Source of the DNA: Bradyrhizobium diazoefficiens
Lineage (GTDB): Bacteria > Pseudomonadota > Alphaproteobacteria > Rhizobiales > Xanthobacteraceae
NCBI RefSeq assembly: GCF_016616885.1
Contig: NZ_CP067102.1
Coordinates: 2,074,501 to 2,138,500, forward strand
DNA: 64,000 nucleotides
Direction of reading: 5' to 3'
Part shown: positions 1 to 64,000 of the stretch, piece after piece
How positions within the stretch are numbered: position 1 is the first letter of the stretch
Layout: every line of letters begins with the position of its first letter
The notes under the pieces: generated by a model
The model's input: the letters and a program-made list of their open reading frames with translations, nothing else
Told to the model about the DNA's origin: nothing
Database searches by the model: none
Program-made: the position numbers and the translations under genes

Positions 1-1
1 A

Positions 2-820
2 ACAGAGCTGCGAGAACAGGCTGCCCATTGGTGGCGAACCTCCATATGCGATATCGCCCCAGGGCGGATCGCTTATCGCGGATACCCGATTGAGGACTTG
101 ATCGGGCAGATTTCGTTCCCCGCCATGATCTGGCTGATGCTGCGGGGCGAATTGCCTCTACCTGCGCAGGAGAAACTGTTGCAAGCTGCGCTCGTCGCCT
201 CCGTCGATCACGGTCCGCACGCGCCATCGATTGCAATCGCCCAGATGGCGGTCAGTTGCGGGCTGCCGCTCAATGGTGCGATGGCGTCTGCTATTAACAC
301 GCTCGACGACGTGCATGGCGGAGCCGGAGAGCAGGCGATCGAGCTGTACGAGGACGTCCTGCGACGCAGCGAGACCGCGGAAACCGACCGAGCCGCCAAT
401 GATGCCATCGACCGGTTCATCGCCATACGCAGCAAATATCTGCCTGGCTTCGGTCATCGCTTCCATCCCGTCGATCCGCGTGCCGCACCGCTGCTGGCCC
501 TCGTCGATGCTGCCGTGGGTGAAGGCGTGGTCAGTGGCCACTACGCCAGCGCCGCGCGCGCGATCGAGCGCGTCATGCAGCGGCGCAAGGGCAAGCTCAT
601 CCCGATGAACATCGATGGCGCGACCGCGGTGATCTATGGCGAGTTGGGATTTGCCGCGCCGCTCGCGCGTGGCATCTTCTGCCTGTCGCGCGCGGTCGGC
701 ATCCTGGCACATGCCTGGGAGCAGACCGGACGCAAGGACCGCAACAAGGGACCCATGCCCAAGCAGTTCGCCTACAAATATGAGGGGCAGCCGAAGCGAA
801 GGTTGACCGGCGCGCCATGA
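2..820 (+). CDS. citrate synthase/citryl-CoA lyase family protein, 5' partial
   Basis: The reading frame is open from the first bases of the window, so the N-terminus lies outside. The translated start contains the family signature DIAPGRIAYRGYPIEDL. The three catalytic regions of citrate synthases are visible: a His in DVHGGAGE, a His in GFGHRFHPVDPR, and an Asp in NIDGATAVIYGELG. Enzymes of this fold condense or cleave citrate-like acyl-CoA thioesters; whether this is a synthase or a citryl-CoA lyase cannot be told from the fragment. Its stop overlaps the start of the SMP-30 gene by ATGA, so the two are translationally coupled and probably share a pathway. Family call is secure, substrate is not. 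Confidence 0.85.
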   Translation, partial: TELREQAAHWWRTSICDIAPGRIAYRGYPIEDLIGQISFPAMIWLMLRGELPLPAQEKLLQAALVASVDHGPHAPSIAIAQMAVSCGLPLNGAMASAINTLDDVHGGAGEQAIELYEDVLRRSETAETDRAANDAIDRFIAIRSKYLPGFGHRFHPVDPRAAPLLALVDAAVGEGVVSGHYASAARAIERVMQRRKGKLIPMNIDGATAVIYGELGFAAPLARGIFCLSRAVGILAHAWEQTGRKDRNKGPMPKQFAYKYEGQPKRRLTGAP

Positions 821-1710
821 TGTATCTCGATGGGCCACCACAGGTCATCGAAACGCGCGTCTGGGCGACCATGCCGGCCGAATTTCGCAGGCCCGGCGTC
901 CGCTCGGATTGGGCCGACGCCAACCGCGGCGGCAAGCCGGTCGATTGCTTCATCGAAGGGCCATCGTTCGACGCGTCCGGAAATCTCTATGTGGTCGATA
1001 TTCCCTTCGGCCGCATCTTCAGAATTGCAACGGATGGCGCCTGGTCCCTGATCATCGAGTATGACGGTTGGCCAAACGGACTGAAGATCGCGCCGGACGG
1101 CCGCATTCTGGTCGCCGACTACATGAATGGCCTGATGGAGCTGGATGCACGGCGCGGCACGGTCCGGACCCTGCTTGGTCATCGCATTTCCGAGTCCTTC
1201 AAGGGCTGCAACGACCTGCATATCTCGTCGATCGGCGACATCTACTTTACCGACCAAGGCCAGACCGGGTTACACGATCCAACCGGCCGCGTATTTCGCC
1301 TGCGTCCCGATGGACGGCTGGATTGCCTGATCTCGAATGGGCCAAGCCCGAATGGTCTCGTGCTCGACCCCCACGAAACCGCGCTGTTCGTGGCAATGAC
1401 GCGTGACAACAGCGTCTGGCGGGTGCCGCTCGTGCGCGATGGAGGAGTCGCCAAGGTCGGCAGGTTCAGCGTGTTCTTCGGGATAAGCGGTCCAGACGGG
1501 CTGACCATGGACGCGAATGGGCGACTATTCGTTGCGCATGCCTCGCTCGGTCATGTCTTCGTGCTGGCGCCCAACGGTGAATGTATCGCGCGCGTCAAAT
1601 CCTGCGCTGGCCCAACCTGCACGAATGTCGCATTGGGTCCAAATGGCGCTCTGTTCACCACAGAATCATCTACCGGCTCCATATTGATCGCCGACACTAA
1701 TGGTCTCTAA
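817..1710 (+). CDS. SMP-30/gluconolactonase family protein
   Basis: A 297-residue six-bladed beta-propeller of the SMP-30/gluconolactonase/LRE type. Repeated blade motifs are visible: EGPSFDASGNLYVVD near residue 48, WPNGLKIAPDGRILVAD near 87, SPNGLVLDP near 176 and GPDGLTMDANGRLFVAH near 226. The Glu of EGP and the Asn of the PNGL motifs are the usual metal ligands. Family members hydrolyse lactones. There is no signal peptide, so it should be cytosolic. The ATG overlaps the stop of the citrate-synthase-like gene, suggesting joint action on one substrate, but that substrate is unknown. Confidence 0.85.
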   Translation: MMYLDGPPQVIETRVWATMPAEFRRPGVRSDWADANRGGKPVDCFIEGPSFDASGNLYVVDIPFGRIFRIATDGAWSLIIEYDGWPNGLKIAPDGRILVADYMNGLMELDARRGTVRTLLGHRISESFKGCNDLHISSIGDIYFTDQGQTGLHDPTGRVFRLRPDGRLDCLISNGPSPNGLVLDPHETALFVAMTRDNSVWRVPLVRDGGVAKVGRFSVFFGISGPDGLTMDANGRLFVAHASLGHVFVLAPNGECIARVKSCAGPTCTNVALGPNGALFTTESSTGSILIADTNGL

Positions 1711-1716
1711 GACAGA

Positions 1717-2031
1717 TTGATTGCCAGCACCCGAGGAGGACTAGCCTGCTCGGTCCGTTCGGGAGAGGCGGCCCTGTCCACCTATCGCGACGGCCGGGAG
1801 GGGTGTCGGGCGCTGCTCACGGACGTCAACCCGGGTGATGGCATCACGGGTTGGGAGCTGGCCCGGCGGGTCAGGGAGATCACGCCCGGCTTTCCCGTGA
1901 TTTACATGACGAGCGCCAGCGCCCCGGATTGGAAATCGCAGGGCGTTGACGGTAGCGTCCTGATCGAGAAGCCCTTTGCGCCAGCGCAATTGGCTGCCGC
2001 CGTGTCGCAGCTGCTCGATACGGCGGCTTAG
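1717..2031 (+). pseudogene. response-regulator receiver domain, N-terminally truncated
   Basis: About 104 codons begin at a TTG only 6 bases after the previous stop. They match the C-terminal two thirds of a CheY-like receiver: ALLTDVNPGDGITGWELARR (phospho-Asp region), then PVIYMTSASA and VLIEKPFAPAQL (switch Thr/Ser and Lys region). The first beta strand and the acidic pair that should open a receiver domain are missing, and the 24 or so leading residues look unrelated to it. I read it as a remnant. It could only be functional if it starts elsewhere, and I find no upstream in-frame extension. Confidence 0.6.
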
Positions 2032-2066
2032 CCGGGTTGAATCCCTGTTCGCGCCTGCAACGCCGG

Positions 2067-2285
2067 CTATGCGTTGGGCCTGGATGCGGCCGCTGCGCGA
2101 GCCGCTGCTACCGCCATCCAGTCCCGCAGCAGGTCTCTGTCCTCCTTCGAAAAGGATGCGCGCCGCTTGAGATCTTCCAAGGTCTCGCCGGGATGGCATC
2201 GCTCGAAATCCTCACGGATGAGCGACTCGAGGTAGATTCGATCTTCGGTGCCTGAAACGAAATGCTGGCGCGAATCGGTCCTCAT
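2067..2285 (-). CDS. small conserved hypothetical protein
   Basis: A 72-residue charged protein, MRTDSRQHFVSG onwards, ending in an alanine-rich helix after KEDRDLLRDWMAVAAARA. I chose the ATG at 2285 because GAGGAA lies 6 bases upstream; an earlier in-frame ATG at 2303 has no comparable site. No known domain. The style (short, charged, with a DWM motif) resembles hypothetical proteins I associate with Bradyrhizobium accessory regions. Function unknown. Confidence 0.55.
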   Translation of the reverse strand: MRTDSRQHFVSGTEDRIYLESLIREDFERCHPGETLEDLKRRASFSKEDRDLLRDWMAVAAARAAAASRPNA

Positions 2286-2468
2286 GGTCGTTCCTCGGCG
2301 CACGCAGTCGAAGGCGGACCCGGATGCGGCACAACGGCAGGAGCGATCGTTGGTTCACGAACAGACCGGTTCGGATCGACGCTGACCGCGTCAAGGCCGC
2401 CGAGAGGCCCGTGGATCGTTGCGACCGCGGCCGCCGTGAGGACGCTCGGCTGCTGAATTCGGGTAGGG

Positions 2469-2618
2469 TCACTCCTGCTTCGGCATTCGCCCTTTGCCGT
2501 CGCACTTCGTGCAGCGGCCAGGAAAGATCCTGCGACCGGGTTCGGTCTCGCGCGCCGGCTGGTGCCCGGCGCCATTGCAGACGTCGCATTTGACCTCGGC
2601 GGAGCCGCCTTTCCTCAT
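2469..2618 (-). CDS. small DnaJ-type zinc-finger protein
   Basis: Forty-nine residues holding one pair of DnaJ-like cysteine motifs: CDVCNGAG near residue 11 and CTKCDGKG near residue 36, a four-cysteine zinc site. There is no J domain, so this is a free-standing zinc finger and not a DnaJ chaperone. Its ATG overlaps the stop of the gene upstream (ATGA), which fixes the start and implies coupled translation. Such small proteins are common in bradyrhizobia; their role is unknown to me. Confidence 0.6.
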   Translation of the reverse strand: MRKGGSAEVKCDVCNGAGHQPARETEPGRRIFPGRCTKCDGKGRMPKQE

Positions 2619-2812
2619 GCCTCGCCCGGGCGGGCGAAGAGTGTCGCCGGCGGCGTGGTGCGGGGCGGCGGCAGCGGCCGGGCGCTGCCGCCGGGTTTGC
2701 TCTTGGCGTCGTACCTTTTGGCCAAGTCGAGCAGCCGTCTTCGTGTGAACGGGTCCGCCTTCTCCGCCAGATCGCGCGCCCGCTGCGCGAAGCCGCTGTA
2801 GAACTCTTCCAT
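2615..2812 (-). CDS. small conserved hypothetical protein, first gene of a two-gene unit
   Basis: A 65-residue protein starting MEEFYSGFAQRARDLAEKAD, predicted helical at the N-terminus, with a proline-rich tail (RPLPPPRTTPP). The start at 2812 is chosen because the family-like MEEFYSGF opening begins there; seven extra residues are possible from 2833. Its stop overlaps the start of the zinc-finger gene by four bases. No known domain; I recognise only the bradyrhizobial flavour of the sequence. Confidence 0.6.
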   Translation of the reverse strand: MEEFYSGFAQRARDLAEKADPFTRRRLLDLAKRYDAKSKPGGSARPLPPPRTTPPATLFARPGEA

Positions 2813-2930
2813 GACGCCACCCCACAACATCACCGAAGCTGGATTTGATTGGGTGGCGCGGTTCGCGTCAAGAGCTCGCTTGTGTCGGCGCAGCGACCGG
2901 GAATAGTCTAAGCGCGGCAGGGGAAGCCAG

Positions 2931-3113
2931 ATGTCGCTGCTACATCCAATCCGGAAGCCGTGCCCGCACTGCGGGCGGCCAATGAAGCTTGCCTGCGAGG
3001 AGGCCGCCAGAGGCGTGGAGCGCTACGTCTGCCCCGATTGCGACGACGATCCGCTGCACGATCCCGACGCCCGGAAGTGGGTGGAAGGCCCGCTGCGGCC
3101 GCCGGCCAAATAG
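2931..3113 (+). CDS. small zinc-ribbon-like protein
   Basis: Sixty residues with two CxxC pairs, CPHCGRP near residue 11 and CPDCDDD near residue 34, consistent with a rubredoxin-like zinc ribbon. AGGGGAAG lies upstream of the ATG at a normal distance. It stands alone between gene pairs on the other strand and could bind nucleic acid or protein. Function unknown. Confidence 0.6.
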   Translation: MSLLHPIRKPCPHCGRPMKLACEEAARGVERYVCPDCDDDPLHDPDARKWVEGPLRPPAK

Positions 3114-3227
3114 TGATCCGGAAGAAATCAGCCTTAGCCGGTGATCCGGCCTCGCAAAGCCATAACTGGCAAATTCGTCGCGGGCGCACCAGCTTCCTAA
3201 TTTAGGCGTCCAGAAGCGGGGAACGAG

Positions 3228-3644
3228 ATGTCGACGGTTGCGAAGCTGCTTGCGCGGAAGCAGGCGCTCATGGAGCGGCTGGAGAGCGATCCCGGACCGA
3301 ACGAACGAGAGGAAATCCAGGCGCTGCTCGCCCAGATCGAGACGGCGCTGAACCTGCTCGATCCGAGAGATGCGGCCGGTCCAAGCGACGAGTTAACCGA
3401 AGCCGCCGCCCGTCAGAGCGTGCTCAGATCGTCGGGCACCTCGCCGAACTTCCGGATGACCTTGGCGTCGCCGAAGTCGCCGCTGGATGGGTCTCCGGTC
3501 CGCGAGAAGGCGACCGCGCCGGCGCAGCCGGGTTTCCGCGACAGCGCTTCGGCGCGCATGACGGCGGCGTTGGCGCTCAGGCACTCCACCGCCTCGCCAG
3601 GCGCGAGCCCGTCGTCTGCCATGACGAACGGCAGTGCCACGTAG
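3228..3644 (+). CDS. hypothetical protein, N-terminal half plausible
   Basis: The first 45 or so residues, MSTVAKLLARKQALMERLES up to ALNLLD, form an amphipathic helical protein of a type seen in bradyrhizobia. From about residue 62 the frame runs opposite a convincing gene on the other strand (3413-3658), and the encoded tail is Ser/Ala/Pro-rich, like antisense translation. The likeliest reading is a short real gene whose original stop was lost, so that it reads through into its convergent neighbour. The ATG follows GGGGAACGAG. The C-terminal end is doubtful. Confidence 0.45.
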   Translation: MSTVAKLLARKQALMERLESDPGPNEREEIQALLAQIETALNLLDPRDAAGPSDELTEAAARQSVLRSSGTSPNFRMTLASPKSPLDGSPVREKATAPAQPGFRDSASARMTAALALRHSTASPGASPSSAMTNGSAT

Positions 3645-3658
3645 TAGGTGACGTCCAT
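3413..3658 (-). CDS. small conserved hypothetical protein
   Basis: Eighty-one residues, opening MDVTYYVALPFVMADDGL and containing AVMRAEALSRKPGCAGAVAF, a compact alpha/beta pattern I recognise from bradyrhizobial hypothetical proteins but cannot name. It starts two bases after the stop of the 72-residue gene at 3661-3879, so the two form an operon on the minus strand. Downstream it runs into the converging frame from 3228. Function unknown. Confidence 0.6.
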   Translation of the reverse strand: MDVTYYVALPFVMADDGLAPGEAVECLSANAAVMRAEALSRKPGCAGAVAFSRTGDPSSGDFGDAKVIRKFGEVPDDLSTL

Positions 3659-3660
3659 CG

Positions 3661-3879
3661 CTACTCCTTGCGATCGTGCGGCGCGACGTAGCGGCCGCGC
3701 GCATAACCGTTCGACACCGCGCCCTTGAGCTCGTCGACCTTGGACTCCAGGAAGTCGACCGCGACGAGCAGCGCCTTCACCGCCTCCCGGGCGTCCCCGC
3801 CGCAGGCCTCGATCGCCTGGTCGGCGGCGAACTCGAGATCGCCCTTGGCGGGCGCGAACGGTTGGGGTGCAGCGGGCAT
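3661..3879 (-). CDS. small conserved hypothetical protein
   Basis: Seventy-two residues: MPAAPQPFAPAKGDLEFAAD, then a helical core CGGDAREAVKALLVAVDFLE and a tail SNGYARGRYVAPHDRKE. The GYARGR tail is typical of a small family in bradyrhizobia. A longer in-frame extension exists upstream but runs antisense to ku, so I start at the ATG at 3879. It is first in a two-gene minus-strand unit and is transcribed divergently from ku, with about 170 bases between. Confidence 0.6.
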   Translation of the reverse strand: MPAAPQPFAPAKGDLEFAADQAIEACGGDAREAVKALLVAVDFLESKVDELKGAVSNGYARGRYVAPHDRKE

Positions 3880-4047
3880 GGCGACATGTTCCCTTTTCGT
3901 TCTCGCGGAGTCAAGGGTCGGCGGCGGATTCCTCCGGCGCGGCCCGTAGGATCCGGCATGAATCTCGACCAGGCGACCCATGCCTGTCGGAACTGGCGCC
4001 CGCCGTTCGTCTTGAATCCAGGCCGCCGCGACCGGAGTTCTGCGTAC

Positions 4048-4992
4048 ATGGCCCCGCGCGCCAACTGGAAAGGCTTCCTGCGTCTGTCCCTCGTCGCCTG
4101 TCCCGTGGCGCTGTATCCGGCGACATCGGACAGCGAGAAGATCTCGTTCAACCAGCTCAATCGGCAGACCGGTCACCGCATCAAGTACCTCAAGGTCGAC
4201 GCCGATACCGGCGACGAGGTGCCCAACGAAGATATCGTCAAGGGCTACCAGCTCGAGAAGGACCAGTTCATCGAGGTCACCAAGGAGGAGCTCGAGGAGA
4301 TCGCGCTGGAGTCCACGCGCACCATCGAGATCGACGAGTTCGTCGACAGGACCGACATTGATCCGCGCTACCTGATCCGGCCCTACTACGTGCGTCCGGA
4401 CGGCAAGGTCGGCCACGACGCCTTCGCCGTGATCCGCGAGACCATCCGCGAGATGGACAAGGTCGCGATCGGCCGTGTGGTGCTGACCAACCGCGAGCAC
4501 ATCATCGCGCTCGAGCCGATGGACAAGGGCCTCGTCGGCACGCTGCTGCGCTATCCTTACGAGGTGCGCAGCGAGCAGGAATACTTTGAAGAGATCCAGG
4601 ACGTGAAGGTCACGAAGGACATGCTGGACCTGGCGAAGCACATCGTGAACCAGAAGGCGGGGCGGTTCGATCCGGACAAGTTCGAGGACCACTATGAGAC
4701 CGCGCTCGTCGACCTCATCAACCAGAAGCGCGCGGGCAAGACGATCAGGCCGAAGGAGCGACCCAAGGGCGAGAATGTGGTCGATCTGATGGAGGCGCTG
4801 CGAAAGAGCGTGGGAAGCGCTGCGGCCGGGGCCAAGGTCCATACCAAGGCGGCCCCGAGGAAGACGGCCAAGACGCCGCGCAAGGCGGCGGCCGGCCAGA
4901 AGGAGATGCTGATGCCGATCGCCGGCAAGAAGCCGGCCAAGGAGTCCGCGGCGAAGAAGCCCGCGGCTGGTCGACAGCGGAAGTCCGCGTGA
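4048..4992 (+). CDS. ku: Ku protein, non-homologous end joining
   Basis: A 314-residue prokaryotic Ku. It opens MAPRANWKGFLRLSLVACPV, the usual start of the family, which is why I reject the longer frame from 3676. The Ku core covers roughly residues 10-255 and includes FNQLNRQTGHRIKYLKVD and a minimal C-terminal region ending near GENVVDLMEAL. The last 50 residues are Lys/Ala-rich (AAPRKTAKTPRKAAAGQKE), the basic DNA-binding tail known from extended Ku proteins. Ku homodimers bind double-strand ends and recruit LigD. No ligD lies in the window, though rhizobia often carry several ku copies elsewhere. Flanked by tiny genes. Confidence 0.95.
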   Translation: MAPRANWKGFLRLSLVACPVALYPATSDSEKISFNQLNRQTGHRIKYLKVDADTGDEVPNEDIVKGYQLEKDQFIEVTKEELEEIALESTRTIEIDEFVDRTDIDPRYLIRPYYVRPDGKVGHDAFAVIRETIREMDKVAIGRVVLTNREHIIALEPMDKGLVGTLLRYPYEVRSEQEYFEEIQDVKVTKDMLDLAKHIVNQKAGRFDPDKFEDHYETALVDLINQKRAGKTIRPKERPKGENVVDLMEALRKSVGSAAAGAKVHTKAAPRKTAKTPRKAAAGQKEMLMPIAGKKPAKESAAKKPAAGRQRKSA

Positions 4993-5050
4993 GTGGCAGA
5001 CCAACGCGCGGCGGGCGCCGTCCCGCAGATTGGAAACCGAGGAGCAACGC

Positions 5051-5242
5051 ATGACCCCACTTTTCCCAGAGGAATTGTCAGCCAGCTTCATCGACCGCAG
5101 TCCCTTCGTGGCCATAGGTGACATGACACCACCCCGAGATCCCGAGGAAGACGGAGACGACGACGACGAGGACGAAGAGGAAGGCGACGAGGACGAAGGT
5201 GCCGAAGAACCGCCGGTGGTGCGCGAGCCGGACGAAGGCTAG
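5051..5242 (+). CDS. small acidic protein
   Basis: Sixty-three residues, MTPLFPEELSASFIDRSPFV, followed by a run almost entirely of Asp and Glu (DEDEEEGDEDEGAEE). The ATG has GAGGAG upstream, better than the earlier TTG at 5030. It lies 58 bases after ku on the same strand. A polyacidic tail could mimic DNA or bind basic proteins such as the lysine-rich tail of Ku; this is speculation from charge alone. Confidence 0.55.
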   Translation: MTPLFPEELSASFIDRSPFVAIGDMTPPRDPEEDGDDDDEDEEEGDEDEGAEEPPVVREPDEG

Positions 5243-5494
5243 AGCACGATGCTCCGGGACCGGGCGGCAGCGGCAGCCTCATTCGCAGCGCGAGCCGCAT
5301 CCTGCTGCGACGAATGTGACTGGCCGAGCGGTGCGCGGGATGGAACGAACCGGCCCGTCAGGCGTCGATTCCCTGCCTCTGGCACCCTACTCCCCAAAGC
5401 CCCAAGCCGGAGGAAAACCTACCACCTAGGTTGGCGGTCCTGATGCGCGCACCACTTGGCGCCAAGGACCGTTTGCGACCGACGGAGGGAGCAA

Positions 5495-5704
5495 ATGAGC
5501 AACCACATATCCGAACGGAGGCCGCCGACCGCGGCGGAACGGGAGGCTCACAAGGTCTTTCGGAAGACGGAGGTAAAGGTGGCGCTGTCCGAGCATGAGC
5601 GCGCCCAGCAGGCCTTCCACGCCAACCGCGAGCGGCTGAAGGCAGAACGTCTGGCTCGCGAGGCGGCGGCGAATCCGGAAGCGGGACGGAAGCGCAAACC
5701 CTGA
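5495..5704 (+). CDS. small charged helical protein
   Basis: Sixty-nine residues, starting MSNHISERRPPTAAEREAHK; the centre and C-terminus are one long charged helix (LSEHERAQQAFHANRERLKA). GGAGGGA lies 5 bases before the ATG, which decides the start over the in-frame upstream codon at 5456. No domain recognised; similar short helical proteins are frequent in bradyrhizobial genomes. Confidence 0.55.
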   Translation: MSNHISERRPPTAAEREAHKVFRKTEVKVALSEHERAQQAFHANRERLKAERLAREAAANPEAGRKRKP

Positions 5705-5783
5705 GAGATGACTTGTCGGAACGGGAATCCTACGGGGCGCCGGCCACCTGCCGTTTACGTTGTCCAGCTACGATATCGGGAGC

Positions 5784-5951
5784 ATGGGCAACGACTACCA
5801 ACCCGAGAGCGAGGCGATAGCGGCCATGAAGCTCGCGATGGCGGCCGACGGGCTGGAGCGGCAACGCTTGATCAGCTTGGCGATGGCCTGGCAGGAGCTC
5901 GCCCGCATGCGGGCGCCCCCGACGTCCGGCGGCGCCGACGAGGCGGCCTAG
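5784..5951 (+). CDS. small conserved hypothetical protein
   Basis: Fifty-five residues from the ATG at 5784 (MGNDYQPESEAIAAMKLAMA), mainly helical. A TTG at 5760 would add eight residues. It converges on the next gene: its TAG and the opposing stop share the palindromic bases CTAG. No function can be proposed. Confidence 0.45.
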   Translation: MGNDYQPESEAIAAMKLAMAADGLERQRLISLAMAWQELARMRAPPTSGGADEAA

Positions 5952-6217
5952 GCGAACTCTGGCGGGCACTCCGGACAGTTATCGCCGATCGAGTCCAGCA
6001 TTTCTGCGATCGCCACGGACGCTGCCTCCACCGAGACGCCAGGCGGCGGATCCCGGCGGGCGATGTCGCAGGCGCGTTCGCGCGCATGCGGGTCGGCCAG
6101 GTCCTGCATCCAGCCGTGCTCCTCGCATTCTCGGATGGCGCCAGCCTCCTGCAGCACGGAGATCGCCCAGCCGCGCAGCGTTCGGATCGCCGGCCGTCTT
6201 TCTTTCGCCATCAGCAT
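5948..6217 (-). CDS. small conserved hypothetical protein
   Basis: Eighty-nine residues from the ATG at 6217, which has AGGAG 8 bases upstream. Helical, with RTLRGWAISVLQEAG and a Cys-containing C-terminus GDNCPECPPEFA that could hold a metal. ACDIARRDPPPGVSVEAA is a distinctive mid-segment. It converges with the gene at 5784-5951, the stops overlapping. Unknown function. Confidence 0.5.
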   Translation of the reverse strand: MLMAKERRPAIRTLRGWAISVLQEAGAIRECEEHGWMQDLADPHARERACDIARRDPPPGVSVEAASVAIAEMLDSIGDNCPECPPEFA

Positions 6218-6644
6218 CGAGACCACTCCTGCCTGGACGAATCCTTCCGCCCGCCTGCTCGTTCCAGGCGCTTAGCACGGAGCAGGGATTCGCGATCGGC
6301 AGGGCTCGCGCTTGTCCACGTGTTCCGCGTACCTGTGCAAGACTTGAAGAAGCTCGCACGATGCGGCCGTAAAAAAGCCGATACATAAAATATGGCGCGG
6401 CTAGCTTCGCGGCTTCCTCTCGGGACCACGAGGGGTGAGATCGTCGCTTACGCCAGGCCACACGCGGTCGAAGAGAGCGACAAATTCATAGGGAGATACG
6501 GGAAGTTCTGGACTCTATCGGCGATACCCGTCCGGACCGTTCTCCCGAAAACCCTTGACCCGGCCGGCGTGCGTTGGGAGTCTCTCTTGAATAGCCGCGC
6601 ATTCAGGGCGTCACTCGGAAATGGCTGTCTGGCGGAGGCGATGA
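6218..6644. other. intergenic region upstream of the recombinase
   Basis: No supported gene. Frames here are short and lack a convincing start. The sequence becomes more AT-rich from about 6360, marking the left edge of the recombinase segment. I see no tRNA or obvious attachment site, so the integration junction is not located. Confidence 0.4.
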
Positions 6645-8300
6645 ATGAGCAATGCCCTCGTCGTTCACAAGAGTCATCTACCGAAAGCTGTCCTTGGTCT
6701 TCGGGCCGCTCAATACGTCCGAATGTCTACGGACCGGCAGCAGTATTCGATACAAAATCAGGCTGCTGTGATCGCGGCCTACGCTCACGCCCATAACTTC
6801 ACGCTCGTACGGACCTATAAGGATGAGGGTGAGAGCGGACTATTGATTAAAAATAGAGCCGGTCTCCTACAATTGCTTGAGGACGTTGAAGGCGGACAGA
6901 CCGACTTTGGTCATCTCCTGGTGTACGACGTAAGTCGATGGGGACGCTTCCAGGACGTCGACGAAAGCGCACACTACGAATTCATGTGTAAGCGCGCCGG
7001 CATCAAGATCGCCTATTGCGCCGAACAATTCGATAATGACGGCAGCATGCTGGCGAGCATCGTCAAAAACATCAAACGAGTGATGGCAGCCGAATACAGT
7101 CGGGAGCTGTCGGCGAAGGTATACGCAGGCCAGTGCCGATTTGCTCGCCTCGGCTACAAGCCTTGCGGCGTGGCTGGATATGGGCTGGTACGAGAGCTTG
7201 TCGACGAGAAGGATCAATCAAAGGGGGTGATGAAGAGTGGCGACCGCAAATATCTCACGACCGATCACATCCGAGTCCGGCCGGGCGATACGAAGGAGAT
7301 TGCCGTCGTCAGGTGGATATTTGAACGTTTCCTGGAAGTAAAGTGTGAGACAGTTGTTGCCTGGGAGCTGAACAAAGCGAAGGTGCCCACGAGGCCAGGC
7401 AAGCCGTGGACGCGAGCGATGGTTGGTGCCATTCTTAGAGACGAAAGTTACATCGGGAATCTTGTATTCAATCGGCGGTCATGGAAGCTTCGCCAAACTC
7501 GCACGTACAATCCTCCCGAACAGTGGATCAGAAGTGAAGGTTGCATCGAACCAATCGTCGATCGCGATATCTTTCTAAGAGCCAATAAAGTCATCAGAGA
7601 GCGTCGCGTCGATCTTACCGATGAAGAGATGCTCCTGCGGTTACGCAAGACGCTGCTCAAGGAAGGACGTCTTAGCATTAACATCATCGACCGGACGCCG
7701 GGCTTGCCCTGTGTGGCGACTTGCCAAACGCATTTTGGCAGCATGCGGAATCTCTATCGGCTGCTCGGGTATACTCCGAAGCGGAACTACGAATTTCTCG
7801 ACTCCCGTAGGGTTTGGTCCAAGCAGAAGACAATGCTTGCGTCTCGAATTGGTACTGCAATTAGAAAGGCCGGTGGTCGGACCAGCACAGGCGGGTGGAC
7901 AGACTCAATGCGCGTGAACGGATCGACCTATATATCCGTCAGAGCAGCGCGCTGGACTCCTGGGAAGTTAGAGAGTCATTCTCCACATTGGACGATCCAG
8001 TGTGACGCACACGTACCCGCTGGATGGATCGCCGCCATCAGGCTGTCTCAGCACAATCAGGCCGTGCTTGACTACGTTCTGATGCCAACCGATGGCACTG
8101 TGAAACGGACTATCAGGTTTTCGGAGGCCGCTCGCGAACGCCGCGCAATAATGTGCTTCAAGACGCCCGATGCACTTGTTCGAGCAATCACCCGGCGACT
8201 AACCAAGAAAGCCCGTGTTTCCCGAGCCAAGTCATCGCCACCGAGCAGACGAGTGAAGTCAAGCCGCCCAAAAACCAAGAACGTCGGCGTCCGGCATTGA
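6645..8300 (+). CDS. large serine recombinase
   Basis: A 551-residue site-specific recombinase. The resolvase-type catalytic domain begins at residue 20 with AAQYVRMSTDRQQYSIQNQ, giving nucleophile Ser28 in the YxRxST motif. It continues through VYDVSRWGRFQD and AAEYSRELSAKVYAGQCRFA. A Recombinase domain follows (GDTKEIAVVRWIFERFLE, TRAMVGAILRDESYIGNLVF, about residues 210-310), then a long C-terminal region of about 230 residues. GGCGGAGGCG precedes the ATG. Base composition is lower in GC than the neighbours, indicating transfer. No other phage or ICE gene accompanies it, so it is an orphan integrase or the remains of an element. Confidence 0.9.
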   Translation: MSNALVVHKSHLPKAVLGLRAAQYVRMSTDRQQYSIQNQAAVIAAYAHAHNFTLVRTYKDEGESGLLIKNRAGLLQLLEDVEGGQTDFGHLLVYDVSRWGRFQDVDESAHYEFMCKRAGIKIAYCAEQFDNDGSMLASIVKNIKRVMAAEYSRELSAKVYAGQCRFARLGYKPCGVAGYGLVRELVDEKDQSKGVMKSGDRKYLTTDHIRVRPGDTKEIAVVRWIFERFLEVKCETVVAWELNKAKVPTRPGKPWTRAMVGAILRDESYIGNLVFNRRSWKLRQTRTYNPPEQWIRSEGCIEPIVDRDIFLRANKVIRERRVDLTDEEMLLRLRKTLLKEGRLSINIIDRTPGLPCVATCQTHFGSMRNLYRLLGYTPKRNYEFLDSRRVWSKQKTMLASRIGTAIRKAGGRTSTGGWTDSMRVNGSTYISVRAARWTPGKLESHSPHWTIQCDAHVPAGWIAAIRLSQHNQAVLDYVLMPTDGTVKRTIRFSEAARERRAIMCFKTPDALVRAITRRLTKKARVSRAKSSPPSRRVKSSRPKTKNVGVRH

Positions 8301-8578
8301 TGGAATGCAGATACAGGAATGCTCCTAATAGCTTCCCGTAGTTCCTCCTGAAGTCTCCATTGAGCTTGGCAATCTTTGATAGGTCTGAAGACGTATCGTA
8401 TTCACGGGTCACGATGCTGGCTCCCGGTGGCGGCTACCAGCACCCTATTAACCACTGTTTTGCCCGACGCTGCAAGTGGAATTCTGCTTACCAGAAATTT
8501 GTGACGTGCGGGGGTGAGCGCTATCCAAGCCGGAGACCACTCTAGCGTCAGCGTCTTCACGTCCAGCAAACACGGCTA
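8301..8578. other. intergenic region between recombinase and toxin-antitoxin pair
   Basis: No supported gene; several stops in every frame. AT-richer than the flanks, consistent with belonging to the recombinase segment. It probably carries the promoter of the antitoxin operon near its right end. Confidence 0.4.
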
Positions 8579-8592
8579 TATATCCAGATATA
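8579..8592. promoter_or_regulatory. palindromic operator candidate of the toxin-antitoxin operon
   Basis: TATATC-CA-GATATA is a perfect 6-bp inverted repeat, 17 bases before the antitoxin ATG and just ahead of its GGAGGGCGAG ribosome site. Antitoxins of VapB-like modules usually bind such palindromes to repress their own operon. The assignment is by position only. Confidence 0.4.
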
Positions 8593-8608
8593 ACATGGAG
8601 GGCGAGCG

Positions 8609-8911
8609 ATGAGCGACAGCGCGCAAAAAAGAGCCATCGAGAATTATCGATCGCGCCAGACTAAACGCGGTATCGCACGGTTCGAGATCCAGGCGCTCGA
8701 TGCCGATCGTGAGCTAATCCGGACCCTTGCCCGGAAATTGACGTCAGAGGGGCCAGAGCCGGGACTGCTTCGCCGAACCATACAGCAGGCAGTGGCGGGG
8801 GAGCCGCCAAAAACGGGCGGTGTACTTGCCGCGCTGCGCCGCTCACCGCTGGTCAGCGCCGATCTTGACCTCAGCCGGCCGCGCGAAAAGGGGCGCAAGG
8901 TCGACCTGTGA
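8609..8911 (+). CDS. type II antitoxin, partner of a PIN toxin
   Basis: A 100-residue protein whose N-terminal half is basic and helical (IENYRSRQTKRGIARFEIQA) and whose C-terminal half, GGVLAALRRSPLVSADLDL, resembles the disordered segment by which such antitoxins wrap a PIN toxin. GGAGGGCGAGCG lies just upstream. Its stop overlaps the GTG of the toxin gene (GTGA), the usual coupling. It looks intact, unlike the toxin. Exact antitoxin family not resolved. Confidence 0.75.
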   Translation: MSDSAQKRAIENYRSRQTKRGIARFEIQALDADRELIRTLARKLTSEGPEPGLLRRTIQQAVAGEPPKTGGVLAALRRSPLVSADLDLSRPREKGRKVDL

Positions 8912-9343
8912 CACGCTACCTTCTTGATACCAACATCATTGGCAACGTCATCAAGCCGGAGCCGTCGAGATCGCTGCCGACCTGGATGGGGGAGCAGAAA
9001 GATCAGGATCTCTTTATCTCCGCGCTGACTATCGCTGAAATCCATCGCGGCATTCTTGAAAAAGCCAAAAGGTCGAAAGCGTGAGGCGCTTAACGCTAGG
9101 TTCGCCGGACCTGAGGGACCCCAGGCCGTGTTCGCAGGCCGGGTTCTCTCGTTCGACGAGAAAGCCGGACTGATATGGGCGCGGCTCATGGCCGATGCCA
9201 GGACCAAGGGGCGACCTAGAAGCGCACTCGACACGATTATCGCCGCTGTTGCGGCAGCCTACGACTGCGTCGTCGTGACGGACAACGAAAAAGAGTTCTT
9301 CGATATCGAGATCGCCAACCCAATCCGGGACGGGCGGGAATGA
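8908..9343 (+). pseudogene. VapC-like PIN-domain toxin, single-base frameshift
   Basis: The GTG start gives TRYLLDTNIIGNVIKPEPS, with the first catalytic Asp of a PIN RNase, and ISALTIAEIHRGILE. The frame then reaches a stop at about 9081. The next frame carries the rest in good order: GPQAVFAGRVLSFDEKAG, GRPRSALDTIIAAVAAAYDC and VVVTDNEKEF, with the later acidic residues. Removing one A from the run of five at 9059-9063 restores one continuous protein of about 144 residues. So the gene is inactivated by a +1 slip, unless the run is a sequencing error or a programmed slippage site. Confidence 0.8.
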
Positions 9344-9402
9344 ATAGGAACAGTCGCTATGCGAGCTTCGTAGGACGGACGCACTGATTCCCTCAAGGAG
9401 CT

Positions 9403-10728
9403 CTAGTCGCGAGCCACCGAAGGCGCGTCGTCGTGCTTGAGGTGTCGCTTCCGGATGTTGTAACTCACCAGCCAGATCACGCCGACCGCGATTGGCACGA
9501 AGGCTGCGGTTAGGAACGAGGGCTCTACATGCAGTCCGACGTCGTGCGCGCCCTTGGCCAGATAGCCAAACAGGCTGACCACGTAATATCCGATCGCCCC
9601 GACCGACAATCCTTCGACCGTGCACTGCATCCGAAGTTGCTGCCTCGCGCGCTCGTTGATAGCGTGCAAGAGGTCACGATTCTGTCGTTCAATTTCGACG
9701 TCGACACGGGTTCGCAACAGATCGGCGGCACGCGCGAGCTTGACCGACAGGGTCGCCTGACGATCCTCCACGGTCGCGCAAGTTCGCATCGCAGGCGCCA
9801 TGCGGCGCGCCAGAAACGACGACCAGGTCGGATAGCCCGAGACGTCGTTGCCTTCAATGATTGACAATCGCGATTGGACCAGCTCGTTATAGGCCCTGCT
9901 GGCCCCGAAGCGAAACAGGCTGGCGGTCGCGCCTCTTTCGAAGGAGGCGGCCAACGCCGTCAGCTCGGCAAGCAGATGGTTATTGAATTGCAGCCCCGCA
10001 CCGCTTTGCATTTTTTCGAGGGCCTCGACGAGACGGCGGTCGATGCGATCAACAGACGGTGCAAGCTCAAGGGCCGCCGACAGGCCAAGCAGCGCCAAAG
10101 GACGGTAGGTCTCTATTTCCAGGAGCCGTTGCACCAGCGCTCCGAGATCGTGCGACGTCAACCCGAGGTCGCAGACGAGGATTTTCGTGAAGCCTTTTTC
10201 GTCCACGCGGAAGTCTGACGCGGCAACGCCTGCACCGCTCTTTGTGGCAACCATCGCCAGGCTATTCTTGTCAAAAATCTGTTCGGCCCGCTTGGTCGGC
10301 GAGGCCTCCTGCTCCACTTCCAACCTGATGGCGACCAGCAATTGTCCGGACTGCCGCAACGCGCGGATCAGCGATCGGACGGCATCATCAACTTTGCCGA
10401 CTTGGTGAGCGGCAGGACGATTTGCGTTAGTCCAGAACCAGGTGAATGTCGTAAATTCCGCATGCTGCTCCCAGCGTAGCGTCGCGGGACCGATGACAAT
10501 CTGATGGTGTTTCGCCGATTGCGCAGGCGGCGGAAGATTGCGGTCTACGCAGAAATCGATAAAGCGGCAGCGATCGCTTGCGGCCGCCTCGCCCTGCGCA
10601 AGAAAAGCCAAGTGGATCACGCTGAATGGCGAAGCAAGGCGCGTGAAAGGGCGCGCGTGCACTTCGCCGAGCACGGCGTCGCGTTGCGGATGTGGCGTGA
10701 AGGTTCGCAGATCCAGTTCATCGATCAT
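9403..10728 (-). CDS. DUF3422 family membrane-anchored protein
   Basis: A 441-residue protein starting MIDELDLRTFTPHPQRDAVL and continuing GEVHARPFTRLASPFSVIHL, the HPxR...EVHARP signature of DUF3422. Two membrane helices lie near the C-terminus (LSVGAIGYYVVSLFGYLAKG and FVPIAVGVIWLVSYNIRKRH), with a large soluble N-terminal domain and a coiled middle region. I start at 10728 because the signature begins there; the longer frame back to 11055 runs through decayed sequence. Function is not established for the family; topology suggests an anchored cytoplasmic domain. Confidence 0.85.
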   Translation of the reverse strand: MIDELDLRTFTPHPQRDAVLGEVHARPFTRLASPFSVIHLAFLAQGEAAASDRCRFIDFCVDRNLPPPAQSAKHHQIVIGPATLRWEQHAEFTTFTWFWTNANRPAAHQVGKVDDAVRSLIRALRQSGQLLVAIRLEVEQEASPTKRAEQIFDKNSLAMVATKSGAGVAASDFRVDEKGFTKILVCDLGLTSHDLGALVQRLLEIETYRPLALLGLSAALELAPSVDRIDRRLVEALEKMQSGAGLQFNNHLLAELTALAASFERGATASLFRFGASRAYNELVQSRLSIIEGNDVSGYPTWSSFLARRMAPAMRTCATVEDRQATLSVKLARAADLLRTRVDVEIERQNRDLLHAINERARQQLRMQCTVEGLSVGAIGYYVVSLFGYLAKGAHDVGLHVEPSFLTAAFVPIAVGVIWLVSYNIRKRHLKHDDAPSVARD

Positions 10729-10823
10729 GTATTGACGCCTCGCTTCAAGTGAGCAAGCAACCGTCAACCTCGACGCGGGAAGCATTGGCGGTGCTGGAAA
10801 ACGGGTGCGCGGCAAGGCGCCGA

Positions 10824-11006
10824 TCAACTCACGTTGACGATCGACAGCGAGGTCGCCTTCAGCTCGAGAAAGAGGTCTTGAGCGAGCAGGATCATGCCGA
10901 GCAGATTGAGCGGGAACAGCCTCATCCCGCTTTCGGCTGACCCCGTCAAAGACGTCCGCGGGGTACGGTCCGGTGGCAAAATGCCGGCATTGTGGATCAA
11001 TGCTTG
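10824..11006 (-). pseudogene. short-chain dehydrogenase fragment
   Basis: About 60 codons read ALIHNAGILPP, then a central stretch with ESGMRLF and LNLLGMILLAQDLFLEL, and end SIVNVS followed by a stop. These are the NAG motif, the alpha-4 region and the start of the catalytic strand of an SDR. The Rossmann glycines before and the YxxxK after are missing. A degraded remnant. Confidence 0.6.
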
Positions 11007-12325
11007 TAGCGATCGCGAACAAGCCGTTCCCGACCTCGGGGGTAGCGTGCGACACCGTCCGACCAATGCCTTGATCGACCTAGATACGGTTGTCTGCCTC
11101 CGAATCCCACGGACATCGCCCGCCACCGAAGGATTGCCGCGCGCAAATGAAGATACGCCGGCCATCTTCTGAAGACAGGTTTCCAGCGGCATGACCGATG
11201 GCAAGCAAGAGCGTCTTCCGCTTCTCCCAGCGGGATGCAGACAGTCGAGCTCGGGTGCGACAACCGCATTGTCGATTGACAGATCGATGACCAAGCGCAA
11301 CTCCCGTCTTGTTGCTGACGCCCAACTTTCCGGCGCGGAGAGCCGGTGCAGGATTTGGGCCAGCACTGTAGAAGGGCAGGCTCGCGTGTTTTTTGGCGCA
11401 ATGGGGTGTTCGAAGACAGTCGGAGGCGGGTTTCAGACATAAGGCGCGCTCGCATTCTGACAAGAATGCGCTCGTGGTCAGGCCACAGGGAATTGCCTGT
11501 TTTGGCAAGATGATGGCTCGCCCGGCCGCTGCCATTGTCTGGGGGGCCACGCTGTGGTCGGATTTGTCGATGCAGTGTCCGGAGAGTGACCGCGCCCGGA
11601 CCGGGGGCAAGGCCTGGCGATGGGCTCATAACGTCACATCGAGTGAGGTTATCGCCTTCTACACACCAAGTAGTGTTTCTCTCCTCTACGCTGGCTCGCT
11701 ACGACGGCTGAATGCTTGTTGAACTGATCCATTCGCTGCCTTTTCTATCTATCCTCGTCGCTGATCGCCTGCCGCGATTGGCGCTCGACGGGTACGATCG
11801 TGGCAAGCACTTCAATCCATTCGGAAGCGTTCTCGCGTGGCGCGCGCATGCTGCGCACCGCGTTGGGTCCCGCGATAACACCTTCCTCGAAGACGTCAGC
11901 ACTCCGACGTCGAGGTCGACATCACGCTCCAGGCCCATCGCCTCGGATGCGCATGCCTGTCACCGCGATCAGCCCGAACAAGGTATGGTAGGCGATTTGC
12001 GCACCCCGTCGGCTGGCATAGCCAGCGCCGCGTCAACAACGCATCGATCTTCGCTGTAGACATAGGGCTTGCCGCGCTTCTACCGGGCAGCAGGCCGACA
12101 GGAAGATGGAACTTGAAGAGTATTTAGGCGGAAGCCGGTTGTACCGGCGGTTGAGCAATGCCACGCGCCGTGCCGAACGAGCCTCTCTTCGAAGAGACGA
12201 GCGGCATAGCACTCGGCGAGCTATCCGTGCGGCCCGCCTCTGAAGTCAGCGAGAAATCTGGGCAGAACGACCCTACTCGGCATAGTTCGCCGGGCGTCAT
12301 AAACGTCGCCCCTCACGCCCAGGGC
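11007..12325. other. decayed region without supported genes
   Basis: About 1.3 kb in which all frames are broken and none shows a recognisable domain. Composition is mixed and several frames look like fragments. Together with the SDR fragment on its left it has the appearance of old, eroding accessory DNA. Confidence 0.45.
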
Positions 12326-13018
12326 CTACAGCGTCGGCTCGAACTGGCAGTGCACGAGCATCTCGGACACCGACGCGTTGTTCGGCAGCATGAGTGCGGT
12401 TTCCACCAGGCGGGCGATGTCGCCTGGCTGGCTCATCTCGTGGCGAGGGATCTCGTCGTCGTTCAGCGTCATGTCGGTGGCAACGTAGCCCGGGCAAATC
12501 ACCGTTGCACGAATGCCGGCCGCGCGTCCTTCGCGGCGAATGCCGTGGGTTAGTGCGACCACCGCGAATTTGGTCATGGCGTAGCCGACATTGCTACCCA
12601 CGCGCTTGCCGGCGAGGGAGCCCAGATTGATGACCCTGCCGTGGCCACACACGGCAAGATGAGGCAGAGTGGCCCTGACGAGGCGCAGAGGACCCTTCAC
12701 GTTAACGCGCCACATGTCGTCGAGGTCGTCCTCGCCCTCGTCGCAGACGCGAACTTTCGGGTTGATCCCCGCCGCATTGATAATGGCATCGACGCCGCCC
12801 CATCGTGCGACCGTGGCATTGACCCACGCGATCGGGCTCGCGGCATCTTCGGCGTCATAGCGATGCGTCATGAGGCGATCGCTTTCCGCAAGACGGCTCG
12901 CATCGCGAAGCCCCGCCGATACGCGGAAGCCCGACGACAGCAGCCGGTCGACGACGGCGCGTCCGATGCCGCGCGAAGCTCCCGAGACCATGACGATCCG
13001 ATTGCCGACCTCCAACAT
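12326..13018 (-). CDS. SDR family oxidoreductase
   Basis: A 230-residue classical short-chain dehydrogenase. Cofactor motif SGASRGIG at residues 14-21, NAAG near 82, catalytic serine in LGSLAG near 133 and YAMTK near 146 (Tyr and Lys of the active site), then PGYVATDM. NAD(P)-dependent oxidation or reduction of an unidentified alcohol or ketone. It is divergent from the frameshifted SDR at 13247, with 228 bases between that must hold both promoters. It could belong to the lactam-type catabolic locus to its right. Confidence 0.85.
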   Translation of the reverse strand: MLEVGNRIVMVSGASRGIGRAVVDRLLSSGFRVSAGLRDASRLAESDRLMTHRYDAEDAASPIAWVNATVARWGGVDAIINAAGINPKVRVCDEGEDDLDDMWRVNVKGPLRLVRATLPHLAVCGHGRVINLGSLAGKRVGSNVGYAMTKFAVVALTHGIRREGRAAGIRATVICPGYVATDMTLNDDEIPRHEMSQPGDIARLVETALMLPNNASVSEMLVHCQFEPTL

Positions 13019-13246
13019 CCGAGTCCGTCTCCTATAAGTGAACCAAGTGCATCACGAAATGTAAGGGGACGCGACCGACAGCGAGTAAGAGAAATTCGCT
13101 CTGCCGGCATCGGGCGTGCTTATGGCTGGCAGGGCGGCGCATCCGGCCGGGATATTGGATGTCCTTATGAGGGCAGAACAAATCTGCTGTATGCCTAGAT
13201 CGGCCCATGCACGTAGTTTTGGCTGCCTGCAAAAGAGCCCCCACAG

Positions 13247-14051
13247 ATGGGATTTTCGGACTATCGAACGGCGTTGGTGACGGGCGCGTCCTCGGGTATC
13301 GGGGCTGCGACGGTTCGGCGGCTCTGCGCCGAGGGACTCGAGGTTCACGCGCTGGGGCGAGACCATCGGCGATTGGCGAGGCTCTCGGCTGAGACGGGCT
13401 GTCGAGTATGCGCGCTCGATGTGAACGATCTCGCTGCCCTGACGCGGCTTGGCGGCTCGGCCGAGTTCGACGTCCTCGTCAATAGTGCCGGTCAGTCGCG
13501 GCGCAGCAATATCCTGGATTACCGCATCGGACGATGTCGACACGCTGGTCGACGTCAATCTACGCGCGGTCCTGCATCTGACGCGGCTCATCGTACCCGG
13601 TATGGCACAGCGCAACCGCGGCCACGTGATCAACATCTCGTCGATCGCCGGCCATTATGCGTTCGGCGAGAATGCAATGACATTCAATTCATCGGCGGCC
13701 TATCACGCGACCAAGTCGGGCATTCATTCGCTGTCGCAGCAAGTGCGCATCGATCTCTACGGAACCTGCATTCGCGTCACCGAAGTCTCGCCCGGGCGCG
13801 TGGCGACGAGCATCTTCCAGAACCAGAATGCCGCCGACAATCCGGATGCCCGCTTCGTCGGCGCGTTCGAGACGCTCCAGTCCGAAGACATCGCGGAAGC
13901 CATTGCTTTCGCGGTGGGGGCGCCGGCGCGGATGAACTTCGCGATGATCGAGGTCGTCCCCACGTTCCAGGTTGTCGGCGAACTGCGATTCGCCAGCCGA
14001 TCCGACACCACGCGATTGAGAGAAATGACAAGCGGAGCCGACAATGCCTGA
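13247..14051 (+). pseudogene. SDR family oxidoreductase, frameshifted
   Basis: The first frame gives MGFSDYRTALVTGASSGIGA to VNSAGQSRRSNILD; the remainder, DVDTLVDVNLRAVLHLTRLI, SSAAYHATKSGIHS (active-site YxxxK) and beyond, is in another frame. Deleting one T of the pair at 13519-13520 restores a continuous SDR of about 267 residues. The intact paralogue at 25919-26677 has the same opening MGFSDYRTALVTGASSGIGA and confirms the expected reading. The 3' end overlaps the start of the aminotransferase by 8 bases, so this was the first gene of that operon. Confidence 0.85.
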
Positions 14052-15246
14052 ACTTGCAAACCGCCTCAAGACCGTGAAGGTGTCGGCCTCGGCGGCGATG
14101 ACGGACAAGGCGCGTGAGCTCCGTGACGCAGGTGTCAAGATCGTCGGCCTGTCGTCCGGGGAGCCCGATTTTCCGACGCCGCCGCATGCGATCGAGGCCG
14201 CTCATCGGGCGGCACTTGCCGGCGATACCAAATATCCGGCGCAGCCTGGGACCGTCGCGCTAAGGACCGCGGTGCAACGCAAGTTCAAGCGCGAGAACAA
14301 TCTCGACTATGCTCTTGACGAGATCCTGATCGCCAACGGCGGCAAGCAGATCATCTTCAACGCGCTATTTGCGACCTGCAATCCCGGCGACGAGGTGGTC
14401 ATTCCGGCCCCCGGCTGGATCACCTATGCGGACATCGTTCTCCTCGCGGAGGCGACGCCGGTCGCCGTGCCCTGTCCGGAGAACAACCGGTTCAAGCTCC
14501 GCCCGGCGGACCTCAATGCGGCGATCACGCCCAGGACGAAGTGGTTGATCCTGAATTTTCCCAACAATCCGACCGGGGCGGCATGCACGCGCGAGGAGAT
14601 GCGTACGATCGCCGACGTCATGTTGAAGTACCCGGACGTGTGGATTCTCACCGACGATATCTATGAGCATCTCACCTATGATGGTTTCGAGTTCTGTACC
14701 ATCGCCGAGGTTGAGCCACGGCTGAAGAACCGCGTCGTGACCGTCAACGGCGCGTCGAAGGCCTACGCCATGACCGGCTGGCGGGTCGGCTATTGCGGAG
14801 GTCCCAGGGACCTGATCGCGGCGATGAATAACGTCCATGGCCAGGCGACCGGCGGTATCTGCACCTTGAGCCAGGCGGCGGCGGTTGCGGTCCTGGACGG
14901 TCCGCAGGATTTCCTGAAGGAGCGCACGGACATCTATCGTGATCGGCGCGATCTCGTGGTCAAGCTTCTGAATCAGATCCCCGGCATCACCTGCCACAAG
15001 CCCCAAGGGGCGTTCTACGTGTTTCCGAACATCGCCGGCTGCATCGGCAAGACCACGAAGGGTGGGCGGCGGCTGGACACCGATGCCGACTTCATCTCGG
15101 CTTTGCTGGAGGAGCAGCATGTTGCTGCGGTGCACGGTGGCGCCTATGGCATGAGCCCGTATTTCCGCATTTCCTACGCGACCGATATCGGATCGCTCAG
15201 GGAAGGCTGCCAGCGCATCGCAAGCTTCTGCGAAAGCCTGCGCTGA
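14044..15246 (+). CDS. class I/II PLP-dependent aminotransferase
   Basis: A 400-residue aspartate-aminotransferase-like enzyme. Signatures: GEPDFPTP near 38, the substrate-binding NFPNNPTGAA near 176, and the PLP lysine in NGASKAYAMTGWRVGY near 240, with a C-terminal FRISYAT arginine. It would transfer an amino group between an amino acid and 2-oxoglutarate. The overlap with the SDR ahead and the ABC importer and pxpBCA genes behind suggest it handles an amino acid released from an imported amide. Substrate cannot be told from sequence. Confidence 0.9.
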   Translation: MPELANRLKTVKVSASAAMTDKARELRDAGVKIVGLSSGEPDFPTPPHAIEAAHRAALAGDTKYPAQPGTVALRTAVQRKFKRENNLDYALDEILIANGGKQIIFNALFATCNPGDEVVIPAPGWITYADIVLLAEATPVAVPCPENNRFKLRPADLNAAITPRTKWLILNFPNNPTGAACTREEMRTIADVMLKYPDVWILTDDIYEHLTYDGFEFCTIAEVEPRLKNRVVTVNGASKAYAMTGWRVGYCGGPRDLIAAMNNVHGQATGGICTLSQAAAVAVLDGPQDFLKERTDIYRDRRDLVVKLLNQIPGITCHKPQGAFYVFPNIAGCIGKTTKGGRRLDTDADFISALLEEQHVAAVHGGAYGMSPYFRISYATDIGSLREGCQRIASFCESLR

Positions 15247-15464
15247 CCGGGTATTCGAAATGCAAGGGAGAGGGCCCCCGGACGGTCGGCGAAAGCTGTA
15301 ACCAGCGGCCTTCGCAGATCAAGATCGGAGCAATATGCCGAGGTTGTCATAATCGTTCCTGATGCCCCTAAACGAAGATGTTCTTGGTCCTGTAGAATGC
15401 CAACGCATAAGCTTTGTTCTAAAGAGGGGTAGTCTTGGTATCGCACAGTCGAGGACGGCCAGCG
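15247..15464. other. intergenic gap before the ABC transporter genes
   Basis: About 220 bases without a gene. It may hold a separate promoter for the transporter and pxp genes, since all other gaps in this operon are short. I see no clear hairpin. Confidence 0.35.
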
Positions 15465-16397
15465 ATGACCACCAGTGACGAGGCGGTGGCAGTTTTAACT
15501 GTTGAGGCGCCACCGGTCGCCCGGGAGAGATCGCGCTGGCGCTTGGCGTTGCCCGTCGGGGTTCTCGCCATACCGATGTTGGCTTTCCTGACCTATTTCT
15601 TCTTCTATCCGGCGCTCGCCCTGCTGTTCTCGAGCATCCAGACGCAGGACAGCCGCGGCATCATCGGCCGCCCGTTCACGCTGGCGCATTACGCACGCCT
15701 CGTTAATGTCGAACTCTACGCGCGCGTGCTTTGGACGACGCTGCGGATCAGCATCATCACCTCGGCGCTTGCGACGGTGCTCGCCTATCCGGTCGCCCTG
15801 GTGATGGTCAAGAGCCGTCCGATAGTCACGCGGGTCATCACCTTGATCGTGATCGCGCCCTTGATTGTCAGCGTGGTCGTTCGTGGATACGGCTGGCAGC
15901 TGGTGCTCCAGAACGGCCCGAAGGGGATGTTGAATTGGATCCTGATGACGCTGCATGTCGTCGACGCACCGATATCCGTCCTCTACACCGAAACGGCCGT
16001 CGTGATCGGATCGCTGCACGTGTTCTTCCCGATGATGGTTCTGCCGTTGGCGTCCGCGCTTGGCAAGATCGATCCCAACCTGGAGGACGCGGCTCGCATG
16101 CTCGGGGCGCCTTGGTGGAAGGTCTTTCTTCGGGTGACGCTGCCGTTGAGCATGCCTGGCTTCGTGGCGGGCTTCACCCTGGTATTTTCGCTCACCGCCG
16201 GCTCCTTCGTCATTCCTGCGATCCTGGGCGGGGCCTCGGCGGTAATGCTCGGCAATTTGATCGAGCAGCAGATCTTCGTCGTCTACGACTGGCCGTTCGG
16301 TGCTGCGATTGCCGTCGTACTCGTCGGCCTCGTTCTCGCGGTCAATGGCGTCTCGATGTGGCTTCTGGAAGGCCGGCGTCTCAGGAGGCCTGATTGA
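15465..16397 (+). CDS. ABC transporter permease, PotB-like
   Basis: A 310-residue inner-membrane permease with about six membrane segments, the first at LPVGVLAIPMLAFLTYFFFY. The EAA loop that contacts the ATPase is EDAARMLGAPWWKVFLRVTL. It resembles the first permease of spermidine/putrescine-type importers. The ATG at 15465 is chosen over the upstream in-frame codon because translation from it gives a normal N-terminus. The stop overlaps the start of the second permease. Confidence 0.9.
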   Translation: MTTSDEAVAVLTVEAPPVARERSRWRLALPVGVLAIPMLAFLTYFFFYPALALLFSSIQTQDSRGIIGRPFTLAHYARLVNVELYARVLWTTLRISIITSALATVLAYPVALVMVKSRPIVTRVITLIVIAPLIVSVVVRGYGWQLVLQNGPKGMLNWILMTLHVVDAPISVLYTETAVVIGSLHVFFPMMVLPLASALGKIDPNLEDAARMLGAPWWKVFLRVTLPLSMPGFVAGFTLVFSLTAGSFVIPAILGGASAVMLGNLIEQQIFVVYDWPFGAAIAVVLVGLVLAVNGVSMWLLEGRRLRRPD

Positions 16398-17200
16398 TGG
16401 ACGAGCGGTTTTCCGGCTTCGGTGCCTTCATCCTCTACACCATCACGGCCGGCATGATGCTGTTTATCCTGGCGCCGCTGCTCCTCGTCATGGCTGCGTC
16501 GGTCTCCGATTCCTATTTCGTGACGTTTCCGCCGCAGGGCTTCACGCTGAAATGGTATGCCAAGGTTCTCCAGGACCGCGACTTCCTTGAAGCGATGCGG
16601 CTCAGCATTTTGCTCGCGCTCGGCACGACGGTGGGCTCGCTGCTGTTCGGTGTGCCCGCGGCCTTCGCGCTGGTGCGCGGACATTTCGTCGGCCTCGCGG
16701 CAATCAAGGGTTTCCTGCTTTCGCCGCTGATATTTCCGGCCCTGATAACGGGCCTCGCGCTGCTCCAGGTCCTCAACAAGCTCGGCTCGACGGACGCACG
16801 GCTGAATCTTCTGATCGGCCATATCGTCGTGACCTCGCCCTATGTCATCCGGACAGTGGTTACCAGCCTGCAATTAGTCGACGAGAATCTGGAGGATGCC
16901 GCACGCACCCTCGGGGCCAGCCGGCTGCGAACCTTCTGGCGGGTGACGCTGCCGCAGATCGCCTCTGGCGTCGCCGCCGGCGGACTGTTTGCCTTCATGG
17001 TGTCGTTCGACAACTACCCGGTCACGATGTGGCTCGCGAACTCCGAATACTCCCCCGTGCCGCTGATCCTGATGCGGCAGCTCGTCAACGTTTTCGATCC
17101 GTCCGTGCCGGCGATGTCGACCATCATCATCCTGATGGCGATGGTCGGCGTCCTGGTTTTGGAGAAGCTGGTCGGTCTCCGCCGCGCGCTGGCCGCCTGA
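16397..17200 (+). CDS. ABC transporter permease, PotC-like
   Basis: A 267-residue permease with six hydrophobic segments and an EAA loop EDAARTLGASRLRTFWRVTL. AGGAGG lies 8 bases before the ATG, and the ATG overlaps the preceding stop by one base (TGATG). Second channel subunit of the importer encoded here. Confidence 0.9.
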   Translation: MDERFSGFGAFILYTITAGMMLFILAPLLLVMAASVSDSYFVTFPPQGFTLKWYAKVLQDRDFLEAMRLSILLALGTTVGSLLFGVPAAFALVRGHFVGLAAIKGFLLSPLIFPALITGLALLQVLNKLGSTDARLNLLIGHIVVTSPYVIRTVVTSLQLVDENLEDAARTLGASRLRTFWRVTLPQIASGVAAGGLFAFMVSFDNYPVTMWLANSEYSPVPLILMRQLVNVFDPSVPAMSTIIILMAMVGVLVLEKLVGLRRALAA

Positions 17201-17227
17201 TGTACTCTTGTAGATGGAGATAGGACC

Positions 17228-18292
17228 ATGAGACTGACGCGTAGGACTCTCATCAAGGCCGGTGCATCCGCGGTCGCTTTCCCGACCATCATCAGCCGGG
17301 CGTGGTCGCAGGACGCCAGGCAGCTGCACGTCGGCGTTTACAACTCCGCGCTGGGTAAACTGATCCAGAAGGAGGTCATTCCCAAGTTCGAAGCCGAGTT
17401 CAAATGCCGGGTCTTCACGATTGAAGGCGCGACGCTCTCCAACATCGCCGCGCTTCGTGCAACGCGCGATACGCCGCGGTTCAGCGTCATGATGATGGAT
17501 GACGTCGGCATTCCCCAGGCAAAGCAGGAGGGCCTGATCGGCAAGCTCGACGCCGACAAGATCCCCAATCTCGCGAAGGTCTATCCGCGATATATTTTCG
17601 AGGACAGATACGGCGTCGGATTCTCGATCTCCAGCGCGGCTATGTTCATCAATCCGCAGGTGACCAAGCCGCTCAAGAGCTATGAAGAGATCTTCGACGC
17701 CAAATATCGCAAGCAGATCCTCCTCAACACGCCGAAGAATACCCAGAGCGTGCTGATGCTCATCGTTGCGGCCTCGCTCGTCACGGGCAAGCCGTTCAAG
17801 GAGGCGCAATATTTGGTCGATCAAGGCTGGGACAAGCTGGCGACGCTCAAGCCGAACGTGCTGACGATCTATGACAGCGAGGCGCAGGTGCTCCAGGTCG
17901 CTCAGGGGCAGGCGACGATCGGCGGCATCGAATATTCCAAGGCAATCTATCCCCACACCGCGAAGGGCCTGCCGCTCGATATGACCTTCCCGAAGGAAGG
18001 CGCGTTTACCGGCATCAACAGCATGACGATCGTCAAGAATGCCCCGGAGCCGGAACTCGGAGCTGCCTTCATCAACCGCATCCTGGACCCGGCGGTCGCC
18101 AAGATGCTCTCCGAGCAGACGCTGAGTGCGCCCTCGGTCGGCGGCATCGACTTCAAGCCTGAGACGGCAAAATACCTCGCTTATCCCGATACGAAGGCAA
18201 CCGATCTCGGGCTCTTCACGCCGGACTGGAATTTCATCGTCCCGCGCCGCGGTCCCTGGCTGGAGAAATATAACGAGGTGTTCACGAGCTGA
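17228..18292 (+). CDS. ABC transporter periplasmic substrate-binding protein, Tat-exported
   Basis: A 354-residue PotD-like binding protein. The N-terminus MRLTRRTLIKAGASAVAFPT has the twin-arginine pattern RRTLIK followed by a hydrophobic stretch and a cleavage site near AWSQD, so export should be by Tat, already folded. The mature part has the two-lobed family 1 solute-binding pattern (VGVYNSALGKLIQKEVIPKF, GFSISSAAMFINPQV). The ligand is not evident; context suggests a small amide, lactam or amine. Confidence 0.9.
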   Translation: MRLTRRTLIKAGASAVAFPTIISRAWSQDARQLHVGVYNSALGKLIQKEVIPKFEAEFKCRVFTIEGATLSNIAALRATRDTPRFSVMMMDDVGIPQAKQEGLIGKLDADKIPNLAKVYPRYIFEDRYGVGFSISSAAMFINPQVTKPLKSYEEIFDAKYRKQILLNTPKNTQSVLMLIVAASLVTGKPFKEAQYLVDQGWDKLATLKPNVLTIYDSEAQVLQVAQGQATIGGIEYSKAIYPHTAKGLPLDMTFPKEGAFTGINSMTIVKNAPEPELGAAFINRILDPAVAKMLSEQTLSAPSVGGIDFKPETAKYLAYPDTKATDLGLFTPDWNFIVPRRGPWLEKYNEVFTS

Positions 18293-18303
18293 GCGGAGTC
18301 GTC

Positions 18304-19398
18304 ATGAAATCTTCTGAAGTCAGGCTTGAGCGCCTCAGCAAGGAATACGGCCGCATGGTCGCGGTCGACAACGTGTCGCTCGCGATCGAGCCGGGGCACA
18401 TGGTCGCTCTGCTCGGTCCGAGCGGATGCGGCAAGACGACCTGCCTCCGCATGATTGCGGGCCTGATCCGTCCGACGTCCGGCGACGTCTTCGTCAACGA
18501 CAAGAGGATGACCGGCGTGCCGGTGCATCGCCGCAACGTTGGGATGCTGTTCCAGAACTATGCCTTGTTCCCTCATTTGACTGTCGAGGAGAACATCGTA
18601 TTCGGCCTGGAGATGCGCGGGATGTCCAAGGCGGATGCCGCGAGGAAGGTGAGCGAAGCTCTCAGCCTCGTCCAGCTGTCGAACTTCGGAAAACGCTATC
18701 CGGCCCAGCTCTCCGGCGGCCAGCAACAGCGCGTCGCGCTGGGGCGTGCCCTGGTGATCGAGCCGGCAATGCTGCTGCTTGACGAGCCGCTCGGGGCGCT
18801 CGACAAGGGGCTTCGCGAGAGCATGCAGGTCGAGCTGCGCGCCCTGCAGCGCAGGCTCGGCCTGACCACCATCATGGTGACCCACGATCAGGACGAAGCG
18901 CTGACCATGGCTGACAAGATCGTGGTGATGCGCGATGGCAAGCTCGAGCAGGTCGGCTCGGCCACCGAAATTTACCAGCGTCCGGCTTCAAAATTCGTCG
19001 CGCAGTTCATCGGCGCCTCAAACCTGTTTGAAGGTCCGGTCGAGCAGCGCAATGGCAGTGGAGCGGTCATTCGCGTGTCGCCCGAATTGAGCATTCAGGT
19101 CGACCAGCTTCCAGCATCGGCGAGCGACGCGATGGTCTCGATCAGGCCCGAGGCGATCATCGTCGAGAGGGCTGGTCAGGCCTCGGCGGCGCAACCTGCG
19201 AACAGCGTGATGGCGCGTGTCGACCAGGCGATCTATCGCGGCTTCGTCAGTCACTATTACCTCAGGACGCCGAGTGGCGGGCAGATCATCGTGTTCGAGC
19301 AGAATCAGTCGCAACACGCGGGACTTCGATACGCTGTGGGCGAGGAAGTTGTCGCGCGGTGGGAGTCGCCGAGCAATCATATCATTGCCCGTCACTGA
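18304..19398 (+). CDS. ABC transporter ATP-binding protein, PotA-like
   Basis: A 364-residue ATPase. Walker A GPSGCGKTT near residue 39, Q-loop FQNYALFPHL, signature LSGGQQQR near 138, Walker B LLLLDEPLGALD and switch histidine in MVTHDQDEAL. A C-terminal TOBE-like regulatory domain follows residue 240. It energises the importer made with the two permeases and the Tat-exported binding protein. It begins 11 bases after the binding-protein gene. Confidence 0.92.
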   Translation: MKSSEVRLERLSKEYGRMVAVDNVSLAIEPGHMVALLGPSGCGKTTCLRMIAGLIRPTSGDVFVNDKRMTGVPVHRRNVGMLFQNYALFPHLTVEENIVFGLEMRGMSKADAARKVSEALSLVQLSNFGKRYPAQLSGGQQQRVALGRALVIEPAMLLLDEPLGALDKGLRESMQVELRALQRRLGLTTIMVTHDQDEALTMADKIVVMRDGKLEQVGSATEIYQRPASKFVAQFIGASNLFEGPVEQRNGSGAVIRVSPELSIQVDQLPASASDAMVSIRPEAIIVERAGQASAAQPANSVMARVDQAIYRGFVSHYYLRTPSGGQIIVFEQNQSQHAGLRYAVGEEVVARWESPSNHIIARH

Positions 19399-19535
19399 CG
19401 CGCGAGACTGGCGCAGCGGGTGCGGGCAATCGACATCCCTTATACCCGTAGACGAACATCGTCTTGGATCGACTTGGGCTGTTTGGTTAGAAATGGAGAC
19501 GGCGGCGCCGCAGGCGTTGGACCAATGAGGCCCTT

Positions 19536-20231
19536 TTGTCGATTAATCAGCCCAGCGCTCCCCTTGTCGGCGCGATCGAGAAAAGCCCGAAGATCAGCCT
19601 GATCGGCACGCTCGCGATGCTGGTCGAGGCGCCGGGTGACTTTGACCTGATTCAACAGGGACGCATCTGGGCGCTCGCGGATGCTGCGTCGTCCTGGCCG
19701 AACGTCCAGGAAGCCGTCATCGGCGTCACCAATGTGATGCTGGTCTTCGAGCAGCCGCCTGCTGATATCGGCATGCTCGCCGCTTCGATCGTCGAGCTGT
19801 GGCATCGCTTGCCCGGCCGCAAGGCCGACGGCAAGGTCATCGAAATTCCTGTGATCTATGGCGGCGAGCTCGGCTTCGACTTGCCGGCGGTCGCGGAGCA
19901 CACGGGATTGCCGCCGCGCGAGGTCATCAGAATTCATAGCGAGGGCGATTACACGGTCTGCGCCGTCGCGAGCTCGCCGGGGTTTGGTTATCTCCATGGC
20001 CTCGATCCGCGCATCCACATGCCGCGCAAATCGGTGCCCTCGCTCAACATGCGCGCGGGTTCGGTGACCATCGGCGGGATGCAGACCGGCGTCGCGGCGC
20101 TGTCGAGCCCCAATGGATGGAACGCGATCGGCTGGGCCTCTGTCGCCATGTTCGATCCGCAGCGCGAGCAACCGTCTCTCATGCTGCCGGGGGACCGTGT
20201 CAGATTCAGGATCGATCGGATCGAGCTATGA
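19536..20231 (+). CDS. pxpB: 5-oxoprolinase subunit B-like (allophanate hydrolase subunit 1 family), copy 1
   Basis: A 231-residue protein of the PxpB/KipI/AHS1 family: DFDLIQQGRIWALADA near 33, IPVIYGGELGFDL near 108, SSPGFGYLHGLDPRIHMPR near 148 and a final GDRVRFRIDRIEL. No in-frame ATG fits; a TTG at 19536 preceded by GAGG is the likely start. With PxpC it forms the half that cleaves an activated amide; PxpA is the partner in the ATP-dependent 5-oxoprolinase. The stop overlaps pxpC by ATGA. A paralogue lies at 23400-24062. Confidence 0.88.
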   Translation: MSINQPSAPLVGAIEKSPKISLIGTLAMLVEAPGDFDLIQQGRIWALADAASSWPNVQEAVIGVTNVMLVFEQPPADIGMLAASIVELWHRLPGRKADGKVIEIPVIYGGELGFDLPAVAEHTGLPPREVIRIHSEGDYTVCAVASSPGFGYLHGLDPRIHMPRKSVPSLNMRAGSVTIGGMQTGVAALSSPNGWNAIGWASVAMFDPQREQPSLMLPGDRVRFRIDRIEL

Positions 20232-21205
20232 TCGAGATCCTGGCCAGCCCCGCCTTCAACACGATCCAGGATCTCGGCCGGCATGGCGCGCGCGGCATCG
20301 GTGTGAGCACGTCCGGCGCCATGGATCCCGTCGCGCTCGCGGCCGGAAATGCACTGCTCGGCAATGAGGACGGTGCGGCCGGCCTCGAGATCCAGACATT
20401 TCCGTTCCGCCTGCGTTTCCAGGAGGACACGACATTTGCGCTCACGGGCGCCGATCACGTCTCGACGCTGGCCGGATTATCCATGCGCCCGTGGTGGTGC
20501 AAGCGGGCGAGGGCTGGCGACATTCTCGCGATCGGAACGCCGCGCCGCGGTGCGCGCGTCTACGCGACGTTCGGCGGTGGCCTCGACGTTCCGCGGGTGC
20601 TGGGTTCGCGCAGCACGCATCTGCGCGCCGGCTTCGGTGGGCTCGAGGGGCGAAGCTTGCAGACGGGCGACGTCATTCCGGTCGGCAAGCCACCGCAAGA
20701 GGCTGCCCGCCGCTTCGACTTCGGCGCCGCGCCGCCGGACGTCGCGATCCCAGGCGCCGGCCCGCGAGATGACGGCGTGCTGCGGATACGTGTCATGCGG
20801 GCCGGTGAATACGATCTGTTTTCAGAGGCGATGCAGGCGAGGTTCTGGTCCACTGCGTGGAAGGTCAGCGCCCGGAGCGACCGCGGCGGATACCGCCTCA
20901 CTGGAGACAAGCTGACATTGGACGCGCCGATCGAGATGCGCTCGCATGGCGTCGTGGCCGGCGTCGTGCAGGTGCCGCCGGCCGGCGAGCCGATCATCCA
21001 GATGAGCGACGCCAACACGGCCGGCGGCTATCCCAAGATGGCGGCCGTGATTCAGGCCGATCTCTGGCGCCTGGGCCAGGCGGCGCCAGGATCATTCATC
21101 GCCTTCAGGGATGTGAGCTACCAGGACGCGGTCGCGGCCATGGCCCCCGTCAATGACTATCTCGCCAGCTTGCGGGCTGTCGCGGATCTTTATCGACAGC
21201 TTTGA
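20228..21205 (+). CDS. pxpC: 5-oxoprolinase subunit C-like (allophanate hydrolase subunit 2 family), copy 1
   Basis: A 325-residue AHS2-family protein: TIQDLGRHGARGIGVSTSGA near 12, LGSRSTHLRAGFGGLEGR near 126, and SHGVVAGVVQVPPAGEPIIQ followed by ANTAGGYPK. Start at the ATG overlapping the pxpB stop. It is the same length as the second copy at 22426-23403. Family members combine with AHS1 to hydrolyse a carboxylated or phosphorylated amide; they occur in urea amidolyase and in 5-oxoprolinase. Confidence 0.9.
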   Translation: MIEILASPAFNTIQDLGRHGARGIGVSTSGAMDPVALAAGNALLGNEDGAAGLEIQTFPFRLRFQEDTTFALTGADHVSTLAGLSMRPWWCKRARAGDILAIGTPRRGARVYATFGGGLDVPRVLGSRSTHLRAGFGGLEGRSLQTGDVIPVGKPPQEAARRFDFGAAPPDVAIPGAGPRDDGVLRIRVMRAGEYDLFSEAMQARFWSTAWKVSARSDRGGYRLTGDKLTLDAPIEMRSHGVVAGVVQVPPAGEPIIQMSDANTAGGYPKMAAVIQADLWRLGQAAPGSFIAFRDVSYQDAVAAMAPVNDYLASLRAVADLYRQL

Positions 21206-21240
21206 GTGAACGTCAACGAGAACAAGAGCAGGGTGCGAAC

Positions 21241-22008
21241 ATGAAAGTCGGCATCAATTCGGACATGGGCGAAGGCTTCGGCAATTATCGCATCTGCGAT
21301 GACGAGGCGCTGATGGGCATCGTCTCGTCCGCCAACGTGGCGTGCGGCTTCCACGCCGGGGATCCCATGATCATGGATCGCATGGTCCGCTTGGCAAAGC
21401 AGAAGGGAGTTGAGGTCGGTGCCCATCCGGGCCTGCCCGACCTGCTCGGATTTGGCCGCCGCGTGATCCAGATGGATGCCGCCGAACTCGAGAAGCATAT
21501 GGTCTATCAGATCGGCGCCTTGCAGGCGATCGCGGCCAATGCCGGCCACCGCGTGACCCATGTCAGCTTCCACGCCGCGATGGGCAATATGGTCAACGCG
21601 GACCCCGACATGGCTGATGTCGTCGCGCGCGCGATCGCGACAATCAACCGCGATTTCATCGTGTTCTCGCAGCCCGACGCCGAGATCGTGCGCGCCGCGC
21701 GCGAGGTTGGCTTGCGCGTCTTGACGTTGTTCCTGGCCGATCGGGCCTATGACGAGAACGCCCATCTGGTTTCACGCAAGCTTCCCAATTCCGTCATCAC
21801 CTCGCAGGAAGGGGTGGCTGAGCGGGTCAAGCGGTTCCTGGACAGCGGAACGGTGAAGACCATCGAGGGCAAGTCGATCAAGATCGAGGCTCGCTCGATC
21901 CTGATCCACAGTGACACGCCTGGATCGGTCGATCTCGCCGGCACGGTTCGCCGCGTGATCGAACAGGGCGGCGGCGAAGTCACGCCTGCAACCGTACTGC
22001 TCAATTGA
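21241..22008 (+). CDS. pxpA: 5-oxoprolinase subunit A-like (LamB/YcsF family)
   Basis: A 255-residue YcsF/PxpA protein: MKVGINSDMGEGFGNYRICD at the start, ANVACGFHAGDPMIMDRMV near 36, VGAHPGLPDLLGFGRR near 60, and the C-terminal ILIHSDTPGS. The conserved Asp and His residues of the NSDMGE and HAGDP motifs line the metal/substrate site of this fold. It activates and opens a lactam ring together with PxpB/C. Only one pxpA is present for two pxpBC pairs. The 3' end overlaps the opposing BCCP-like gene by 8 bases. Confidence 0.9.
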   Translation: MKVGINSDMGEGFGNYRICDDEALMGIVSSANVACGFHAGDPMIMDRMVRLAKQKGVEVGAHPGLPDLLGFGRRVIQMDAAELEKHMVYQIGALQAIAANAGHRVTHVSFHAAMGNMVNADPDMADVVARAIATINRDFIVFSQPDAEIVRAAREVGLRVLTLFLADRAYDENAHLVSRKLPNSVITSQEGVAERVKRFLDSGTVKTIEGKSIKIEARSILIHSDTPGSVDLAGTVRRVIEQGGGEVTPATVLLN

Positions 22009-22435
22009 GCGGGTTGCCTGGCGCGCGCGGAAGGATGCGCACGATCGGAGTGCCATAGCCGACCATGGCGCCGGTTTCCGCGATCACGGCATCGACGATG
22101 CCCGCGGTGGGCGCAACGACGGGTGCATACAATAGCCCGATCTTCACCAGGCCGAGCGTCGCGCCAGCCTCGATGCGCTGGCCGGGCGCGACGAACGGCT
22201 TGTCCTGCCAGGGATGGGCGGCACGGAAATGTCCCGCGACATCGGCTTTCGCCATGACGAAATGATCGGCGGCAGGGGCGGTTGCGGCGGCACGCGATGC
22301 AGACGCTGCCGTGCGGAGCCTTGTGGCCACAACGAGCTTCAGGGTCAGTCCCGGCTCCTCGATCTCGATCGTGTCGACGCCGGAGTTTTCGAGGATCTGC
22401 GCCAGCCGCGCGATATCGGTTGTCTCTATCGGCAT
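22001..22435 (-). CDS. BCCP-like (biotin/lipoyl fold) protein lacking the biotinyl lysine
   Basis: A 144-residue protein with an N-terminal helix like AccB and a C-terminal biotinyl/lipoyl fold from residue 80 (FVAPGQRIEAGATLG to YGTPIVRIL). Aligned without gaps to the other BCCP here, RVEAG...EAMK against RIEAG...VKIGL, the biotinyl lysine is replaced by Leu101 and EAMK by KIGL. It cannot carry biotin in the normal way. It may be structural, may dock the second PxpBC, or may be decaying; the frame is intact and the fold residues are kept. It overlaps the second pxpC by 10 bases. Confidence 0.8.
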   Translation of the reverse strand: MPIETTDIARLAQILENSGVDTIEIEEPGLTLKLVVATRLRTAASASRAAATAPAADHFVMAKADVAGHFRAAHPWQDKPFVAPGQRIEAGATLGLVKIGLLYAPVVAPTAGIVDAVIAETGAMVGYGTPIVRILPRAPGNPLN

Positions 22436-23403
22436 GTTCGGGCCTCCTCGACAAGACGCATATTGGCCCGCAGCCGATCGAGATAGGCCGACATCTCGCC
22501 TTCGGCTGCAAGCGCATCGGTGTAGGCGGTCTGCTCGAACCGCAGCTTACCGCCGAGCCGCGCCTGCCCAACGCGCCACAGGTCGGCCCCGATCACGGTC
22601 GCGATCTTCGGATAGCCCCCGGATGTCTGCGCATCTCGCATCTGAATGATGGGCTGTCCGTTGGGGGGAATCTGGATGACACCCGGAACGATGCCGTGCG
22701 AGCGCTTTTCGACCGGCGCTTTCGGCTGCACCGCGGGGCCTTGCAGGCGGTAACCGTAGCGATTGCTTTGGGGCGTGATCGTCCAGCTGCTGGACCAGAA
22801 CAAGTCCTGCGCCGTGGCATCGAACGCCTCATATTCACCGGCAACGATGACCCTGACGATGGTCTCGTCCGCAGCACCGTTCGTTCGCGCCAGCGTGATG
22901 CCGGCGGGTTCGATCCCGAGCTCGCCAAAGACTGCGGTGGACGCAGCGCAGGGCAGGATGTCGCCCGCCTGCAGCGGCCGTCCGTGCAAGCCGCCGAACT
23001 CGCCGCGAAACTGTGTGCTGCGCGAGCCCATCACCATCGGTACGTCGATGCCGCCGCTGACGGCCAGATAGCTTCGTGCGCCGTGAGACATCGCCTTGAT
23101 GTTCAGAATATCTCCGGCGCGCGCGTACGAGCGCCACCACGGCGGAATGGCGCGTCCTGCGATCTCGGCCTCGACGGCGGCGCCGGTGAGCGCAAAAGCG
23201 ATGTTCCGATCGAAGCGGAGCCTGAACGGCATCATCGGGATTTCGACGGCGGCGGCATTCTCGTCATTGCCGAGCATGATGTTGCCGGCGCGCAGGGCGA
23301 CATCGTCCATCGCACCCGAGGTGCCAACCCCGAAGCGGTACTGGTCGAAGCGCCCGAGATCCTGGATGCTTGCGGGGCCTGTGACTGACAGGATCTCGAT
23401 CAC
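22426..23403 (-). CDS. pxpC: 5-oxoprolinase subunit C-like (AHS2 family), copy 2
   Basis: A 325-residue AHS2 protein paralogous to the one at 20228-21205: SIQDLGRFDQYRFGVGTSGA, MGSRSTQFRGEFGGLHGR, and SHGIVPGVIQIPPNGQPIIQ with TSGGYPK. The GTG start overlaps the TGA of pxpB copy 2 (GTGA), which fixes it. The longer upstream frame is antisense-like and was rejected. Fourth gene of the minus-strand operon with biotin carboxylase and BCCP, so it probably acts on a carboxylated amide. Confidence 0.9.
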   Translation of the reverse strand: MIEILSVTGPASIQDLGRFDQYRFGVGTSGAMDDVALRAGNIMLGNDENAAAVEIPMMPFRLRFDRNIAFALTGAAVEAEIAGRAIPPWWRSYARAGDILNIKAMSHGARSYLAVSGGIDVPMVMGSRSTQFRGEFGGLHGRPLQAGDILPCAASTAVFGELGIEPAGITLARTNGAADETIVRVIVAGEYEAFDATAQDLFWSSSWTITPQSNRYGYRLQGPAVQPKAPVEKRSHGIVPGVIQIPPNGQPIIQMRDAQTSGGYPKIATVIGADLWRVGQARLGGKLRFEQTAYTDALAAEGEMSAYLDRLRANMRLVEEARTCR

Positions 23404-24062
23404 CGGATCACCCGTTCGATCTCGAAACGGATCGTATCGCCCGGGACTAGCGCGGCTGGCGTCGGCCAGGATGGGTCGAAGAAGGTCCACCTCGTGTGTC
23501 CGATAGCATGCCAGCCGCTGGGGCCGGGCGAGGCGGAGACGCCGGTCTGCGACCCGCCGATCGATACCGAACCGCCGGCGGAGCGTTGCAATGGTGTCTG
23601 TCGTCGCGGCATAGTGATGCGCGGATCCATGCCGCCGAGGTAGCAATAGCCGGGATGGCTACCCAGTGCGAACACCGTGTAGAGCGGCGCGGCATGGATG
23701 GCCACGACATCGTCGATGGACAGGCTGCAATGATCGGCAACGGACTGGAGCTGCGATCCGATCTCGCCGCCATAGGTGACCGGCAGCCTGATCTCGCGAC
23801 CGCCAATGGCGAGGCCTTCCGCCGTCTCCCAGCCGTCGTTGAGAGCGGCGATCAGGGCGTCGAGTTGGCGAGGAGGCGTTTCGAAGGTCAGCATCAGGTT
23901 GGTGATGCCGGGAACGGCTTCGCGGATGTCAGGCCATTTCGATGCCGTGGCGGCCAGTGCCCAGATGCGTCGCTGGTGCGGCAGGTCGAACGCCCCGGGG
24001 GCCTCGAACAGGAGAGCCGATGTACCGAGCAGGCTGATCCGCGGCCGGTCGGGCACCGTCAT
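23400..24062 (-). CDS. pxpB: 5-oxoprolinase subunit B-like (AHS1 family), copy 2
   Basis: A 220-residue AHS1 protein: [20 protein letters not shown], then [30 protein letters not shown] and [13 protein letters not shown]. It overlaps the biotin carboxylase stop by four bases and the pxpC start by three. Compared with copy 1 the active-site loop is [10 protein letters not shown] in place of SSPGFGYLHG, so the pairs may differ in substrate. Confidence 0.9.
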
Positions 24063-25414
24063 TGTGCGGCCATCTTCGCATTCATCCAGTGTTCGAGATG
24101 GTGGATATCGAAGCCGCCACGGCAGAACGTCGGGTCCGAAAGGATCGCCTGGTGCAAGGGCACGTTGGTCCGGATGCCTTCGGCGCGCAGTTCGGACAAG
24201 GCGACGCGCGCGCGGGCCAGAGCCTCCTCGCGAGTGCTGCCGTGGGCGATCAGCTTGCCGATCAGGGGATCATAGTGACGCGGTACGGTGGCGCCCGCCG
24301 CGATATGGGAGTCGACGCGAATGCCGATGCCGCCGGGCACGTCCCAGCGCGTCACCGTGCCGGGCCAGGGCGTGAAGGTGGCGGGATCTTCGGCATTGAT
24401 GCGAAATTCGACGGCATGGCCGGCAGGCGCGATGTCGCCTTGCGCGATCCCGAGGTGCTCGCCGCGCGCAATGCGAATCTGTTCCTTGACGATGTCGATA
24501 CCCGTCGTCATCTCGGTGACGGGATGCTCCACCTGGACGCGCGTGTTCATCTCGATGAAGAAGAACTGCCCGTTCTCGTAGAGGAACTCGAACGTGCCGG
24601 CGCCGCGATAGCCGATCCGCCGGCAGGCTTCGACGCAGCTCGCGCCGACCTGCTCGATCAGCGTGCGATCGATGCCCGGCGCGGGAGCTTCCTCGACGAC
24701 CTTCTGGTTCCTGCGCTGGAGCGAGCAGTCGCGGTCGCCGAGCCAGAGATGGTTGTCGTGCTGATCGCACAGCACCTGAATCTCGATATGGCGCGGCTTC
24801 TCGAGGAATTTCTCGATATAGACCGCAGCGTTTCCGAAGGCCTTGCCGGCTTCCGCGCGCGTCAGCGCAAGCGCCTCGTCCAGCGCGCATTCCTTGCGCA
24901 CGATCCGCATGCCGCGGCCGCCGCCACCGCCGGCAGCCTTGATGATGACGGGATATCCGATGTCCCGCGCGATCGCGCGCACCTCCGCCGGATCATCCGG
25001 AAGGGCGCTGTCCGGCCCGGGTACGCAAGGCACACCCGCCAGTCGCATCGCGCGCTTGGCGGCAACCTTGTCGCCCATGGTCCGGATGCACTCCGCGGGA
25101 GGGCCGATGAAGGTGAGACCGGCGCGCACGACCCGATCGGCGAACTCCGCGCTTTCCGACAGAAACCCGTATCCCGGGTGGATCGCCTCGGCGCCGCTGA
25201 CTTCGGCCGCGAGCAGGATCGCCGCCACGTTGAGATAGGTGCTGTTCGCCGGAGCCGGCCCGATGCAGAGCGCCTGATCGGCGAGCGCGACATAGCGCGC
25301 GTCGCTGTCCGCTTCCGAGTGAATGACGACCGTCTTGAGACCCATGGCCCGGCAGGCGCGCTGGATACGGAGCGCGATCTCGCCGCGGTTGGCGATCAGG
25401 ACCTTGTCGAACAT
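24059..25414 (-). CDS. biotin carboxylase subunit, AccC-like
   Basis: A 451-residue biotin carboxylase: [20 protein letters not shown], the ATP-grasp glycine loop [13 protein letters not shown] near 160, the catalytic [19 protein letters not shown] near 235, [19 protein letters not shown] near 285 and the C-terminal [11 protein letters not shown]. It uses ATP and bicarbonate to carboxylate biotin on a BCCP. The placement between BCCP and pxpBC, with no carboxyltransferase gene nearby, suggests that the PxpBC-like proteins or an associated factor receive the carboxyl group, as in urea carboxylase systems. Confidence 0.93.
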
Positions 25415-25878
25415 CAGGATGAACCCGCAGGACCGATCCGGAACAGCGCTTGCCCCGCTGCGATCTCGTCACCATTCTCGGCAAGGATCGCAAGCACGAC
25501 ACCGGACGTCTCGGCGGCGATGTCGATGAAGGTCTTCATCGCTTCGATCGTGCATATCTTTTGCCCGGCCTCGACCCTCGCGCCGACCTCGACCAGCGGT
25601 GGCTCGTCCGGCGCTGCAGACCGGTAGAACACGCCGTGCATCGGCGCGGAGACGACGATATCGGCGGGAGCGCCGGGCGCTGGGCCGTCCTTATGATTGG
25701 CGGAGGGAGTTTGCGGATCGCTTCCGCCGGCAGGGCGAGCCGGGGCCGGCGGCGCTTCCGCAGACGGGCGCTTGAGGATGCGGATGCGGGTTCCGTCTTG
25801 CGTCAGATCCAGCTCCGCGATGGACGAGCGGGCAACCAGATCCACGAGTTGTTCGATCTTGGCGAAGTCCACGGTCAC
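25414..25878 (-). CDS. biotin carboxyl carrier protein, AccB-like
   Basis: A 154-residue BCCP. AccB-type N-terminal helix ([19 protein letters not shown]), an Ala/Pro linker (residues 39-72), and the biotinyl domain with the canonical TIEAMKTF motif, Lys115 being the biotinylation site. Its stop codon shares a base with the start of the biotin carboxylase gene. Carrier for the carboxylase encoded next to it. Confidence 0.92.
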
Positions 25879-25918
25879 GCTCCGCGTTGACGGCCTATCG
25901 CGCTCGGGGCGTCACGCA

Positions 25919-26677
25919 TTACTCAGCCGGCGGCCTGCTCTTCTGCGCGAAGTTGAGGCCGCCGACCACTTGTTGGGTCGGCAGGACCTCCATGAAGGCG
26001 ACATTCATGCGCGCCGGCGATCCAATCGCAAATGCGATCGAATTGGCGATGTCTTCGGGCTGGAGAGCATCATAATCGTCGAAGAAGCGGCGCTTGGCTT
26101 CAGCCAGATCGCCCAGCAGCCGTCCGAAGACTTCGGTCTCGACCCGTGCCGGCGATATCTCGGTGACGCGAACCCTGGTTCCGTAGAGATCGACGCGCAA
26201 TTGCTGCGACAGGGAGTGAATGCCGGCTTTCGTGGCGTGATACACGGTGTTGCCGCCGGCGAATGCATAGTGGCCAGCGATAGAGGAGATATTGACGACG
26301 TGGCCGCGGTCGCGACTTGCCATGCCCGGCACGACGAGGTGCGTCAGGTGCAGGACCGCGCGCAGATTAACGTCGATGAGCGTGTCGATATCCTCCGGCG
26401 TGGTATCCAGGATGTTGCCGCGCCGGGACTGGCCGGCATTGTTGACGAGGACATCGAACTCGGCCGACTTCGCCAGTGCCGCAAGCGCGTCGAGATCGCT
26501 GACGTCCACGGCGCAGGGCTGGCATCCGGTCTCCGCGGCCAAGGCGCTCAAGCGAGCGGCGTCGCGTGCCACGGCGTGAACCTGGAGCCCTTCCGCGCTC
26601 AGGCGCCGAACCGTCGCGGCCCCAATCCCAGAGGACGCGCCCGTCACCAAGGCCGTCCGATAATCCGAAAATCCCAT
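25919..26677 (-). CDS. SDR family oxidoreductase, intact paralogue
   Basis: A 252-residue classical SDR: TGASSGIG at 13-20, NNAG near 86, catalytic Ser in SSIAGHY near 136, and VYHATKAGIHS (Tyr/Lys) near 150. It opens MGFSDYRTALVTGASSGIGA, exactly like the frameshifted SDR at 13247. First gene of the minus-strand operon with BCCP, AccC, PxpB and PxpC; 40 bases separate it from the BCCP gene. It probably oxidises or reduces an intermediate of the pathway. Confidence 0.9.
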   Translation of the reverse strand: MGFSDYRTALVTGASSGIGAATVRRLSAEGLQVHAVARDAARLSALAAETGCQPCAVDVSDLDALAALAKSAEFDVLVNNAGQSRRGNILDTTPEDIDTLIDVNLRAVLHLTHLVVPGMASRDRGHVVNISSIAGHYAFAGGNTVYHATKAGIHSLSQQLRVDLYGTRVRVTEISPARVETEVFGRLLGDLAEAKRRFFDDYDALQPEDIANSIAFAIGSPARMNVAFMEVLPTQQVVGGLNFAQKSRPPAE

Positions 26678-26869
26678 CCGCGAGGGCTCCTCTGCTACCG
26701 TCCGACCCGCTGGTGGCGTCGGCTGTAACGCGAGCGGAGGACGAGTTCAGCACTAGCTATAGGCCACTCAGGTTCCCGGTGGTAAGAACAATTCCTTCTG
26801 ATCCCATAGCTTCAGCCTATTGCTGCTGTTGCTGCATTGCTTCCTGTCTGGATATCCGGAGACGCCGTA

Positions 26870-27856
26870 TTGGATACGAAACGTTTGGAGGCCTTCATCA
26901 AGGTTGTGGATCTCGGCAGCATGACGAGCGCGGCCAAGGTGCTGAATGTCGCGCAGCCGGCGCTGAGTCAGCATATCGCGAGCCTGGAGGCGGACTTCAA
27001 GTGCAAGCTGCTCGATCGCAGTGCCCGCGGGGTCAAGCCCACCGAAGCAGGACGAATCCTCTACCGCTATGCCAAGTCGATCCAGCGGCAGATCGAAGAG
27101 GCCAGGCGCACCATTCTGGACAGCAAGCCGGAATTAACCGGCAATGTCACGATCGGTCTGGCCCCGCTCAGCTCGGCGGCATTGCTCGCGACCCCGCTAC
27201 TGATGCAGGTGCGTGAACGCTATCCCGGCATCGTGCCGCACATCTACGACAGCTCCGGGGTCATGCTCAGCGAGATGATCCTGAAGGGGAGCATGGATAT
27301 CGCTGTCCTCTACGGCGAACGCCCGGTGACCGGTCTCGACTACAAGCCGCTGATGCGCGAGTACTTTTATCTTGTCGTGCCCCGCAGCATGTATCCGGAG
27401 CAGATGCCTGCAGAGGAAGTATCGGCGACGGAGGTCGCGCAATTCGACCTGCTTCTGCCATATCGGGAATCCTTCCTGCGACAAACGGTCGAGCGCGTCT
27501 GCGCCGAGGTGGGACTCCGCCCGCGCATCGTTGCCGAGATCCATTCTCAATCGACCCTATCTTCGGCGATTGCAGCCGGAGTGGGGGCGGCAGTGCTGCC
27601 CATGTCGATCGCAAAAGAATTGCCGAACGTCGACGAACTCTGCATTCGGCGGATCAATGCGCCGTCGGCCTCACAACAGATGTCGCTGTGCATTTCAGAT
27701 GGCGCTGCGTTGTCCGATGCCGCATTCGCCGTTTACAAAATATTGCTTGAGATCATCGTCAAGACCTGGGGGCCGCTCGATCTCCATCTCGGCCCGGCGA
27801 CCATCGCCACGGGGGGCTCAACGTCGCCTCTGGGCCGGTCGAAGGCTGAGCCATAA
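26870..27856 (+). CDS. LysR family transcriptional regulator
   Basis: A 328-residue LysR protein. The helix-turn-helix is FIKVVDLGSMTSAAKVLNVA followed by QPALSQHIASLE (residues 7-38), then a co-inducer domain with VTIGLAPLSSAALLATPLLM. No ATG fits the family start, so TTG at 26870 (LDTKRLEAF) is chosen. It is divergent from the SDR-BCCP-AccC-pxp operon, with 192 bases between, the classic arrangement for a regulator of the neighbouring operon. It could also control the CHA-aldolase gene downstream. Confidence 0.88.
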   Translation: MDTKRLEAFIKVVDLGSMTSAAKVLNVAQPALSQHIASLEADFKCKLLDRSARGVKPTEAGRILYRYAKSIQRQIEEARRTILDSKPELTGNVTIGLAPLSSAALLATPLLMQVRERYPGIVPHIYDSSGVMLSEMILKGSMDIAVLYGERPVTGLDYKPLMREYFYLVVPRSMYPEQMPAEEVSATEVAQFDLLLPYRESFLRQTVERVCAEVGLRPRIVAEIHSQSTLSSAIAAGVGAAVLPMSIAKELPNVDELCIRRINAPSASQQMSLCISDGAALSDAAFAVYKILLEIIVKTWGPLDLHLGPATIATGGSTSPLGRSKAEP

Positions 27857-27952
27857 CGAAACACGATGCGGCAATCCTAAAATCTGAATTTGCCGCGCCA
27901 AGGCGGTTAGTTATGGAGGTGTAACGGAAATCGCGGCTGCAAGGAGGTTATC

Positions 27953-28624
27953 ATGGTGCATGTGATCAGGACATTCGATCGGCCCGCGGCCGAGCTTGTC
28001 GAGCGCATCAAGAAGTTTCCTCCGTCCACCCTTCACGAGGCGCAGGGGCGATTGGGCGCGCTGACTTCCCGCATCAAGCCGATCTATTCCGGGATGCGCG
28101 CCTGCGGACCGGCGCTGACGGTGAGCTGCCATCCAGCCGACAACATGATGCTGATCACGGCGATTTCGCTGGCCAAGCCGGGCGACGTGCTCGTGGTGAG
28201 CGCGGGCGATCATCCCGAGCAGGGCGGCTTCGGCGAGGTACTGGCGACGGCCTGCGTCGCCAAGGGCATCGTCGGGCTGGTCACTGATGCCGGCGTTCGC
28301 GATGGTCTCGCGGTGCGCGACACCGGCTTCAACGTCTTCTCCTACGGCCTCTGCATGAAGGGCACTGTTAAAGAGACGCTTGGCACCATCAATCAGCCAA
28401 TCGTCATCGGCGGGATTACGGTTCGTCCCGGCGATATCGTCAGTGCCGACGACGACGGTGTGGTGATCGTGCCCAAAGAGAACATTGCCGACGTTTGCGT
28501 CAAGTCGGCGGCGCGCGAGGAGAAGGAGGCCGGCATCATGAAGGCCCTCAAGGCCGGCGGTGACATCCTCGAACTCTCCGGCATCGGCAAGGTGCTGGAG
28601 TCCAAGGGCTGCACATTCGCCTAA
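27953..28624 (+). CDS. RraA-fold aldolase, CHA aldolase/oxaloacetate decarboxylase-like
   Basis: A 223-residue protein of the RraA/LigK superfamily. The pattern AGDHPEQGGFGEVLATACVA then VTDAGVRD near 120 supplies the conserved Arg-Asp pair and glycine loop of 4-carboxy-4-hydroxy-2-oxoadipate aldolases, and PGDIVSADDDGVVIVPKE is the C-terminal family signature. Such enzymes split CHA to pyruvate and oxaloacetate at the end of gallate and protocatechuate 4,5-cleavage. GGAGG precedes the ATG. The vanAB-type pair downstream fits an aromatic pathway, but the ring-cleavage genes are absent. Confidence 0.8.
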   Translation: MVHVIRTFDRPAAELVERIKKFPPSTLHEAQGRLGALTSRIKPIYSGMRACGPALTVSCHPADNMMLITAISLAKPGDVLVVSAGDHPEQGGFGEVLATACVAKGIVGLVTDAGVRDGLAVRDTGFNVFSYGLCMKGTVKETLGTINQPIVIGGITVRPGDIVSADDDGVVIVPKENIADVCVKSAAREEKEAGIMKALKAGGDILELSGIGKVLESKGCTFA

Positions 28625-28663
28625 GGGGTTACGCGCCGCCGGCGCGCAATAACGGGAAGACAA

Positions 28664-28864
28664 GTGGCAGCCATTCGCGGCTCGGGCGAGCATCGGTACC
28701 GCGTCGTCGACAATTGGGCGAAGCTATCGGATGGCTGGCAGCTCACCGACGTCGCCTCCGTCGCAGTCAACAGCAAGGTTTGCATCTACGTCTTCATGGG
28801 CTCGGTTGATGGTGGAATGATGATAACAGAGCGCTTCCATCGTCTGCCTCCAAAGAATACGTAA
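28664..28864 (+). pseudogene. N-terminal remnant of an NHL/six-bladed beta-propeller protein
   Basis: From a GTG, 66 codons read GSGEHRYRVVDNWAKLSDGW, then VASVAVNSKVCIYVF, the usual opening of six-bladed NHL-type propellers. The next motif should read like NRGEHP but is absent and the sequence ends 20 residues later. The gene is truncated and the rest is not found downstream. It was likely the second gene after the aldolase. Confidence 0.6.
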
Positions 28865-29237
28865 CTTCCAAAGGAAGTAGAGAAAGCAACTTGGTCCGCT
28901 GACAGACATCGCAATTAGAGACACCTGCTTCTCGGGCTCTGCGAAATGGAATCCCTGCCGGTTCGCCGGAAATTTCCTGTCTTGGCTGCGCCGTACACCA
29001 TTGGCGAGTGCAGACGGATCGACGGATTTCCCTTACGTGAATATCGGCCTGCCCAAATATGATCCGAAATTGGCTTCTGATCGAATTGAGAAATGAGGCG
29101 AAAGCACATCATGTGGCCTTAGTCGCACGATGCGCCGCCGTGCTGCGGTTCTAATTGAGATCGAGCAGTGCGAAAAGGGCGCGGCCTCTGGCGCTCTGCT
29201 CTACATCGCCGTGCGTTTAAGATGAGCACGAAATAAC
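28865..29237. other. gene-poor intergenic region
   Basis: About 370 bases with no supported coding frame; probably the former site of the truncated beta-propeller gene plus adjacent debris. Confidence 0.4.
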
Positions 29238-29268
29238 TTGAACCTGACGTAGCATCAGGTTGTAGCCT
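29238..29268 (+). promoter_or_regulatory. MerR-type promoter candidate
   Basis: TTGAAC at 29238 and TAGCCT at 29263 are separated by 19 bases, longer than the normal 17. Within the spacer lies the dyad AACCTGA-N7-TCAGGTT (29241-29261). A long spacer bearing a dyad over it is the hallmark of promoters twisted into activity by MerR-family regulators. No merR gene is visible nearby. It lies 182 bases before the VanA-type gene. Confidence 0.45.
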
Positions 29269-29450
29269 TGGCGGCGCCTGCAGCTCATTGAGAAACCAAT
29301 TCGAGCGGCGTGGCTATTGTCAGCGCTTGTCATTTGAGGGTGATGAGTGATCGTCGAGGAACATCTCATGCCAGGGTGGCAAGGCGCAGGCTATTGGAAT
29401 GGGCTTAGACAAGCCCGCGACCATCGACCCGACCAGGGAGAGACGTTACC

Positions 29451-30524
29451 ATGAACGCATCAAAGCCTTTTCCGCTCAACGCCTGGTACGCTGCTGCATG
29501 GTGCCACGAAATCGGCCGCGAGCTTTCCGCCCGCATCATCTGCGGCAAGAACGTCGTGCTCTACCGGCTCACCGACGGGGTGATCGCCGCGCTGGAGGAT
29601 GCCTGCTGGCACCGGCTGCTGCCGCTGTCGCTCGGACATCTCAAGGGCGATGACGTCATGTGTGGCTATCACGGGCTGATCTTCAATTCGGCCGGCCGCT
29701 GCACCTACATGCCCGCGCAGAAGACGATCAATCCGTCAGCCTGCGTGCGCGCCTATCCGGTCGTCGAGCGGCATCGCCTGGTCTGGCTGTGGCCCGGTGA
29801 CCCCGCGCTGGCGGACCCTGCCACAATTCCGGATTTTCACCGGAACGACGGCACGCAATGGGTCGGCGAGGGGGGCACGTTCTATCAGTTGAGATGCGAC
29901 TATCGCCTTGTGATCGACAATCTCATGGACCTCACTCACGAGACGTATGTTCACGCCGGCAGCATCGGTGACGAGGCGATCACGGCCGCGCCCTTCGATG
30001 TGACCCACACCGACGACACGGCGACGATGACGCGCTGGATGATCGACATCGAGCCGCCCCCGTTCTGGGCGCGCCAGCTCGGACGGCCGGGCCGTGTCGA
30101 TCGCTGGCAAATCGTGACGTTCCAGGCACCGTCGGTCGTCGTCGGCGATGTCGGCGTGGCGTTGACGGGTACGGGCGCGCCGCAAGGCGACCGCTCGCAC
30201 GGCGCCAACGGCGCGTTCTTGGCGGCGATCACCCCCGAGACCGAGATGACCTGCCATTATTTCTGGAACTTCGTCCGAAATTATCGCAGGGATGATGCGC
30301 AATTGACGAAAGAGCTCCAGCTCGCCCACGTGAATGGCGGAGCGGGCGTCTACGATCAGGATCACAGGATCTTGGAGGCGCAGCAGGCCGCGATCGACAA
30401 GAACCCGCGTTCGCCCTTCTACGATCTCAACATCGATGCGGGCTCGCTCTGGGCGCGGCGGCTGATCGATCGGATGCTGGCCGACGAACAGGCCCGCGTG
30501 ATCGCAAATGTTGCGGCCGAGTGA
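29451..30524 (+). CDS. vanA: Rieske non-heme iron oxygenase, vanillate O-demethylase oxygenase-like
   Basis: A 357-residue oxygenase. Rieske cluster ligands are CWH near residue 52 and CGYH near 71. The mononuclear iron site is NLMDLTHETYVHAG near 160 with the paired His and preceding Asp. Opens NAWYAAAWCHEIGRE as in VanA proteins. It would demethylate vanillate or a similar methoxylated aromatic (or otherwise hydroxylate) using electrons from the reductase next to it. GGGAGAGA precedes the ATG. The reductase gene follows 10 bases later. Substrate is inferred from family only. Confidence 0.85.
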   Translation: MNASKPFPLNAWYAAAWCHEIGRELSARIICGKNVVLYRLTDGVIAALEDACWHRLLPLSLGHLKGDDVMCGYHGLIFNSAGRCTYMPAQKTINPSACVRAYPVVERHRLVWLWPGDPALADPATIPDFHRNDGTQWVGEGGTFYQLRCDYRLVIDNLMDLTHETYVHAGSIGDEAITAAPFDVTHTDDTATMTRWMIDIEPPPFWARQLGRPGRVDRWQIVTFQAPSVVVGDVGVALTGTGAPQGDRSHGANGAFLAAITPETEMTCHYFWNFVRNYRRDDAQLTKELQLAHVNGGAGVYDQDHRILEAQQAAIDKNPRSPFYDLNIDAGSLWARRLIDRMLADEQARVIANVAAE

Positions 30525-30534
30525 GCGAAAGGTC

Positions 30535-31548
30535 ATGACCAAGCCGATCGAATGGGCAGCCGCGCGCCTTCGCGCCACGCGCGAGCTTACGCCTGACGTC
30601 CGTCTCTTCGAGATCGAGCCGGACCGCGCATTCGTCACCGCAACGCCCGGCAGTCACATCGACGTCGTTGTGCCCATTGACGGCCGGCCGCAGCTTCGCA
30701 GCTATTCACTGATAGGAGCTTGTCCGGACGGACTCTATCGCATCGCCGTCAAGCGGCTCGCGTCTAGCCGGGGCGGGTCTACTGGCATGTGGCGCCTCAA
30801 GGTGGGCGAACGGCTTACGATCTCCGCGCCGAGCAACAGCTTCGAATTGAGCTACGGCCGGCCGGAATATCTGCTGCTCGCCGGCGGCATCGGCATCACG
30901 CCGATCTACACAATGGCACTGGCGCTGAAGCAAGCGGGCGCGAATTTTCGCCTGCTCTATGCCGCGCGCAGCCGCGGCGACTTGGCTCTCGCAGACGAGC
31001 TAGCCCGTTACATCGGCGAACGGCTCCAGCTCTTCGTCGGTGAAGAGGGACAGCGCATCGACATCGCCGGCGAGATCGCCCAACTCGATCGGCGGGGCGA
31101 GCTTTATGTGTGTGGCCCGTTCGGCATGATGGAGGCGACCAGGCGCCTGTGGTGCGAAGTAGGCAGGCCCGTGGCGCACCTCCGCTACGAGACGTTTGGC
31201 AATGCTGGCAACTTTGCGGACGTGCCGTTCAAGATTAGGATTCCCCGGCTGGGTCTCGAAATCGAGGTCCCCGCCAACCGGTCCATGCTGGATGCGCTTG
31301 AAGATGCAGGCGTCGACATGATCTTCGGTTGCCGACGCGGGGAATGTGGGCTGTGCGTCCTGCCGATTCTGGAGGCGTCGGCCCCGGTCGATCATCGCGA
31401 CGTGTTCTTCAGCAGCGAGGAGCAGGCGACGAACGAGAAGCTGTGCACCTGCGTGTCGCGCGCGGTCAGCGGTTGCATTACCATCGATACGCCCGATCGT
31501 CTGCCGACCCAGCGTCATTCCTCGGCGTCCCAATCGTGCAGGGGTTGA
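30535..31548 (+). CDS. vanB: oxidoreductase, vanillate O-demethylase reductase-like
   Basis: A 337-residue reductase: FAD-binding RSYSLIG near 59, NAD domain LLLAGGIGITPIYTMA near 110, and a C-terminal plant-type 2Fe-2S ferredoxin with GCRRGECGLC and CTC near 300. Domain order FMN/FAD, NAD, 2Fe-2S is that of phthalate dioxygenase reductases. The ATG at 30535 follows GAAAGG, better than 30508. It supplies electrons to the VanA-like oxygenase. The last 20 residues (HSSASQSCRG) are unusual and could reflect a changed 3' end. Confidence 0.85.
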   Translation: MTKPIEWAAARLRATRELTPDVRLFEIEPDRAFVTATPGSHIDVVVPIDGRPQLRSYSLIGACPDGLYRIAVKRLASSRGGSTGMWRLKVGERLTISAPSNSFELSYGRPEYLLLAGGIGITPIYTMALALKQAGANFRLLYAARSRGDLALADELARYIGERLQLFVGEEGQRIDIAGEIAQLDRRGELYVCGPFGMMEATRRLWCEVGRPVAHLRYETFGNAGNFADVPFKIRIPRLGLEIEVPANRSMLDALEDAGVDMIFGCRRGECGLCVLPILEASAPVDHRDVFFSSEEQATNEKLCTCVSRAVSGCITIDTPDRLPTQRHSSASQSCRG

Positions 31549-32139
31549 GCAACGTGTACGTCATGCTGTGGATCGGCGTAGCCACGGTGAGTTCGCCGAG
31601 GTGCTCGACACCGACTGCGCTGCCGTGAAGGGCCTCAAAGGCGCCGAGCACGCGCTCCATTCACCCCAGGAGGTACGTGACCACGGCCCCACAGGCCCTG
31701 GCGCGAAACGTCGTCCGTTGACAGTTTCTTGAAGCCATAGCGTAGGAAGACGCTTGTCGCCACGCCTGAGGATTGCGACCTACCGCACCGCTCCGGTCTC
31801 GCTAATCGCGCTCATGCTGGCACGACAGCCGAGGTCGAGGCCGGCAGCTCGCCGCGCCGTCCGAACGCGGGCGTTCGGTGGGACTCGCACCAGCGGTGCG
31901 TCGTAATCGGATTTCTCGCTGGCCGTTTCGTATCTGGAGTGATTGCCGACCTCGGTGCTGGAGGTCGGTCTATCTTGCTTCCGCGCTGCCAATGTTCACA
32001 AGCGCGTTGCTCGTGCGGCTCCTACCACCTCAAGCCGTGACACAGGCCTCTGAGAGCTATGAAAGGGTGCTTCTATCCCGGAGCTATCGCTGAAAATTTG
32101 TGACGGGGGAATCGGAAAGGCGGCATATCGTGGGGGTGC
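31549..32139. other. gene-poor region after vanAB
   Basis: About 590 bases in which I see only broken frames. No hairpin terminator stands out, and no domain can be recognised. Confidence 0.4.
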
Positions 32140-32360
32140 CTGAAGCCTCCACAAACATTTCAATGGATCTTCCTGCCGCCTTCGGCGAAACGATCGAGAC
32201 ATCGGCCTCGATGATGCCTTCCGAGCGGAGCCTCTTCAGCCGTCCTTGACATGCGGTCGCAGAAAGCCCGGCCAATTCGCTGATCCCTCGGAAGTTAGAC
32301 GGTTGTTCTTTTGCACAATCTTGAGGATGCGGACATCCCTTCGGTCGTATCGCGCTACCG
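32140..32360 (-). pseudogene. Lrp/AsnC-type regulator remnant
   Basis: On the minus strand one frame reads DRRDVRILKIVQKNNRLTSE and the next continues ISELAGLSATACQGRLKRLR, EGIIEADVSIVSPKAAGRSI. This is the Lrp/AsnC helix-turn-helix and the start of its effector domain, joined by a shift near 32290. The C-terminal effector domain is missing. Inactive remnant of an amino-acid-responsive regulator. Confidence 0.65.
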
Positions 32361-32586
32361 GCTCCCCCCTTTGAGGTGGATTCCGTCGCCATGTGACGAT
32401 GCGATGCAGAAAGTCCTCCGAATGACAGGAAAATGCAACGAAAACAGTTATGCAACACGAGTATGTTGAATGACAGTTTTACGACACCTCTGCTGCTGAA
32501 CGATGCCAATTAGGACATCGACCCAACCACCCGGCGGTCGCCACTTTGCAGATTCGAGCCCACAGCAAACCGGGAAAGCAAAAGCC

Positions 32587-32781
32587 ATGACAACCACCGT
32601 GCTTTCAGATCCTCGAGAAATCCTTGCAGAGGACGTGAAGGAAGCCCTTCTGAGATACTATTCTGGGCGGCGCAAAGTCGCGATTTCTATCAGTAAGCCA
32701 ACCAGCGACTGCCCACTGCTATCTCTCTTGCTGGAGGGTGGACAGAGGCTTCATCTCAGTGTGACGGAAGCACGGTCATGA
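32587..32781 (+). CDS. small hypothetical protein
   Basis: Sixty-four residues, MTTTVLSDPREILAEDVKEA with a basic middle (YYSGRRKVAISISK). The ATG is preceded by GGGAAAGCAAAAGCC, a weak site. The ATGA overlap with the next short frame suggests a coupled pair upstream of the ferredoxin reductase. No domain recognised. Confidence 0.45.
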   Translation: MTTTVLSDPREILAEDVKEALLRYYSGRRKVAISISKPTSDCPLLSLLLEGGQRLHLSVTEARS

Positions 32782-32945
32782 TCCTGTTTCCGCGGCGACC
32801 CGAGCGTGACTTGCGTATCCTTCCAGTGGCGACGCCTTGTCGACAGTATTTCATGGGCAATCATGACCTTGTCTCCGACAGCTTCCTGGCGCTGACCGCA
32901 GTCGGTCTCGTAGTGCTCAGTTCAAGCCTGCTCGCCTTTGCCTAA
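32778..32945 (+). CDS. very small membrane protein
   Basis: Fifty-five codons overlapping the preceding stop by ATGA. The product starts MILFPRRPERDLRILPVATP and ends in one hydrophobic helix, FLALTAVGLVVLSSSLLAFA, which suggests a single-span inner-membrane peptide. Evidence is coupling and the clean helix; no homology known to me. Confidence 0.4.
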   Translation: MILFPRRPERDLRILPVATPCRQYFMGNHDLVSDSFLALTAVGLVVLSSSLLAFA

Positions 32946-33059
32946 GGAGAACGCGTTGGCGCGTTTTGCGCTCTTGTCAATGAAGGCTCCGTTTGAGGAT
33001 GAGATGCTCTGCAACTCAGAATCGATGATTGTGCTCTAATTTTTTCGCAGGCGGTCACA

Positions 33060-33869
33060 ATGAGCAATTTCAACCAGGAAAGCGTGCTGAGCGTTCATCA
33101 CTGGACCGACAATCTCTTCAGCTTCACCACCACGCGGGATCCATCATTCTGCTTCCGCAGCGGTGAATTCACGATGATCGGGCTCAAGGTCGACGAGAAG
33201 CCATTGTTACGTGCGTACAGTCTCGCCAGCGCCCATTACGAGGACCGGCTCGAATTTTTCTCGACTAAGGTGCCGGATGGTCCCTTAAGCTCGCGTCTGC
33301 AGCATCTGAAGGAGGGTGACGAGATCATCGTCAGCCGCAAGGCGACGGGGACGCTGGTCATCGATAATCTCGAGGACGGGCGCAATCTCTATCTGATCGG
33401 CACCGGCACCGGGCTTGCGCCGTTCCTGAGCGTGATCAAGAATCCCGAAACCTATCTGCGATTCGACAATGTCGTGCTGCTACATGGCTGCCGCCGGATC
33501 GCCGAGCTCGCCTATGGCGAGATGATCACGGAAAAACTGCCGAGCGATGAGCTGGTCGGCGACTTCGTGCGGTACCAGCTGATCTATTATCCGACCGTCA
33601 CGCGCGATCCCTTCCACAACCGCGGTAGGATCACCGATCTGATCGCGTCAGGCACGCTGTTTACGGACATTGAGCTGCCGGCACTCCAGCCGCAGCATGA
33701 CCGCGTCATGATTTGCGGCAGCCCTGCACTGGTGCGCGATGCCCGCGAGCTGTTGGTGGCGAGGGGCTTTGTCGAAGGCAATCACGGCGAGCCCGCGCAA
33801 TTCGTGGTCGAAAAGGCGTCTGCCGAACGCAATGGTTTGAGCCCGTTCGCGGACAATGGTTCTACATGA
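33060..33869 (+). CDS. fpr: ferredoxin-NADP reductase
   Basis: A 269-residue FNR of the bacterial Fpr type: FAD motif RAYSLAS near 52, LIGTGTGLAPFLSVI near 117 (NADP pyrophosphate loop) and MICGSPALVRDARELL near 218. It passes electrons between NADPH and ferredoxin or flavodoxin. The C-terminus continues about 14 residues past the usual end near FVVEK. The stop overlaps the next small gene by four bases. Could serve redox balance or the oxygenases of the region. Confidence 0.88.
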   Translation: MSNFNQESVLSVHHWTDNLFSFTTTRDPSFCFRSGEFTMIGLKVDEKPLLRAYSLASAHYEDRLEFFSTKVPDGPLSSRLQHLKEGDEIIVSRKATGTLVIDNLEDGRNLYLIGTGTGLAPFLSVIKNPETYLRFDNVVLLHGCRRIAELAYGEMITEKLPSDELVGDFVRYQLIYYPTVTRDPFHNRGRITDLIASGTLFTDIELPALQPQHDRVMICGSPALVRDARELLVARGFVEGNHGEPAQFVVEKASAERNGLSPFADNGST

Positions 33870-34057
33870 ATCATGATGCAAGGAGGAATCGCCGTGAAGC
33901 ACCGGCGATGACAGACGAACAACGCGAGCTGGAGCGCTGCAAGCAAGAGATTGCGCATCTCAGACAGTTGGTTGTGCAGCTTTCTGAAATTGTCTTGCGC
34001 AACGTCGTAGAGAGCGACGAGGGGCGACAATTGGCACGCCCGTGGGTCTCTGAGTGA
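33866..34057 (+). CDS. small coiled-coil protein
   Basis: Sixty-three residues with a helical, leucine-spaced core ELERCKQEIAHLRQLVVQLS. The ATG overlaps the fpr stop; a second ATG at 33908 (MTDEQRELE) is equally possible. Similar short proteins lie near redox genes in bradyrhizobia. Followed by three hairpins. Confidence 0.5.
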   Translation: MNHDARRNRREAPAMTDEQRELERCKQEIAHLRQLVVQLSEIVLRNVVESDEGRQLARPWVSE

Positions 34058-34118
34058 CCCCGAAGAGGCGCGCTGTTTCCCAGCAGCGCGGCTTCCCGCC
34101 TTGGGGGCATGGGAAGCG

Positions 34119-34159
34119 GCTCCGCCCTTGTGCTCCAGGAGGCGGAGCTCCTAATTTTT
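34119..34159 (+). terminator. terminator-like hairpin after fpr
   Basis: GCTCCGCC (34119-34126) pairs with GGCGGAGC (34141-34148), followed by TCCTAATTTTTA. Two further hairpins stand just upstream: CGCGCTG/CAGCGCG (34069-34090) and CTTCCC/GGGAAG (34092-34116). Confidence 0.5.
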
Positions 34160-34437
34160 AGTTGGAAGCGCGGGATAGGTCTGGAGACACATTGATGACG
34201 GGCTGGACGGAGCAACCGCGCCTCGTTGTAGGCGATAGCAGCAATGGCTTCTGAGCTTCAGTGGCGCGCTAATGTTCAGCCGTGACGGCGAATTCTGGTC
34301 TCAACTTGCAGCCTATCTCTGCGCTGTGATTGTTGCGATGTCGATGTTGTACGGAATTGGTCAACTTCTAACAGGGGACAATCTTGAACTATCTCTTAAA
34401 CTCGGATGAGCAATCAGCGCTCTCCGCTCAAGCTGGC

Positions 34438-34632
34438 ATGACCAGCCAGCTCAACAAGGTCCGCCACGTCACCACCATCACTAAGGTCGCGATGGACCTC
34501 GGTGAAGACGAAGATTGGCTGCGAGACGTCGCCTGTCAGCTATCGATCCGCTCTCTATTCTGGCGCGGTCGTCTGAGTTGTGATGCCTCTCTAATGCTGA
34601 GAGCTGTCTTCCCTTTATCAGAAACAACATAG
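34438..34632 (+). pseudogene. truncated conserved hypothetical protein
   Basis: The first 32 residues, MTSQLNKVRHVTTITKVAMD then LGEDEDWLRDVA, match a bradyrhizobial small protein family that I recall as continuing with an acidic, hydrophobic domain. Here the sequence switches after DVAC to unrelated residues that overlap a minus-strand frame. I read it as truncated by rearrangement. Confidence 0.45.
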
Positions 34633-34793
34633 ACGACGTGTGGAGGCATAGCCGAGATTCCGGCTTCCAGGAGACAGCCTAACTCGCATAGACGTCTGGC
34701 GCGACCATAGACGCCTTTCCATGGACGCCACGCGCTACTTCCTTCCCTCATCGCTTCTCGCAAGCATTCAAAATCAAGCTTTTCTAGGGCCAT
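34536..34793 (-). CDS. possible small winged-helix-like protein
   Basis: Eighty-five codons with RRLCELGCLLEAGISAMPPH then VVYVVSDKGKTAL, resembling the last helix and wing of a winged-helix domain. The N-terminal third is unremarkable, and the frame overlaps the truncated gene on the other strand. Weak support; possibly a fragment. Confidence 0.3.
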   Translation of the reverse strand: MALEKLDFECLREAMREGSSAWRPWKGVYGRARRLCELGCLLEAGISAMPPHVVYVVSDKGKTALSIREASQLRRPRQNRERIDS

Positions 34794-35092
34794 AATCTAT
34801 TCCGGGTCTTGGCGCGGTATCCGTTAGTTTACAGACACTCTTCGCAGTCGCACTATCAAGACAACCACTGGACCCTCGAGCAGCCATGTGCCGTCGGGGA
34901 CGGCTAATAAGCCCAGCGGTCTCCTCGCCTCGTCCGTGATCCGTCACGATAGCCGAAAGTAACTGATCCCAGAGCTTTGTCGCGCCCTCTGGCGCGCGTT
35001 TGGCAGACTTCGACGAGTTCTTCGTAGGATTCTTCACTAACGCGCTCGTCAAGGACCGTTCTCAAATACCGCGCTTTGCCCGGCAAGGCGGC

Positions 35093-35101
35093 CTTCAGCG
35101 G
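35093..35101 (+). repeat. 9-bp target-site duplication, left copy
   Basis: CTTCAGCGG directly abuts the left end of the IS4-family element and is repeated exactly at 36633-36641 beyond its right end. Nine bases is the duplication length typical of the IS50/Tn5 group. Confidence 0.85.
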
Positions 35102-36632
35102 CTTTCAATTACCCACATTTAGCCGAGAGGGCTGAGGGAGCGCACCAACTATTGCATCGCAGGAATCGACCGTGATTCCTTGTCTGGCACCGATTCGCAG
35201 GGGGGCGGTGCCAATGGACGAAGAAGCCGACGCATGGTTTGATCGCGAGCTCGCTGGCTGCAGCCTTGCCGACGAGCGCCTGAATAAGCGTCTCCGCAAA
35301 CTGGTAGCGCAGATCGGGAGCGCCATGGGCGAAAGCATTCCGCTGGTGTGCCAGGACTGGGCCAACACCAAGGCGGCCTATCGCTTTTTCTCCAACGACC
35401 GGGTCAGCGAGGCGGAGATCCTGGGTGGTCACTTTCAATCGACGCGTGACCGCATGGTTGCCACCGATGGTCCCGTCCTTGTGCTCCACGACACGACGGA
35501 GTTCACCTATCAAAGAGAAAACAAGGACGCGATCGGGATCACCAAAAGCATAAACAGCGGGCGCGACAAGGCAGGCCGCCTGAGATCGCACACGGTCTGC
35601 GGCATCCTGATGCACTCGAGCCTGGCGGTGACGACGGAAGGGCTGCCGCTTGGATTGACGGCTGTCAAATTCTGGACTCGGAAGAAATTCAAGGGGACTG
35701 CCGCGCTTAAGAAGAAGATCAATCCGACGCGCGTTCCCATCGAGAAGAAGGAGAGCATTCGGTGGCTGGACAATGTCCGGCAATCCACAGAGCTGCTGGG
35801 TGATCCGGAACGATGCATCCATGTCGGCGATCGCGAGAGCGACATCTATGAGTTGTTCTGCTCGGCTCGAGAAGCTGGAACGCATTTCGTGATCAGGACT
35901 TGCGTTGACCGCTTGGCTGGGGATGGGGATCACACGATCGCCGACGAAATGGACGAGGTCGCGGTCAAAGGACTGCATCGCATCGACGTCAGAGACAACA
36001 ACGGCGATACCGATGAAGCCGTCCTCGAGATCAGATATCGCAAGATTCGCGTCCTGCCGCCGATTGGAAAGCAGAAGCGCTATCCCGCGCAGACCTTGAC
36101 GGTGATCCATGCCGAAGAGCGCGTGACGCCGAAGAACAGAAAGAAAATCGAGTGGAAGCTCATCACAGATCTGCCCGTTGGCTCCCGCGCGGACGCTATT
36201 GAGAAGCTCGAATGGTATGCCTTGAGATGGAAAATCGAAGTCTTCCACAAGATCCTTAAATCGGGCTGCAAAGCTGAAGAATCGAAGCTCCGGACTGCCC
36301 AGCGTCTGACCAACCTGATATCGGTCTTTTGCATCCTCAGTTGGCGGGTCTTCTGGATGACGATGCTCAATCGATCAGCTCCACGGGCACTGCCGACTCT
36401 TGCGTTGACCGCGACTGAAATCGCCCTGCTCGATCGCCTCGTGAATGACAAACCGCAAGCTCGACGGAAGACCCTCTCACATTACCTGACCAAGATCGCA
36501 CGGCTCGGCGGTTATCTCGCCCGCACCAGCGATCCGCCGCCTGGCAATACCGTCATGTGGCGCGGGTTGTCACGCCTCACCGATATCGCGCTGGGCGCCA
36601 TGGTCGGAGCAGAAATTGTGGGTAATTGAAAG
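35102..36632 (+). mobile_element. complete IS4-family insertion sequence, 1531 bp
   Basis: Ends are inverted repeats with 16 matching bases: CTTTCAATTACCCACA at 35102-35117 and its complement at 36617-36632. Beyond that the repeats diverge by small indels. The element is flanked by the 9-bp direct repeat CTTCAGCGG and encodes one transposase with an intact DDE set. The stop codon of the transposase lies inside the right repeat. All parts look intact, so insertion may be recent. Confidence 0.92.
35214..36629 (+). CDS. IS4-family transposase
   Basis: A 471-residue transposase of the Tn5/IS50 group. N-terminal DNA-binding region with ADERLNKRLRKLVAQIGSAM. Catalytic DDE residues are Asp93 in LVLHDTTEF, Asp206 in HVGDRESD and Glu342 in the RWKIEVFHKILKSG signature (the Y/W-R-E-K motif of IS4). 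The ATG at 35214 is preferred over a GTG at 35172 because it begins where the family fold starts. No frameshift or premature stop is seen. Confidence 0.92.
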   Translation: MDEEADAWFDRELAGCSLADERLNKRLRKLVAQIGSAMGESIPLVCQDWANTKAAYRFFSNDRVSEAEILGGHFQSTRDRMVATDGPVLVLHDTTEFTYQRENKDAIGITKSINSGRDKAGRLRSHTVCGILMHSSLAVTTEGLPLGLTAVKFWTRKKFKGTAALKKKINPTRVPIEKKESIRWLDNVRQSTELLGDPERCIHVGDRESDIYELFCSAREAGTHFVIRTCVDRLAGDGDHTIADEMDEVAVKGLHRIDVRDNNGDTDEAVLEIRYRKIRVLPPIGKQKRYPAQTLTVIHAEERVTPKNRKKIEWKLITDLPVGSRADAIEKLEWYALRWKIEVFHKILKSGCKAEESKLRTAQRLTNLISVFCILSWRVFWMTMLNRSAPRALPTLALTATEIALLDRLVNDKPQARRKTLSHYLTKIARLGGYLARTSDPPPGNTVMWRGLSRLTDIALGAMVGAEIVGN

Positions 36633-36641
36633 CTTCAGCGG
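36633..36641 (+). repeat. 9-bp target-site duplication, right copy
   Basis: CTTCAGCGG immediately after the right end of the IS, identical to 35093-35101. Confidence 0.85.
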
Positions 36642-37194
36642 ACGGATACCACCTGCTCGTTGATTGCCACGGTAAAGGGCTATGGCTCCGACGCAAAGTC
36701 AATCAAGGACGACCGCTGCTCTCTCCCATCCGGCAACTCTTCCGCTTGATCGAATGCGCCACGAGCCTCGGAAAAGCTCGTTTATCCGGCAGAGGGGCAC
36801 ATCTGTGCATTGCGGTGCGCGAACCATTGCATCGATCGCGGTACGGGCGGAACGCCGTTGACTTTCTAAACAAGACCGAGATCCGGTTTGGTCGGACAGG
36901 GGTGCTTGCGCATCAAGTCAGGATCGACATAGCCGCGGCAGTTGATTCCGTTCGTGTAAACACGGCGCATGCTAGCCAGAAACCGCTAGACTCGAACCCA
37001 GCCACCGAAGAGCGCCTAGCTAGAACTTCGACACCTCGTCTTAGCAGCGCGGACTGCAGCTAAGTCTTCTTGATGGCCGTCGAGACCGGTGCGGCAGGTG
37101 AGGTGGGCGCCAGCGTGCCCCGGTTGTGCCCCAGAATTTTGGGGGCACACTGTGGGGGAGAGGCGCTGCTAAGTCGCTGAAAAGAAAGAGCTAA
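36642..37194. other. gene-poor region between IS and tRNA
   Basis: About 550 bases. One open frame (to 37063) shows HLLVDCHGKGLWLRRKV at its start, faintly like a transposase segment, and nothing clear after. I see only probable debris. The end next to the tRNA would be the place for an island attachment site, but no repeat of the tRNA end was found elsewhere in the window. Confidence 0.35.
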
Positions 37195-37269
37195 TGGTGG
37201 GCGCACAAGGGATCGAACCTTGGACCTCTCCCGTGTGAAGGGAACGCTCTCCCGCTGAGCTATGCGCCC
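37195..37269 (-). tRNA. tRNA-Val (anticodon CAC)
   Basis: On the minus strand the 75-base sequence folds as a complete cloverleaf: acceptor GGGCGCA/TGCGCCC, D-arm GCTC...GAGC, anticodon arm TTCCC-TTCACAC-GGGAG with CAC at positions 34-36, T-arm CAAGG-TTCGATC-CCTTG, and an encoded 3' ACCA. It reads valine GUG codons. Its 3' end faces the accessory left part of the window. Confidence 0.95.
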
Positions 37270-37430
37270 GGGACCATCATGCAGACGGCCGGACCTTGTC
37301 GGCCGGCCGTCGCATTGGAGCCCGCGATTTAGAAGTGCGGGCTAGAAGTGTCAAGTTTTCAGGCGGCTTGGGGCCCGAAAACCTTGGGCCAGTCTCTTAA
37401 ATTCGGCGGCGAGGCCGGATTTCGGGCTGC

Positions 37431-38729
37431 TTACGCGCCCTGCTGGCGGGCGCGGGAGGCGTGCGCCTGCAGCGCGCGGATGCGTTCGGCGAGCGTTCCG
37501 CCGCCTTCGGGAAGGGCGGCCGCGGCCGCGCCATTGGTCGCGACGCCGTTGGCCGGGCGCGGCGCGGGTTTCGGCGGCTGGCCGGCCTCGGCCGCCAGCA
37601 GCGCCTCGATCGGCGAGTTCGGGCCCTCGAGCTGCATCGCGAGTTTTGCGACCTCGGCGGCGATGTCGTTGATGCGCTCGCGCAGCAGCGCGTTCTCCAT
37701 CCGCTCGGTCGCCCAGGAGCTTTCCGCCTGCTGCTGGATCGCATTGATGTCGCGCTGAAGTTTTGCGCGCTCGTCGCGTGCGGTACGGAGCTGCTCTTCC
37801 AGCGCGGCCTTTTCCGCGCGCATCGTCTCGAACGCAGCCGATGACTTGCCGCCGCTCAAGCCGGCGATCTCGACGCGCAGCTCCTTGATGGTGCGCTCGG
37901 AGCTTTCATTGGTCTGGCGGAGCTGGTTGTTCTCATAGTCGCGCTCGGCAAGCAGCTTGCCCTGCGTGGCGAGCCGCCCTTCGAGGTCGGCGACGCGGCT
38001 TGACAGCATCTCGGCCTCCTTCACCTGCACGATCAGTTGGCGATCGAGCTCGGTGACGCGCTGGCTCAAATTCTCGACGCGGCCGCGCGCATCGCCAAGC
38101 TCGCGCGAGGCGGTCTCCGACTCGACGCGCTCCTGCGTCAGCCGCGCCTGCGTGGCGGTGAACTCTTTCTCGGCATCGCCGACGCGGTTTTTCAGCTCTT
38201 CGATCTGGGCGCGCACCGCGACCAGCTCGATTTGGCGGCTCTCCGCCATCATCGAGCGGTCGGACAGTTCGGAATTGATTTTTGCGAGCTCGCCCTGCTT
38301 GTTGCTCAGCGCAATCTCGGCCTCGCGCAAGGATACGGTCTTGGCGTTGAATTCCTCTTCGGTGGCGCGGAGCTGCTCCTTGACCGCCTTCTCGCGCGCC
38401 TCCAGCGCGAAGATCGTGGCGTTCTTCTCGCCGAGTTCGATCTTCATGCGGTTGATGGCGTCGCTCTTCTTGCCGAGCTCGGCGAGCTGGCTCGTGGTCT
38501 TGCTCTTGAGCTGGTCGACGCTCATCTCCAGCCGGCGCGCCGACATGGCGAACTCGGCGCGGAGCTGGTCCTTGTCGGCCTGGATCTCCGCCATCGACAG
38601 CGGCGTGGCGGCCTCAAGCCGGCGCGTGGTCAGGCGGACCGCGCGGTTATGCACCAGCGGCACGATGGCAAGCCCGCACAGCATCGACAGCAGGAAACCG
38701 ATCGCCAGGTACATGATCGGTTCGACCAT
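37431..38729 (-). CDS. membrane-anchored coiled-coil protein
   Basis: A 432-residue protein: one N-terminal membrane helix (MYLAIGFLLSMLCGLAIVPL) followed by about 300 residues of nearly unbroken heptad-type coiled coil (for example LREAEIALSNKQGELAKINS, RVENLSQRVTELDRQLIVQV), then an Ala/Pro-rich tail ending RIRALQAHASRARQQGA. I know of similar genes in bradyrhizobia without named function. Topology suggests a cytoplasmic rod tied to the inner membrane, perhaps envelope or division related. Confidence 0.85.
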   Translation of the reverse strand: MVEPIMYLAIGFLLSMLCGLAIVPLVHNRAVRLTTRRLEAATPLSMAEIQADKDQLRAEFAMSARRLEMSVDQLKSKTTSQLAELGKKSDAINRMKIELGEKNATIFALEAREKAVKEQLRATEEEFNAKTVSLREAEIALSNKQGELAKINSELSDRSMMAESRQIELVAVRAQIEELKNRVGDAEKEFTATQARLTQERVESETASRELGDARGRVENLSQRVTELDRQLIVQVKEAEMLSSRVADLEGRLATQGKLLAERDYENNQLRQTNESSERTIKELRVEIAGLSGGKSSAAFETMRAEKAALEEQLRTARDERAKLQRDINAIQQQAESSWATERMENALLRERINDIAAEVAKLAMQLEGPNSPIEALLAAEAGQPPKPAPRPANGVATNGAAAAALPEGGGTLAERIRALQAHASRARQQGA

Positions 38730-38847
38730 GGGCCAGAACTCCCAGAGCTAAGGAAAAATTTACCAAAGACAATGCATGGCGGGCCAGCAAAAAGCCAGCC
38801 CTGCCCTGTTGTTAACGTGAATCCGGAACTGAATCGGAGAAGGGGAC

Positions 38848-39456
38848 CTAGAACGGGTTCCAGGTCGCGCGCGGCGTGTATTTGAGGTAGCCGATATTGG
38901 CGCCGAGGCGCAGCCCGAGGCCTGAGCGGATCGGCACCAGCACGATGTTGTTGGACGTGAGCGCCGTCATGCCGAAGCCGCCGATGATGTAGGCCGAGCC
39001 GTCGATGCCGGCGAAGCGCTGGTAGATCGCGTTGGTGGCCGGCAGATTATAGACCAGCGTCATGGTGCGCGCGCCGTCGCCGCCCCAATCGAAGCCGAGC
39101 GACGGACCCTGCCAGTAGACGCGTAGGTCGCCGGCGTTCTTGGTGTAGAGCGTGCCTTCGCCATAGCGCAGGCCGGCGACGAACGCGCCGGAGCCTTCCT
39201 CGCCGAGGATATAGCCGTTCGGCAGGCCCCATTGGCTGACCGCCTTCTCGATGATCGAGGCGAGGCCGCGCGAAACGTTACCGAAGAAGCGATGGCCGGC
39301 GGTGACCAGCTCGTCCGGCCCGTAGGTGTTGGGCGTCGGGGTCCGCTGCGGCGGCGGCAGGTCCGGCGGCGGCGCAGCCGTCTGGGCGGAGGCCGGCACG
39401 ATCCAGCCAGCCAGCGCTACGAGCGCCACTGCGGCAAGGCGTGATGCGAAAGTCAT
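38848..39456 (-). CDS. eipA: periplasmic DUF1134 protein, EipA-like
   Basis: A 202-residue secreted protein. Signal peptide MTFASRLAAVALVALAGWIV with cleavage near PASAQT. A Pro-rich linker follows, then the DUF1134 domain: FGNVSRGLASIIEKAVSQWG, GLRYGEGTLYTKNAGDLRVY and GVGFDWGG-like GPSLGFDWGG. The family is named from the Brucella envelope integrity protein EipA. A role in envelope maintenance is inherited from that family; nothing here modifies it. Confidence 0.85.
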   Translation of the reverse strand: MTFASRLAAVALVALAGWIVPASAQTAAPPPDLPPPQRTPTPNTYGPDELVTAGHRFFGNVSRGLASIIEKAVSQWGLPNGYILGEEGSGAFVAGLRYGEGTLYTKNAGDLRVYWQGPSLGFDWGGDGARTMTLVYNLPATNAIYQRFAGIDGSAYIIGGFGMTALTSNNIVLVPIRSGLGLRLGANIGYLKYTPRATWNPF

Positions 39457-39567
39457 AAAAGAACCCCTGGTATCGATTCCGGTCCGCTTCCCTTAACCTG
39501 ACGCCAACAGGCACGGTCCTAGGTTGCGCCGGATGTCCCCTCGACTCGGATGTTATCCGCAGCAACT

Positions 39568-40083
39568 ATGACGGCACAACGGCAGGAAGATAGCCCTTTG
39601 CGCCCCGGAATTGCCTTGATCGGCCGCCTGGTCTGTCTGCTTGCGGGCATTTGGCTCGCCTGCTCCGGGTTGCCGACGCAGGCTGCCGCCACCGAGCGGA
39701 TCGTCGTCAATCGCTTCTCGGGCGTCGCCATCGAAGGCTTTGATCCCGTGGCCTATTTCGTTGATGGCGGCCCCGAGCAGGGGACGGCGGAGTTCGAGGC
39801 CAATCTCTGGGGCGCGGTCTGGCGCTTCCGGAACGAGGGCAACCGCGCCTCCTTCCTGGCCCATCCCGAAATCTACGGCCCGCAATTCGGCGGCTACGAT
39901 CCCGCCGACATCGCGCGCGGCGTGACCGTCGCTGGCAATCCCCGCTTCTTCGTGATCTCGGCGCAGCGGCTCTATCTGTTCAGCCGCGAAGCCAACCGCG
40001 ACGCCTTCGCCGCCGATCCGGAACGCTTCCTGTATGACGTCGGCAAGCGCTGGCCGGCGCTTCAGGACAAGCTCAGCCAGTAG
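39568..40083 (+). CDS. YHS domain-containing secreted protein
   Basis: About 171 residues from the ATG at 39568 (an ATG at 39550 adds six). An N-terminal hydrophobic segment (GIALIGRLVCLLAGIWLACS) precedes a YHS domain: GFDPVAYFVDGGPEQGTAEF, LWGAVWRFRNEGNRASFLAH, then IYGPQFGGYDPAD. YHS domains are associated with metal handling or redox proteins; the precise role is unknown. The 3' end overlaps the opposite cysQ gene by 11 bases. Confidence 0.8.
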   Translation: MTAQRQEDSPLRPGIALIGRLVCLLAGIWLACSGLPTQAAATERIVVNRFSGVAIEGFDPVAYFVDGGPEQGTAEFEANLWGAVWRFRNEGNRASFLAHPEIYGPQFGGYDPADIARGVTVAGNPRFFVISAQRLYLFSREANRDAFAADPERFLYDVGKRWPALQDKLSQ

Positions 40084-40903
40084 GCATGACCGCCCCGGCA
40101 TCGCCCCAGGCGATGAATGCCGGGATGATGAAGCCGGTGTCGCCACGCTCGCCGAACCGGATCTCGCCGCCCTTGCCGTCGGTCACCTTGCCGCCGGCCG
40201 CCGTGACCACGGCGCAGCCCGCCCCGACGTCCCATTCCGAGGTCGGCCCGAAGCGGGGATAGATATCGGCACTGCCCTCGGCGATGCGGCCGAATTTGAC
40301 CGCCGAGCCGCACGTCTTTCTGACCGCATTGGGCCGGCTGTCGATGAACGCGTCGCTTGTCGGGTCGCCATGCGAGCGGCTCACCGCCGCGACCCAGGGC
40401 TCGCCGGGCCCGGGCAATTTGCGGGTCCGGATCGGCTCGGCAGCGCCGATGGTGGTGCCGTCAAACGTCAGGCGCTCGGCGCCGCGGCCGACGATGCCGC
40501 GCCAGAGCAGCCCGAGCGCGGGCGCGGCGACGATGCCGAGCAGTGGCACGCCCTCGGTCACGAGGGCGAGGTTGACGGTGAACTCGTCGCGCCCGGCGAC
40601 GAACTCCTTGGTGCCGTCGAGCGGGTCGATCAGGAAGAAGCTGCCGCGAAACGGCGGCGAGGCGAGCTGGCACCGCTCCTCCGAGAGCGACGGCACGTCG
40701 TTCGCAAGCCTGGCCAGGCCCTCCGCAATGATTCGGTCGGCGGCGAGGTCGGCCTCTGTGACCGGCGAGCCGTCCTGCTTGCCGTCGACCCGCATCGCTG
40801 CGCGGTTGACGCTAAGGATCGCTTCGCCGGCCTGAACCACCAGCGCGGTCAGCGGCTCCATCAGCCGGGATGCGGCCTCGCCGTCGATAATCCTCACCTG
40901 CAT
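40073..40903 (-). CDS. cysQ: inositol monophosphatase family, CysQ-like 3'(2'),5'-bisphosphate nucleotidase
   Basis: A 276-residue metal-dependent phosphatase. Metal ligands in LSEERC-like SLSEER near 74, DPLDGTKEF near 94 (first and second metal) and SEWDVGAGCAVVTAAGG near 223. The best fit within the family is CysQ, which hydrolyses PAP from sulfate assimilation; an inositol phosphatase is the alternative. Convergent with the YHS gene, sharing 11 bases. Confidence 0.82.
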   Translation of the reverse strand: MQVRIIDGEAASRLMEPLTALVVQAGEAILSVNRAAMRVDGKQDGSPVTEADLAADRIIAEGLARLANDVPSLSEERCQLASPPFRGSFFLIDPLDGTKEFVAGRDEFTVNLALVTEGVPLLGIVAAPALGLLWRGIVGRGAERLTFDGTTIGAAEPIRTRKLPGPGEPWVAAVSRSHGDPTSDAFIDSRPNAVRKTCGSAVKFGRIAEGSADIYPRFGPTSEWDVGAGCAVVTAAGGKVTDGKGGEIRFGERGDTGFIIPAFIAWGDAGAVMPTG

Positions 40904-41075
40904 GCCTCATTCATCGGCAATTCCATCCCCACTCGACTGATTCGCCCGCGGCTTTATGACCGCCTCGATCCGATCGCAAGCTAGCTGCCACAGGCTTGCG
41001 AATGTTAGAACCCCTGCCATCCGTCAAGCATGCTTGATTCGCCGCGTTCGCGCCGTGCAATTCCAGGAACCCTTT

Positions 41076-41729
41076 ATGTCTGACGCTCCGTCACCCGCTA
41101 CCGCTACTGCTCCCGATGCGCTCGAACTCGCGGCGCTCCTGTGCTCGCGGGTCTGCCATGATCTCATCAGCCCTGTCGGCGCCATCGTCAATGGCCTCGA
41201 AGTGCTCGATGACGACCCCAAGCCCGAGGACCGCGAATTCGCGCTCGACCTGATCCGCAAGAGTGCGAAGACGGCCTCCGCCCGCCTGCAATTCTGTCGC
41301 CTCGCTTTCGGTGCGGCCGGCTCCTCCGGCGCCCAGATCGACCTCGGCGATGCCCAGACCATGGCGCGTGGCCACATCGAGGACGGCAAGTGCACGATCA
41401 CGTGGAATCTGCCGCGGCTGCTGCTGCCGAAGAATCGCGTCAAGCTGCTGCTCAATATGCTTGTCGTGTCCCAGCACACGATCCCGCGCGGCGGCATGCT
41501 CACGATCGATCCGATCGGCGAGGGCGAGACGATGAGTTTCCGCATCACTGCGACCGGACACAATGCACGCCTGCCGCAGAACATCTCCGAGCTTCTGAGC
41601 GGTGAACGCGGGCCGGCTGCGGATGCGCACGCGATCCAGCCTTATTACACGCGGCTCTTGGCGCAGGCCTGCGGGCTCACCGTGACGCTCAAGCTGGAGG
41701 GCGAAGCCGTCATCGTTACCGCTTCGTAA
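41076..41729 (+). CDS. chpT: histidine phosphotransferase ChpT
   Basis: A 217-residue protein with the ChpT dimerisation helix carrying the phospho-acceptor His28 in SRVCHDLISPVGAIVNGLEV and a degenerate kinase-like ATPase fold (LLLPKNRVKLLLNMLVV). In alphaproteobacteria ChpT relays phosphate from CckA to CtrA and CpdR. The ATG at 41076 follows AGGAA. It sits just upstream of the chemotaxis operon, with ctrA 10 kb away on the other strand, as in other Bradyrhizobiaceae as I recall. Confidence 0.88.
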   Translation: MSDAPSPATATAPDALELAALLCSRVCHDLISPVGAIVNGLEVLDDDPKPEDREFALDLIRKSAKTASARLQFCRLAFGAAGSSGAQIDLGDAQTMARGHIEDGKCTITWNLPRLLLPKNRVKLLLNMLVVSQHTIPRGGMLTIDPIGEGETMSFRITATGHNARLPQNISELLSGERGPAADAHAIQPYYTRLLAQACGLTVTLKLEGEAVIVTAS

Positions 41730-41751
41730 ACGCGCCCGTCGCTTTCAGAGG

Positions 41752-41767
41752 TTAATCGAATCTTTAC
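41752..41767 (+). promoter_or_regulatory. CtrA-box candidate with GANTC before cheA
   Basis: TTAA-TCGAATC-TTTAC agrees with the CtrA consensus TTAA-N7-TTAAC at all but one position, and its spacer contains GAATC, a CcrM methylation site. It lies 159 bases before the cheA ATG. Assignment is by motif only. Confidence 0.4.
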
Positions 41768-41925
41768 GAGGCGCTTCGGCTTGTCCGGAGCGCCTTATCT
41801 CTTTGTTGGTTCCGTTCTTTTGCACATACTCAACCAATATTAAACGCTTTGCGGTGAAGCTGGCCCCATTCTGAAATGGCGCATCACAATTCGTGCGTGC
41901 CCTCTCTGTATGAAGGCCTGTTTTC

Positions 41926-44835
41926 ATGGATGATCTGTTGCGGGAGTTTCTGACGGAGACCAGCGAGAGCCTGGACACCGTCGACAATCAGCTGGTGAAG
42001 TTCGAGCAGGAGCCGAACAACGCCAAGATCCTGGATAACATCTTCCGCCTGGTCCACACCATCAAGGGTACGTGCGGCTTCCTCGGACTGCCGCGGCTTG
42101 AAGCGCTGGCGCATGCCGGCGAGACGCTGATGGGCAAGTTCCGCGACGGCATGCCGGTGACGGGACCGGCGGTGACGCTGATCCTGTCCTCGATCGACCG
42201 CATCAAGGAAATTCTCGCAGGCCTGGAGGCGACCGAAGCCGAGCCCGAAGGCAACGACCGCGATCTCATCGACAAGCTCGAAGCGATGGTCGAGCAGGGC
42301 ATGGCGGCTATGTCAGCGTCGGCGCAGCCGATCGCCTCAGGCTCGGCGCAGCCGATGCCGTCAGGCTCGGCGCAGCCGATCGCCTCAGCCAGTGCCGCCG
42401 CTGTCGTTGCTGAAGCGCCGCCGCTGGTGCCGGAAGCGCCCGCCGCCGCGGCGCCCGCGCCCGCCAAAGAGATGAGCACGGGCACGCTGATCGACCAGAC
42501 CCTGGAGCGTCCGCTGCGTCCGGGCGAGGTCTCGCTCGACGATCTCGAGCGCGCCTTCCGCGAGACCGCGATCGAAGCGCCGGTGCCCGCGCCGGTCGCC
42601 AAGGTTGAAGTGAAGGCTCAGCCTGCGCCGGCTGCTGAAGCGCCGGCCCCCGCCGCCAAGGAAGCTGCCAAGGAAGCTGTGAAGGAAACTGCCAAGGAAG
42701 CTGTGAAGGCGCCCAAGGAGAAGGCCGCGCCGAAGAAGTCGATGGCCGACGAGGGGGCCGCCGAAGGCGACCGCGTCGCCAACCAGTCGATCCGCGTCAA
42801 CGTGGATACGCTGGAGCATCTGATGACCATGGTCTCCGAGCTGGTGCTGACCCGCAACCAGCTGCTGGAGATCTCACGGCGCAACGAGGACACCGAGTTC
42901 AAGGTGCCGTTGCAGCGTCTCTCCAACGTCACCGCCGAGCTGCAGGAAGGCGTCATGAAGACGCGCATGCAGCCGATCGGCAATGCCTGGCAGAAGCTGC
43001 CCCGCATCGTCCGCGACCTCTCGAGCGAGCTCGGCAAGCAGATCGATCTGGAGATGCACGGCGCCGACACCGAGCTCGACCGCCAGGTGCTCGATCTGAT
43101 CAAGGACCCGCTCACCCACATGGTGCGCAACTCCGCCGATCATGGCCTGGAGACCCCCGCCGAGCGTCTGGCCTCCGGCAAGGGCGAGCAGGGCACCATC
43201 CGTCTCTCCGCCTATCACGAGGGCGGCCACATCATCATCTGCATCGCCGACAACGGCCGCGGCCTCAACACCGAGAGAATCAAGGCCAAGGCGATCTCCT
43301 CAGGTCTCGTCACCGAGGCTGAGCTGGAGAAGATGTCGGAAGCCCAGATCCACAAGTTCATCTTCGCGCCCGGCTTCTCGACCGCGGCCGCCATCACCTC
43401 GGTGTCGGGGCGCGGCGTCGGCATGGACGTGGTCCGCACCAATATCGACCAGATCGGCGGCACTATCGACATCAAGTCGGTGGCCGGCGAGGGCTCCTCC
43501 GTCACCATCAAGATCCCGCTGACCTTGGCGATCGTCTCGGCACTGATCGTGGAGGCCGCCGGCGATCGTTTCGCGATCCCGCAGCTCTCGGTGGTCGAGC
43601 TGGTGCGCGCCCGCGCCAACTCGGAGCACCGCATCGAGCGGATCAAGGACACGGCCGTCCTCAGGTTGCGCAACAAGCTCTTGCCGCTGATCCATCTGAA
43701 GAAGCTCCTCAAGATCGACGACGGTGCCGCCTCCGATCCCGAGAACGGCTTCATCGTGGTCACGCAGGTCGGCAGCCAGACTTTTGGCATCGTCGTCGAC
43801 GGCGTGTTCCACACCGAAGAGATCGTGGTCAAGCCGATGTCGACGAAGCTCCGTCACATCGACATGTTCTCGGGCAATACCATTTTGGGCGATGGCGCGG
43901 TCATCATGATCATCGACCCCAACGGCATTGCCAAGGCGCTCGGCGCCGCCGGCTCCTCGGCCCATGACATGGCCGACGACAATGGTGCGCACCACATCGG
44001 AAGTGGCGAGCAGACCACCTCGCTGCTGGTGTTCCGCGCCGGCTCGTCCCAGCCCAAGGCGGTTCCGCTCGGGCTCGTCACCCGTCTGGAAGAGCTTCCG
44101 GCCGACAAGATCGAGTTCTCCAACGGCCGCTACATGGTGCAGTACCGCGAGCAGCTGATGCCGCTGGTGGCGATGGAGAGCGTCACCATCGCGTCCCAGG
44201 GCGCGCAACCGATCCTGGTGTTCGCCGATGACGGCCGCTCCATGGGTCTCGTCGTCGACGAGATCATCGACATCGTCGAGGAGCGGCTCAACATCGAGGT
44301 CGGCGGCTCGGCTAGCGGCATCCTGGGCTCGGCCGTGATCAAGGGCCAGGCCACCGAGGTGATCGACGTCGGCCACTTCCTGCCGATGGCGTTCGCCGAC
44401 TGGTTCACCCGCAAGGAGATGAAGCCGTCGATGCACTCGCAGGCGGTGCTGCTGGTCGACGACTCAGCCTTCTTCCGCAACATGCTGGCGCCGGTGCTCA
44501 AGGCCGCCGGCTACCGCGTCCGCACCGCGCCGACCGCGCAGGAGGGCCTGGCAGCGCTCCGCGCCCAGAGCTTCGACGTGGTCCTGACCGACATCGAGAT
44601 GCCCGACATGAACGGGTTCGAGTTTGCGGAAGTGATCCGCTCCGACAGCAATCTGGGCGCGATGCCGATCATCGGCCTCTCGGCGCTGGTGTCGCCGGCC
44701 GCGATCGAGCGCGGCCGTCAGGCCGGCTTCCACGACTATGTCGCCAAGTTCGACCGTCCCGGTCTGATCGCGGCGCTGAAGGAACAGACCGCGGGCGCCG
44801 CCGGCGCCTCCGATCTGAGCCGGGCAGCGGCCTGA
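41926..44835 (+). CDS. cheA: chemotaxis histidine kinase CheA with C-terminal receiver
   Basis: A 969-residue hybrid CheA. The Hpt domain (1-105) has phospho-acceptor His44 in RLVHTIKGTCGFLG. A long Ala/Pro linker (about 130-285) holds 24-base repeats and KEAAKEAVKE repeats, with no recognisable P2. Dimerisation P3 begins at RVNVDTLEHLMTMVSELVLT; the ATPase has HMVRNSADHGLE and GRGVGMDVVRTN. Two CheW-like modules follow (about 525-660 and 690-820). A receiver at 840-955 has Asp889 in VLTDIEMPDM. It phosphorylates CheY and CheB; the receiver may act as a phosphate sink. First gene of cheA-W-Y-B-R. Confidence 0.95.
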   Translation: MDDLLREFLTETSESLDTVDNQLVKFEQEPNNAKILDNIFRLVHTIKGTCGFLGLPRLEALAHAGETLMGKFRDGMPVTGPAVTLILSSIDRIKEILAGLEATEAEPEGNDRDLIDKLEAMVEQGMAAMSASAQPIASGSAQPMPSGSAQPIASASAAAVVAEAPPLVPEAPAAAAPAPAKEMSTGTLIDQTLERPLRPGEVSLDDLERAFRETAIEAPVPAPVAKVEVKAQPAPAAEAPAPAAKEAAKEAVKETAKEAVKAPKEKAAPKKSMADEGAAEGDRVANQSIRVNVDTLEHLMTMVSELVLTRNQLLEISRRNEDTEFKVPLQRLSNVTAELQEGVMKTRMQPIGNAWQKLPRIVRDLSSELGKQIDLEMHGADTELDRQVLDLIKDPLTHMVRNSADHGLETPAERLASGKGEQGTIRLSAYHEGGHIIICIADNGRGLNTERIKAKAISSGLVTEAELEKMSEAQIHKFIFAPGFSTAAAITSVSGRGVGMDVVRTNIDQIGGTIDIKSVAGEGSSVTIKIPLTLAIVSALIVEAAGDRFAIPQLSVVELVRARANSEHRIERIKDTAVLRLRNKLLPLIHLKKLLKIDDGAASDPENGFIVVTQVGSQTFGIVVDGVFHTEEIVVKPMSTKLRHIDMFSGNTILGDGAVIMIIDPNGIAKALGAAGSSAHDMADDNGAHHIGSGEQTTSLLVFRAGSSQPKAVPLGLVTRLEELPADKIEFSNGRYMVQYREQLMPLVAMESVTIASQGAQPILVFADDGRSMGLVVDEIIDIVEERLNIEVGGSASGILGSAVIKGQATEVIDVGHFLPMAFADWFTRKEMKPSMHSQAVLLVDDSAFFRNMLAPVLKAAGYRVRTAPTAQEGLAALRAQSFDVVLTDIEMPDMNGFEFAEVIRSDSNLGAMPIIGLSALVSPAAIERGRQAGFHDYVAKFDRPGLIAALKEQTAGAAGASDLSRAAA
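42319..42390 (+). repeat. cheA: three 24-bp tandem repeats in the cheA linker
   Basis: Three near-identical 24-base units, each beginning TCGGCGCAGCCGAT, encode SAQPIASG, SAQPMPSG and SAQPIASA. They lie in the flexible Hpt-P3 linker, where a change of copy number keeps the frame. Confidence 0.85.
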
Positions 44836-44858
44836 GCCGGACCTGAGGAGACACATCG

Positions 44859-45329
44859 ATGAGCAAGAAGATGCAAACCGGCGAAGGCGCCATGGTCGAG
44901 TACGTCACCGCGATGATCGGCGGCCAGCTGTTCGGCCTGCCGATCTCCCGCGTCCAGGACGTGTTCATGCCCGAGCGCGTCACCCGCGTCCCCCTGTCCT
45001 CGCGCGAGATCGCGGGCGTGTTGAACCTGCGCGGCCGCATCGTCACCGTGGTCGACATGCGCGCCCGGCTCGGCCTGCCCAAGCCGGAAGACGGCAAGAC
45101 GGCGATGGCGGTCGGCGTCGACATGCGCGGTGAATCCTATGGCCTCCTGATCGACCAGATCGGCGAAGTGCTGCGCCTGTCCGAGGACGGCAAGGAAGAC
45201 AACCCGGTCAACCTCGACCCCCGCATGGCCAAGCTCGCCGGCGGCGTCCACCGTCTCGACGGACAGCTCATGGTCGTCCTCGACGTCGATCGCGTCCTCG
45301 AGCTCGCGCCCGAGATGATGGCGGCCTGA
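44859..45329 (+). CDS. cheW: chemotaxis coupling protein CheW
   Basis: A 156-residue CheW: TAMIGGQLFGLPISRVQDVF, the conserved VLNLRGRIVTVVDMR near 50, and MAVGVDMRGESYGLLIDQIG. It links chemoreceptors to CheA. It starts 23 bases after cheA with GAGGAGAC upstream, and is followed by cheY. Confidence 0.95.
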   Translation: MSKKMQTGEGAMVEYVTAMIGGQLFGLPISRVQDVFMPERVTRVPLSSREIAGVLNLRGRIVTVVDMRARLGLPKPEDGKTAMAVGVDMRGESYGLLIDQIGEVLRLSEDGKEDNPVNLDPRMAKLAGGVHRLDGQLMVVLDVDRVLELAPEMMAA

Positions 45330-45402
45330 TACGGCGGCATCGCCGCCGACGTACTCGCAATTGGAAGTGCCCCCGCACAGGGGATCAGAAGCAGAGGTTC
45401 AC

Positions 45403-45768
45403 ATGCGAACTTGTCTCGTCGTTGATGATTCCAGCGTCATCCGCAAGGTTGCGCGCCGGATCCTGGAAGGCCTCGACTTTCAGATTCTCGAAGCCGAGGA
45501 CGGTGAGAAGGCGCTCGAGGCCTGCAAGCGCGGGCTGCCCGACGCCGTGCTGCTCGACTGGAACATGCCGGTCATGGATGGCTACGAGTTCCTCGGCCAT
45601 CTGCGCCGTATGCCCGGCGGCGACCAGCCCAAAGTGGTGTTCTGCACCACCGAGAACGACGTGGCCCATATTGCGCGCGCACTGCACGCCGGTGCCAACG
45701 AGTACATCATGAAGCCGTTCGACAAGGACATCGTGATGGCGAAATTCCAGGAAGTCGGCTTGATCTGA
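45403..45768 (+). CDS. cheY: chemotaxis response regulator CheY
   Basis: A 121-residue single receiver domain. Acidic pocket Asp8/Asp9, phospho-acceptor Asp52 in AVLLDWNMPVMDG, switch Thr near 82 in VVFCTTEND and Lys104 in YIMKPFDKD. It would be phosphorylated by CheA and act on the flagellar motor. The ATG at 45403 is preceded by CAGAGG; an upstream in-frame start at 45361 would add 14 residues not typical of CheY. Confidence 0.95.
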   Translation: MRTCLVVDDSSVIRKVARRILEGLDFQILEAEDGEKALEACKRGLPDAVLLDWNMPVMDGYEFLGHLRRMPGGDQPKVVFCTTENDVAHIARALHAGANEYIMKPFDKDIVMAKFQEVGLI

Positions 45769-45842
45769 GCGAACACTGGAGGCTGAACGGCTCCTTCGGC
45801 GTTTGTTTTCAACTAAACCGTTTCAGTCTGAGTTGGTGAGTA

Positions 45843-47036
45843 ATGAGTGTTGCGTTCGCAGGTAATTCGGCCACTGGCTCGTCGCGCGAAGCGGGACCAC
45901 TGCGGGTGATGATCGTCGACGACTCCGTCGTCATACGCGGTCTGATCTCGCGCTGGATCGGCGCCGAGCACGACATGGAGGTCGCAGCCTCGCTGCGCAC
46001 CGGCCTCGAGGCGGTCAACCAGCTCGAACGCATCAATCCCGACGTTGCCGTGCTCGACATCGAAATGCCGGAGCTCGACGGCATCTCGGCGTTGCCGCAA
46101 CTGCTGACGAAGAAGCGCGATCTCGTCATCATCATGGCCTCGACGCTGACCCGTCGCAACGCGGAGGTCAGCTTCAAGGCGCTGTCGCTCGGCGCAGCCG
46201 ACTACATCCCGAAACCGGAATCGACGCGTGAGACGTCCGCCGCGGACGTCTTCCATCACGATCTGATCCAGAAGATCCGTCACCTCGGCGCACGGCTGCG
46301 CCGGAAGCCGGCCGTGGTGAGCCCGCCGCTGGCGCCGGCGAGCCCGGCTGCGCGCGCGCCGGCTGTTGTGCGGCCCGCAGCGCCCGCATCGGCTCCGGCC
46401 GTGCATGCGCCGTCATCGGGCTCGCTCACGACGCGCCCATTCTCGAGCCAGGCGCCGAAGGTGCTACTGATTGGATCTTCGACCGGTGGCCCGCAGGCGC
46501 TGATGGCGCTGGTCACCGAACTCGGCTCGGTGATCGACCGCGTTCCGGTGCTGATCACCCAGCACATGCCGCCAACCTTCACCACCATTCTCGCCGAGCA
46601 CCTCGCGCGTTCGAGCCGCCGGCCCGCAGCCGAGGCGGTCGATGGCGAGCCGGTGAAGCCGGGGCGCATCTACCTCGCGCCCGGCGGCAAGCACATGCGT
46701 GTGGTGCGCAGCGGCGCTGAAGCGGCAATCGCGCTCGACGACGGGCCCGCCGTCAATTTCTGCAAGCCCGCGGTCGATCCGCTCTTCACCTCCGCCATCG
46801 ACATCTGGCATGGCAACATCCTCTCCGTGATCCTGACGGGCATGGGCTCGGACGGCATGCGCGGCGGCAAGGACATCGTCGCTGCCGGCGGCAGTGTGAT
46901 CGCGCAGGATGAAGCTTCCAGCGTCGTGTGGGGCATGCCCGGCGCAGCTGCCAATGCCGGCATCTGCGCAGCGATCCTGCCGCTCAACCAGATCGGCGCC
47001 AAGGTCAACCGCCTGTTCGCGGGAGACCGCTCGTGA
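45843..47036 (+). CDS. cheB: chemotaxis methylesterase CheB
   Basis: A 397-residue two-domain protein. Receiver domain with Asp72 in [12 protein letters not shown]. After an Ala/Pro linker (about 160-200) comes the methylesterase with catalytic Ser213 in [11 protein letters not shown], His241 in ITQHMPP and Asp337 in LTGMGSDGM. It demethylates (and deamidates) chemoreceptors when phosphorylated by CheA. The stop overlaps the GTG of cheR. Confidence 0.95.
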
Positions 47037-47905
47037 CGCCCACGGACTATGAGTACCTGCGCAAGTTCCTGAAAGAGCGCTCCGGTCTCGATCTCTCACC
47101 CGACAAGCAGTATCTGGTCGAGAGTCGGCTGCTGCCGCTGGCCCGCAAGGCGAGCTTGCCAGGCATCCCGGATCTCGTGCTCAAGATCAGGAACGGCGAT
47201 GGCCGGCTTGCGACCGACGTGGTCGAAGCCATGACCACCAACGAGACGTTCTTCTTCCGCGACAAGATCCCGTTCGATCACCTGCGCGACAGCATCATGC
47301 CCCGCCTGATCCAGGCCCGGGCCGCGCGCAAATCGCTGCGGATCTGGTCGGCGGCTTCGTCGACCGGCCAGGAGCCCTATTCGATCGCGATGTGCCTGAA
47401 GGAGATGGGCGCCGCGCTTGCGGGCTGGCGCATCGAGATCGTCGCCACCGATCTGTCGCAGGAGGTGCTGGAGAAATCCAAGGCCGGCGTCTACAGCCAG
47501 TTCGAGGTGCAGCGCGGCCTGCCGATCCAGCTGCTGATGAAATACTTCACCCAGTCCGGCGACGTCTGGCAGCTCAAGGCCGATGTCCGTGCGATGGTCC
47601 AGTTCCGTCAGCTCAATCTGTTGCAGGACTTCTCCCATCTCGGCACGTTCGACGTCATCTTCTGCCGCAACGTGCTGATCTATTTCGACCAGGACACCAA
47701 GGCCGTGATCTTCGAGCGCATGGCGAAGGTCTTGGAAGCGGATGGCGCGCTGTTGTTGGGCGCCGCCGAATCCGTCGTCGGTATCACCGACGCCTTCCGT
47801 CCGATCTCCGACCGCCGTGGTCTCTACCAGCTCAATCCGGCGCGCTCCGGCCGCCCGATGGGGGGACTGATGCCGCAGCCGCTGAAAGTCGCCGCGGCGA
47901 GGTGA
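47033..47905 (+). CDS. cheR: chemotaxis methyltransferase CheR
   Basis: A 290-residue methyltransferase. N-terminal CheR helical domain ([20 protein letters not shown]), then [10 protein letters not shown], the SAM-binding [20 protein letters not shown] near 102 and [14 protein letters not shown] near 205. It methylates receptor glutamates in opposition to CheB. The GTG start overlapping the cheB stop (GTGA) is chosen because it gives the family-like start [12 protein letters not shown]. Confidence 0.95.
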
Positions 47906-48164
47906 ACAGCCGAGCGATCGTCGATCCGAGAGAGCATTGTTGTTGTGGATGACCGGCAGCACCTGACGGCGTCCCTTCTCCGTCATTGTGCGTGACGTTT
48001 CACCACTGCGGATTACTCAGCTACCGCGCGCGTAGAATTCGTGCCGCGACGCGGCGCGATCATGGCCCTCTCAGTACCTGAGGAGTGTGCTATGCTCCCG
48101 ATCGTCCCGTCGGACTGAGGCGGGATTTCATTCCATCATGAACTGTTTTTGAGGAGGACATACC
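47906..48164. other. intergenic region after cheR
   Basis: About 260 bases without a gene. It must contain the cheA-R transcript end and the promoter of the secreted protein gene; I see no strong hairpin with a U-tract. Confidence 0.35.
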
Positions 48165-48635
48165 ATGCGAATGTCTTGTGCCTCTTATTTCCTGTTGGCG
48201 GCGCTGTCGTTGCCGGCGACGGCTTTCGCTGGCGAGCAGGTGCTCGAATTCAAGCTCGTCACCAAGCCGGTGGACGTCAAGGTCACCGAGGTCGCGAACG
48301 TCGAAGGCCAGACGGTCATGTCCGGCAAGATGTTTGGCGTCGCCTTCTTCAAGGATGGCCGCATTGCCGTGAAGGACTTTGTCAACTCCAGTGATTTGCT
48401 CAAGGGCTCTGGACCGATCTTCGGCTACAGCACCTACACCTTCGACGACGGATCCTCGATCACGGCGCGCTACAGCGGCGCGATCAAGGAGGGGAAGGCA
48501 AAGGGCGAATATATGATCCTGTCGGGCACCGGCATGTACGCCAACGCGACGGGCACGGGCGGCTTCGAAAGCGTGCAAAGCGGATTCAAGGGCGCATTCC
48601 TGTACGACGGTCGATTCATCGTCAAGACACCCTAG
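48165..48635 (+). CDS. secreted hypothetical protein, beta-barrel-like
   Basis: A 156-residue protein with a signal peptide (MRMSCASYFLLAALSLPATA, cleavage near FAGE). The mature part is strand-rich with alternating Gly/Tyr/Phe (FGYSTYTFDDGSSITARYSG, GTGMYANATGTGGFESVQSG), like small barrel or allene-oxide-cyclase-like folds. GAGGAGGAC precedes the ATG. Probably periplasmic; function unknown. A hairpin separates it from the convergent neighbour. Confidence 0.75.
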   Translation: MRMSCASYFLLAALSLPATAFAGEQVLEFKLVTKPVDVKVTEVANVEGQTVMSGKMFGVAFFKDGRIAVKDFVNSSDLLKGSGPIFGYSTYTFDDGSSITARYSGAIKEGKAKGEYMILSGTGMYANATGTGGFESVQSGFKGAFLYDGRFIVKTP

Positions 48636-48654
48636 GCGGGCGCTGCGAATCTCT

Positions 48655-48688
48655 GCGCTCGCGCCCCTTGCGGCGGGGTCGCGAGCGC
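48655..48688. terminator. hairpin between convergent genes
   Basis: GCGCTCGCG (48655-48663) pairs with CGCGAGCGC (48680-48688), with inner CCCC/GGGG pairing. It sits between two genes that end toward each other. No U-tract on either side, so the terminator role is tentative. Confidence 0.5.
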
Positions 48689-48691
48689 ATC

Positions 48692-49852
48692 TCACAGAAT
48701 CGCGTGCGGCAGAAACCGCGAGCTGTTGCCCGTGATCGGGCTTTCGTCCTCGCGGATCGAAAGCCCGCACGGCTCGTGGTTCACCAGCCAGCTCCCCACC
48801 ACCGGATAGACGCCTGAAAAGTTCGGCAGCGGCGACAGCGCCTGGCGCACAAAGCCTTCGGCGCCGTAGGGGCCGGCGTGATCGTCGAGGGACATTCCGC
48901 CCGACAGCAGCGTGACATTGGCGCCTTCGCGCGACAGCAGCGGCTTGCGGACGTAGGAGCTGCCGAGCTCGGCTGCGCGCGGATCGTCCTCGAAGAAGGC
49001 CGGCAGCAGATTGGGATGGTTCGGAAACATCTCCCAGAGCAGCGGCAGGATCCCCTTGTTGGAGAGCACCGCCTTCCATGGCGGCTCGATCCAGCGCGTC
49101 GGAGCGCCGGCAAGCTTGGCACCGAAGGCGTCGTGAAACATCCATTCCCAGGGGTAGAGCTTGAAGACAAGCGCCATGTCGCGGTCGTCGAGATCGACGA
49201 AGCCGCCGGCCTCGTCGCGCCAGCCGATCTCCTCGATGTCGAGCAGCGTGGTCGAGAGGCCTGCCTGGCGCGCGGTGTCTTCGAGATAAGCGAGCGTGCC
49301 GGCGTCTTCCTCGCTGCCGGTGGTGCCGGTGAGGTGCAGATGGCGGCCCGCACCGATAGTCTTCCACGCCTCGATCAGCCGCTCGTGGATCGAGTTGAAC
49401 TGGTCGGCGCGCGCGGGGATGATGCGCCGCTCGATCGCCTGCTCGAGCCAGGTCCATTGAAACACCGCGGCCTCGAAGATCGAGGTCGGTGTGTCCGCAT
49501 TGTATTCGAGCAGTTTTGCCGGGCCTTCGCCGTCGAATTTCAGGTCGAGCCGGCCGTAGAGGCTGCGGTCGTCGCGCTTCCAGCTTTCCGCGATCAGGTC
49601 CCAAAACGTTTCCGGAATCTTGAGCCGCCGCAAATGGCGTTCGTCGCCGATCACGCGACCGGCGAGCTCCAGGCACATCGCATCGATCTCGCCGGTCGGC
49701 GTTTCGATGGAGCGCTCGATCTCGTCGAGCGTGAAGGCATAATAGGCGCGCTCGTCCCAATAACGCTCGCCGTCGATGGTGTGGAAGGCGAAGCCGCATT
49801 GCTCGGCGGTCTGTTGCCAGTCGTCGCGCTCGGGACAGGTGATGCGTTGCAT
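48692..49852 (-). CDS. glutathionylspermidine synthase family protein, YgiC/YjfC-like
   Basis: A 386-residue ATP-grasp-like enzyme of the preATP-grasp GSP-synthase family: WDERAYYAFTLDEIE near 33, RLDLKFDGEGPAKLLEYNAD near 101, TPTSIFEAAVFQWTWLEQ, and YVRKPLLSREGANVTLL near 305. In E. coli YgiC and YjfC lie with a YgiB-like and a DUF350 protein, the arrangement seen here. The substrate of this group is not settled; the lack of an amidase domain argues against true bifunctional GspA. Terminal gene of a three-gene minus-strand unit. Confidence 0.88.
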   Translation of the reverse strand: MQRITCPERDDWQQTAEQCGFAFHTIDGERYWDERAYYAFTLDEIERSIETPTGEIDAMCLELAGRVIGDERHLRRLKIPETFWDLIAESWKRDDRSLYGRLDLKFDGEGPAKLLEYNADTPTSIFEAAVFQWTWLEQAIERRIIPARADQFNSIHERLIEAWKTIGAGRHLHLTGTTGSEEDAGTLAYLEDTARQAGLSTTLLDIEEIGWRDEAGGFVDLDDRDMALVFKLYPWEWMFHDAFGAKLAGAPTRWIEPPWKAVLSNKGILPLLWEMFPNHPNLLPAFFEDDPRAAELGSSYVRKPLLSREGANVTLLSGGMSLDDHAGPYGAEGFVRQALSPLPNFSGVYPVVGSWLVNHEPCGLSIREDESPITGNSSRFLPHAIL

Positions 49853-49855
49853 GTG

Positions 49856-50341
49856 TCAGCCGCCACCCGAGAAGCCATGCGCAAACGAGCCGAAGCCGCC
49901 GCGCGTGACGCCACTGGAGCCGGAATCGGACGAGGTCCCTGACGAGGAATGGCTTGAGGAGTCGCTGCTGTAGAAACTCGAACGCGAGGACCAGTGCGAG
50001 CCGCTGCTCGACGAGCTGCTGCTGCAGTTTGTCGTCTGCATCGGCGCCGCTGCCCCGGGGACTGATGCCGCGGGGACTGACGCCCCGGGGACTGACGCCC
50101 CGGGGACTGACGCCCCGGGGACTGACGCCCCGGGGACTGACGCCCCGGGGACTGACGCCCCGGAAGGAGAGGGGTCGCAGTTCCGACGTGGCATCAGCGT
50201 ATAGGCGGTGGCGCCGACCGCGATTGTCCCCATCACCAGCAGCGCGACATGGCCCGAGCGCTTCACCGGCTCGCGCGGCGGCAGCGGCAGGGCCGCCGGC
50301 CGGCGCTTGCCGAACTCCTTGTTGGGCGGCTTGTTCGCCAT
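49856..50341 (-). CDS. YgiB-like (DUF1190-type) membrane protein with Pro/Ser repeats
   Basis: A 161-residue protein: one hydrophobic helix (GHVALLVMGTIAVGATAYTL), then seven pentapeptides of the type GASVP (encoded by 15-base repeats), a serine-rich stretch, and the C-terminal VTRGGFGSFAHGFSGGG. The VTRGGFG ending is the signature of YgiB/DUF1190 proteins. Position between DUF350 and GSP-synthase-like genes supports this. Topology suggests a surface or periplasmic tail of low complexity. Function unknown. Confidence 0.7.
   Translation of the reverse strand: MANKPPNKEFGKRRPAALPLPPREPVKRSGHVALLVMGTIAVGATAYTLMPRRNCDPSPSGASVPGASVPGASVPGASVPGASVPGASVPAASVPGAAAPMQTTNCSSSSSSSGSHWSSRSSFYSSDSSSHSSSGTSSDSGSSGVTRGGFGSFAHGFSGGG
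50057..50161. repeat. seven 15-bp tandem repeats
   Basis: Seven consecutive units of GGGGACTGACGCCCC or a one- to two-base variant (the first contains TGATGCCGC). In the gene on the minus strand they encode the GASVP repeats. As multiples of three they can expand or contract without a frameshift. Confidence 0.9.
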
Positions 50342-50342
50342 A

Positions 50343-50747
50343 TCAGTAGATCATGCAGGCAGCGTTCAGGAGGCCCGCGGCGAGCGAGGACAGGCCGAGC
50401 CAGATCGCGGGGGCGAGCTCGCCGGCGGCGATTCGCCCCGACAGGTTCGGCACCGGGATTTTCACGATGTAGAACACGGCGACCTGCACGATGAGCGCGA
50501 TTGCAGCCCAGATCAGGCAATCCAGCACGTTGGCCGAATGCGCGATCGCGCTGAACAGCGGCGCCACGAAGCCAAGCAGGCTGAGGCCGAGCGCAATTGC
50601 AGCCGCAGGATCGTTGTCGCGAATCAGCTGGAATTCGTTGTGCGGCGTGATCCGCGTGTAAACGAAGAGATATGCCACGACCGCCACCAGCCCGGTGCAG
50701 AAATAGACCAGGAAGGCGGGCAGGCCGGCGAGCGATTGCAGGATCAT
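50343..50747 (-). CDS. DUF350 membrane protein, YjfL-like
   Basis: About 134 residues from the ATG at 50747 (a GTG at 50783 would add 12). Four hydrophobic segments are visible: FLVYFCTGLVAVVAYLFVYT, AAAIALGLSLLGFVAPLFSA, CLIWAAIALIVQVAVFYIVK and AIWLGLSSLAAGLLNAACMI, matching DUF350 proteins. First gene of the operon with the YgiB-like and GSP-synthase-like genes; the set mirrors E. coli yjfLMC. Confidence 0.85.
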   Translation of the reverse strand: MILQSLAGLPAFLVYFCTGLVAVVAYLFVYTRITPHNEFQLIRDNDPAAAIALGLSLLGFVAPLFSAIAHSANVLDCLIWAAIALIVQVAVFYIVKIPVPNLSGRIAAGELAPAIWLGLSSLAAGLLNAACMIY

Positions 50748-50930
50748 GGGGAGGTCCGACGTTGGCGCCGCGAATTCTGGCACGATCGCTTCGTCGCCGC
50801 ATCGGTCGAACAGGTTCGATCCCCAGGAACAGGCCTGCTCTGGAGGCGCTCGCCGCTGGTGCGGCTACGATCGAGGCGCTGGAGGAATTGACCCGGCGCT
50901 GACATGAGCTGGCGAGTGCCTGACGCCCCC

Positions 50931-50961
50931 AAAAAACAAAACCCCGCCATTTGCGGCGGGG
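50931..50961 (-). terminator. intrinsic terminator of ctrA
   Basis: On the minus strand the stem CCCCGCC/GGCGGGG with a six-base loop (50942-50961) is followed by TTTTGTTTTTT (50941-50931). It lies 49 bases beyond the ctrA stop and is the clearest terminator of the window. Confidence 0.85.
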
Positions 50962-51009
50962 TCCAGGCTGGGAGGAGCGAGCCCGACAAGGGCGCGCGAC
51001 GTAAACGGA

Positions 51010-51711
51010 TCAGGCGGGGATGCGCTCTTCGTGCTCGTGCGGCTCGCGCAGCACGTAGCCGCGGCCCCACACGGTCTCGATGAAGTTGCGTCCCTCGGAA
51101 GCATTGGCGAGCTTCTTGCGGAGCTTGCAGATGAAGACGTCGATGATCTTCAGCTCGGGCTCGTCCATGCCGCCATAGAGGTGATTGAGGAACATTTCCT
51201 TGGTGAGGGTCGTGCCCTTGCGGAGCGAGAGCAGCTCCAGCATCTGGTATTCCTTGCCGGTCAGATGCACGCGCTGGCCACCGACTTCGACCGTCTTGGT
51301 GTCGAGGTTGACGACGAGGTCGCCGGTCTGGATGACCGACTGGGCGTGACCCTTGGAGCGGCGCACGATCGCGTGGATGCGGGCAACCAGCTCGTCTTTA
51401 TGGAAGGGTTTGGTCATGTAGTCGTCGGCGCCGACGCCGAGACCCTTGACCTTGTCCTCGATGCCGGCGAGGCCGGAGAGGATCAGGATCGGTGTCTTGA
51501 TCTTGGAGACCCGAAGCTGCTTGAGCACGTCGTAGCCGGACATGTCGGGCAGGTTGAGGTCGAGAAGGATAATGTCGTAATCGTATAATTTACCGAGATC
51601 GACGCCTTCTTCCCCCAAATCGGTCGTGTAGACGTTGAAGCTCTCAGACTTCAGCATCAGCTCGATCGACTGCGCGACGGCGCTGTCATCTTCAATCAGC
51701 AAAACGCGCAT
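51010..51711 (-). CDS. ctrA: cell-cycle response regulator CtrA
   Basis: A 233-residue OmpR-type regulator. Receiver with Asp51 in [13 protein letters not shown] and [14 protein letters not shown]; the C-terminal winged helix has [20 protein letters not shown] and the recognition region [16 protein letters not shown]. Length and sequence fit CtrA, which alphaproteobacteria use to control cell division, flagella and chemotaxis; ChpT, its phosphodonor, is encoded at 41076. The receptor-like C-terminus ends HEHEERIPA. Start at 51711 gives the canonical [13 protein letters not shown]. Confidence 0.95.
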
Positions 51712-51790
51712 GCCAGTTCCCCATAGTCGCCGCTCCTGGGCGTCAGGTCGGCCGCATTCGCGGCACTCAACAAAACGCCTTTGAACAACT

Positions 51791-51959
51791 GATTCGGATC
51801 CTGACAACAGATGGTTAACAAATCCTGATTCTGGAACGCAAGTCCCCCCGGTGCAATTTTTGTCGAATCGCCCTAAGGTCTTGCGCTGAAGCAGCTTTCG
51901 TTATCCGGCTCCGTTCAAGTTCCACTTTAAGAGACGGACCTAACCGACTCCCGCGACTC
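51791..51959 (-). promoter_or_regulatory. ctrA: ctrA upstream region with four GANTC sites and CtrA half-sites
   Basis: GANTC occurs at 51791, 51827, 51946 and 51955, four times in 170 bases. At 51811-51818 the minus strand reads TTAACCAT, a known form of the CtrA half-site, and 51815-51830 reads TTAA-N7-TGATT. This arrangement fits control of ctrA by CcrM methylation and by CtrA itself, as known from Caulobacter; the match here is by sequence only. Confidence 0.55.
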
Positions 51960-52055
51960 AGCCTTCTTCTGAAGGGGAGCCACGCTCAGTCACAAAGACA
52001 GTGACGCAATGATTAATGATGCGGGTAAACACGGAGTTAAGCGCCGTTCAGAAAT

Positions 52056-52142
52056 ATGGCGAAACTTAAGGTTTCGCCATGAAGGCCCGAATGAGGAAGG
52101 CGCGTCCCCTATGAAGGCCCTCTTATGAAGGCTGCCCTATGA
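52056..52142 (+). other. four chained mini-ORFs leading into fliI
   Basis: Four tiny frames follow one another, each stop overlapping the next start as ATGA: 52056-52082 (MAKLKVSP), 52079-52114 (MKARMRKARPL), 52111-52128 (MKALL) and 52125-52142 (MKAAL). The last overlaps the fliI start at 52139 (MKALAE). The first frame is contained in a perfect inverted repeat, ATGGCGAAAC/GTTTCGCCAT (52056-52080). Whether they are translated is unknown; the geometry is exact. Confidence 0.6.
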
Positions 52143-53464
52143 AAGCTCTTGCCGAACAGATCGGCGATATCGACGGCGTCAATATCTATGGCCGTGTGGT
52201 CGGCGTGCGCGGCCTGATGGTCGAGGTCGCCGGCCCGATCCACGCGATGTCGGTCGGTGCGCGGCTTGTGATCGAGACCGGCGCCAACCGTTCCATCCCC
52301 TGCGAGGTGATCGGCTTCTCCGGCAACAACGCTGTCGTGATGCCGTTCGCCGGCCTCGACGGTGTGCGTCGCGGCTGCAAGGCCGTGATCGCCAATGCCG
52401 CCAATCAGGTCCGTCCGTCGTCGGCCTGGCTCGGCCGCGTCGTCAATGCGCTGGGCGAACCGATCGACGGCAAGGGGCCATTGCCGCAAGGCGCTTCCCC
52501 GATGCCGTATCGCAATTCGCCGCCGCCGGCGCATTCGCGCAAGCGCGTCGGCGCGCCGCTCGATCTCGGCGTGCGCGCGATGAATACGTTCCTCACCTGC
52601 TGCCGCGGCCAGCGCATGGGCATCTTCGCGGGCTCCGGCGTCGGCAAATCGGTGCTGCTGTCGATGCTCGCGCGCAACGTCGATGCCGCGGTCAGCGTCA
52701 TCGGACTGATCGGCGAACGCGGTCGCGAGGTGCAGGAATTCCTGCAGGACGACCTCGGAGAGGAGGGCCTGGCGCGCTCCGTCGTGGTGGTCGCGACCTC
52801 CGACGAGCCGGCCCTGATGCGGCGGCAGGCCGCGTATCTGACGCTCGCGGTCGCCGAATATTTTCGCGACGAGGGTCAGGACGTCCTCTGCCTGATGGAC
52901 TCGGTGACGCGTTTCGCCATGGCCCAGCGCGAGATCGGACTGTCCGCCGGCGAGCCGCCGACCGCCAAGGGCTATACGCCGACCGTCTTCACCGAACTGC
53001 CGAAGCTATTGGAGCGCGCAGGTCCCGGCCTTGATGTCGGCGCCATCACCGCGATCTTCACGGTGCTGGTCGACGGCGACGATCACAACGAGCCGATCGC
53101 GGACGCCGTCCGCGGTATCCTCGACGGCCACATCGTGATGCAGCGCTCGATCGCCGAGCGCGGCCGCTACCCCGCCATCAACATCCTCAAATCCGTCTCC
53201 CGCACCATGCCGAAATCGGCCGATCCGCAGTTCTGGCCGACCATCCAGAAGGCGCGGGCGGTGATGGCGACCTACGCCGACATGGAGGAGCTGATCCGGC
53301 TCGGCGCCTACCGGGCCGGCTCCAGCCCCGAGGTCGACGAGGCGATCCGGCTGCACGAGCCGCTGGAGGCCTTCCTGCGCCAGCGCAAGGACGAAAATGC
53401 CTCGCTGGCCGACGGCTACCGCCAGTTGGCGCAAATCCTCGGCAATTTGGAAACGGAACGCTAA
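52139..53464 (+). CDS. fliI: flagellar export ATPase FliI
   Basis: A 441-residue ATPase. N-terminal beta domain, Walker A GSGVGKS at 165-171, then [20 protein letters not shown], Walker [21 protein letters not shown] and the FliI signature [20 protein letters not shown]. It energises type III export of flagellar proteins, with FliJ as rotor-like stalk, encoded next. The ATG at 52139 yields the normal N-terminus; upstream it is preceded by the ATGA-linked mini-ORF chain. Confidence 0.95.
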
Positions 53465-53584
53465 CTTTGTCCCGTCATCATCCGATCACACAAAGTAGCA
53501 GAGCCGGTCTTGGCCCCATCGGGCCTGTGGGGAGACTGGTGTCGTCCCACGTGCAGCTAGGGGACTTCTGGGGAGTACGAGTCG

Positions 53585-54004
53585 ATGAAGTCACGTGATA
53601 CCCTCATCCGCCTGAAGAAGTTTCAGGTCGACGAGAAGCGCCGCCGGGTCGCCCAGATCGAGTCCATGATCGCCGACTTCCAGCGGATGTCGACCGATCT
53701 GGATCGCGAGATCCAGACCGAGCAGGACCGCGCCGGGATCAACGATCCCGCCCATTTCGCCTATCCGACCTATGCCAAGGCTGCCATCCAGCGCCGCGAG
53801 AACCTGACCCGCTCGGCCGACGAGCTGAGAGGCCAGCTCGAGGAAGCCAAGGCCGCGCTCGGCGAGGCCTTCGAGGAACTGAAGAAGGTCGAGCTCCTGG
53901 ACGAGCGTGACCAGGCCCGCGAGCGCGCCGAGGAAAACGCCCGCGAGCAGGCCGATCTCGACAGCATCGGCCTGATGCGTTCCCGCATCGGCGCCGTCGC
54001 CTAA
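53585..54004 (+). CDS. fliJ: flagellar export protein FliJ
   Basis: A 139-residue, almost wholly helical coiled-coil protein: MKSRDTLIRLKKFQVDEKRR at the start, RRENLTRSADELRGQLEEAK in the middle and LDERDQARERAEENAREQAD. FliJ forms the central stalk of the FliI hexamer. It lies 120 bases after fliI in the same direction, preceded by GGGGAGTACGAG. Confidence 0.88.
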   Translation: MKSRDTLIRLKKFQVDEKRRRVAQIESMIADFQRMSTDLDREIQTEQDRAGINDPAHFAYPTYAKAAIQRRENLTRSADELRGQLEEAKAALGEAFEELKKVELLDERDQARERAEENAREQADLDSIGLMRSRIGAVA

Positions 54005-54010
54005 ACGGCA

Positions 54011-54117
54011 TCTAGAGCCTTTTCCGTTCCGATGGAATCGGAACGGGGCTCTAGATTCTTGTTTTGACGCGTTTTCTTTACGCGAACCGGTATCCACTTC
54101 GCTCGAAAACGCTCTAG
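54011..54117. repeat. rhizobial palindromic intergenic repeat
   Basis: Cruciform-forming sequence: outer arms CTAGAGCC (54012-54019) and GGCTCTAG (54047-54054), inner arms CCGTTCCGAT (54024-54033) and ATCGGAACGG (54037-54046). It is followed by a conserved-looking tail with GTTTTGACGCG and CACTTCGCTCGAAAACGC. I recognise this tail as a dispersed repeat of rhizobial genomes; only one copy is in the window. Confidence 0.7.
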
Positions 54118-54144
54118 CGGTCAAAACCGACGAGAATTTGCGAG

Positions 54145-54170
54145 CCCGGACCCGCAAGGTCCGGGTTTTT
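54145..54170 (+). terminator. intrinsic terminator after fliJ
   Basis: CCCGGACC (54145-54152), loop CGCAA, GGTCCGGG (54158-54165), then TTTTT. A perfect 8-bp GC-rich stem with a U-tract on the fliIJ strand. Confidence 0.85.
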
Positions 54171-54287
54171 GCGTGTGCCGTCCACAGCGTGGTTCGCCGC
54201 CCCTTGGTGACGGGCTTGGCTGCGCGCTATGGTAGTGGCGCGCAGGGGTCGGCGCGGATGCGACGGGGCCGCGCGTTGGGGGGCTGA

Positions 54288-54833
54288 ATGCTGACGCCAG
54301 CAGAGCTGGTCGGGCTGATTGAGGCGGTGGCGAAGCGCGATCAGGCCGCGTTCGAGCGCCTCTACGGCGCCACGCGCGCGAAACTCTATGGCGTCGTCCT
54401 CCGTATCTTGCGCCGACAGGATCTCGCAGAGGAGGTCATTCAGGAGACCTACGTCAAGATCTGGAACAGCGCCGGCCAGTTCAATCCGACGCTGTCATCG
54501 CCGATCACGTGGATGGCGTCGATCGCGCGCAACCGCGCCATCGATATCGTGCGCAAGAAGACGGAGGCCTCCATCGAGGAGGAACCGCAGGCGATGGAGG
54601 TCGCCGCCGACAGTCCCGATCCCCTGGCGCGCCGGGAGATGTCCGAGGAATTGAAGCGGCTGCTGGAATGTATTGGCCGCCTCGAGCCGGACCGTCAGCG
54701 GCTCGTGCTTCTCGCCTATTACAACGGCTGGAGCCGCGAGCAATTGGCGGAGAAATTCGCTGCGCCCGTCAACACGGTGAAGACGTGGCTGCGGCGCAGC
54801 ATGCTGGATATCCGGGAGTGCCTCGGACTATGA
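54288..54833 (+). CDS. ECF RNA polymerase sigma factor
   Basis: A 181-residue ECF sigma factor. Region 2: AAFERLYGATRAKLYGVVLR with RQDLAEEVIQETYVKIWN and TWMASIARNRAIDIVRKK; region 4: LEPDRQRLVLLAYYNGWSRE followed by NTVKTWLRRSMLDIR. The anti-sigma gene follows 22 bases later, so the pair is an envelope-stress-type sigma/anti-sigma switch. The anti-sigma resembles the RskA group, so a SigK-like class is the closest match; the signal is unknown. Confidence 0.9.
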   Translation: MLTPAELVGLIEAVAKRDQAAFERLYGATRAKLYGVVLRILRRQDLAEEVIQETYVKIWNSAGQFNPTLSSPITWMASIARNRAIDIVRKKTEASIEEEPQAMEVAADSPDPLARREMSEELKRLLECIGRLEPDRQRLVLLAYYNGWSREQLAEKFAAPVNTVKTWLRRSMLDIRECLGL

Positions 54834-54855
54834 GGGTGGTTTTGGACCGCAATTG

Positions 54856-55899
54856 ATGGCCTACAGCGAGGACCATATCGCGCTCGCCGCGGAATATGCG
54901 CTCGGCACACTCGATGCCGACGAGCGCGCGCAGGTCGCGACCATGATGGCGGTGGACCAGGAGTTCGCCGCTATCGTGCAGGCCTGGGAATTCCGGCTCG
55001 GCGTCCTCAACCAGATGGTCGGCACCATCGAGCCGCGGCCGATCGTGTGGGAGAACATCCAGCGCGAGATCGCGCAGGCAATATCGTCGCAGGATTCGTC
55101 AGGGACGCCACCGGTGCTGTCGGATGCGCCGCCGCCACCGCCGGAGTTCTATTCACCGGAGCCTTCATCGCCCGAATCTTCGACGACAGAGTCTCCGGCG
55201 CCAGAGCCTCCGCCGCCCGAATCCAATTCCGATGCCATTCCGATTTTCCCGCCGCAGTTCGTGCCGCAGACCCACGCGCCAGACCCCCGCGTTGCGCCCG
55301 TCACGCCGGCGCCGGTCGTCGACGACAGCAACGTGATCTATCTAGAGAGCCGCGTGAAACGCTGGCGCACCATCGCCTCCGCCGTGGGCGCGCTCGCGGC
55401 CGCATTGCTGGTGACGCTGTCGCTTCAGATCTTCCTGCCCGATGCGTTGCCCGGCGTGCTGCGGCCCGCACCGCGCATTCAGACGGTCGAGGTGAAGACG
55501 CCGGCCGCGCCGCTGTCTTCGCCCGCGCAATATGTCGCGCTGTTGCAGGGCCAGAGCGGCGGCCCCGCCTTCATCCTCACCATTGACGGGGCGACCAAGA
55601 ACTTCACGGTGCGCAAGGTCGGCGCGACGCCGGAGCCGGGCAAGAGTTTTGAGCTCTGGCTGATCTCCGACAGGCTGCCGCGCCCGCGTTCGCTGGGCGT
55701 GATCGGCAGCGGCGACTTCACCGCGCGTCCGGTCCTCGCCGGCTTCGATGCCGATGTCGTCAACGGCGCGACCTATGCCGTCACCGTCGAGCAGTCGGGC
55801 GGCTCGCCCAATGGTCAACCGACCTCGGCGCCGGTGTTTTCCGGCAAGCTGATCGAGACCGTGCCGCCGTCCCAGCCGCAGGTGCCGGCGAAGAAGTAG
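54856..55899 (+). CDS. anti-sigma factor, RskA-like
   Basis: A 347-residue membrane protein. The N-terminal anti-sigma region opens MAYSEDHIALAAEYALGTLD, a zinc-less ASD-like helix bundle; a long Pro/Ser/Glu linker (about 80-155) follows. One membrane helix (VGALAAALLVTLSLQIFLP near 182) leads to a C-terminal RskA domain with PEPGKSFELWLISD and GATYAVTVEQSGGSP. It would hold the ECF sigma factor encoded just upstream at the membrane until released. Start at the ATG at 54856. Confidence 0.9.
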   Translation: MAYSEDHIALAAEYALGTLDADERAQVATMMAVDQEFAAIVQAWEFRLGVLNQMVGTIEPRPIVWENIQREIAQAISSQDSSGTPPVLSDAPPPPPEFYSPEPSSPESSTTESPAPEPPPPESNSDAIPIFPPQFVPQTHAPDPRVAPVTPAPVVDDSNVIYLESRVKRWRTIASAVGALAAALLVTLSLQIFLPDALPGVLRPAPRIQTVEVKTPAAPLSSPAQYVALLQGQSGGPAFILTIDGATKNFTVRKVGATPEPGKSFELWLISDRLPRPRSLGVIGSGDFTARPVLAGFDADVVNGATYAVTVEQSGGSPNGQPTSAPVFSGKLIETVPPSQPQVPAKK

Positions 55900-56068
55900 C
55901 CGCCGCAAGGGCGCATAATTGTCGCTGCGGTCCATTTCGCCGTCGCAATCCGACAAGTCCTGCTGAATCCACCTGTGATTTGAACCTCCATCCATTTCAC
56001 GGCGTCAAATCCCCGGAATTTGCAGTCGGCGCCGCCGATCATGGTGCCGGAGAGGGGCTAGAAATCAG

Positions 56069-57028
56069 ATGGATGCAGCCAAGCCGCCGGGCATCTTTGT
56101 CCACCAATATGCCGGCCTGCCGCAGGGGCCGGCGTTCGAGCATTGGCGCGACCGGGCCTTGGGGTCTTGTGGCCTCGAGATCGGACCAAGCCAGGGCGAC
56201 AGCATCGATTGCCGGCTGCAGATCAGCGTGGTCGACAATATCGCGCTCGCCATTCCCGAAGGTGCCTCCGCACGATATGCGCGCACGCAGAGCGGGCTCG
56301 CCGACGGCAGCGACGATCTGGTGCTGATCGCAGCCCATACCGGCCTCGTCAGCGTCCGGCAGAACGGCCATACGGTTGAGCTTGCGCCGGCGCAGATGGT
56401 TCTCGCCGACATGAGCATCACCGGCAGCGTCGGTCACACCGACGAGAACCGCTTCACCACCATCCGCATGCGGCGCCGCGCGCTGCTCGACATCAATCCG
56501 CGCGCCGAGGAGAAGCTGTCCCAGGTTCTGTCGGACGGCGCGGTGGCCGAGACCATCTTCCGCTATCACGCGCTTGCCGCCCATCACGCGCCGCATCTCG
56601 ACGCTGTCGGCCAGCGCCTGACCGCGCAGCACATGGTCGATCTCGTCGGCCTCCTGCTTGGCACCGACGCCGAGCACGCGGCGCTCGCGCGCGGTCGCGG
56701 CCATGCGGCGGCCCGTCTCGATCTGATGCGCGCCGACGTGATGGCCGCACTCGGCCGCAACGATCTCTGCCTGTCCGAGGTCGCCACCCGCTCAGGGCTC
56801 AGCCCGCGCCAGGCGCAGCGGCTGTTCGAGCAGGCCGGCACCACCTTCACCGAATTCGTGCTCGAGCAGCGCCTGCTGCTCGCACGCAAATTGCTTGGCG
56901 ATCCCCGCGCGCGGGCGCGCAAGATCAGCGACATCGCGCATTCCTCGGGCTTCGCCGACCTGTCCTATTTCAACCGCGCCTTCCGCAAGCGTTTTGGCGC
57001 GACGCCGTCGGAACTGCGCGAGGCCTGA
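56069..57028 (+). CDS. AraC family transcriptional regulator
   Basis: A 319-residue regulator. The N-terminal sensory domain resembles the AraC-binding-like/FeaR type (LGSCGLEIGPSQGDSIDCRL, HTVELAPAQMVLADMS). The C-terminal double helix-turn-helix reads LCLSEVATRSGLSPRQAQRL then KISDIAHSSGFADLSYFNRA and FRKRFGATPSELREA. It is followed by an NADH-dehydrogenase-like gene in the same direction, 117 bases on, a plausible target. Inducer unknown. Confidence 0.88.
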   Translation: MDAAKPPGIFVHQYAGLPQGPAFEHWRDRALGSCGLEIGPSQGDSIDCRLQISVVDNIALAIPEGASARYARTQSGLADGSDDLVLIAAHTGLVSVRQNGHTVELAPAQMVLADMSITGSVGHTDENRFTTIRMRRRALLDINPRAEEKLSQVLSDGAVAETIFRYHALAAHHAPHLDAVGQRLTAQHMVDLVGLLLGTDAEHAALARGRGHAAARLDLMRADVMAALGRNDLCLSEVATRSGLSPRQAQRLFEQAGTTFTEFVLEQRLLLARKLLGDPRARARKISDIAHSSGFADLSYFNRAFRKRFGATPSELREA

Positions 57029-57145
57029 GGCCCGATTTTGCGCAGCGGCGCACTGCTGCCGCAGTTGGTCGATCCGGATGAATGAGCTATATCTGTCTGC
57101 ACGAGACAGATCGCCGGATTCCAGGGAACAGCGAAGTCAACGGAC

Positions 57146-58372
57146 ATGGCGCGTATCGTCGTGCTCGGCGCCGGGTTTGCGGGCCTGTGGGCGGCCATCG
57201 GTGCCGCGCGCCTGCGTGACGAAATCGGTGCCGCCGGCCGTGACATCGAGATCCGCGTCGTCGACCGCAATCCCTATCACAACATCCGCGTGCGTAACTA
57301 CGAGGTCGACCTCAGCGAGGTCGCGCTGCCGCTTCCGCAGCTGCTCGATCCGATCGGCGTCACGCACGGTCTCGGCGAGGTCGAGGCGGTCGATCCGGCG
57401 CGGCGCCAGATCTCGCTGGTCACAAGCCGCGGTGAGGAGACGCTGAGCTACGATCGCCTCGTGCTTGCGCTCGGCAGCGAAGTGATGCGGCCGGATGTTC
57501 CGGGCCTGGCCGAGCATGCGTTCGATGTCGACACCTATGCCGCGGCGCTTCGTCTCGAGGATCATCTCATCTCGCTCGGGCGCAGCGCGCCGTTGCCGGG
57601 ACGGTCGACAATCGTGGTGGTCGGCGCCGGCTTCACCGGCATCGAGGTTGCCGCCGAATTGCCTGAACGGCTGGTGCGTGCGGGCATCACCGGCAGCCGC
57701 CGCATCGTCCTGGTCGATCCCAATTCCGCGGTCGGTGCCACGATCGGCGCGCAAGCTGGTGCCGTCATCGAGACGGCGCTGTCGTCGCTCGATGTCGAAA
57801 CGCGGCTCGGCGTGCGCGTCGCGTCGGTCGAGGCTGCCGGTGTTCGCTTGAGCTCAGGCGAATTCATCGCAACGCAGACGGTGATCTGGTGCGCCGGGCT
57901 GCGTGCGAGCCGGCTCGCCGAAAACTTTCCGGGCGCGCGCGACCGCCTCGGGCGCCTTCTGGTCGATCCCTTCATGCGGGTCGCGGATCTGCCCGGCGTC
58001 TTTGCCGCCGGCGACGTCGCCTCCAGTGTGGTCGATGGCTTGCATCCGACCGTGATGTCCTGCCAATTCGCTCGCCCGATGGGCCGTTTCGCCGGTCACA
58101 ATGTGGTGGCCGATCTGGTCGGCCAGCCGATGCTGCCGCTGCGGATCGACTGGTACGTCACCGTGCTCGATCTCGGCGATTGGGGCGCGCTCTACACGGA
58201 AGGCTGGGATCGCGAGGTGCGGACCACGGGCGCCGCCGCCAAGGCGACCAAGCAGACCATCAACCGCAAGCGCATCTATCCCCCGCTCACCGGCAGCAAG
58301 GATGATCTCTTCGCCGCCGCCGCTCCCACGGTGCAGGCACCGCCGCCGACTTATGGGGCGACACGTCGTTGA
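57146..58372 (+). CDS. type II NADH dehydrogenase-like FAD oxidoreductase
   Basis: A 408-residue protein with FAD-binding GAGFAGLWAAIGAARL near 8, a second NAD-binding site VVVGAGFTGIEVAAELPERL near 159, and FMRVADLPGVFAAGDVASSV near 277 (FAD ribityl contact). The layout is that of NDH-2 and related pyridine nucleotide-disulfide oxidoreductases without the redox disulfide. It would oxidise NAD(P)H and reduce a quinone or other acceptor. It lies behind the AraC regulator. Confidence 0.85.
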   Translation: MARIVVLGAGFAGLWAAIGAARLRDEIGAAGRDIEIRVVDRNPYHNIRVRNYEVDLSEVALPLPQLLDPIGVTHGLGEVEAVDPARRQISLVTSRGEETLSYDRLVLALGSEVMRPDVPGLAEHAFDVDTYAAALRLEDHLISLGRSAPLPGRSTIVVVGAGFTGIEVAAELPERLVRAGITGSRRIVLVDPNSAVGATIGAQAGAVIETALSSLDVETRLGVRVASVEAAGVRLSSGEFIATQTVIWCAGLRASRLAENFPGARDRLGRLLVDPFMRVADLPGVFAAGDVASSVVDGLHPTVMSCQFARPMGRFAGHNVVADLVGQPMLPLRIDWYVTVLDLGDWGALYTEGWDREVRTTGAAAKATKQTINRKRIYPPLTGSKDDLFAAAAPTVQAPPPTYGATRR

Positions 58373-58578
58373 GCCGGGCCGTGCATCCATAAACCAAGCG
58401 AAACGCTGCGACGAAGGCGCGATGTCCGCTTTGTCGCTATGGCGGCACAACGCGGTGGGGGCATCGCCGACGTTAACCCTGTCGACAAATGATCCCTAAG
58501 CGGGTCGGCAGCCGCCAACAAGTTGCCTTTTTGGGGCGGAGAATTTTCAGCGGCACCAACTCAGATTGGAGGCACATT

Positions 58579-59046
58579 ATGCTGAGAACGGCGTTGTTGG
58601 GCCTCGTTATCCTGTTGGGCGTAGGAGCACTGTCAGCCATGGAGTTGAGAGCTCCACGGCACAGCGCAGTTGCGGCCGTCCAGCCCCTTGCCGAGCCAAA
58701 CGCGGACACCAATTCACATGGCGTGTTGGCGAAGGCGGACCGCCTTGAAGTTATCGCTCTGAGCAGCGAGAGGCCGACAGAGGCTGTTTCAGTCGACGAA
58801 CGCATTGTCCTGCCAGAAGACGTTAGTATCGATTCGTCGGAGCCTCCGAGGCCGATCGCCCGTCGTCGGCACGATACGAAGAAGGCCGCTACCGCCGCAC
58901 GCCCCAAGCCGAAGCCAAAGGCAACCGTTATCAAACGAACTGCCATTTTCCAGCGTTCAAAGCCCGTCAGCGGTACCGAGCCCTGTCGGCTTATGGCCTT
59001 TGGTGGCTTGCGTAAGGCGTTGAATTCGGCCGCCTGTGAAATCTGA
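58579..59046 (+). CDS. secreted or membrane-anchored hypothetical protein
   Basis: A 155-residue protein. N-terminal hydrophobic stretch MLRTALLGLVILLGVGALSA, then a Ser/Pro-rich region, a basic segment RPKPKPKATVIKRTAIFQRS and a short C-terminal part with two Cys (GTEPCRLMAFGG and NSAACEI) that could form a disulfide. TTGGAGG precedes the ATG. No domain recognised; probably exported. Confidence 0.6.
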   Translation: MLRTALLGLVILLGVGALSAMELRAPRHSAVAAVQPLAEPNADTNSHGVLAKADRLEVIALSSERPTEAVSVDERIVLPEDVSIDSSEPPRPIARRRHDTKKAATAARPKPKPKATVIKRTAIFQRSKPVSGTEPCRLMAFGGLRKALNSAACEI

Positions 59047-59302
59047 CGGCCCCTACGAGCATGGCAGATCGAAGTCGAACAATCTGTGTTCGTGGTCCGC
59101 CATGGGCAAAGCGGAAGTCTGGGCTGCCAAGTCCTTGGTCTGCTCTGTCTTTGATCGCCGACATGCCAAGCTTTCACGGCATGTCGGCTCGGGGGCCAAT
59201 AACCGACACAGCGTGGGCAGGCAGACCGCTCGCGATCACTGGTTTGGGCGACCTAGCAATTCTCCCGCCGGAACGGGTCATCCGATCTCGCATTTGGTCT
59301 TC

Positions 59303-59389
59303 ATGGATCGGCTGCTCTTGACCATCATTATCGTCGGGTTGGCCGTGCTTGTCAGCCGCCTTCTCCTGCTCTTGCTGTGGGTGGGTTGA
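59303..59389 (+). CDS. possible 28-residue membrane peptide
   Basis: A tiny frame reading MDRLLLTIIIVGLAVLVSRL and ending LLLLLWVG, one hydrophobic helix. No good ribosome-binding site. Could be chance. Confidence 0.25.
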   Translation: MDRLLLTIIIVGLAVLVSRLLLLLLWVG

Positions 59390-59414
59390 TTTCTGGTGAC
59401 CTTCAGCACCTCGG

Positions 59415-60281
59415 CTATCGCATTCCGAGTACCATTCCCATGACTTCCGTAAAATTCCGAGCGCCTAGCTTGCGCATGATGTTCGCGCGATGAAACTCCA
59501 CAGTGCGTGGACTGATTAGAAGCACGCGCGCCACTTGCTTGTTGGAAGCCCCTTTGACCAATTGCGTCAGAATGATTTTTTCCCGGTCGCTCAAGGATCC
59601 ATTTCCGGGAAACTGATTCGACAGAAAGTCCGCTGGGTTCAATCGTGGCGTATTCGTTTCGTCATCTTTGGGGCTCTCAAGAAATTCCCATTTGCCGTTG
59701 CGGATGCTAATTGAGATGTCATGCGTGCGTGCGACGTCCAGCATGTCAGCCGCCCGGCTTTCACCCAATGAGTACGTGCATAAGATGATCATCCTCCGCC
59801 CAACCAGCGCACCGTTAAGTGCAGCTTCGTACTCACAGAAGCTTTGCCAGATGGGCGTGTGGCACCAGAACGCATTGCCGCTGACCCGCACCCCTGCAAA
59901 GCCTCGCGCAAGCGCTTCGTCATGCTTGGCGTTCCAGGCGTCGGTGATACGCTGGGGGTCGAAGTCGCCTCCCGGGAGATACCACTCGTAACCCGGAACG
60001 ATCTCAATCCGGTTTTGACGAAGATAATGCTCGAAATCCGGAATGGACTCGCGCAGACCTTTAATTGCCATCTCCTGGCTGAGGGGCCCCGAAAGAGCCC
60101 AAATGCAGAACTCGCCGTCCGCAAGACCTGCGCCAAAATATCCGGCGTGAACGTCGAGAAGGTCCTGCGCTGTTTCATAAAATAAGCAGGCGTGGGTCCC
60201 CCAAGGCTTATCACCAAGCGGCCGGATACCGGTCCGACACAAACCCTGAGACTTTGTCGCAGACGTTTTAGGCTCAAACAT
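59415..60281 (-). CDS. MEDS-domain LuxR-type regulator
   Basis: A 288-residue protein. N-terminal MEDS (DcmR-like sensory) domain: GTHACLFYETAQDLLDVHAG near 29, GYEWYLPGGDFDPQRITDAW near 96 and RMIILCTYSL near 163. C-terminal LuxR helix-turn-helix: LSDREKIILTQLVKGASNKQ then RVLLISPRTVEFHRANIMRK. It probably senses a small molecule or redox state and binds DNA. It is divergent from the Crp-like gene. Confidence 0.88.
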   Translation of the reverse strand: MFEPKTSATKSQGLCRTGIRPLGDKPWGTHACLFYETAQDLLDVHAGYFGAGLADGEFCIWALSGPLSQEMAIKGLRESIPDFEHYLRQNRIEIVPGYEWYLPGGDFDPQRITDAWNAKHDEALARGFAGVRVSGNAFWCHTPIWQSFCEYEAALNGALVGRRMIILCTYSLGESRAADMLDVARTHDISISIRNGKWEFLESPKDDETNTPRLNPADFLSNQFPGNGSLSDREKIILTQLVKGASNKQVARVLLISPRTVEFHRANIMRKLGARNFTEVMGMVLGMR

Positions 60282-60514
60282 CGTTAAGGTAGCTCGTTCG
60301 ACAGGTAACGCAGAGCCCCCCAGTCTCGCGACCTCGTAGTTGCACGAGTTGTTAAATCGATCAAACGGCCATACTAGCCATCACAGGTAATTGATCGAAC
60401 CGGACGATTGCTGCATCGCGAGTGAGAAATTGGATTTCGGTACGAGCAGAGAGGGCAGATTCAAACAATGCTAAGGCCGCCTTTCCCCGCCGCTCTGAAT
60501 GGAGAAGGTGGCGG

Positions 60515-61249
60515 ATGCTTCTCGGCGGGTTCCGCGCAGTGACGGCTCGCGGAATTCGTAACCGCCTTCTGGCAACACTGCCGCCGTCGGACTTCGGTCT
60601 GCTCGCGCCCGAGCTTGAGACGGTCACGCTCGAACAGGACGCGGTCCTCTCGCGAGCGGGCGACCAGATCGAGCATGTGTTCTTCCCTCACAGCGGCGCC
60701 ATCTCGCTGATGTTCGACATGGCGAACGGACAGACGGTCGCCACCGCCGGAGTCGGGCGCGAGGGAGCGGTAGGCGTCCTTTCCGTGCTCGGGCCGTCAC
60801 CTTCGGCCATTACCGCCATCGTTCGTGCGGCGGGCACCGCCTCGCGGATCCCCGCATCGCGATTTCACGCCGCGTTCAACCGGAGCCCCGCGATCCGGCA
60901 CGCGATCCAGATGCACATGAGGGCGATGCTGATTCAGTTTCAGCTCGGCACGGCCTGCAATGCGCTGCATCCGGTCCAAGCCCGCATGGCACGCTGGCTG
61001 CTCCATTTTCGCGACCACATCGACCATGACGTCCTCCCGCTCACCCAGGAGGCGCTGTCACAAATACTCGGCGTGCGACGAACGACGGTGACGCTCCTGA
61101 TGCGCAATCTGCGCGCGTCCGGAGCGATCAGATCTGATCGACGAGGCCAGATCGAGATCGACCGATCGCGGCTCGCGGCGGTGGCATGCGAATGCCACGA
61201 TACCCAGCGTCTCGTGGTCGAGGAGATCTTCGCGATGAATACAGCTTAA
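60515..61249 (+). CDS. Crp/Fnr family transcriptional regulator
   Basis: A 244-residue protein. The cyclic-nucleotide-binding-like fold includes LSRAGDQIEHVFFPHSGAIS and GREGAVGVLSVLG; the C-terminal helix-turn-helix is LPLTQEALSQILGVRRTTVT. There is no Cys cluster for a 4Fe-4S Fnr. GGAGAAGGTGGCGG precedes the ATG at 60515, favouring it over the GTG at 60422. Regulators of this type are common in bradyrhizobia. Confidence 0.85.
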   Translation: MLLGGFRAVTARGIRNRLLATLPPSDFGLLAPELETVTLEQDAVLSRAGDQIEHVFFPHSGAISLMFDMANGQTVATAGVGREGAVGVLSVLGPSPSAITAIVRAAGTASRIPASRFHAAFNRSPAIRHAIQMHMRAMLIQFQLGTACNALHPVQARMARWLLHFRDHIDHDVLPLTQEALSQILGVRRTTVTLLMRNLRASGAIRSDRRGQIEIDRSRLAAVACECHDTQRLVVEEIFAMNTA

Positions 61250-61271
61250 TCCAAAGTCATGGTTGGGCCGG

Positions 61272-61487
61272 ATGATTGACGCATCTCAAGAGGACCTGTG
61301 CAGAAAGGCTGCGAGAAGAATGGCCGCGAGAGCCGTGCGCCACGCGATCATGGAAGACCGCAATTGGCCTTACTGCGCAGCGCACGGCCTGGCCGTGCCC
61401 ACACACGGCCCATGTCGCCTACGGGTCAAAGGACTAAACCGCTCGCGCGGTAGGGCCAGACAACAAGCAGCACGGCTGAGGGGATAG
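61272..61487 (+). CDS. small hypothetical protein near the IS91 element
   Basis: Seventy-one residues from the ATG at 61272: MIDASQEDLCRKAARRMAAR and RAVRHAIMEDRNWPYCAAHG, helical and basic. The last third (RSRGRARQQAARLRG) leads into the element's left flank and may be junction sequence. No known domain; may be truncated by the IS. Confidence 0.3.
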   Translation: MIDASQEDLCRKAARRMAARAVRHAIMEDRNWPYCAAHGLAVPTHGPCRLRVKGLNRSRGRARQQAARLRG

Positions 61488-61500
61488 CGCAACGAGGCGT

Positions 61501-61543
61501 CCTGTCTTGAGATGAGGGGTTCGCAACCTTCACACAAGACAGG
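61501..61543. promoter_or_regulatory. inverted repeat upstream of the recombinase gene
   Basis: CCTGTCTTG (61501-61509) and CAAGACAGG (61535-61543) are perfect 9-base arms around 25 bases, ending 9 bases before the recombinase ATG. Could be a regulatory hairpin, the recombinase binding site or the element's terminal structure. Confidence 0.5.
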
Positions 61544-61552
61544 AGCATCCTC

Positions 61553-62425
61553 ATGACCGACGAGGCAATGAGCCCGTTGCGCCGGCGCATGATCGAAGAC
61601 ATGACGATCCGCAAGTTCGCGCCCAAGACCCAACATGACTATGTGCAGCGGGTCAAGGACTTCGCAGCCTTCCTCGGACGATCGCCGGATCTGGCCAGCT
61701 TCGAGGACGTGCGCCGCTATCAGCTCCATCTGGCATCGAGCGGCGTCGGCGTGCCGACCATCAACCAGGCGGTCTCGACTTTGCGGTTCTTCTTCAAGGT
61801 CACGCTGCGGCGTCACGAGATCGTCGAACACACCCATTTCATCCACGAGCCACGCAAGCTGCCGGTGGTGCTGAGCGTTGAGGAAGTGGCGCGGCTGCTC
61901 GATGCGGCACCGGGGCTCAAATACAAGGCGGCACTCAGCGTGGCCTATGGCGCGGGCCTGCGTGCCAACGAGGTCGTCTCGCTGAAGATCTCCGATATCG
62001 ACAGCAAGCGCATGATCATTCGCGTCGAACAGGGTAAAGGCGGCAAGGACCGCAATGCCATGCTGTCGCCGAGCCTGCTCGACCTGTTGCGCGCCTGGTG
62101 GAAGGCGGCGCGCCCACAGGGCTGGCTGTTCCCGGGCCGCGATCCGGCGCAGCCAATGACCACCCGCCAGCTCAATCGTGCCTGCCATGCCGCTGCAGGG
62201 ATGGCGGAGATCAACAAGCGCGTCTCGTTGCACACTTTGCGGCACAGCTTCGCCACCCACCTCTTGGAGCAGAACATCGACGTCCGCGTCATCCAGGTGC
62301 TGCTCGGTCACGCCAAGCTCGATACGACCGCGCTCTATACCCGGGTCGCCACCAAGACGATCAGCGAGGTCATGAGCCCGCTGGAGCACATCGCGGTCAA
62401 GCTGAAGGCCCGGCCGCCAGGTTGA
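61553..62425 (+). CDS. tyrosine recombinase/site-specific integrase of the IS91 element
   Basis: A 290-residue integrase. N-terminal SAM-like core-binding domain (RRMIEDMTIRKFAPKTQHDY), catalytic Arg in AYGAGLRANEVVSLKISDID, Lys in QGKGGKDRNAML, HTLRHSFATHL near 227 and LGHAKLDTTALYTRVATKT with the nucleophilic Tyr. It precedes the transposase by 12 bases. Such partners of IS91 transposases probably assist resolution or targeting. Confidence 0.92.
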   Translation: MTDEAMSPLRRRMIEDMTIRKFAPKTQHDYVQRVKDFAAFLGRSPDLASFEDVRRYQLHLASSGVGVPTINQAVSTLRFFFKVTLRRHEIVEHTHFIHEPRKLPVVLSVEEVARLLDAAPGLKYKAALSVAYGAGLRANEVVSLKISDIDSKRMIIRVEQGKGGKDRNAMLSPSLLDLLRAWWKAARPQGWLFPGRDPAQPMTTRQLNRACHAAAGMAEINKRVSLHTLRHSFATHLLEQNIDVRVIQVLLGHAKLDTTALYTRVATKTISEVMSPLEHIAVKLKARPPG

Positions 62426-62437
62426 CGCGAGGCCGGC

Positions 62438-63637
62438 GTGTCTTGTCCGGCTCTGGAGGTTGCGGATATCTTCCGCGACCGTGGTCCGGCATGGCGACAG
62501 GCCCATGCCGGCCACGTCCGCCTCGATCAGTTGAAGGTGATGTCGGCGATCGAGAACTGCCGCACGGCAGCCCTCGGCGGCCATGTCGCGCGCTGCGAAG
62601 ACTGTGCCTATACGTCCATCGCCTACAATTCCTGCCGCAACCGGCATTGCCCGAAGTGCCAGGGCGCTGCGGCGAAGCAGTGGCTCGCCGACCGCGAGGC
62701 CGAGCTGCTGCCGGTGCCGTATTATCACGTCGTGTTCACGCTGCCGGCCCGGATCGCCGACATCGCCTATCACAACAGGGCGGCCATCTACGATCTACTG
62801 TTCAAGATCTCGGCCGAGACGATGCTGACGATCGCCGCCGACCCCAAGCATCTGGGAGCCAGGATCGGCATCACGTCCGTGCTGCACACCTGGGGCTCGG
62901 CCATGACCCACCACCCGCATGTCCACATGATCGTGCCGGGCGGCGGCATCTCGCCCGACGGAGAGCGCTGGGTGTCCTGCCGGCCGGGCTTCTTCCTACC
63001 GGTGCGGGTGCTCTCACGCCTGTTTCGGCGGCTGTTCCTGGAGCGCTTTGCCGCCCTCCACCAAGCCGGGCGCCTAAGCTTCTTCGGCAATGACGCTCAT
63101 CTCGCCGCGGCGCAACCATTTGCCGCATTTCTTGCAGCGCTTCGCAAGACGAAATGGGTCGTCTATGCCAAGCGTCCGTTCGGCGGTCCCGAAGCCGTGC
63201 TGGCCTATCTGTCGCGCTATACGCACCGCGTCGCCATCGCCAACAGCCGCCTGATCGCCTTCGACCAGCACGGCGTCACCTTCCGGTGGAAGGATTACCG
63301 GGTCGAAGGCCACGACCGTCTAAAGCAGATGACGCTCGCTACAGACGAGTTCATCCGCCGCTTCCTCATCCACGTCCTGCCAAAGGGCTTCCACCGCATC
63401 CGCCACTACGGCCTGCTCGCGCGTAGCGCCTGCGCCGACAACATCGCACGCGCGCGCGAGCTGCTCGCCATCAAGGATCGTGAGCGTGAGCCCACCGAGA
63501 CCATCGTCGACACCAGCAAGCCGCCGTGTCCATGCTGCGGCGGCCGCATGATCGTCATCGAAGTCTTTGAGCGCGGCGCAACGCCTCGCCACCAGCCGAC
63601 CGCGCCAACCAGCGCCATCAGGATCGACACCTCATGA
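62438..63637 (+). CDS. IS91-family HUH transposase
   Basis: A 399-residue Rep-type transposase. N-terminal zinc finger: HVARCEDC near 49, then CRNRHCPKCQGAAAKQWLAD. HUH metal motif in HHPHVHMIVPGGG near 160, and the catalytic Tyr region YLSRYTHRVAIANSRLI near 265. A C-terminal Cys pair (PPCPCCGGRM) may hold zinc. It would transpose by rolling-circle replication. Start at the GTG at 62438. Confidence 0.92.
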   Translation: MSCPALEVADIFRDRGPAWRQAHAGHVRLDQLKVMSAIENCRTAALGGHVARCEDCAYTSIAYNSCRNRHCPKCQGAAAKQWLADREAELLPVPYYHVVFTLPARIADIAYHNRAAIYDLLFKISAETMLTIAADPKHLGARIGITSVLHTWGSAMTHHPHVHMIVPGGGISPDGERWVSCRPGFFLPVRVLSRLFRRLFLERFAALHQAGRLSFFGNDAHLAAAQPFAAFLAALRKTKWVVYAKRPFGGPEAVLAYLSRYTHRVAIANSRLIAFDQHGVTFRWKDYRVEGHDRLKQMTLATDEFIRRFLIHVLPKGFHRIRHYGLLARSACADNIARARELLAIKDREREPTETIVDTSKPPCPCCGGRMIVIEVFERGATPRHQPTAPTSAIRIDTS

Positions 63638-64000
63638 GCGCGCAACTGTCGTTCTGCAAAACTGCTCGTCGTGCCCGCCGCCCATCGACCGGCCACGGCG
63701 GAATGCGCCAATACGCTCATCGGTCGCCGCCTATCCGACAACAATTTATCGCCTTCGACCCCGTCCCATATACATTCACCTGTCGCGCCACCGTCGCGCA
63801 GCTCGCTGCATCGGCTCGAATTCCATCGGCCAACTCGCCCGCAGCGCTCAAATCCCCATAGAGCCTGCCGCACCATTCCTGCCCGCCATGCGCGGTTTCC
63901 TCCCTTGGAGGCTTTCGGACGCCGGCCGCCCGAATACGCCGCGCCGTCACTCCAGCGGCCGGCATCCGAAACCCTTCACAAAAGCTGCCGGTCGTCCTGC
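63638..64000. other. end of window after the IS91 element
   Basis: About 360 bases without a supported gene; broken frames on both strands. May include the element's right end. Confidence 0.35.

Follow-up and report, generated by a model that had tools for sequence, protein, structure and literature searches.

Do two facing operons on a Bradyrhizobium-type chromosome, one carrying a pxpA gene and the other a biotin carboxylase, encode a single catabolic system or two neighbouring ones? The operons occupy positions 13247-26677 of the window, i.e. the whole 64-kb stretch of DNA analysed here. The initial annotation described them as tail-to-tail operons with an 8-base overlap, and this description was confirmed: every named gene could be placed by ORF and Pfam scans (Table 1), and the 3' ends of pxpA and of the BCCP-like gene overlap by exactly 8 bases (22001-22008). 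An overlap of exactly 8 bases is found in 17 of 21 double loci, the figure of 29 obtained for L048 being an artefact of an extended tblastn match. The plus operon reads SDR1, aminotransferase, two permeases, binding protein, ATPase, pxpB1, pxpC1 and pxpA; the minus operon, starting from 26677, reads SDR2, BCCP, AccC, pxpB2, pxpC2 and BCCP-like. The plus set is without a biotin carboxylase and the minus set without a pxpA. Three flanking genes, SDR3, LysR and RraA-like, are probably part of the system too.

Table 1. Features of the two operons and of their flanks (positions in the window).
Feature	Position	Strand	Basis or remark
SDR3, short-chain dehydrogenase	12326..13018	-	Pfam adh_short; divergent from plus operon
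SDR1, frame-broken	13247..14051	+	frames 13247-14077 and 13449-14051
PLP aminotransferase, aspartate-aminotransferase-like	14044..15246	+	PF00155
ABC importer permease, PotB-like	15435..16397	+	PF00528
ABC importer permease, PotC-like	16394..17200	+	PF00528
Periplasmic solute-binding protein, PotD-like	17228..18292	+	PF13416
ABC importer ATPase, PotA-like	18304..19398	+	PF00005, TOBE_2
pxpB1, carboxyltransferase subdomains C/D, subtype 1	19536..20231	+	PF02682
pxpC1, carboxyltransferase subdomains A/B, subtype 1	20228..21205	+	PF02626; tree
pxpA, LamB/YcsF family, subtype 1	21241..22008	+	PF03746 E 7e-89; tree
BCCP-like, without biotin lysine	22001..22435	-	biotinyl-domain fold
pxpC2, carboxyltransferase subdomains A/B, subtype 2	22426..23436	-	
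pxpB2, carboxyltransferase subdomains C/D, subtype 2	23400..24062	-	PF02682
Biotin carboxylase, AccC family	24059..25414	-	PF00289, PF02786, PF02785
True BCCP, EAMK biotin motif	25414..25878	-	PF00364 E 7e-19
SDR2, YdfG-like short-chain dehydrogenase	25919..26677	-	PF00106
ATA-N9-TAT inverted repeat, candidate regulator site	26806..26820	-	between LysR and SDR2
LysR-type regulator	26837..27856	+	PF00126, PF03466; divergent from minus operon
RraA-like aldolase/decarboxylase	27953..28624	+	PF03737

The near mirror symmetry described initially holds as far as the pairing of SDR, pxpB and pxpC genes is concerned, but it is superficial. DNA identity is 70.6% between SDR1 and SDR2, 58.5% between pxpB1 and pxpB2 and 59.9% between pxpC1 and pxpC2, and in trees the two pxpBC pairs belong to different subtypes, with pxpA, the sole one found in the locus, grouping with the plus-strand pair. 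A single inverted duplication is ruled out by the different subtypes; the SDRs alone have the look of a more recent duplication. The plus-strand SDR is present as announced but broken here, its reading frame being interrupted near 13520 so that the gene is split over two frames, though all 19 tail-to-tail relatives checked have an uninterrupted frame, as do the four near genomes compared (G178, G180, G177 and G257, the last of which appears to be the contig of L045). The true start of pxpC2, judged from relatives, is probably near 23403.

Family models support the pxp assignments in part. pxpA reaches 331 bits against NF003814 (PxpA of the LamB/YcsF family, cut-off 226), and pxpB1 reaches 183.9 bits against TIGR00370 (cut-off 145.55), a test applied to pxpB1, while pxpB2 was scanned against Pfam only. 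The PxpC equivalog model NF045499 (cut-off 500) is reached neither by pxpC1 (278 bits) nor by pxpC2 (304 bits); this cut-off is narrow and little informative, as the pxpC of a separate pxpABC set elsewhere in the genome, which falls in another tree group than the locus genes, scores just 217. Both pxpBC pairs appear to be under purifying selection, with dN/dS of 0.07-0.25 when the window is compared with L047 and L036; against the very close L045, where dS is low, the values for the four genes are higher (0.16-0.38). Concerning the remaining enzymes, SDR2 has YdfG as its best NCBIfam model, far under the cut-off (157.4 bits, cut-off 411), and as its best PDB relative 3asu, which we take to be E. 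coli YdfG. The aminotransferase is closest in the PDB to aspartate aminotransferase A (6f77) and scores 517 bits on the NCBIfam aspartate transaminase model, below the cut-off of 617. RraA-like matches NF006731 (4-carboxy-4-hydroxy-2-oxoadipate aldolase/oxaloacetate decarboxylase) with 219.8 bits at a cut-off of 179. Because the binding protein is only distantly related to PotD (phmmer E 2e-13; NCBIfam PotD 51.6 against a cut-off of 582), the family name does not fix the ligand of the importer.

AccC scores 650.8 bits against TIGR00514 (cut-off 626.5). Two BCCPs had been announced initially, and one of them is a true BCCP; the second has the biotinyl-domain fold but not the biotin lysine. The lysine of the EAMK motif is present in 78 of 78 true BCCP rows and in none of 80 BCCP-like rows, in the column or adjacent to it (the rows of L048, L067 and L077, cut at the stop because of tblastn extension, are kept among the 80). 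No member of the AccA/AccD family was found by Pfam among the 18 locus genes scanned, the carboxyltransferase partners being of PxpB/PxpC type. The AHS domains and the biotin carboxylase do not qualify as a urea carboxylase or amidolyase by the features examined. The best place in the genome scores 549.5 bits against full-length urea carboxylase (TIGR02712, cut-off 1303.85), and no allophanate hydrolase (amidase) partner occurs among the 18 locus genes scanned. Moreover, the column of urea carboxylase Lys1605, whose position was obtained by counting residues in the 5i8i alignment and is uncertain by one or two residues, is occupied by Arg throughout the 125 aligned pxpB rows (21 and 21 from double loci, 5 and 58 from single ones, 20 from other loci). 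One position further (+1), every pxpB1 (21 of 21) and every other subtype-1 row (5 of 5) has a Lys; among the 58 single subtype-2 rows 53 have one at +2, and the 21 pxpB2 of double loci have none from 0 to +2.

The linkage of the two halves was then considered across genomes. A pxpC1 of at least 73% identity was found in 29 of 265 genomes of the genus, and in each of these 29 another pxpC lies on the other strand, at a distance of about 2.2 kb; because such pairs recur in this way, the facing arrangement is not due to chance. Outside the double loci the same families mostly form one cluster, usually with single BCCP, AccC, pxpB, pxpC, BCCP-like, pxpA and SDR genes, and with LysR, aminotransferase, RraA and importer genes nearby. 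The two operons thus do not occur mostly independently, and the joint system proposed initially is largely supported. Neorhizobium L041 and Bosea OK403 L117 combine the same type of importer, SDR, aminotransferase and biotin carboxylase set with one pxpBC; the neighbouring SDR3 is 88-98% identical in most double loci and 63% in L041. Related sets recur in other soil bacteria, and the annotated plasmid relatives have the single form.

We counted gene families in the 57 related loci of at least 20 kb among 76 named ones, which are the best-matching only and were picked by pxpC similarity, a choice favouring full modules; close Bradyrhizobium/Chelatococcus double loci account for 18 of the 57. 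Within these limits, pxpA and SDR occur in all 57, LysR in 56, AccC in 55, BCCP, BCCP-like and aminotransferase in 54 each, and RraA in 49; that AccC is present so often is no proof that the PxpABC proteins require it. As a control, 29 pxpC loci of other genomes of the family (with about 1.5 kb of flanks) were inspected, and AccC was found in only four (L007, L011, L030 and L033), of which L007 is this module. The two long loci without AccC are the MAG loci L080 and L088, which form one lineage with L089 (13 kb); BCCP, AccC and BCCP-like are jointly missing in all three. AccC and BCCP are present in L092, with no BCCP-like detected, and AccC and BCCP-like in L072, with no BCCP detected. The long-branched Bosea F3-2 locus (L044), an exception among subtype-1 pxpBCA, holds pxpA, pxpB and pxpC, and AccC, BCCP, BCCP-like and SDR were not detected in 21 kb.

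Some neighbours deserve mention. Sugar-acid genes (L-idonate dehydrogenase, gluconokinase, 2-hydroxyacid dehydrogenase) recur next to single modules, by which sugar-derived lactams are suggested as a possible substrate. The closest plasmid relatives originate from peanut nodules or roots, and peanut transports 4-methyleneglutamine; a peanut link is a guess only, the double locus being present in many Bradyrhizobium without a stated host, and a literature search returned nothing relevant.

Shared control of the two operons by one operator or by LysR is unsupported. All 20 loci tested have the ATA-N9-TAT repeat, a motif of Nac type, ahead of SDR2, but only 1 of 19 regions has it upstream of SDR1, and comparing the two promoters of the window without gaps gives no 16-base match better than those in shuffles. 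A looser pattern, AGAR-N7-YTCT, is present in both promoters (13088 and 26785); it occurs 6 times in the 64-kb stretch against 2.33 expected, a number reached by 4 of 100 shuffles.

Taken together, we think it somewhat probable that the two operons form one catabolic system, in which an amide or lactam would be carboxylated with the help of biotin before PxpA opens it. From the gene families we infer the following order. A small nitrogenous compound would enter through the ABC importer, with a lactam or cyclic amide as the likeliest candidate; AccC would carboxylate the biotin of the sole true BCCP; the PxpB-PxpC carboxyltransferase would transfer the carboxyl from there to the nitrogen of the amide, PxpA would hydrolyse the activated ring, and the amino acid so formed would be taken over by the aminotransferase, the SDRs and RraA-like aldolase/decarboxylase. 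Such a sequence of import, N-carboxylation, ring opening and transamination fits the families. In a physical assembly of these subunits, BCCP-like, unable to carry biotin, may be a fixed structural or docking component. The double form may have arisen when a subtype-1 set (pxpB1, pxpC1, pxpA, aminotransferase and importer) met a subtype-2 pxpBC, the two being joined beside a single BC/BCCP/BCCP-like set; that this set now serves both pairs is suggested by the only pxpA lying in the plus operon and the only biotin carboxylase in the minus operon. Several observations count against this model. The loci L080, L088, L089 and L044 show that a local biotin carboxylase can be missing next to related pxpABC, the Lys1605 column holds Arg and pxpB2 is without the Lys, and no shared operator was established. 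E. coli-type PxpABC, moreover, works without a biotin carboxylase, and the genome has its separate pxpABC.

If the operons were two separate adjacent systems, the plus strand would encode a full oxoprolinase-type enzyme driven by ATP, along with its importer and aminotransferase, and the minus strand an independent biotin-dependent carboxylase. The plus operon does contain pxpA, pxpB and pxpC, which together with a transporter are needed for growth of C. glutamicum on 5-oxoproline (PMC13274462), the halves of Chelatococcus L061 are not tail to tail, with about 8.8 kb from pxpA to BCCP-like, and the operator search was negative. We nevertheless consider this separation unlikely, in view of the co-occurrence in 29 of 29 genus genomes, of the position of pxpA downstream of accC on the same strand in most single modules, and of Bosea OK403, Neorhizobium, S. 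numidicum, A. vitis and the Rhodobacterales MAG L105, where subtype-1 pxpBCA is accompanied by a BC, a BCCP and a BCCP-like gene of its own. The locus could also be an ordinary 5-oxoproline locus, its BC and BCCP being accessory or serving acetyl-CoA carboxylase and the extra pxpBC being redundant, as the NCBIfam calls of pxpA and pxpB1 as 5-oxoprolinase subunits and the biotin-free relatives would allow. This appears quite improbable when both pairs seem to be purifying-selected and occur together in 29 of 29 genus genomes, when the long loci retain AccC, BCCP and BCCP-like so regularly, and when the genome already holds another pxpABC.

Carboxylation might also proceed without any ring opening: BC, BCCP and PxpBC would form a product as urea carboxylase forms allophanate, and PxpA would split a linear N-carboxy or carbamoyl compound derived from a linear amide, ureide or guanidine. 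The scanned locus genes include no amidase of the allophanate-hydrolase kind, and the PxpABC enzymes described in PMC8453981 and PMC13274462 open 5-oxoproline, which makes this route rather unlikely. A bolder version of the joint system, which we hold to be fairly improbable, is one machine of active and degenerate halves, with a catalytic pxpB1C1 beside a non-catalytic pxpB2C2 and a biotinylated BCCP beside its BCCP-like twin, which would together form an undescribed class of biotin-dependent lactam carboxylase-hydrolase. On this reading, pxpB2C2 would have lost the motif lysine and BCCP-like the biotin lysine.

A cluster that is presumably similar is P. aeruginosa PA0492-0496, and no description of the combined module was found in the open-licence papers searched. 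Compared with the PxpABC 5-oxoprolinases (E. coli YbgJKL, B. subtilis, C. glutamicum pxpTABC), this locus has in addition a biotin carboxylase, a BCCP, a BCCP-like protein and two pxpBC subtypes, along with SDR, aminotransferase and aldolase genes; its importer is of ABC type, whereas PxpT is described in PMC13274462 as an NRAMP-related transporter. Urea carboxylase/amidolyase (K. lactis 3va7, 5i8i) is alike in its biotin carboxylase, biotin carrier and carboxyltransferase fold but is a single chain, while here the genes are separate, pxpA and BCCP-like are extra, and the Lys1605 and allophanate hydrolase differences apply. The caprolactamase CapAB and the hydantoinase/oxoprolinase family likewise open lactam rings with ATP; PMC8453981 reports no sequence similarity to PxpABC and discusses carboxyphosphate or carboxylation routes to account for bicarbonate dependence. 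A precedent for the association of PxpB/PxpC-type proteins with a biotin carboxylase complex is PDB 9yx5, judged from its title and chain names alone: the M. smegmatis long chain acyl-CoA carboxylase complex with MSMEG_0435-0436 bound, in which chain V is of PxpC type and chain W of PxpB type, and the biotin carboxylase-BCCP subunit AccA3 is also present. Section 8 of a 2011 review (PMC3199775) lists split carboxyltransferase genes as still unstudied at that time.

The initial interpretation is therefore partly supported as a whole. Databases name such genes as parts of acetyl-CoA carboxylase and of 5-oxoprolinase, and their regular company suggests instead a biotin-dependent opening of amide rings, together with a conserved carrier-like protein unable to carry biotin. 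If true, this would be a new type of reaction for biotin enzymes and would explain a recurrent cluster of soil and root bacteria; it would also offer a tool for lactam breakdown and a handle on amide activation by PxpABC-type enzymes.

The ORF and Pfam scans bore out the gene list of the initial annotation, and the features found are collected in the table. The window sits within a single contig of 8.09 Mb with its nearest matches in Bradyrhizobium. Near 4.396 Mb the same genome possesses a separate pxpABC, so that it holds three pxpB and two pxpA in total. The NCBIfam cut-off for PxpC is failed alike by pxpC1 (plus operon), pxpC2 (minus operon) and the separate pxpC. The frame break in SDR1 could be either a recent loss or a sequencing error.

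Features of the locus and its surroundings (window positions, except in the last line)
Feature	Position	Strand	Content or remark
Serine recombinase	6645-8300		large; Resolvase and Recombinase domains; few kb upstream of the locus
Third SDR			precedes plus operon
Plus operon		+	SDR, aminotransferase, four-gene ABC importer, pxpB, pxpC, pxpA (ORF and Pfam); last gene shares 8 overlapping bases with that of minus operon
SDR1	13247-14051	+	frame break near 13520, only in the window genome among those examined
Minus operon		-	SDR, BCCP, AccC, pxpB, pxpC, short biotinyl-like gene (ORF and Pfam)
ATA-N9-TAT inverted repeat	26806-26820		LysR-SDR2 gap; in 20/20 double loci tested
LysR gene, then RraA-like gene		+	beyond minus operon
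Rieske oxygenase and reductase genes	29451-31548		after RraA gene
Genes near the double locus of Bradyrhizobium sp. 62B	1853-8410 of L036		hydantoinase/oxoprolinase-type genes, CoA-transferase, enoyl-CoA hydratase

Three other Bradyrhizobium loci (L036, L047 and L049) have a lyase-family gene where the window has the Rieske genes, and the CoA-transferase and enoyl-CoA hydratase genes of L036 were found again at L056.

It had been proposed that the two operons form a joint system, and this idea is supported by the linkage of the two pxpBC pairs together with the existence of relatives organized as a single cluster. From the match table we read that pxpC1 is present at 73% identity or more in 29 of 265 genomes of the genus, the window genome included, and that all 29 carry a second pxpC, 49-54% identical to pxpC1, which lies roughly 2.2 kb from it in reverse orientation; none of the 265 has pxpC1 without this partner. 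Conversely, all 19 named-genome loci with at least 69% identity to pxpC2 possess the second pair too, many genomes of the two surveys being probably of the same species. Chelatococcus keeps both pairs in a different arrangement. Counting against the idea, a comparison of promoter motifs did not establish that both operons are under common control.

Single-cluster relatives were found on plasmids, where tblastn matched 742 records and nine regions were inspected. The entire locus is present in Bradyrhizobium sp. 62B (pxpC2 83% identical), while six annotated regions (Burkholderia, a second Bradyrhizobium, Microvirga, Neorhizobium, Sinorhizobium and Agrobacterium) combine one pxpBC with the biotin carboxylase set, that is AccC, BCCP and a BCCP-like protein without the biotin lysine. 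The same single form was recovered by tblastn in an unannotated Variovorax record, and Bosea F3-2 (L044) carries pxpA, pxpB and pxpC without the set. At L044 a second, more distant pxpB-type gene lies close by, with no biotin carboxylase set within 21 kb. At least 563 relatives turned up in a profile scan of named genomes; the 76 best loci were retained, a choice that favours complete modules. Among the 57 spanning at least 20 kb, pxpA and SDR occur in 57, LysR in 56, AccC in 55, BCCP, BCCP-like and aminotransferase in 54 each and RraA in 49. As a control, AccC was found in 4 of 29 pxpC loci of other genomes in the family, retrieved with flanks of about 1.5 kb, one of the four being a window-type module. 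The importer is PotABCD-like (at least three genes) in 20 of the 76 and of amino-acid type in 46, some loci being too short to judge. Two pairs occur in 21 loci: the window, 62B, 18 further Bradyrhizobium and one Chelatococcus. Genes for L-idonate dehydrogenase, gluconokinase and 2-hydroxyacid dehydrogenase recurrently adjoin single loci (e.g. L064, L073, L091, L106), at times with PEP carboxylase or transhydrogenase genes.

Trees were built with a quick method and SH-aLRT support, and summarized with midpoint rooting. The pxpB, pxpC and pxpA of the module branch apart from the separate pxpABC (support 90, 99 and 99); L044 and L008, in which no AccC was seen, place near or within the module groups. 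The window pxpB1, pxpC1 and pxpA cluster with Bosea OK403, Neorhizobium, S. numidicum, A. vitis and a Rhodobacterales MAG (98, 92 and 99), L044 also falling inside the pxpB1 group. pxpC2 groups with Burkholderiales and other rows, 35 in all, at support 90, which is only 23 in the 33-row version; the pxpB2 grouping has 83 at 19 rows and 58 at 33. Aminotransferase, SDR1 and SDR2 are of the subtype-1 kind, that of pxpB1/C1/A (100 each), with Microvirga L039 also within the aminotransferase group, and AccC and BCCP are nearest Bosea (93 and 51). The plus operon is without biotin carboxylase and the minus operon without pxpA, while single modules usually have both; the surviving biotin carboxylase may come from either set. 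The four pxpBC genes all look maintained, since dN/dS of the window against L047 and L036 is 0.11 for pxpB1, 0.19-0.25 for pxpC1, 0.07-0.08 for pxpB2 and 0.18-0.20 for pxpC2.

In urea carboxylase, the carboxyltransferase shares its fold with PxpC/PxpB and carries the carboxyl from biotin onto a urea nitrogen; a passage of PMC5770610 gives Lys1605 as most likely the general base. Counting along the 5i8i alignment, we found Arg in all pxpB rows at this column. Subtype-1 proteins, pxpB1 included, have a Lys one residue further on (+1). Single pxpB proteins of subtype 2 (the pxpB2/C2 type) have it at +2 in 53 of 58 cases, whereas all 21 pxpB2 of double loci lack one nearby. This absence hints at an altered role for the second pair but is no proof, because the other five single subtype-2 proteins also lack the Lys. 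By its title and chains, PDB entry 9yx5 holds MSMEG_0435-0436, of PxpB/PxpC type, bound to a biotin carboxylase complex including AccA3; a literature search found no paper on it. From the urea carboxylase parallel, the Lys pattern and 9yx5 together, we infer as the best reading that biotin-dependent carboxylation would come first, followed by hydrolysis by PxpA. Against this, three MAG loci (L080, L088, L089) retain pxpBCA, SDR, RraA and LysR while AccC, BCCP and BCCP-like are absent; a Gallionella BCCP-like query matched nothing in two of these possibly incomplete genomes and aligned only partly and poorly in the third. There the step may therefore proceed by a different route, and AccC, BCCP and BCCP-like can be missing as a group, the exceptions being L092 (only BCCP-like undetected) and L072 (only BCCP undetected). 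L044, with no biotin carboxylase set, likewise counts against the reading.

As for the substrate, the binding protein has only a distant likeness to PotD, the SDR is closest to YdfG (structural relative 3asu), the aminotransferase to aspartate aminotransferase, and the RraA-like protein scores above the cut-off of the 4-carboxy-4-hydroxy-2-oxoadipate aldolase/oxaloacetate decarboxylase model. Our guess, compatible with the SDR, aminotransferase and RraA-like assignments, is a 4-substituted 5-oxoproline or a similar cyclic amide.

The system would thus work by chemistry of the PxpABC/urea-carboxylase type, using its own biotin set, and includes a carrier-like protein unable to accept biotin. 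Bosea sp. OK403 (L117) and Neorhizobium (L041), single-pxpBC versions with a PotABCD-like importer, are simple systems well suited to experiments.
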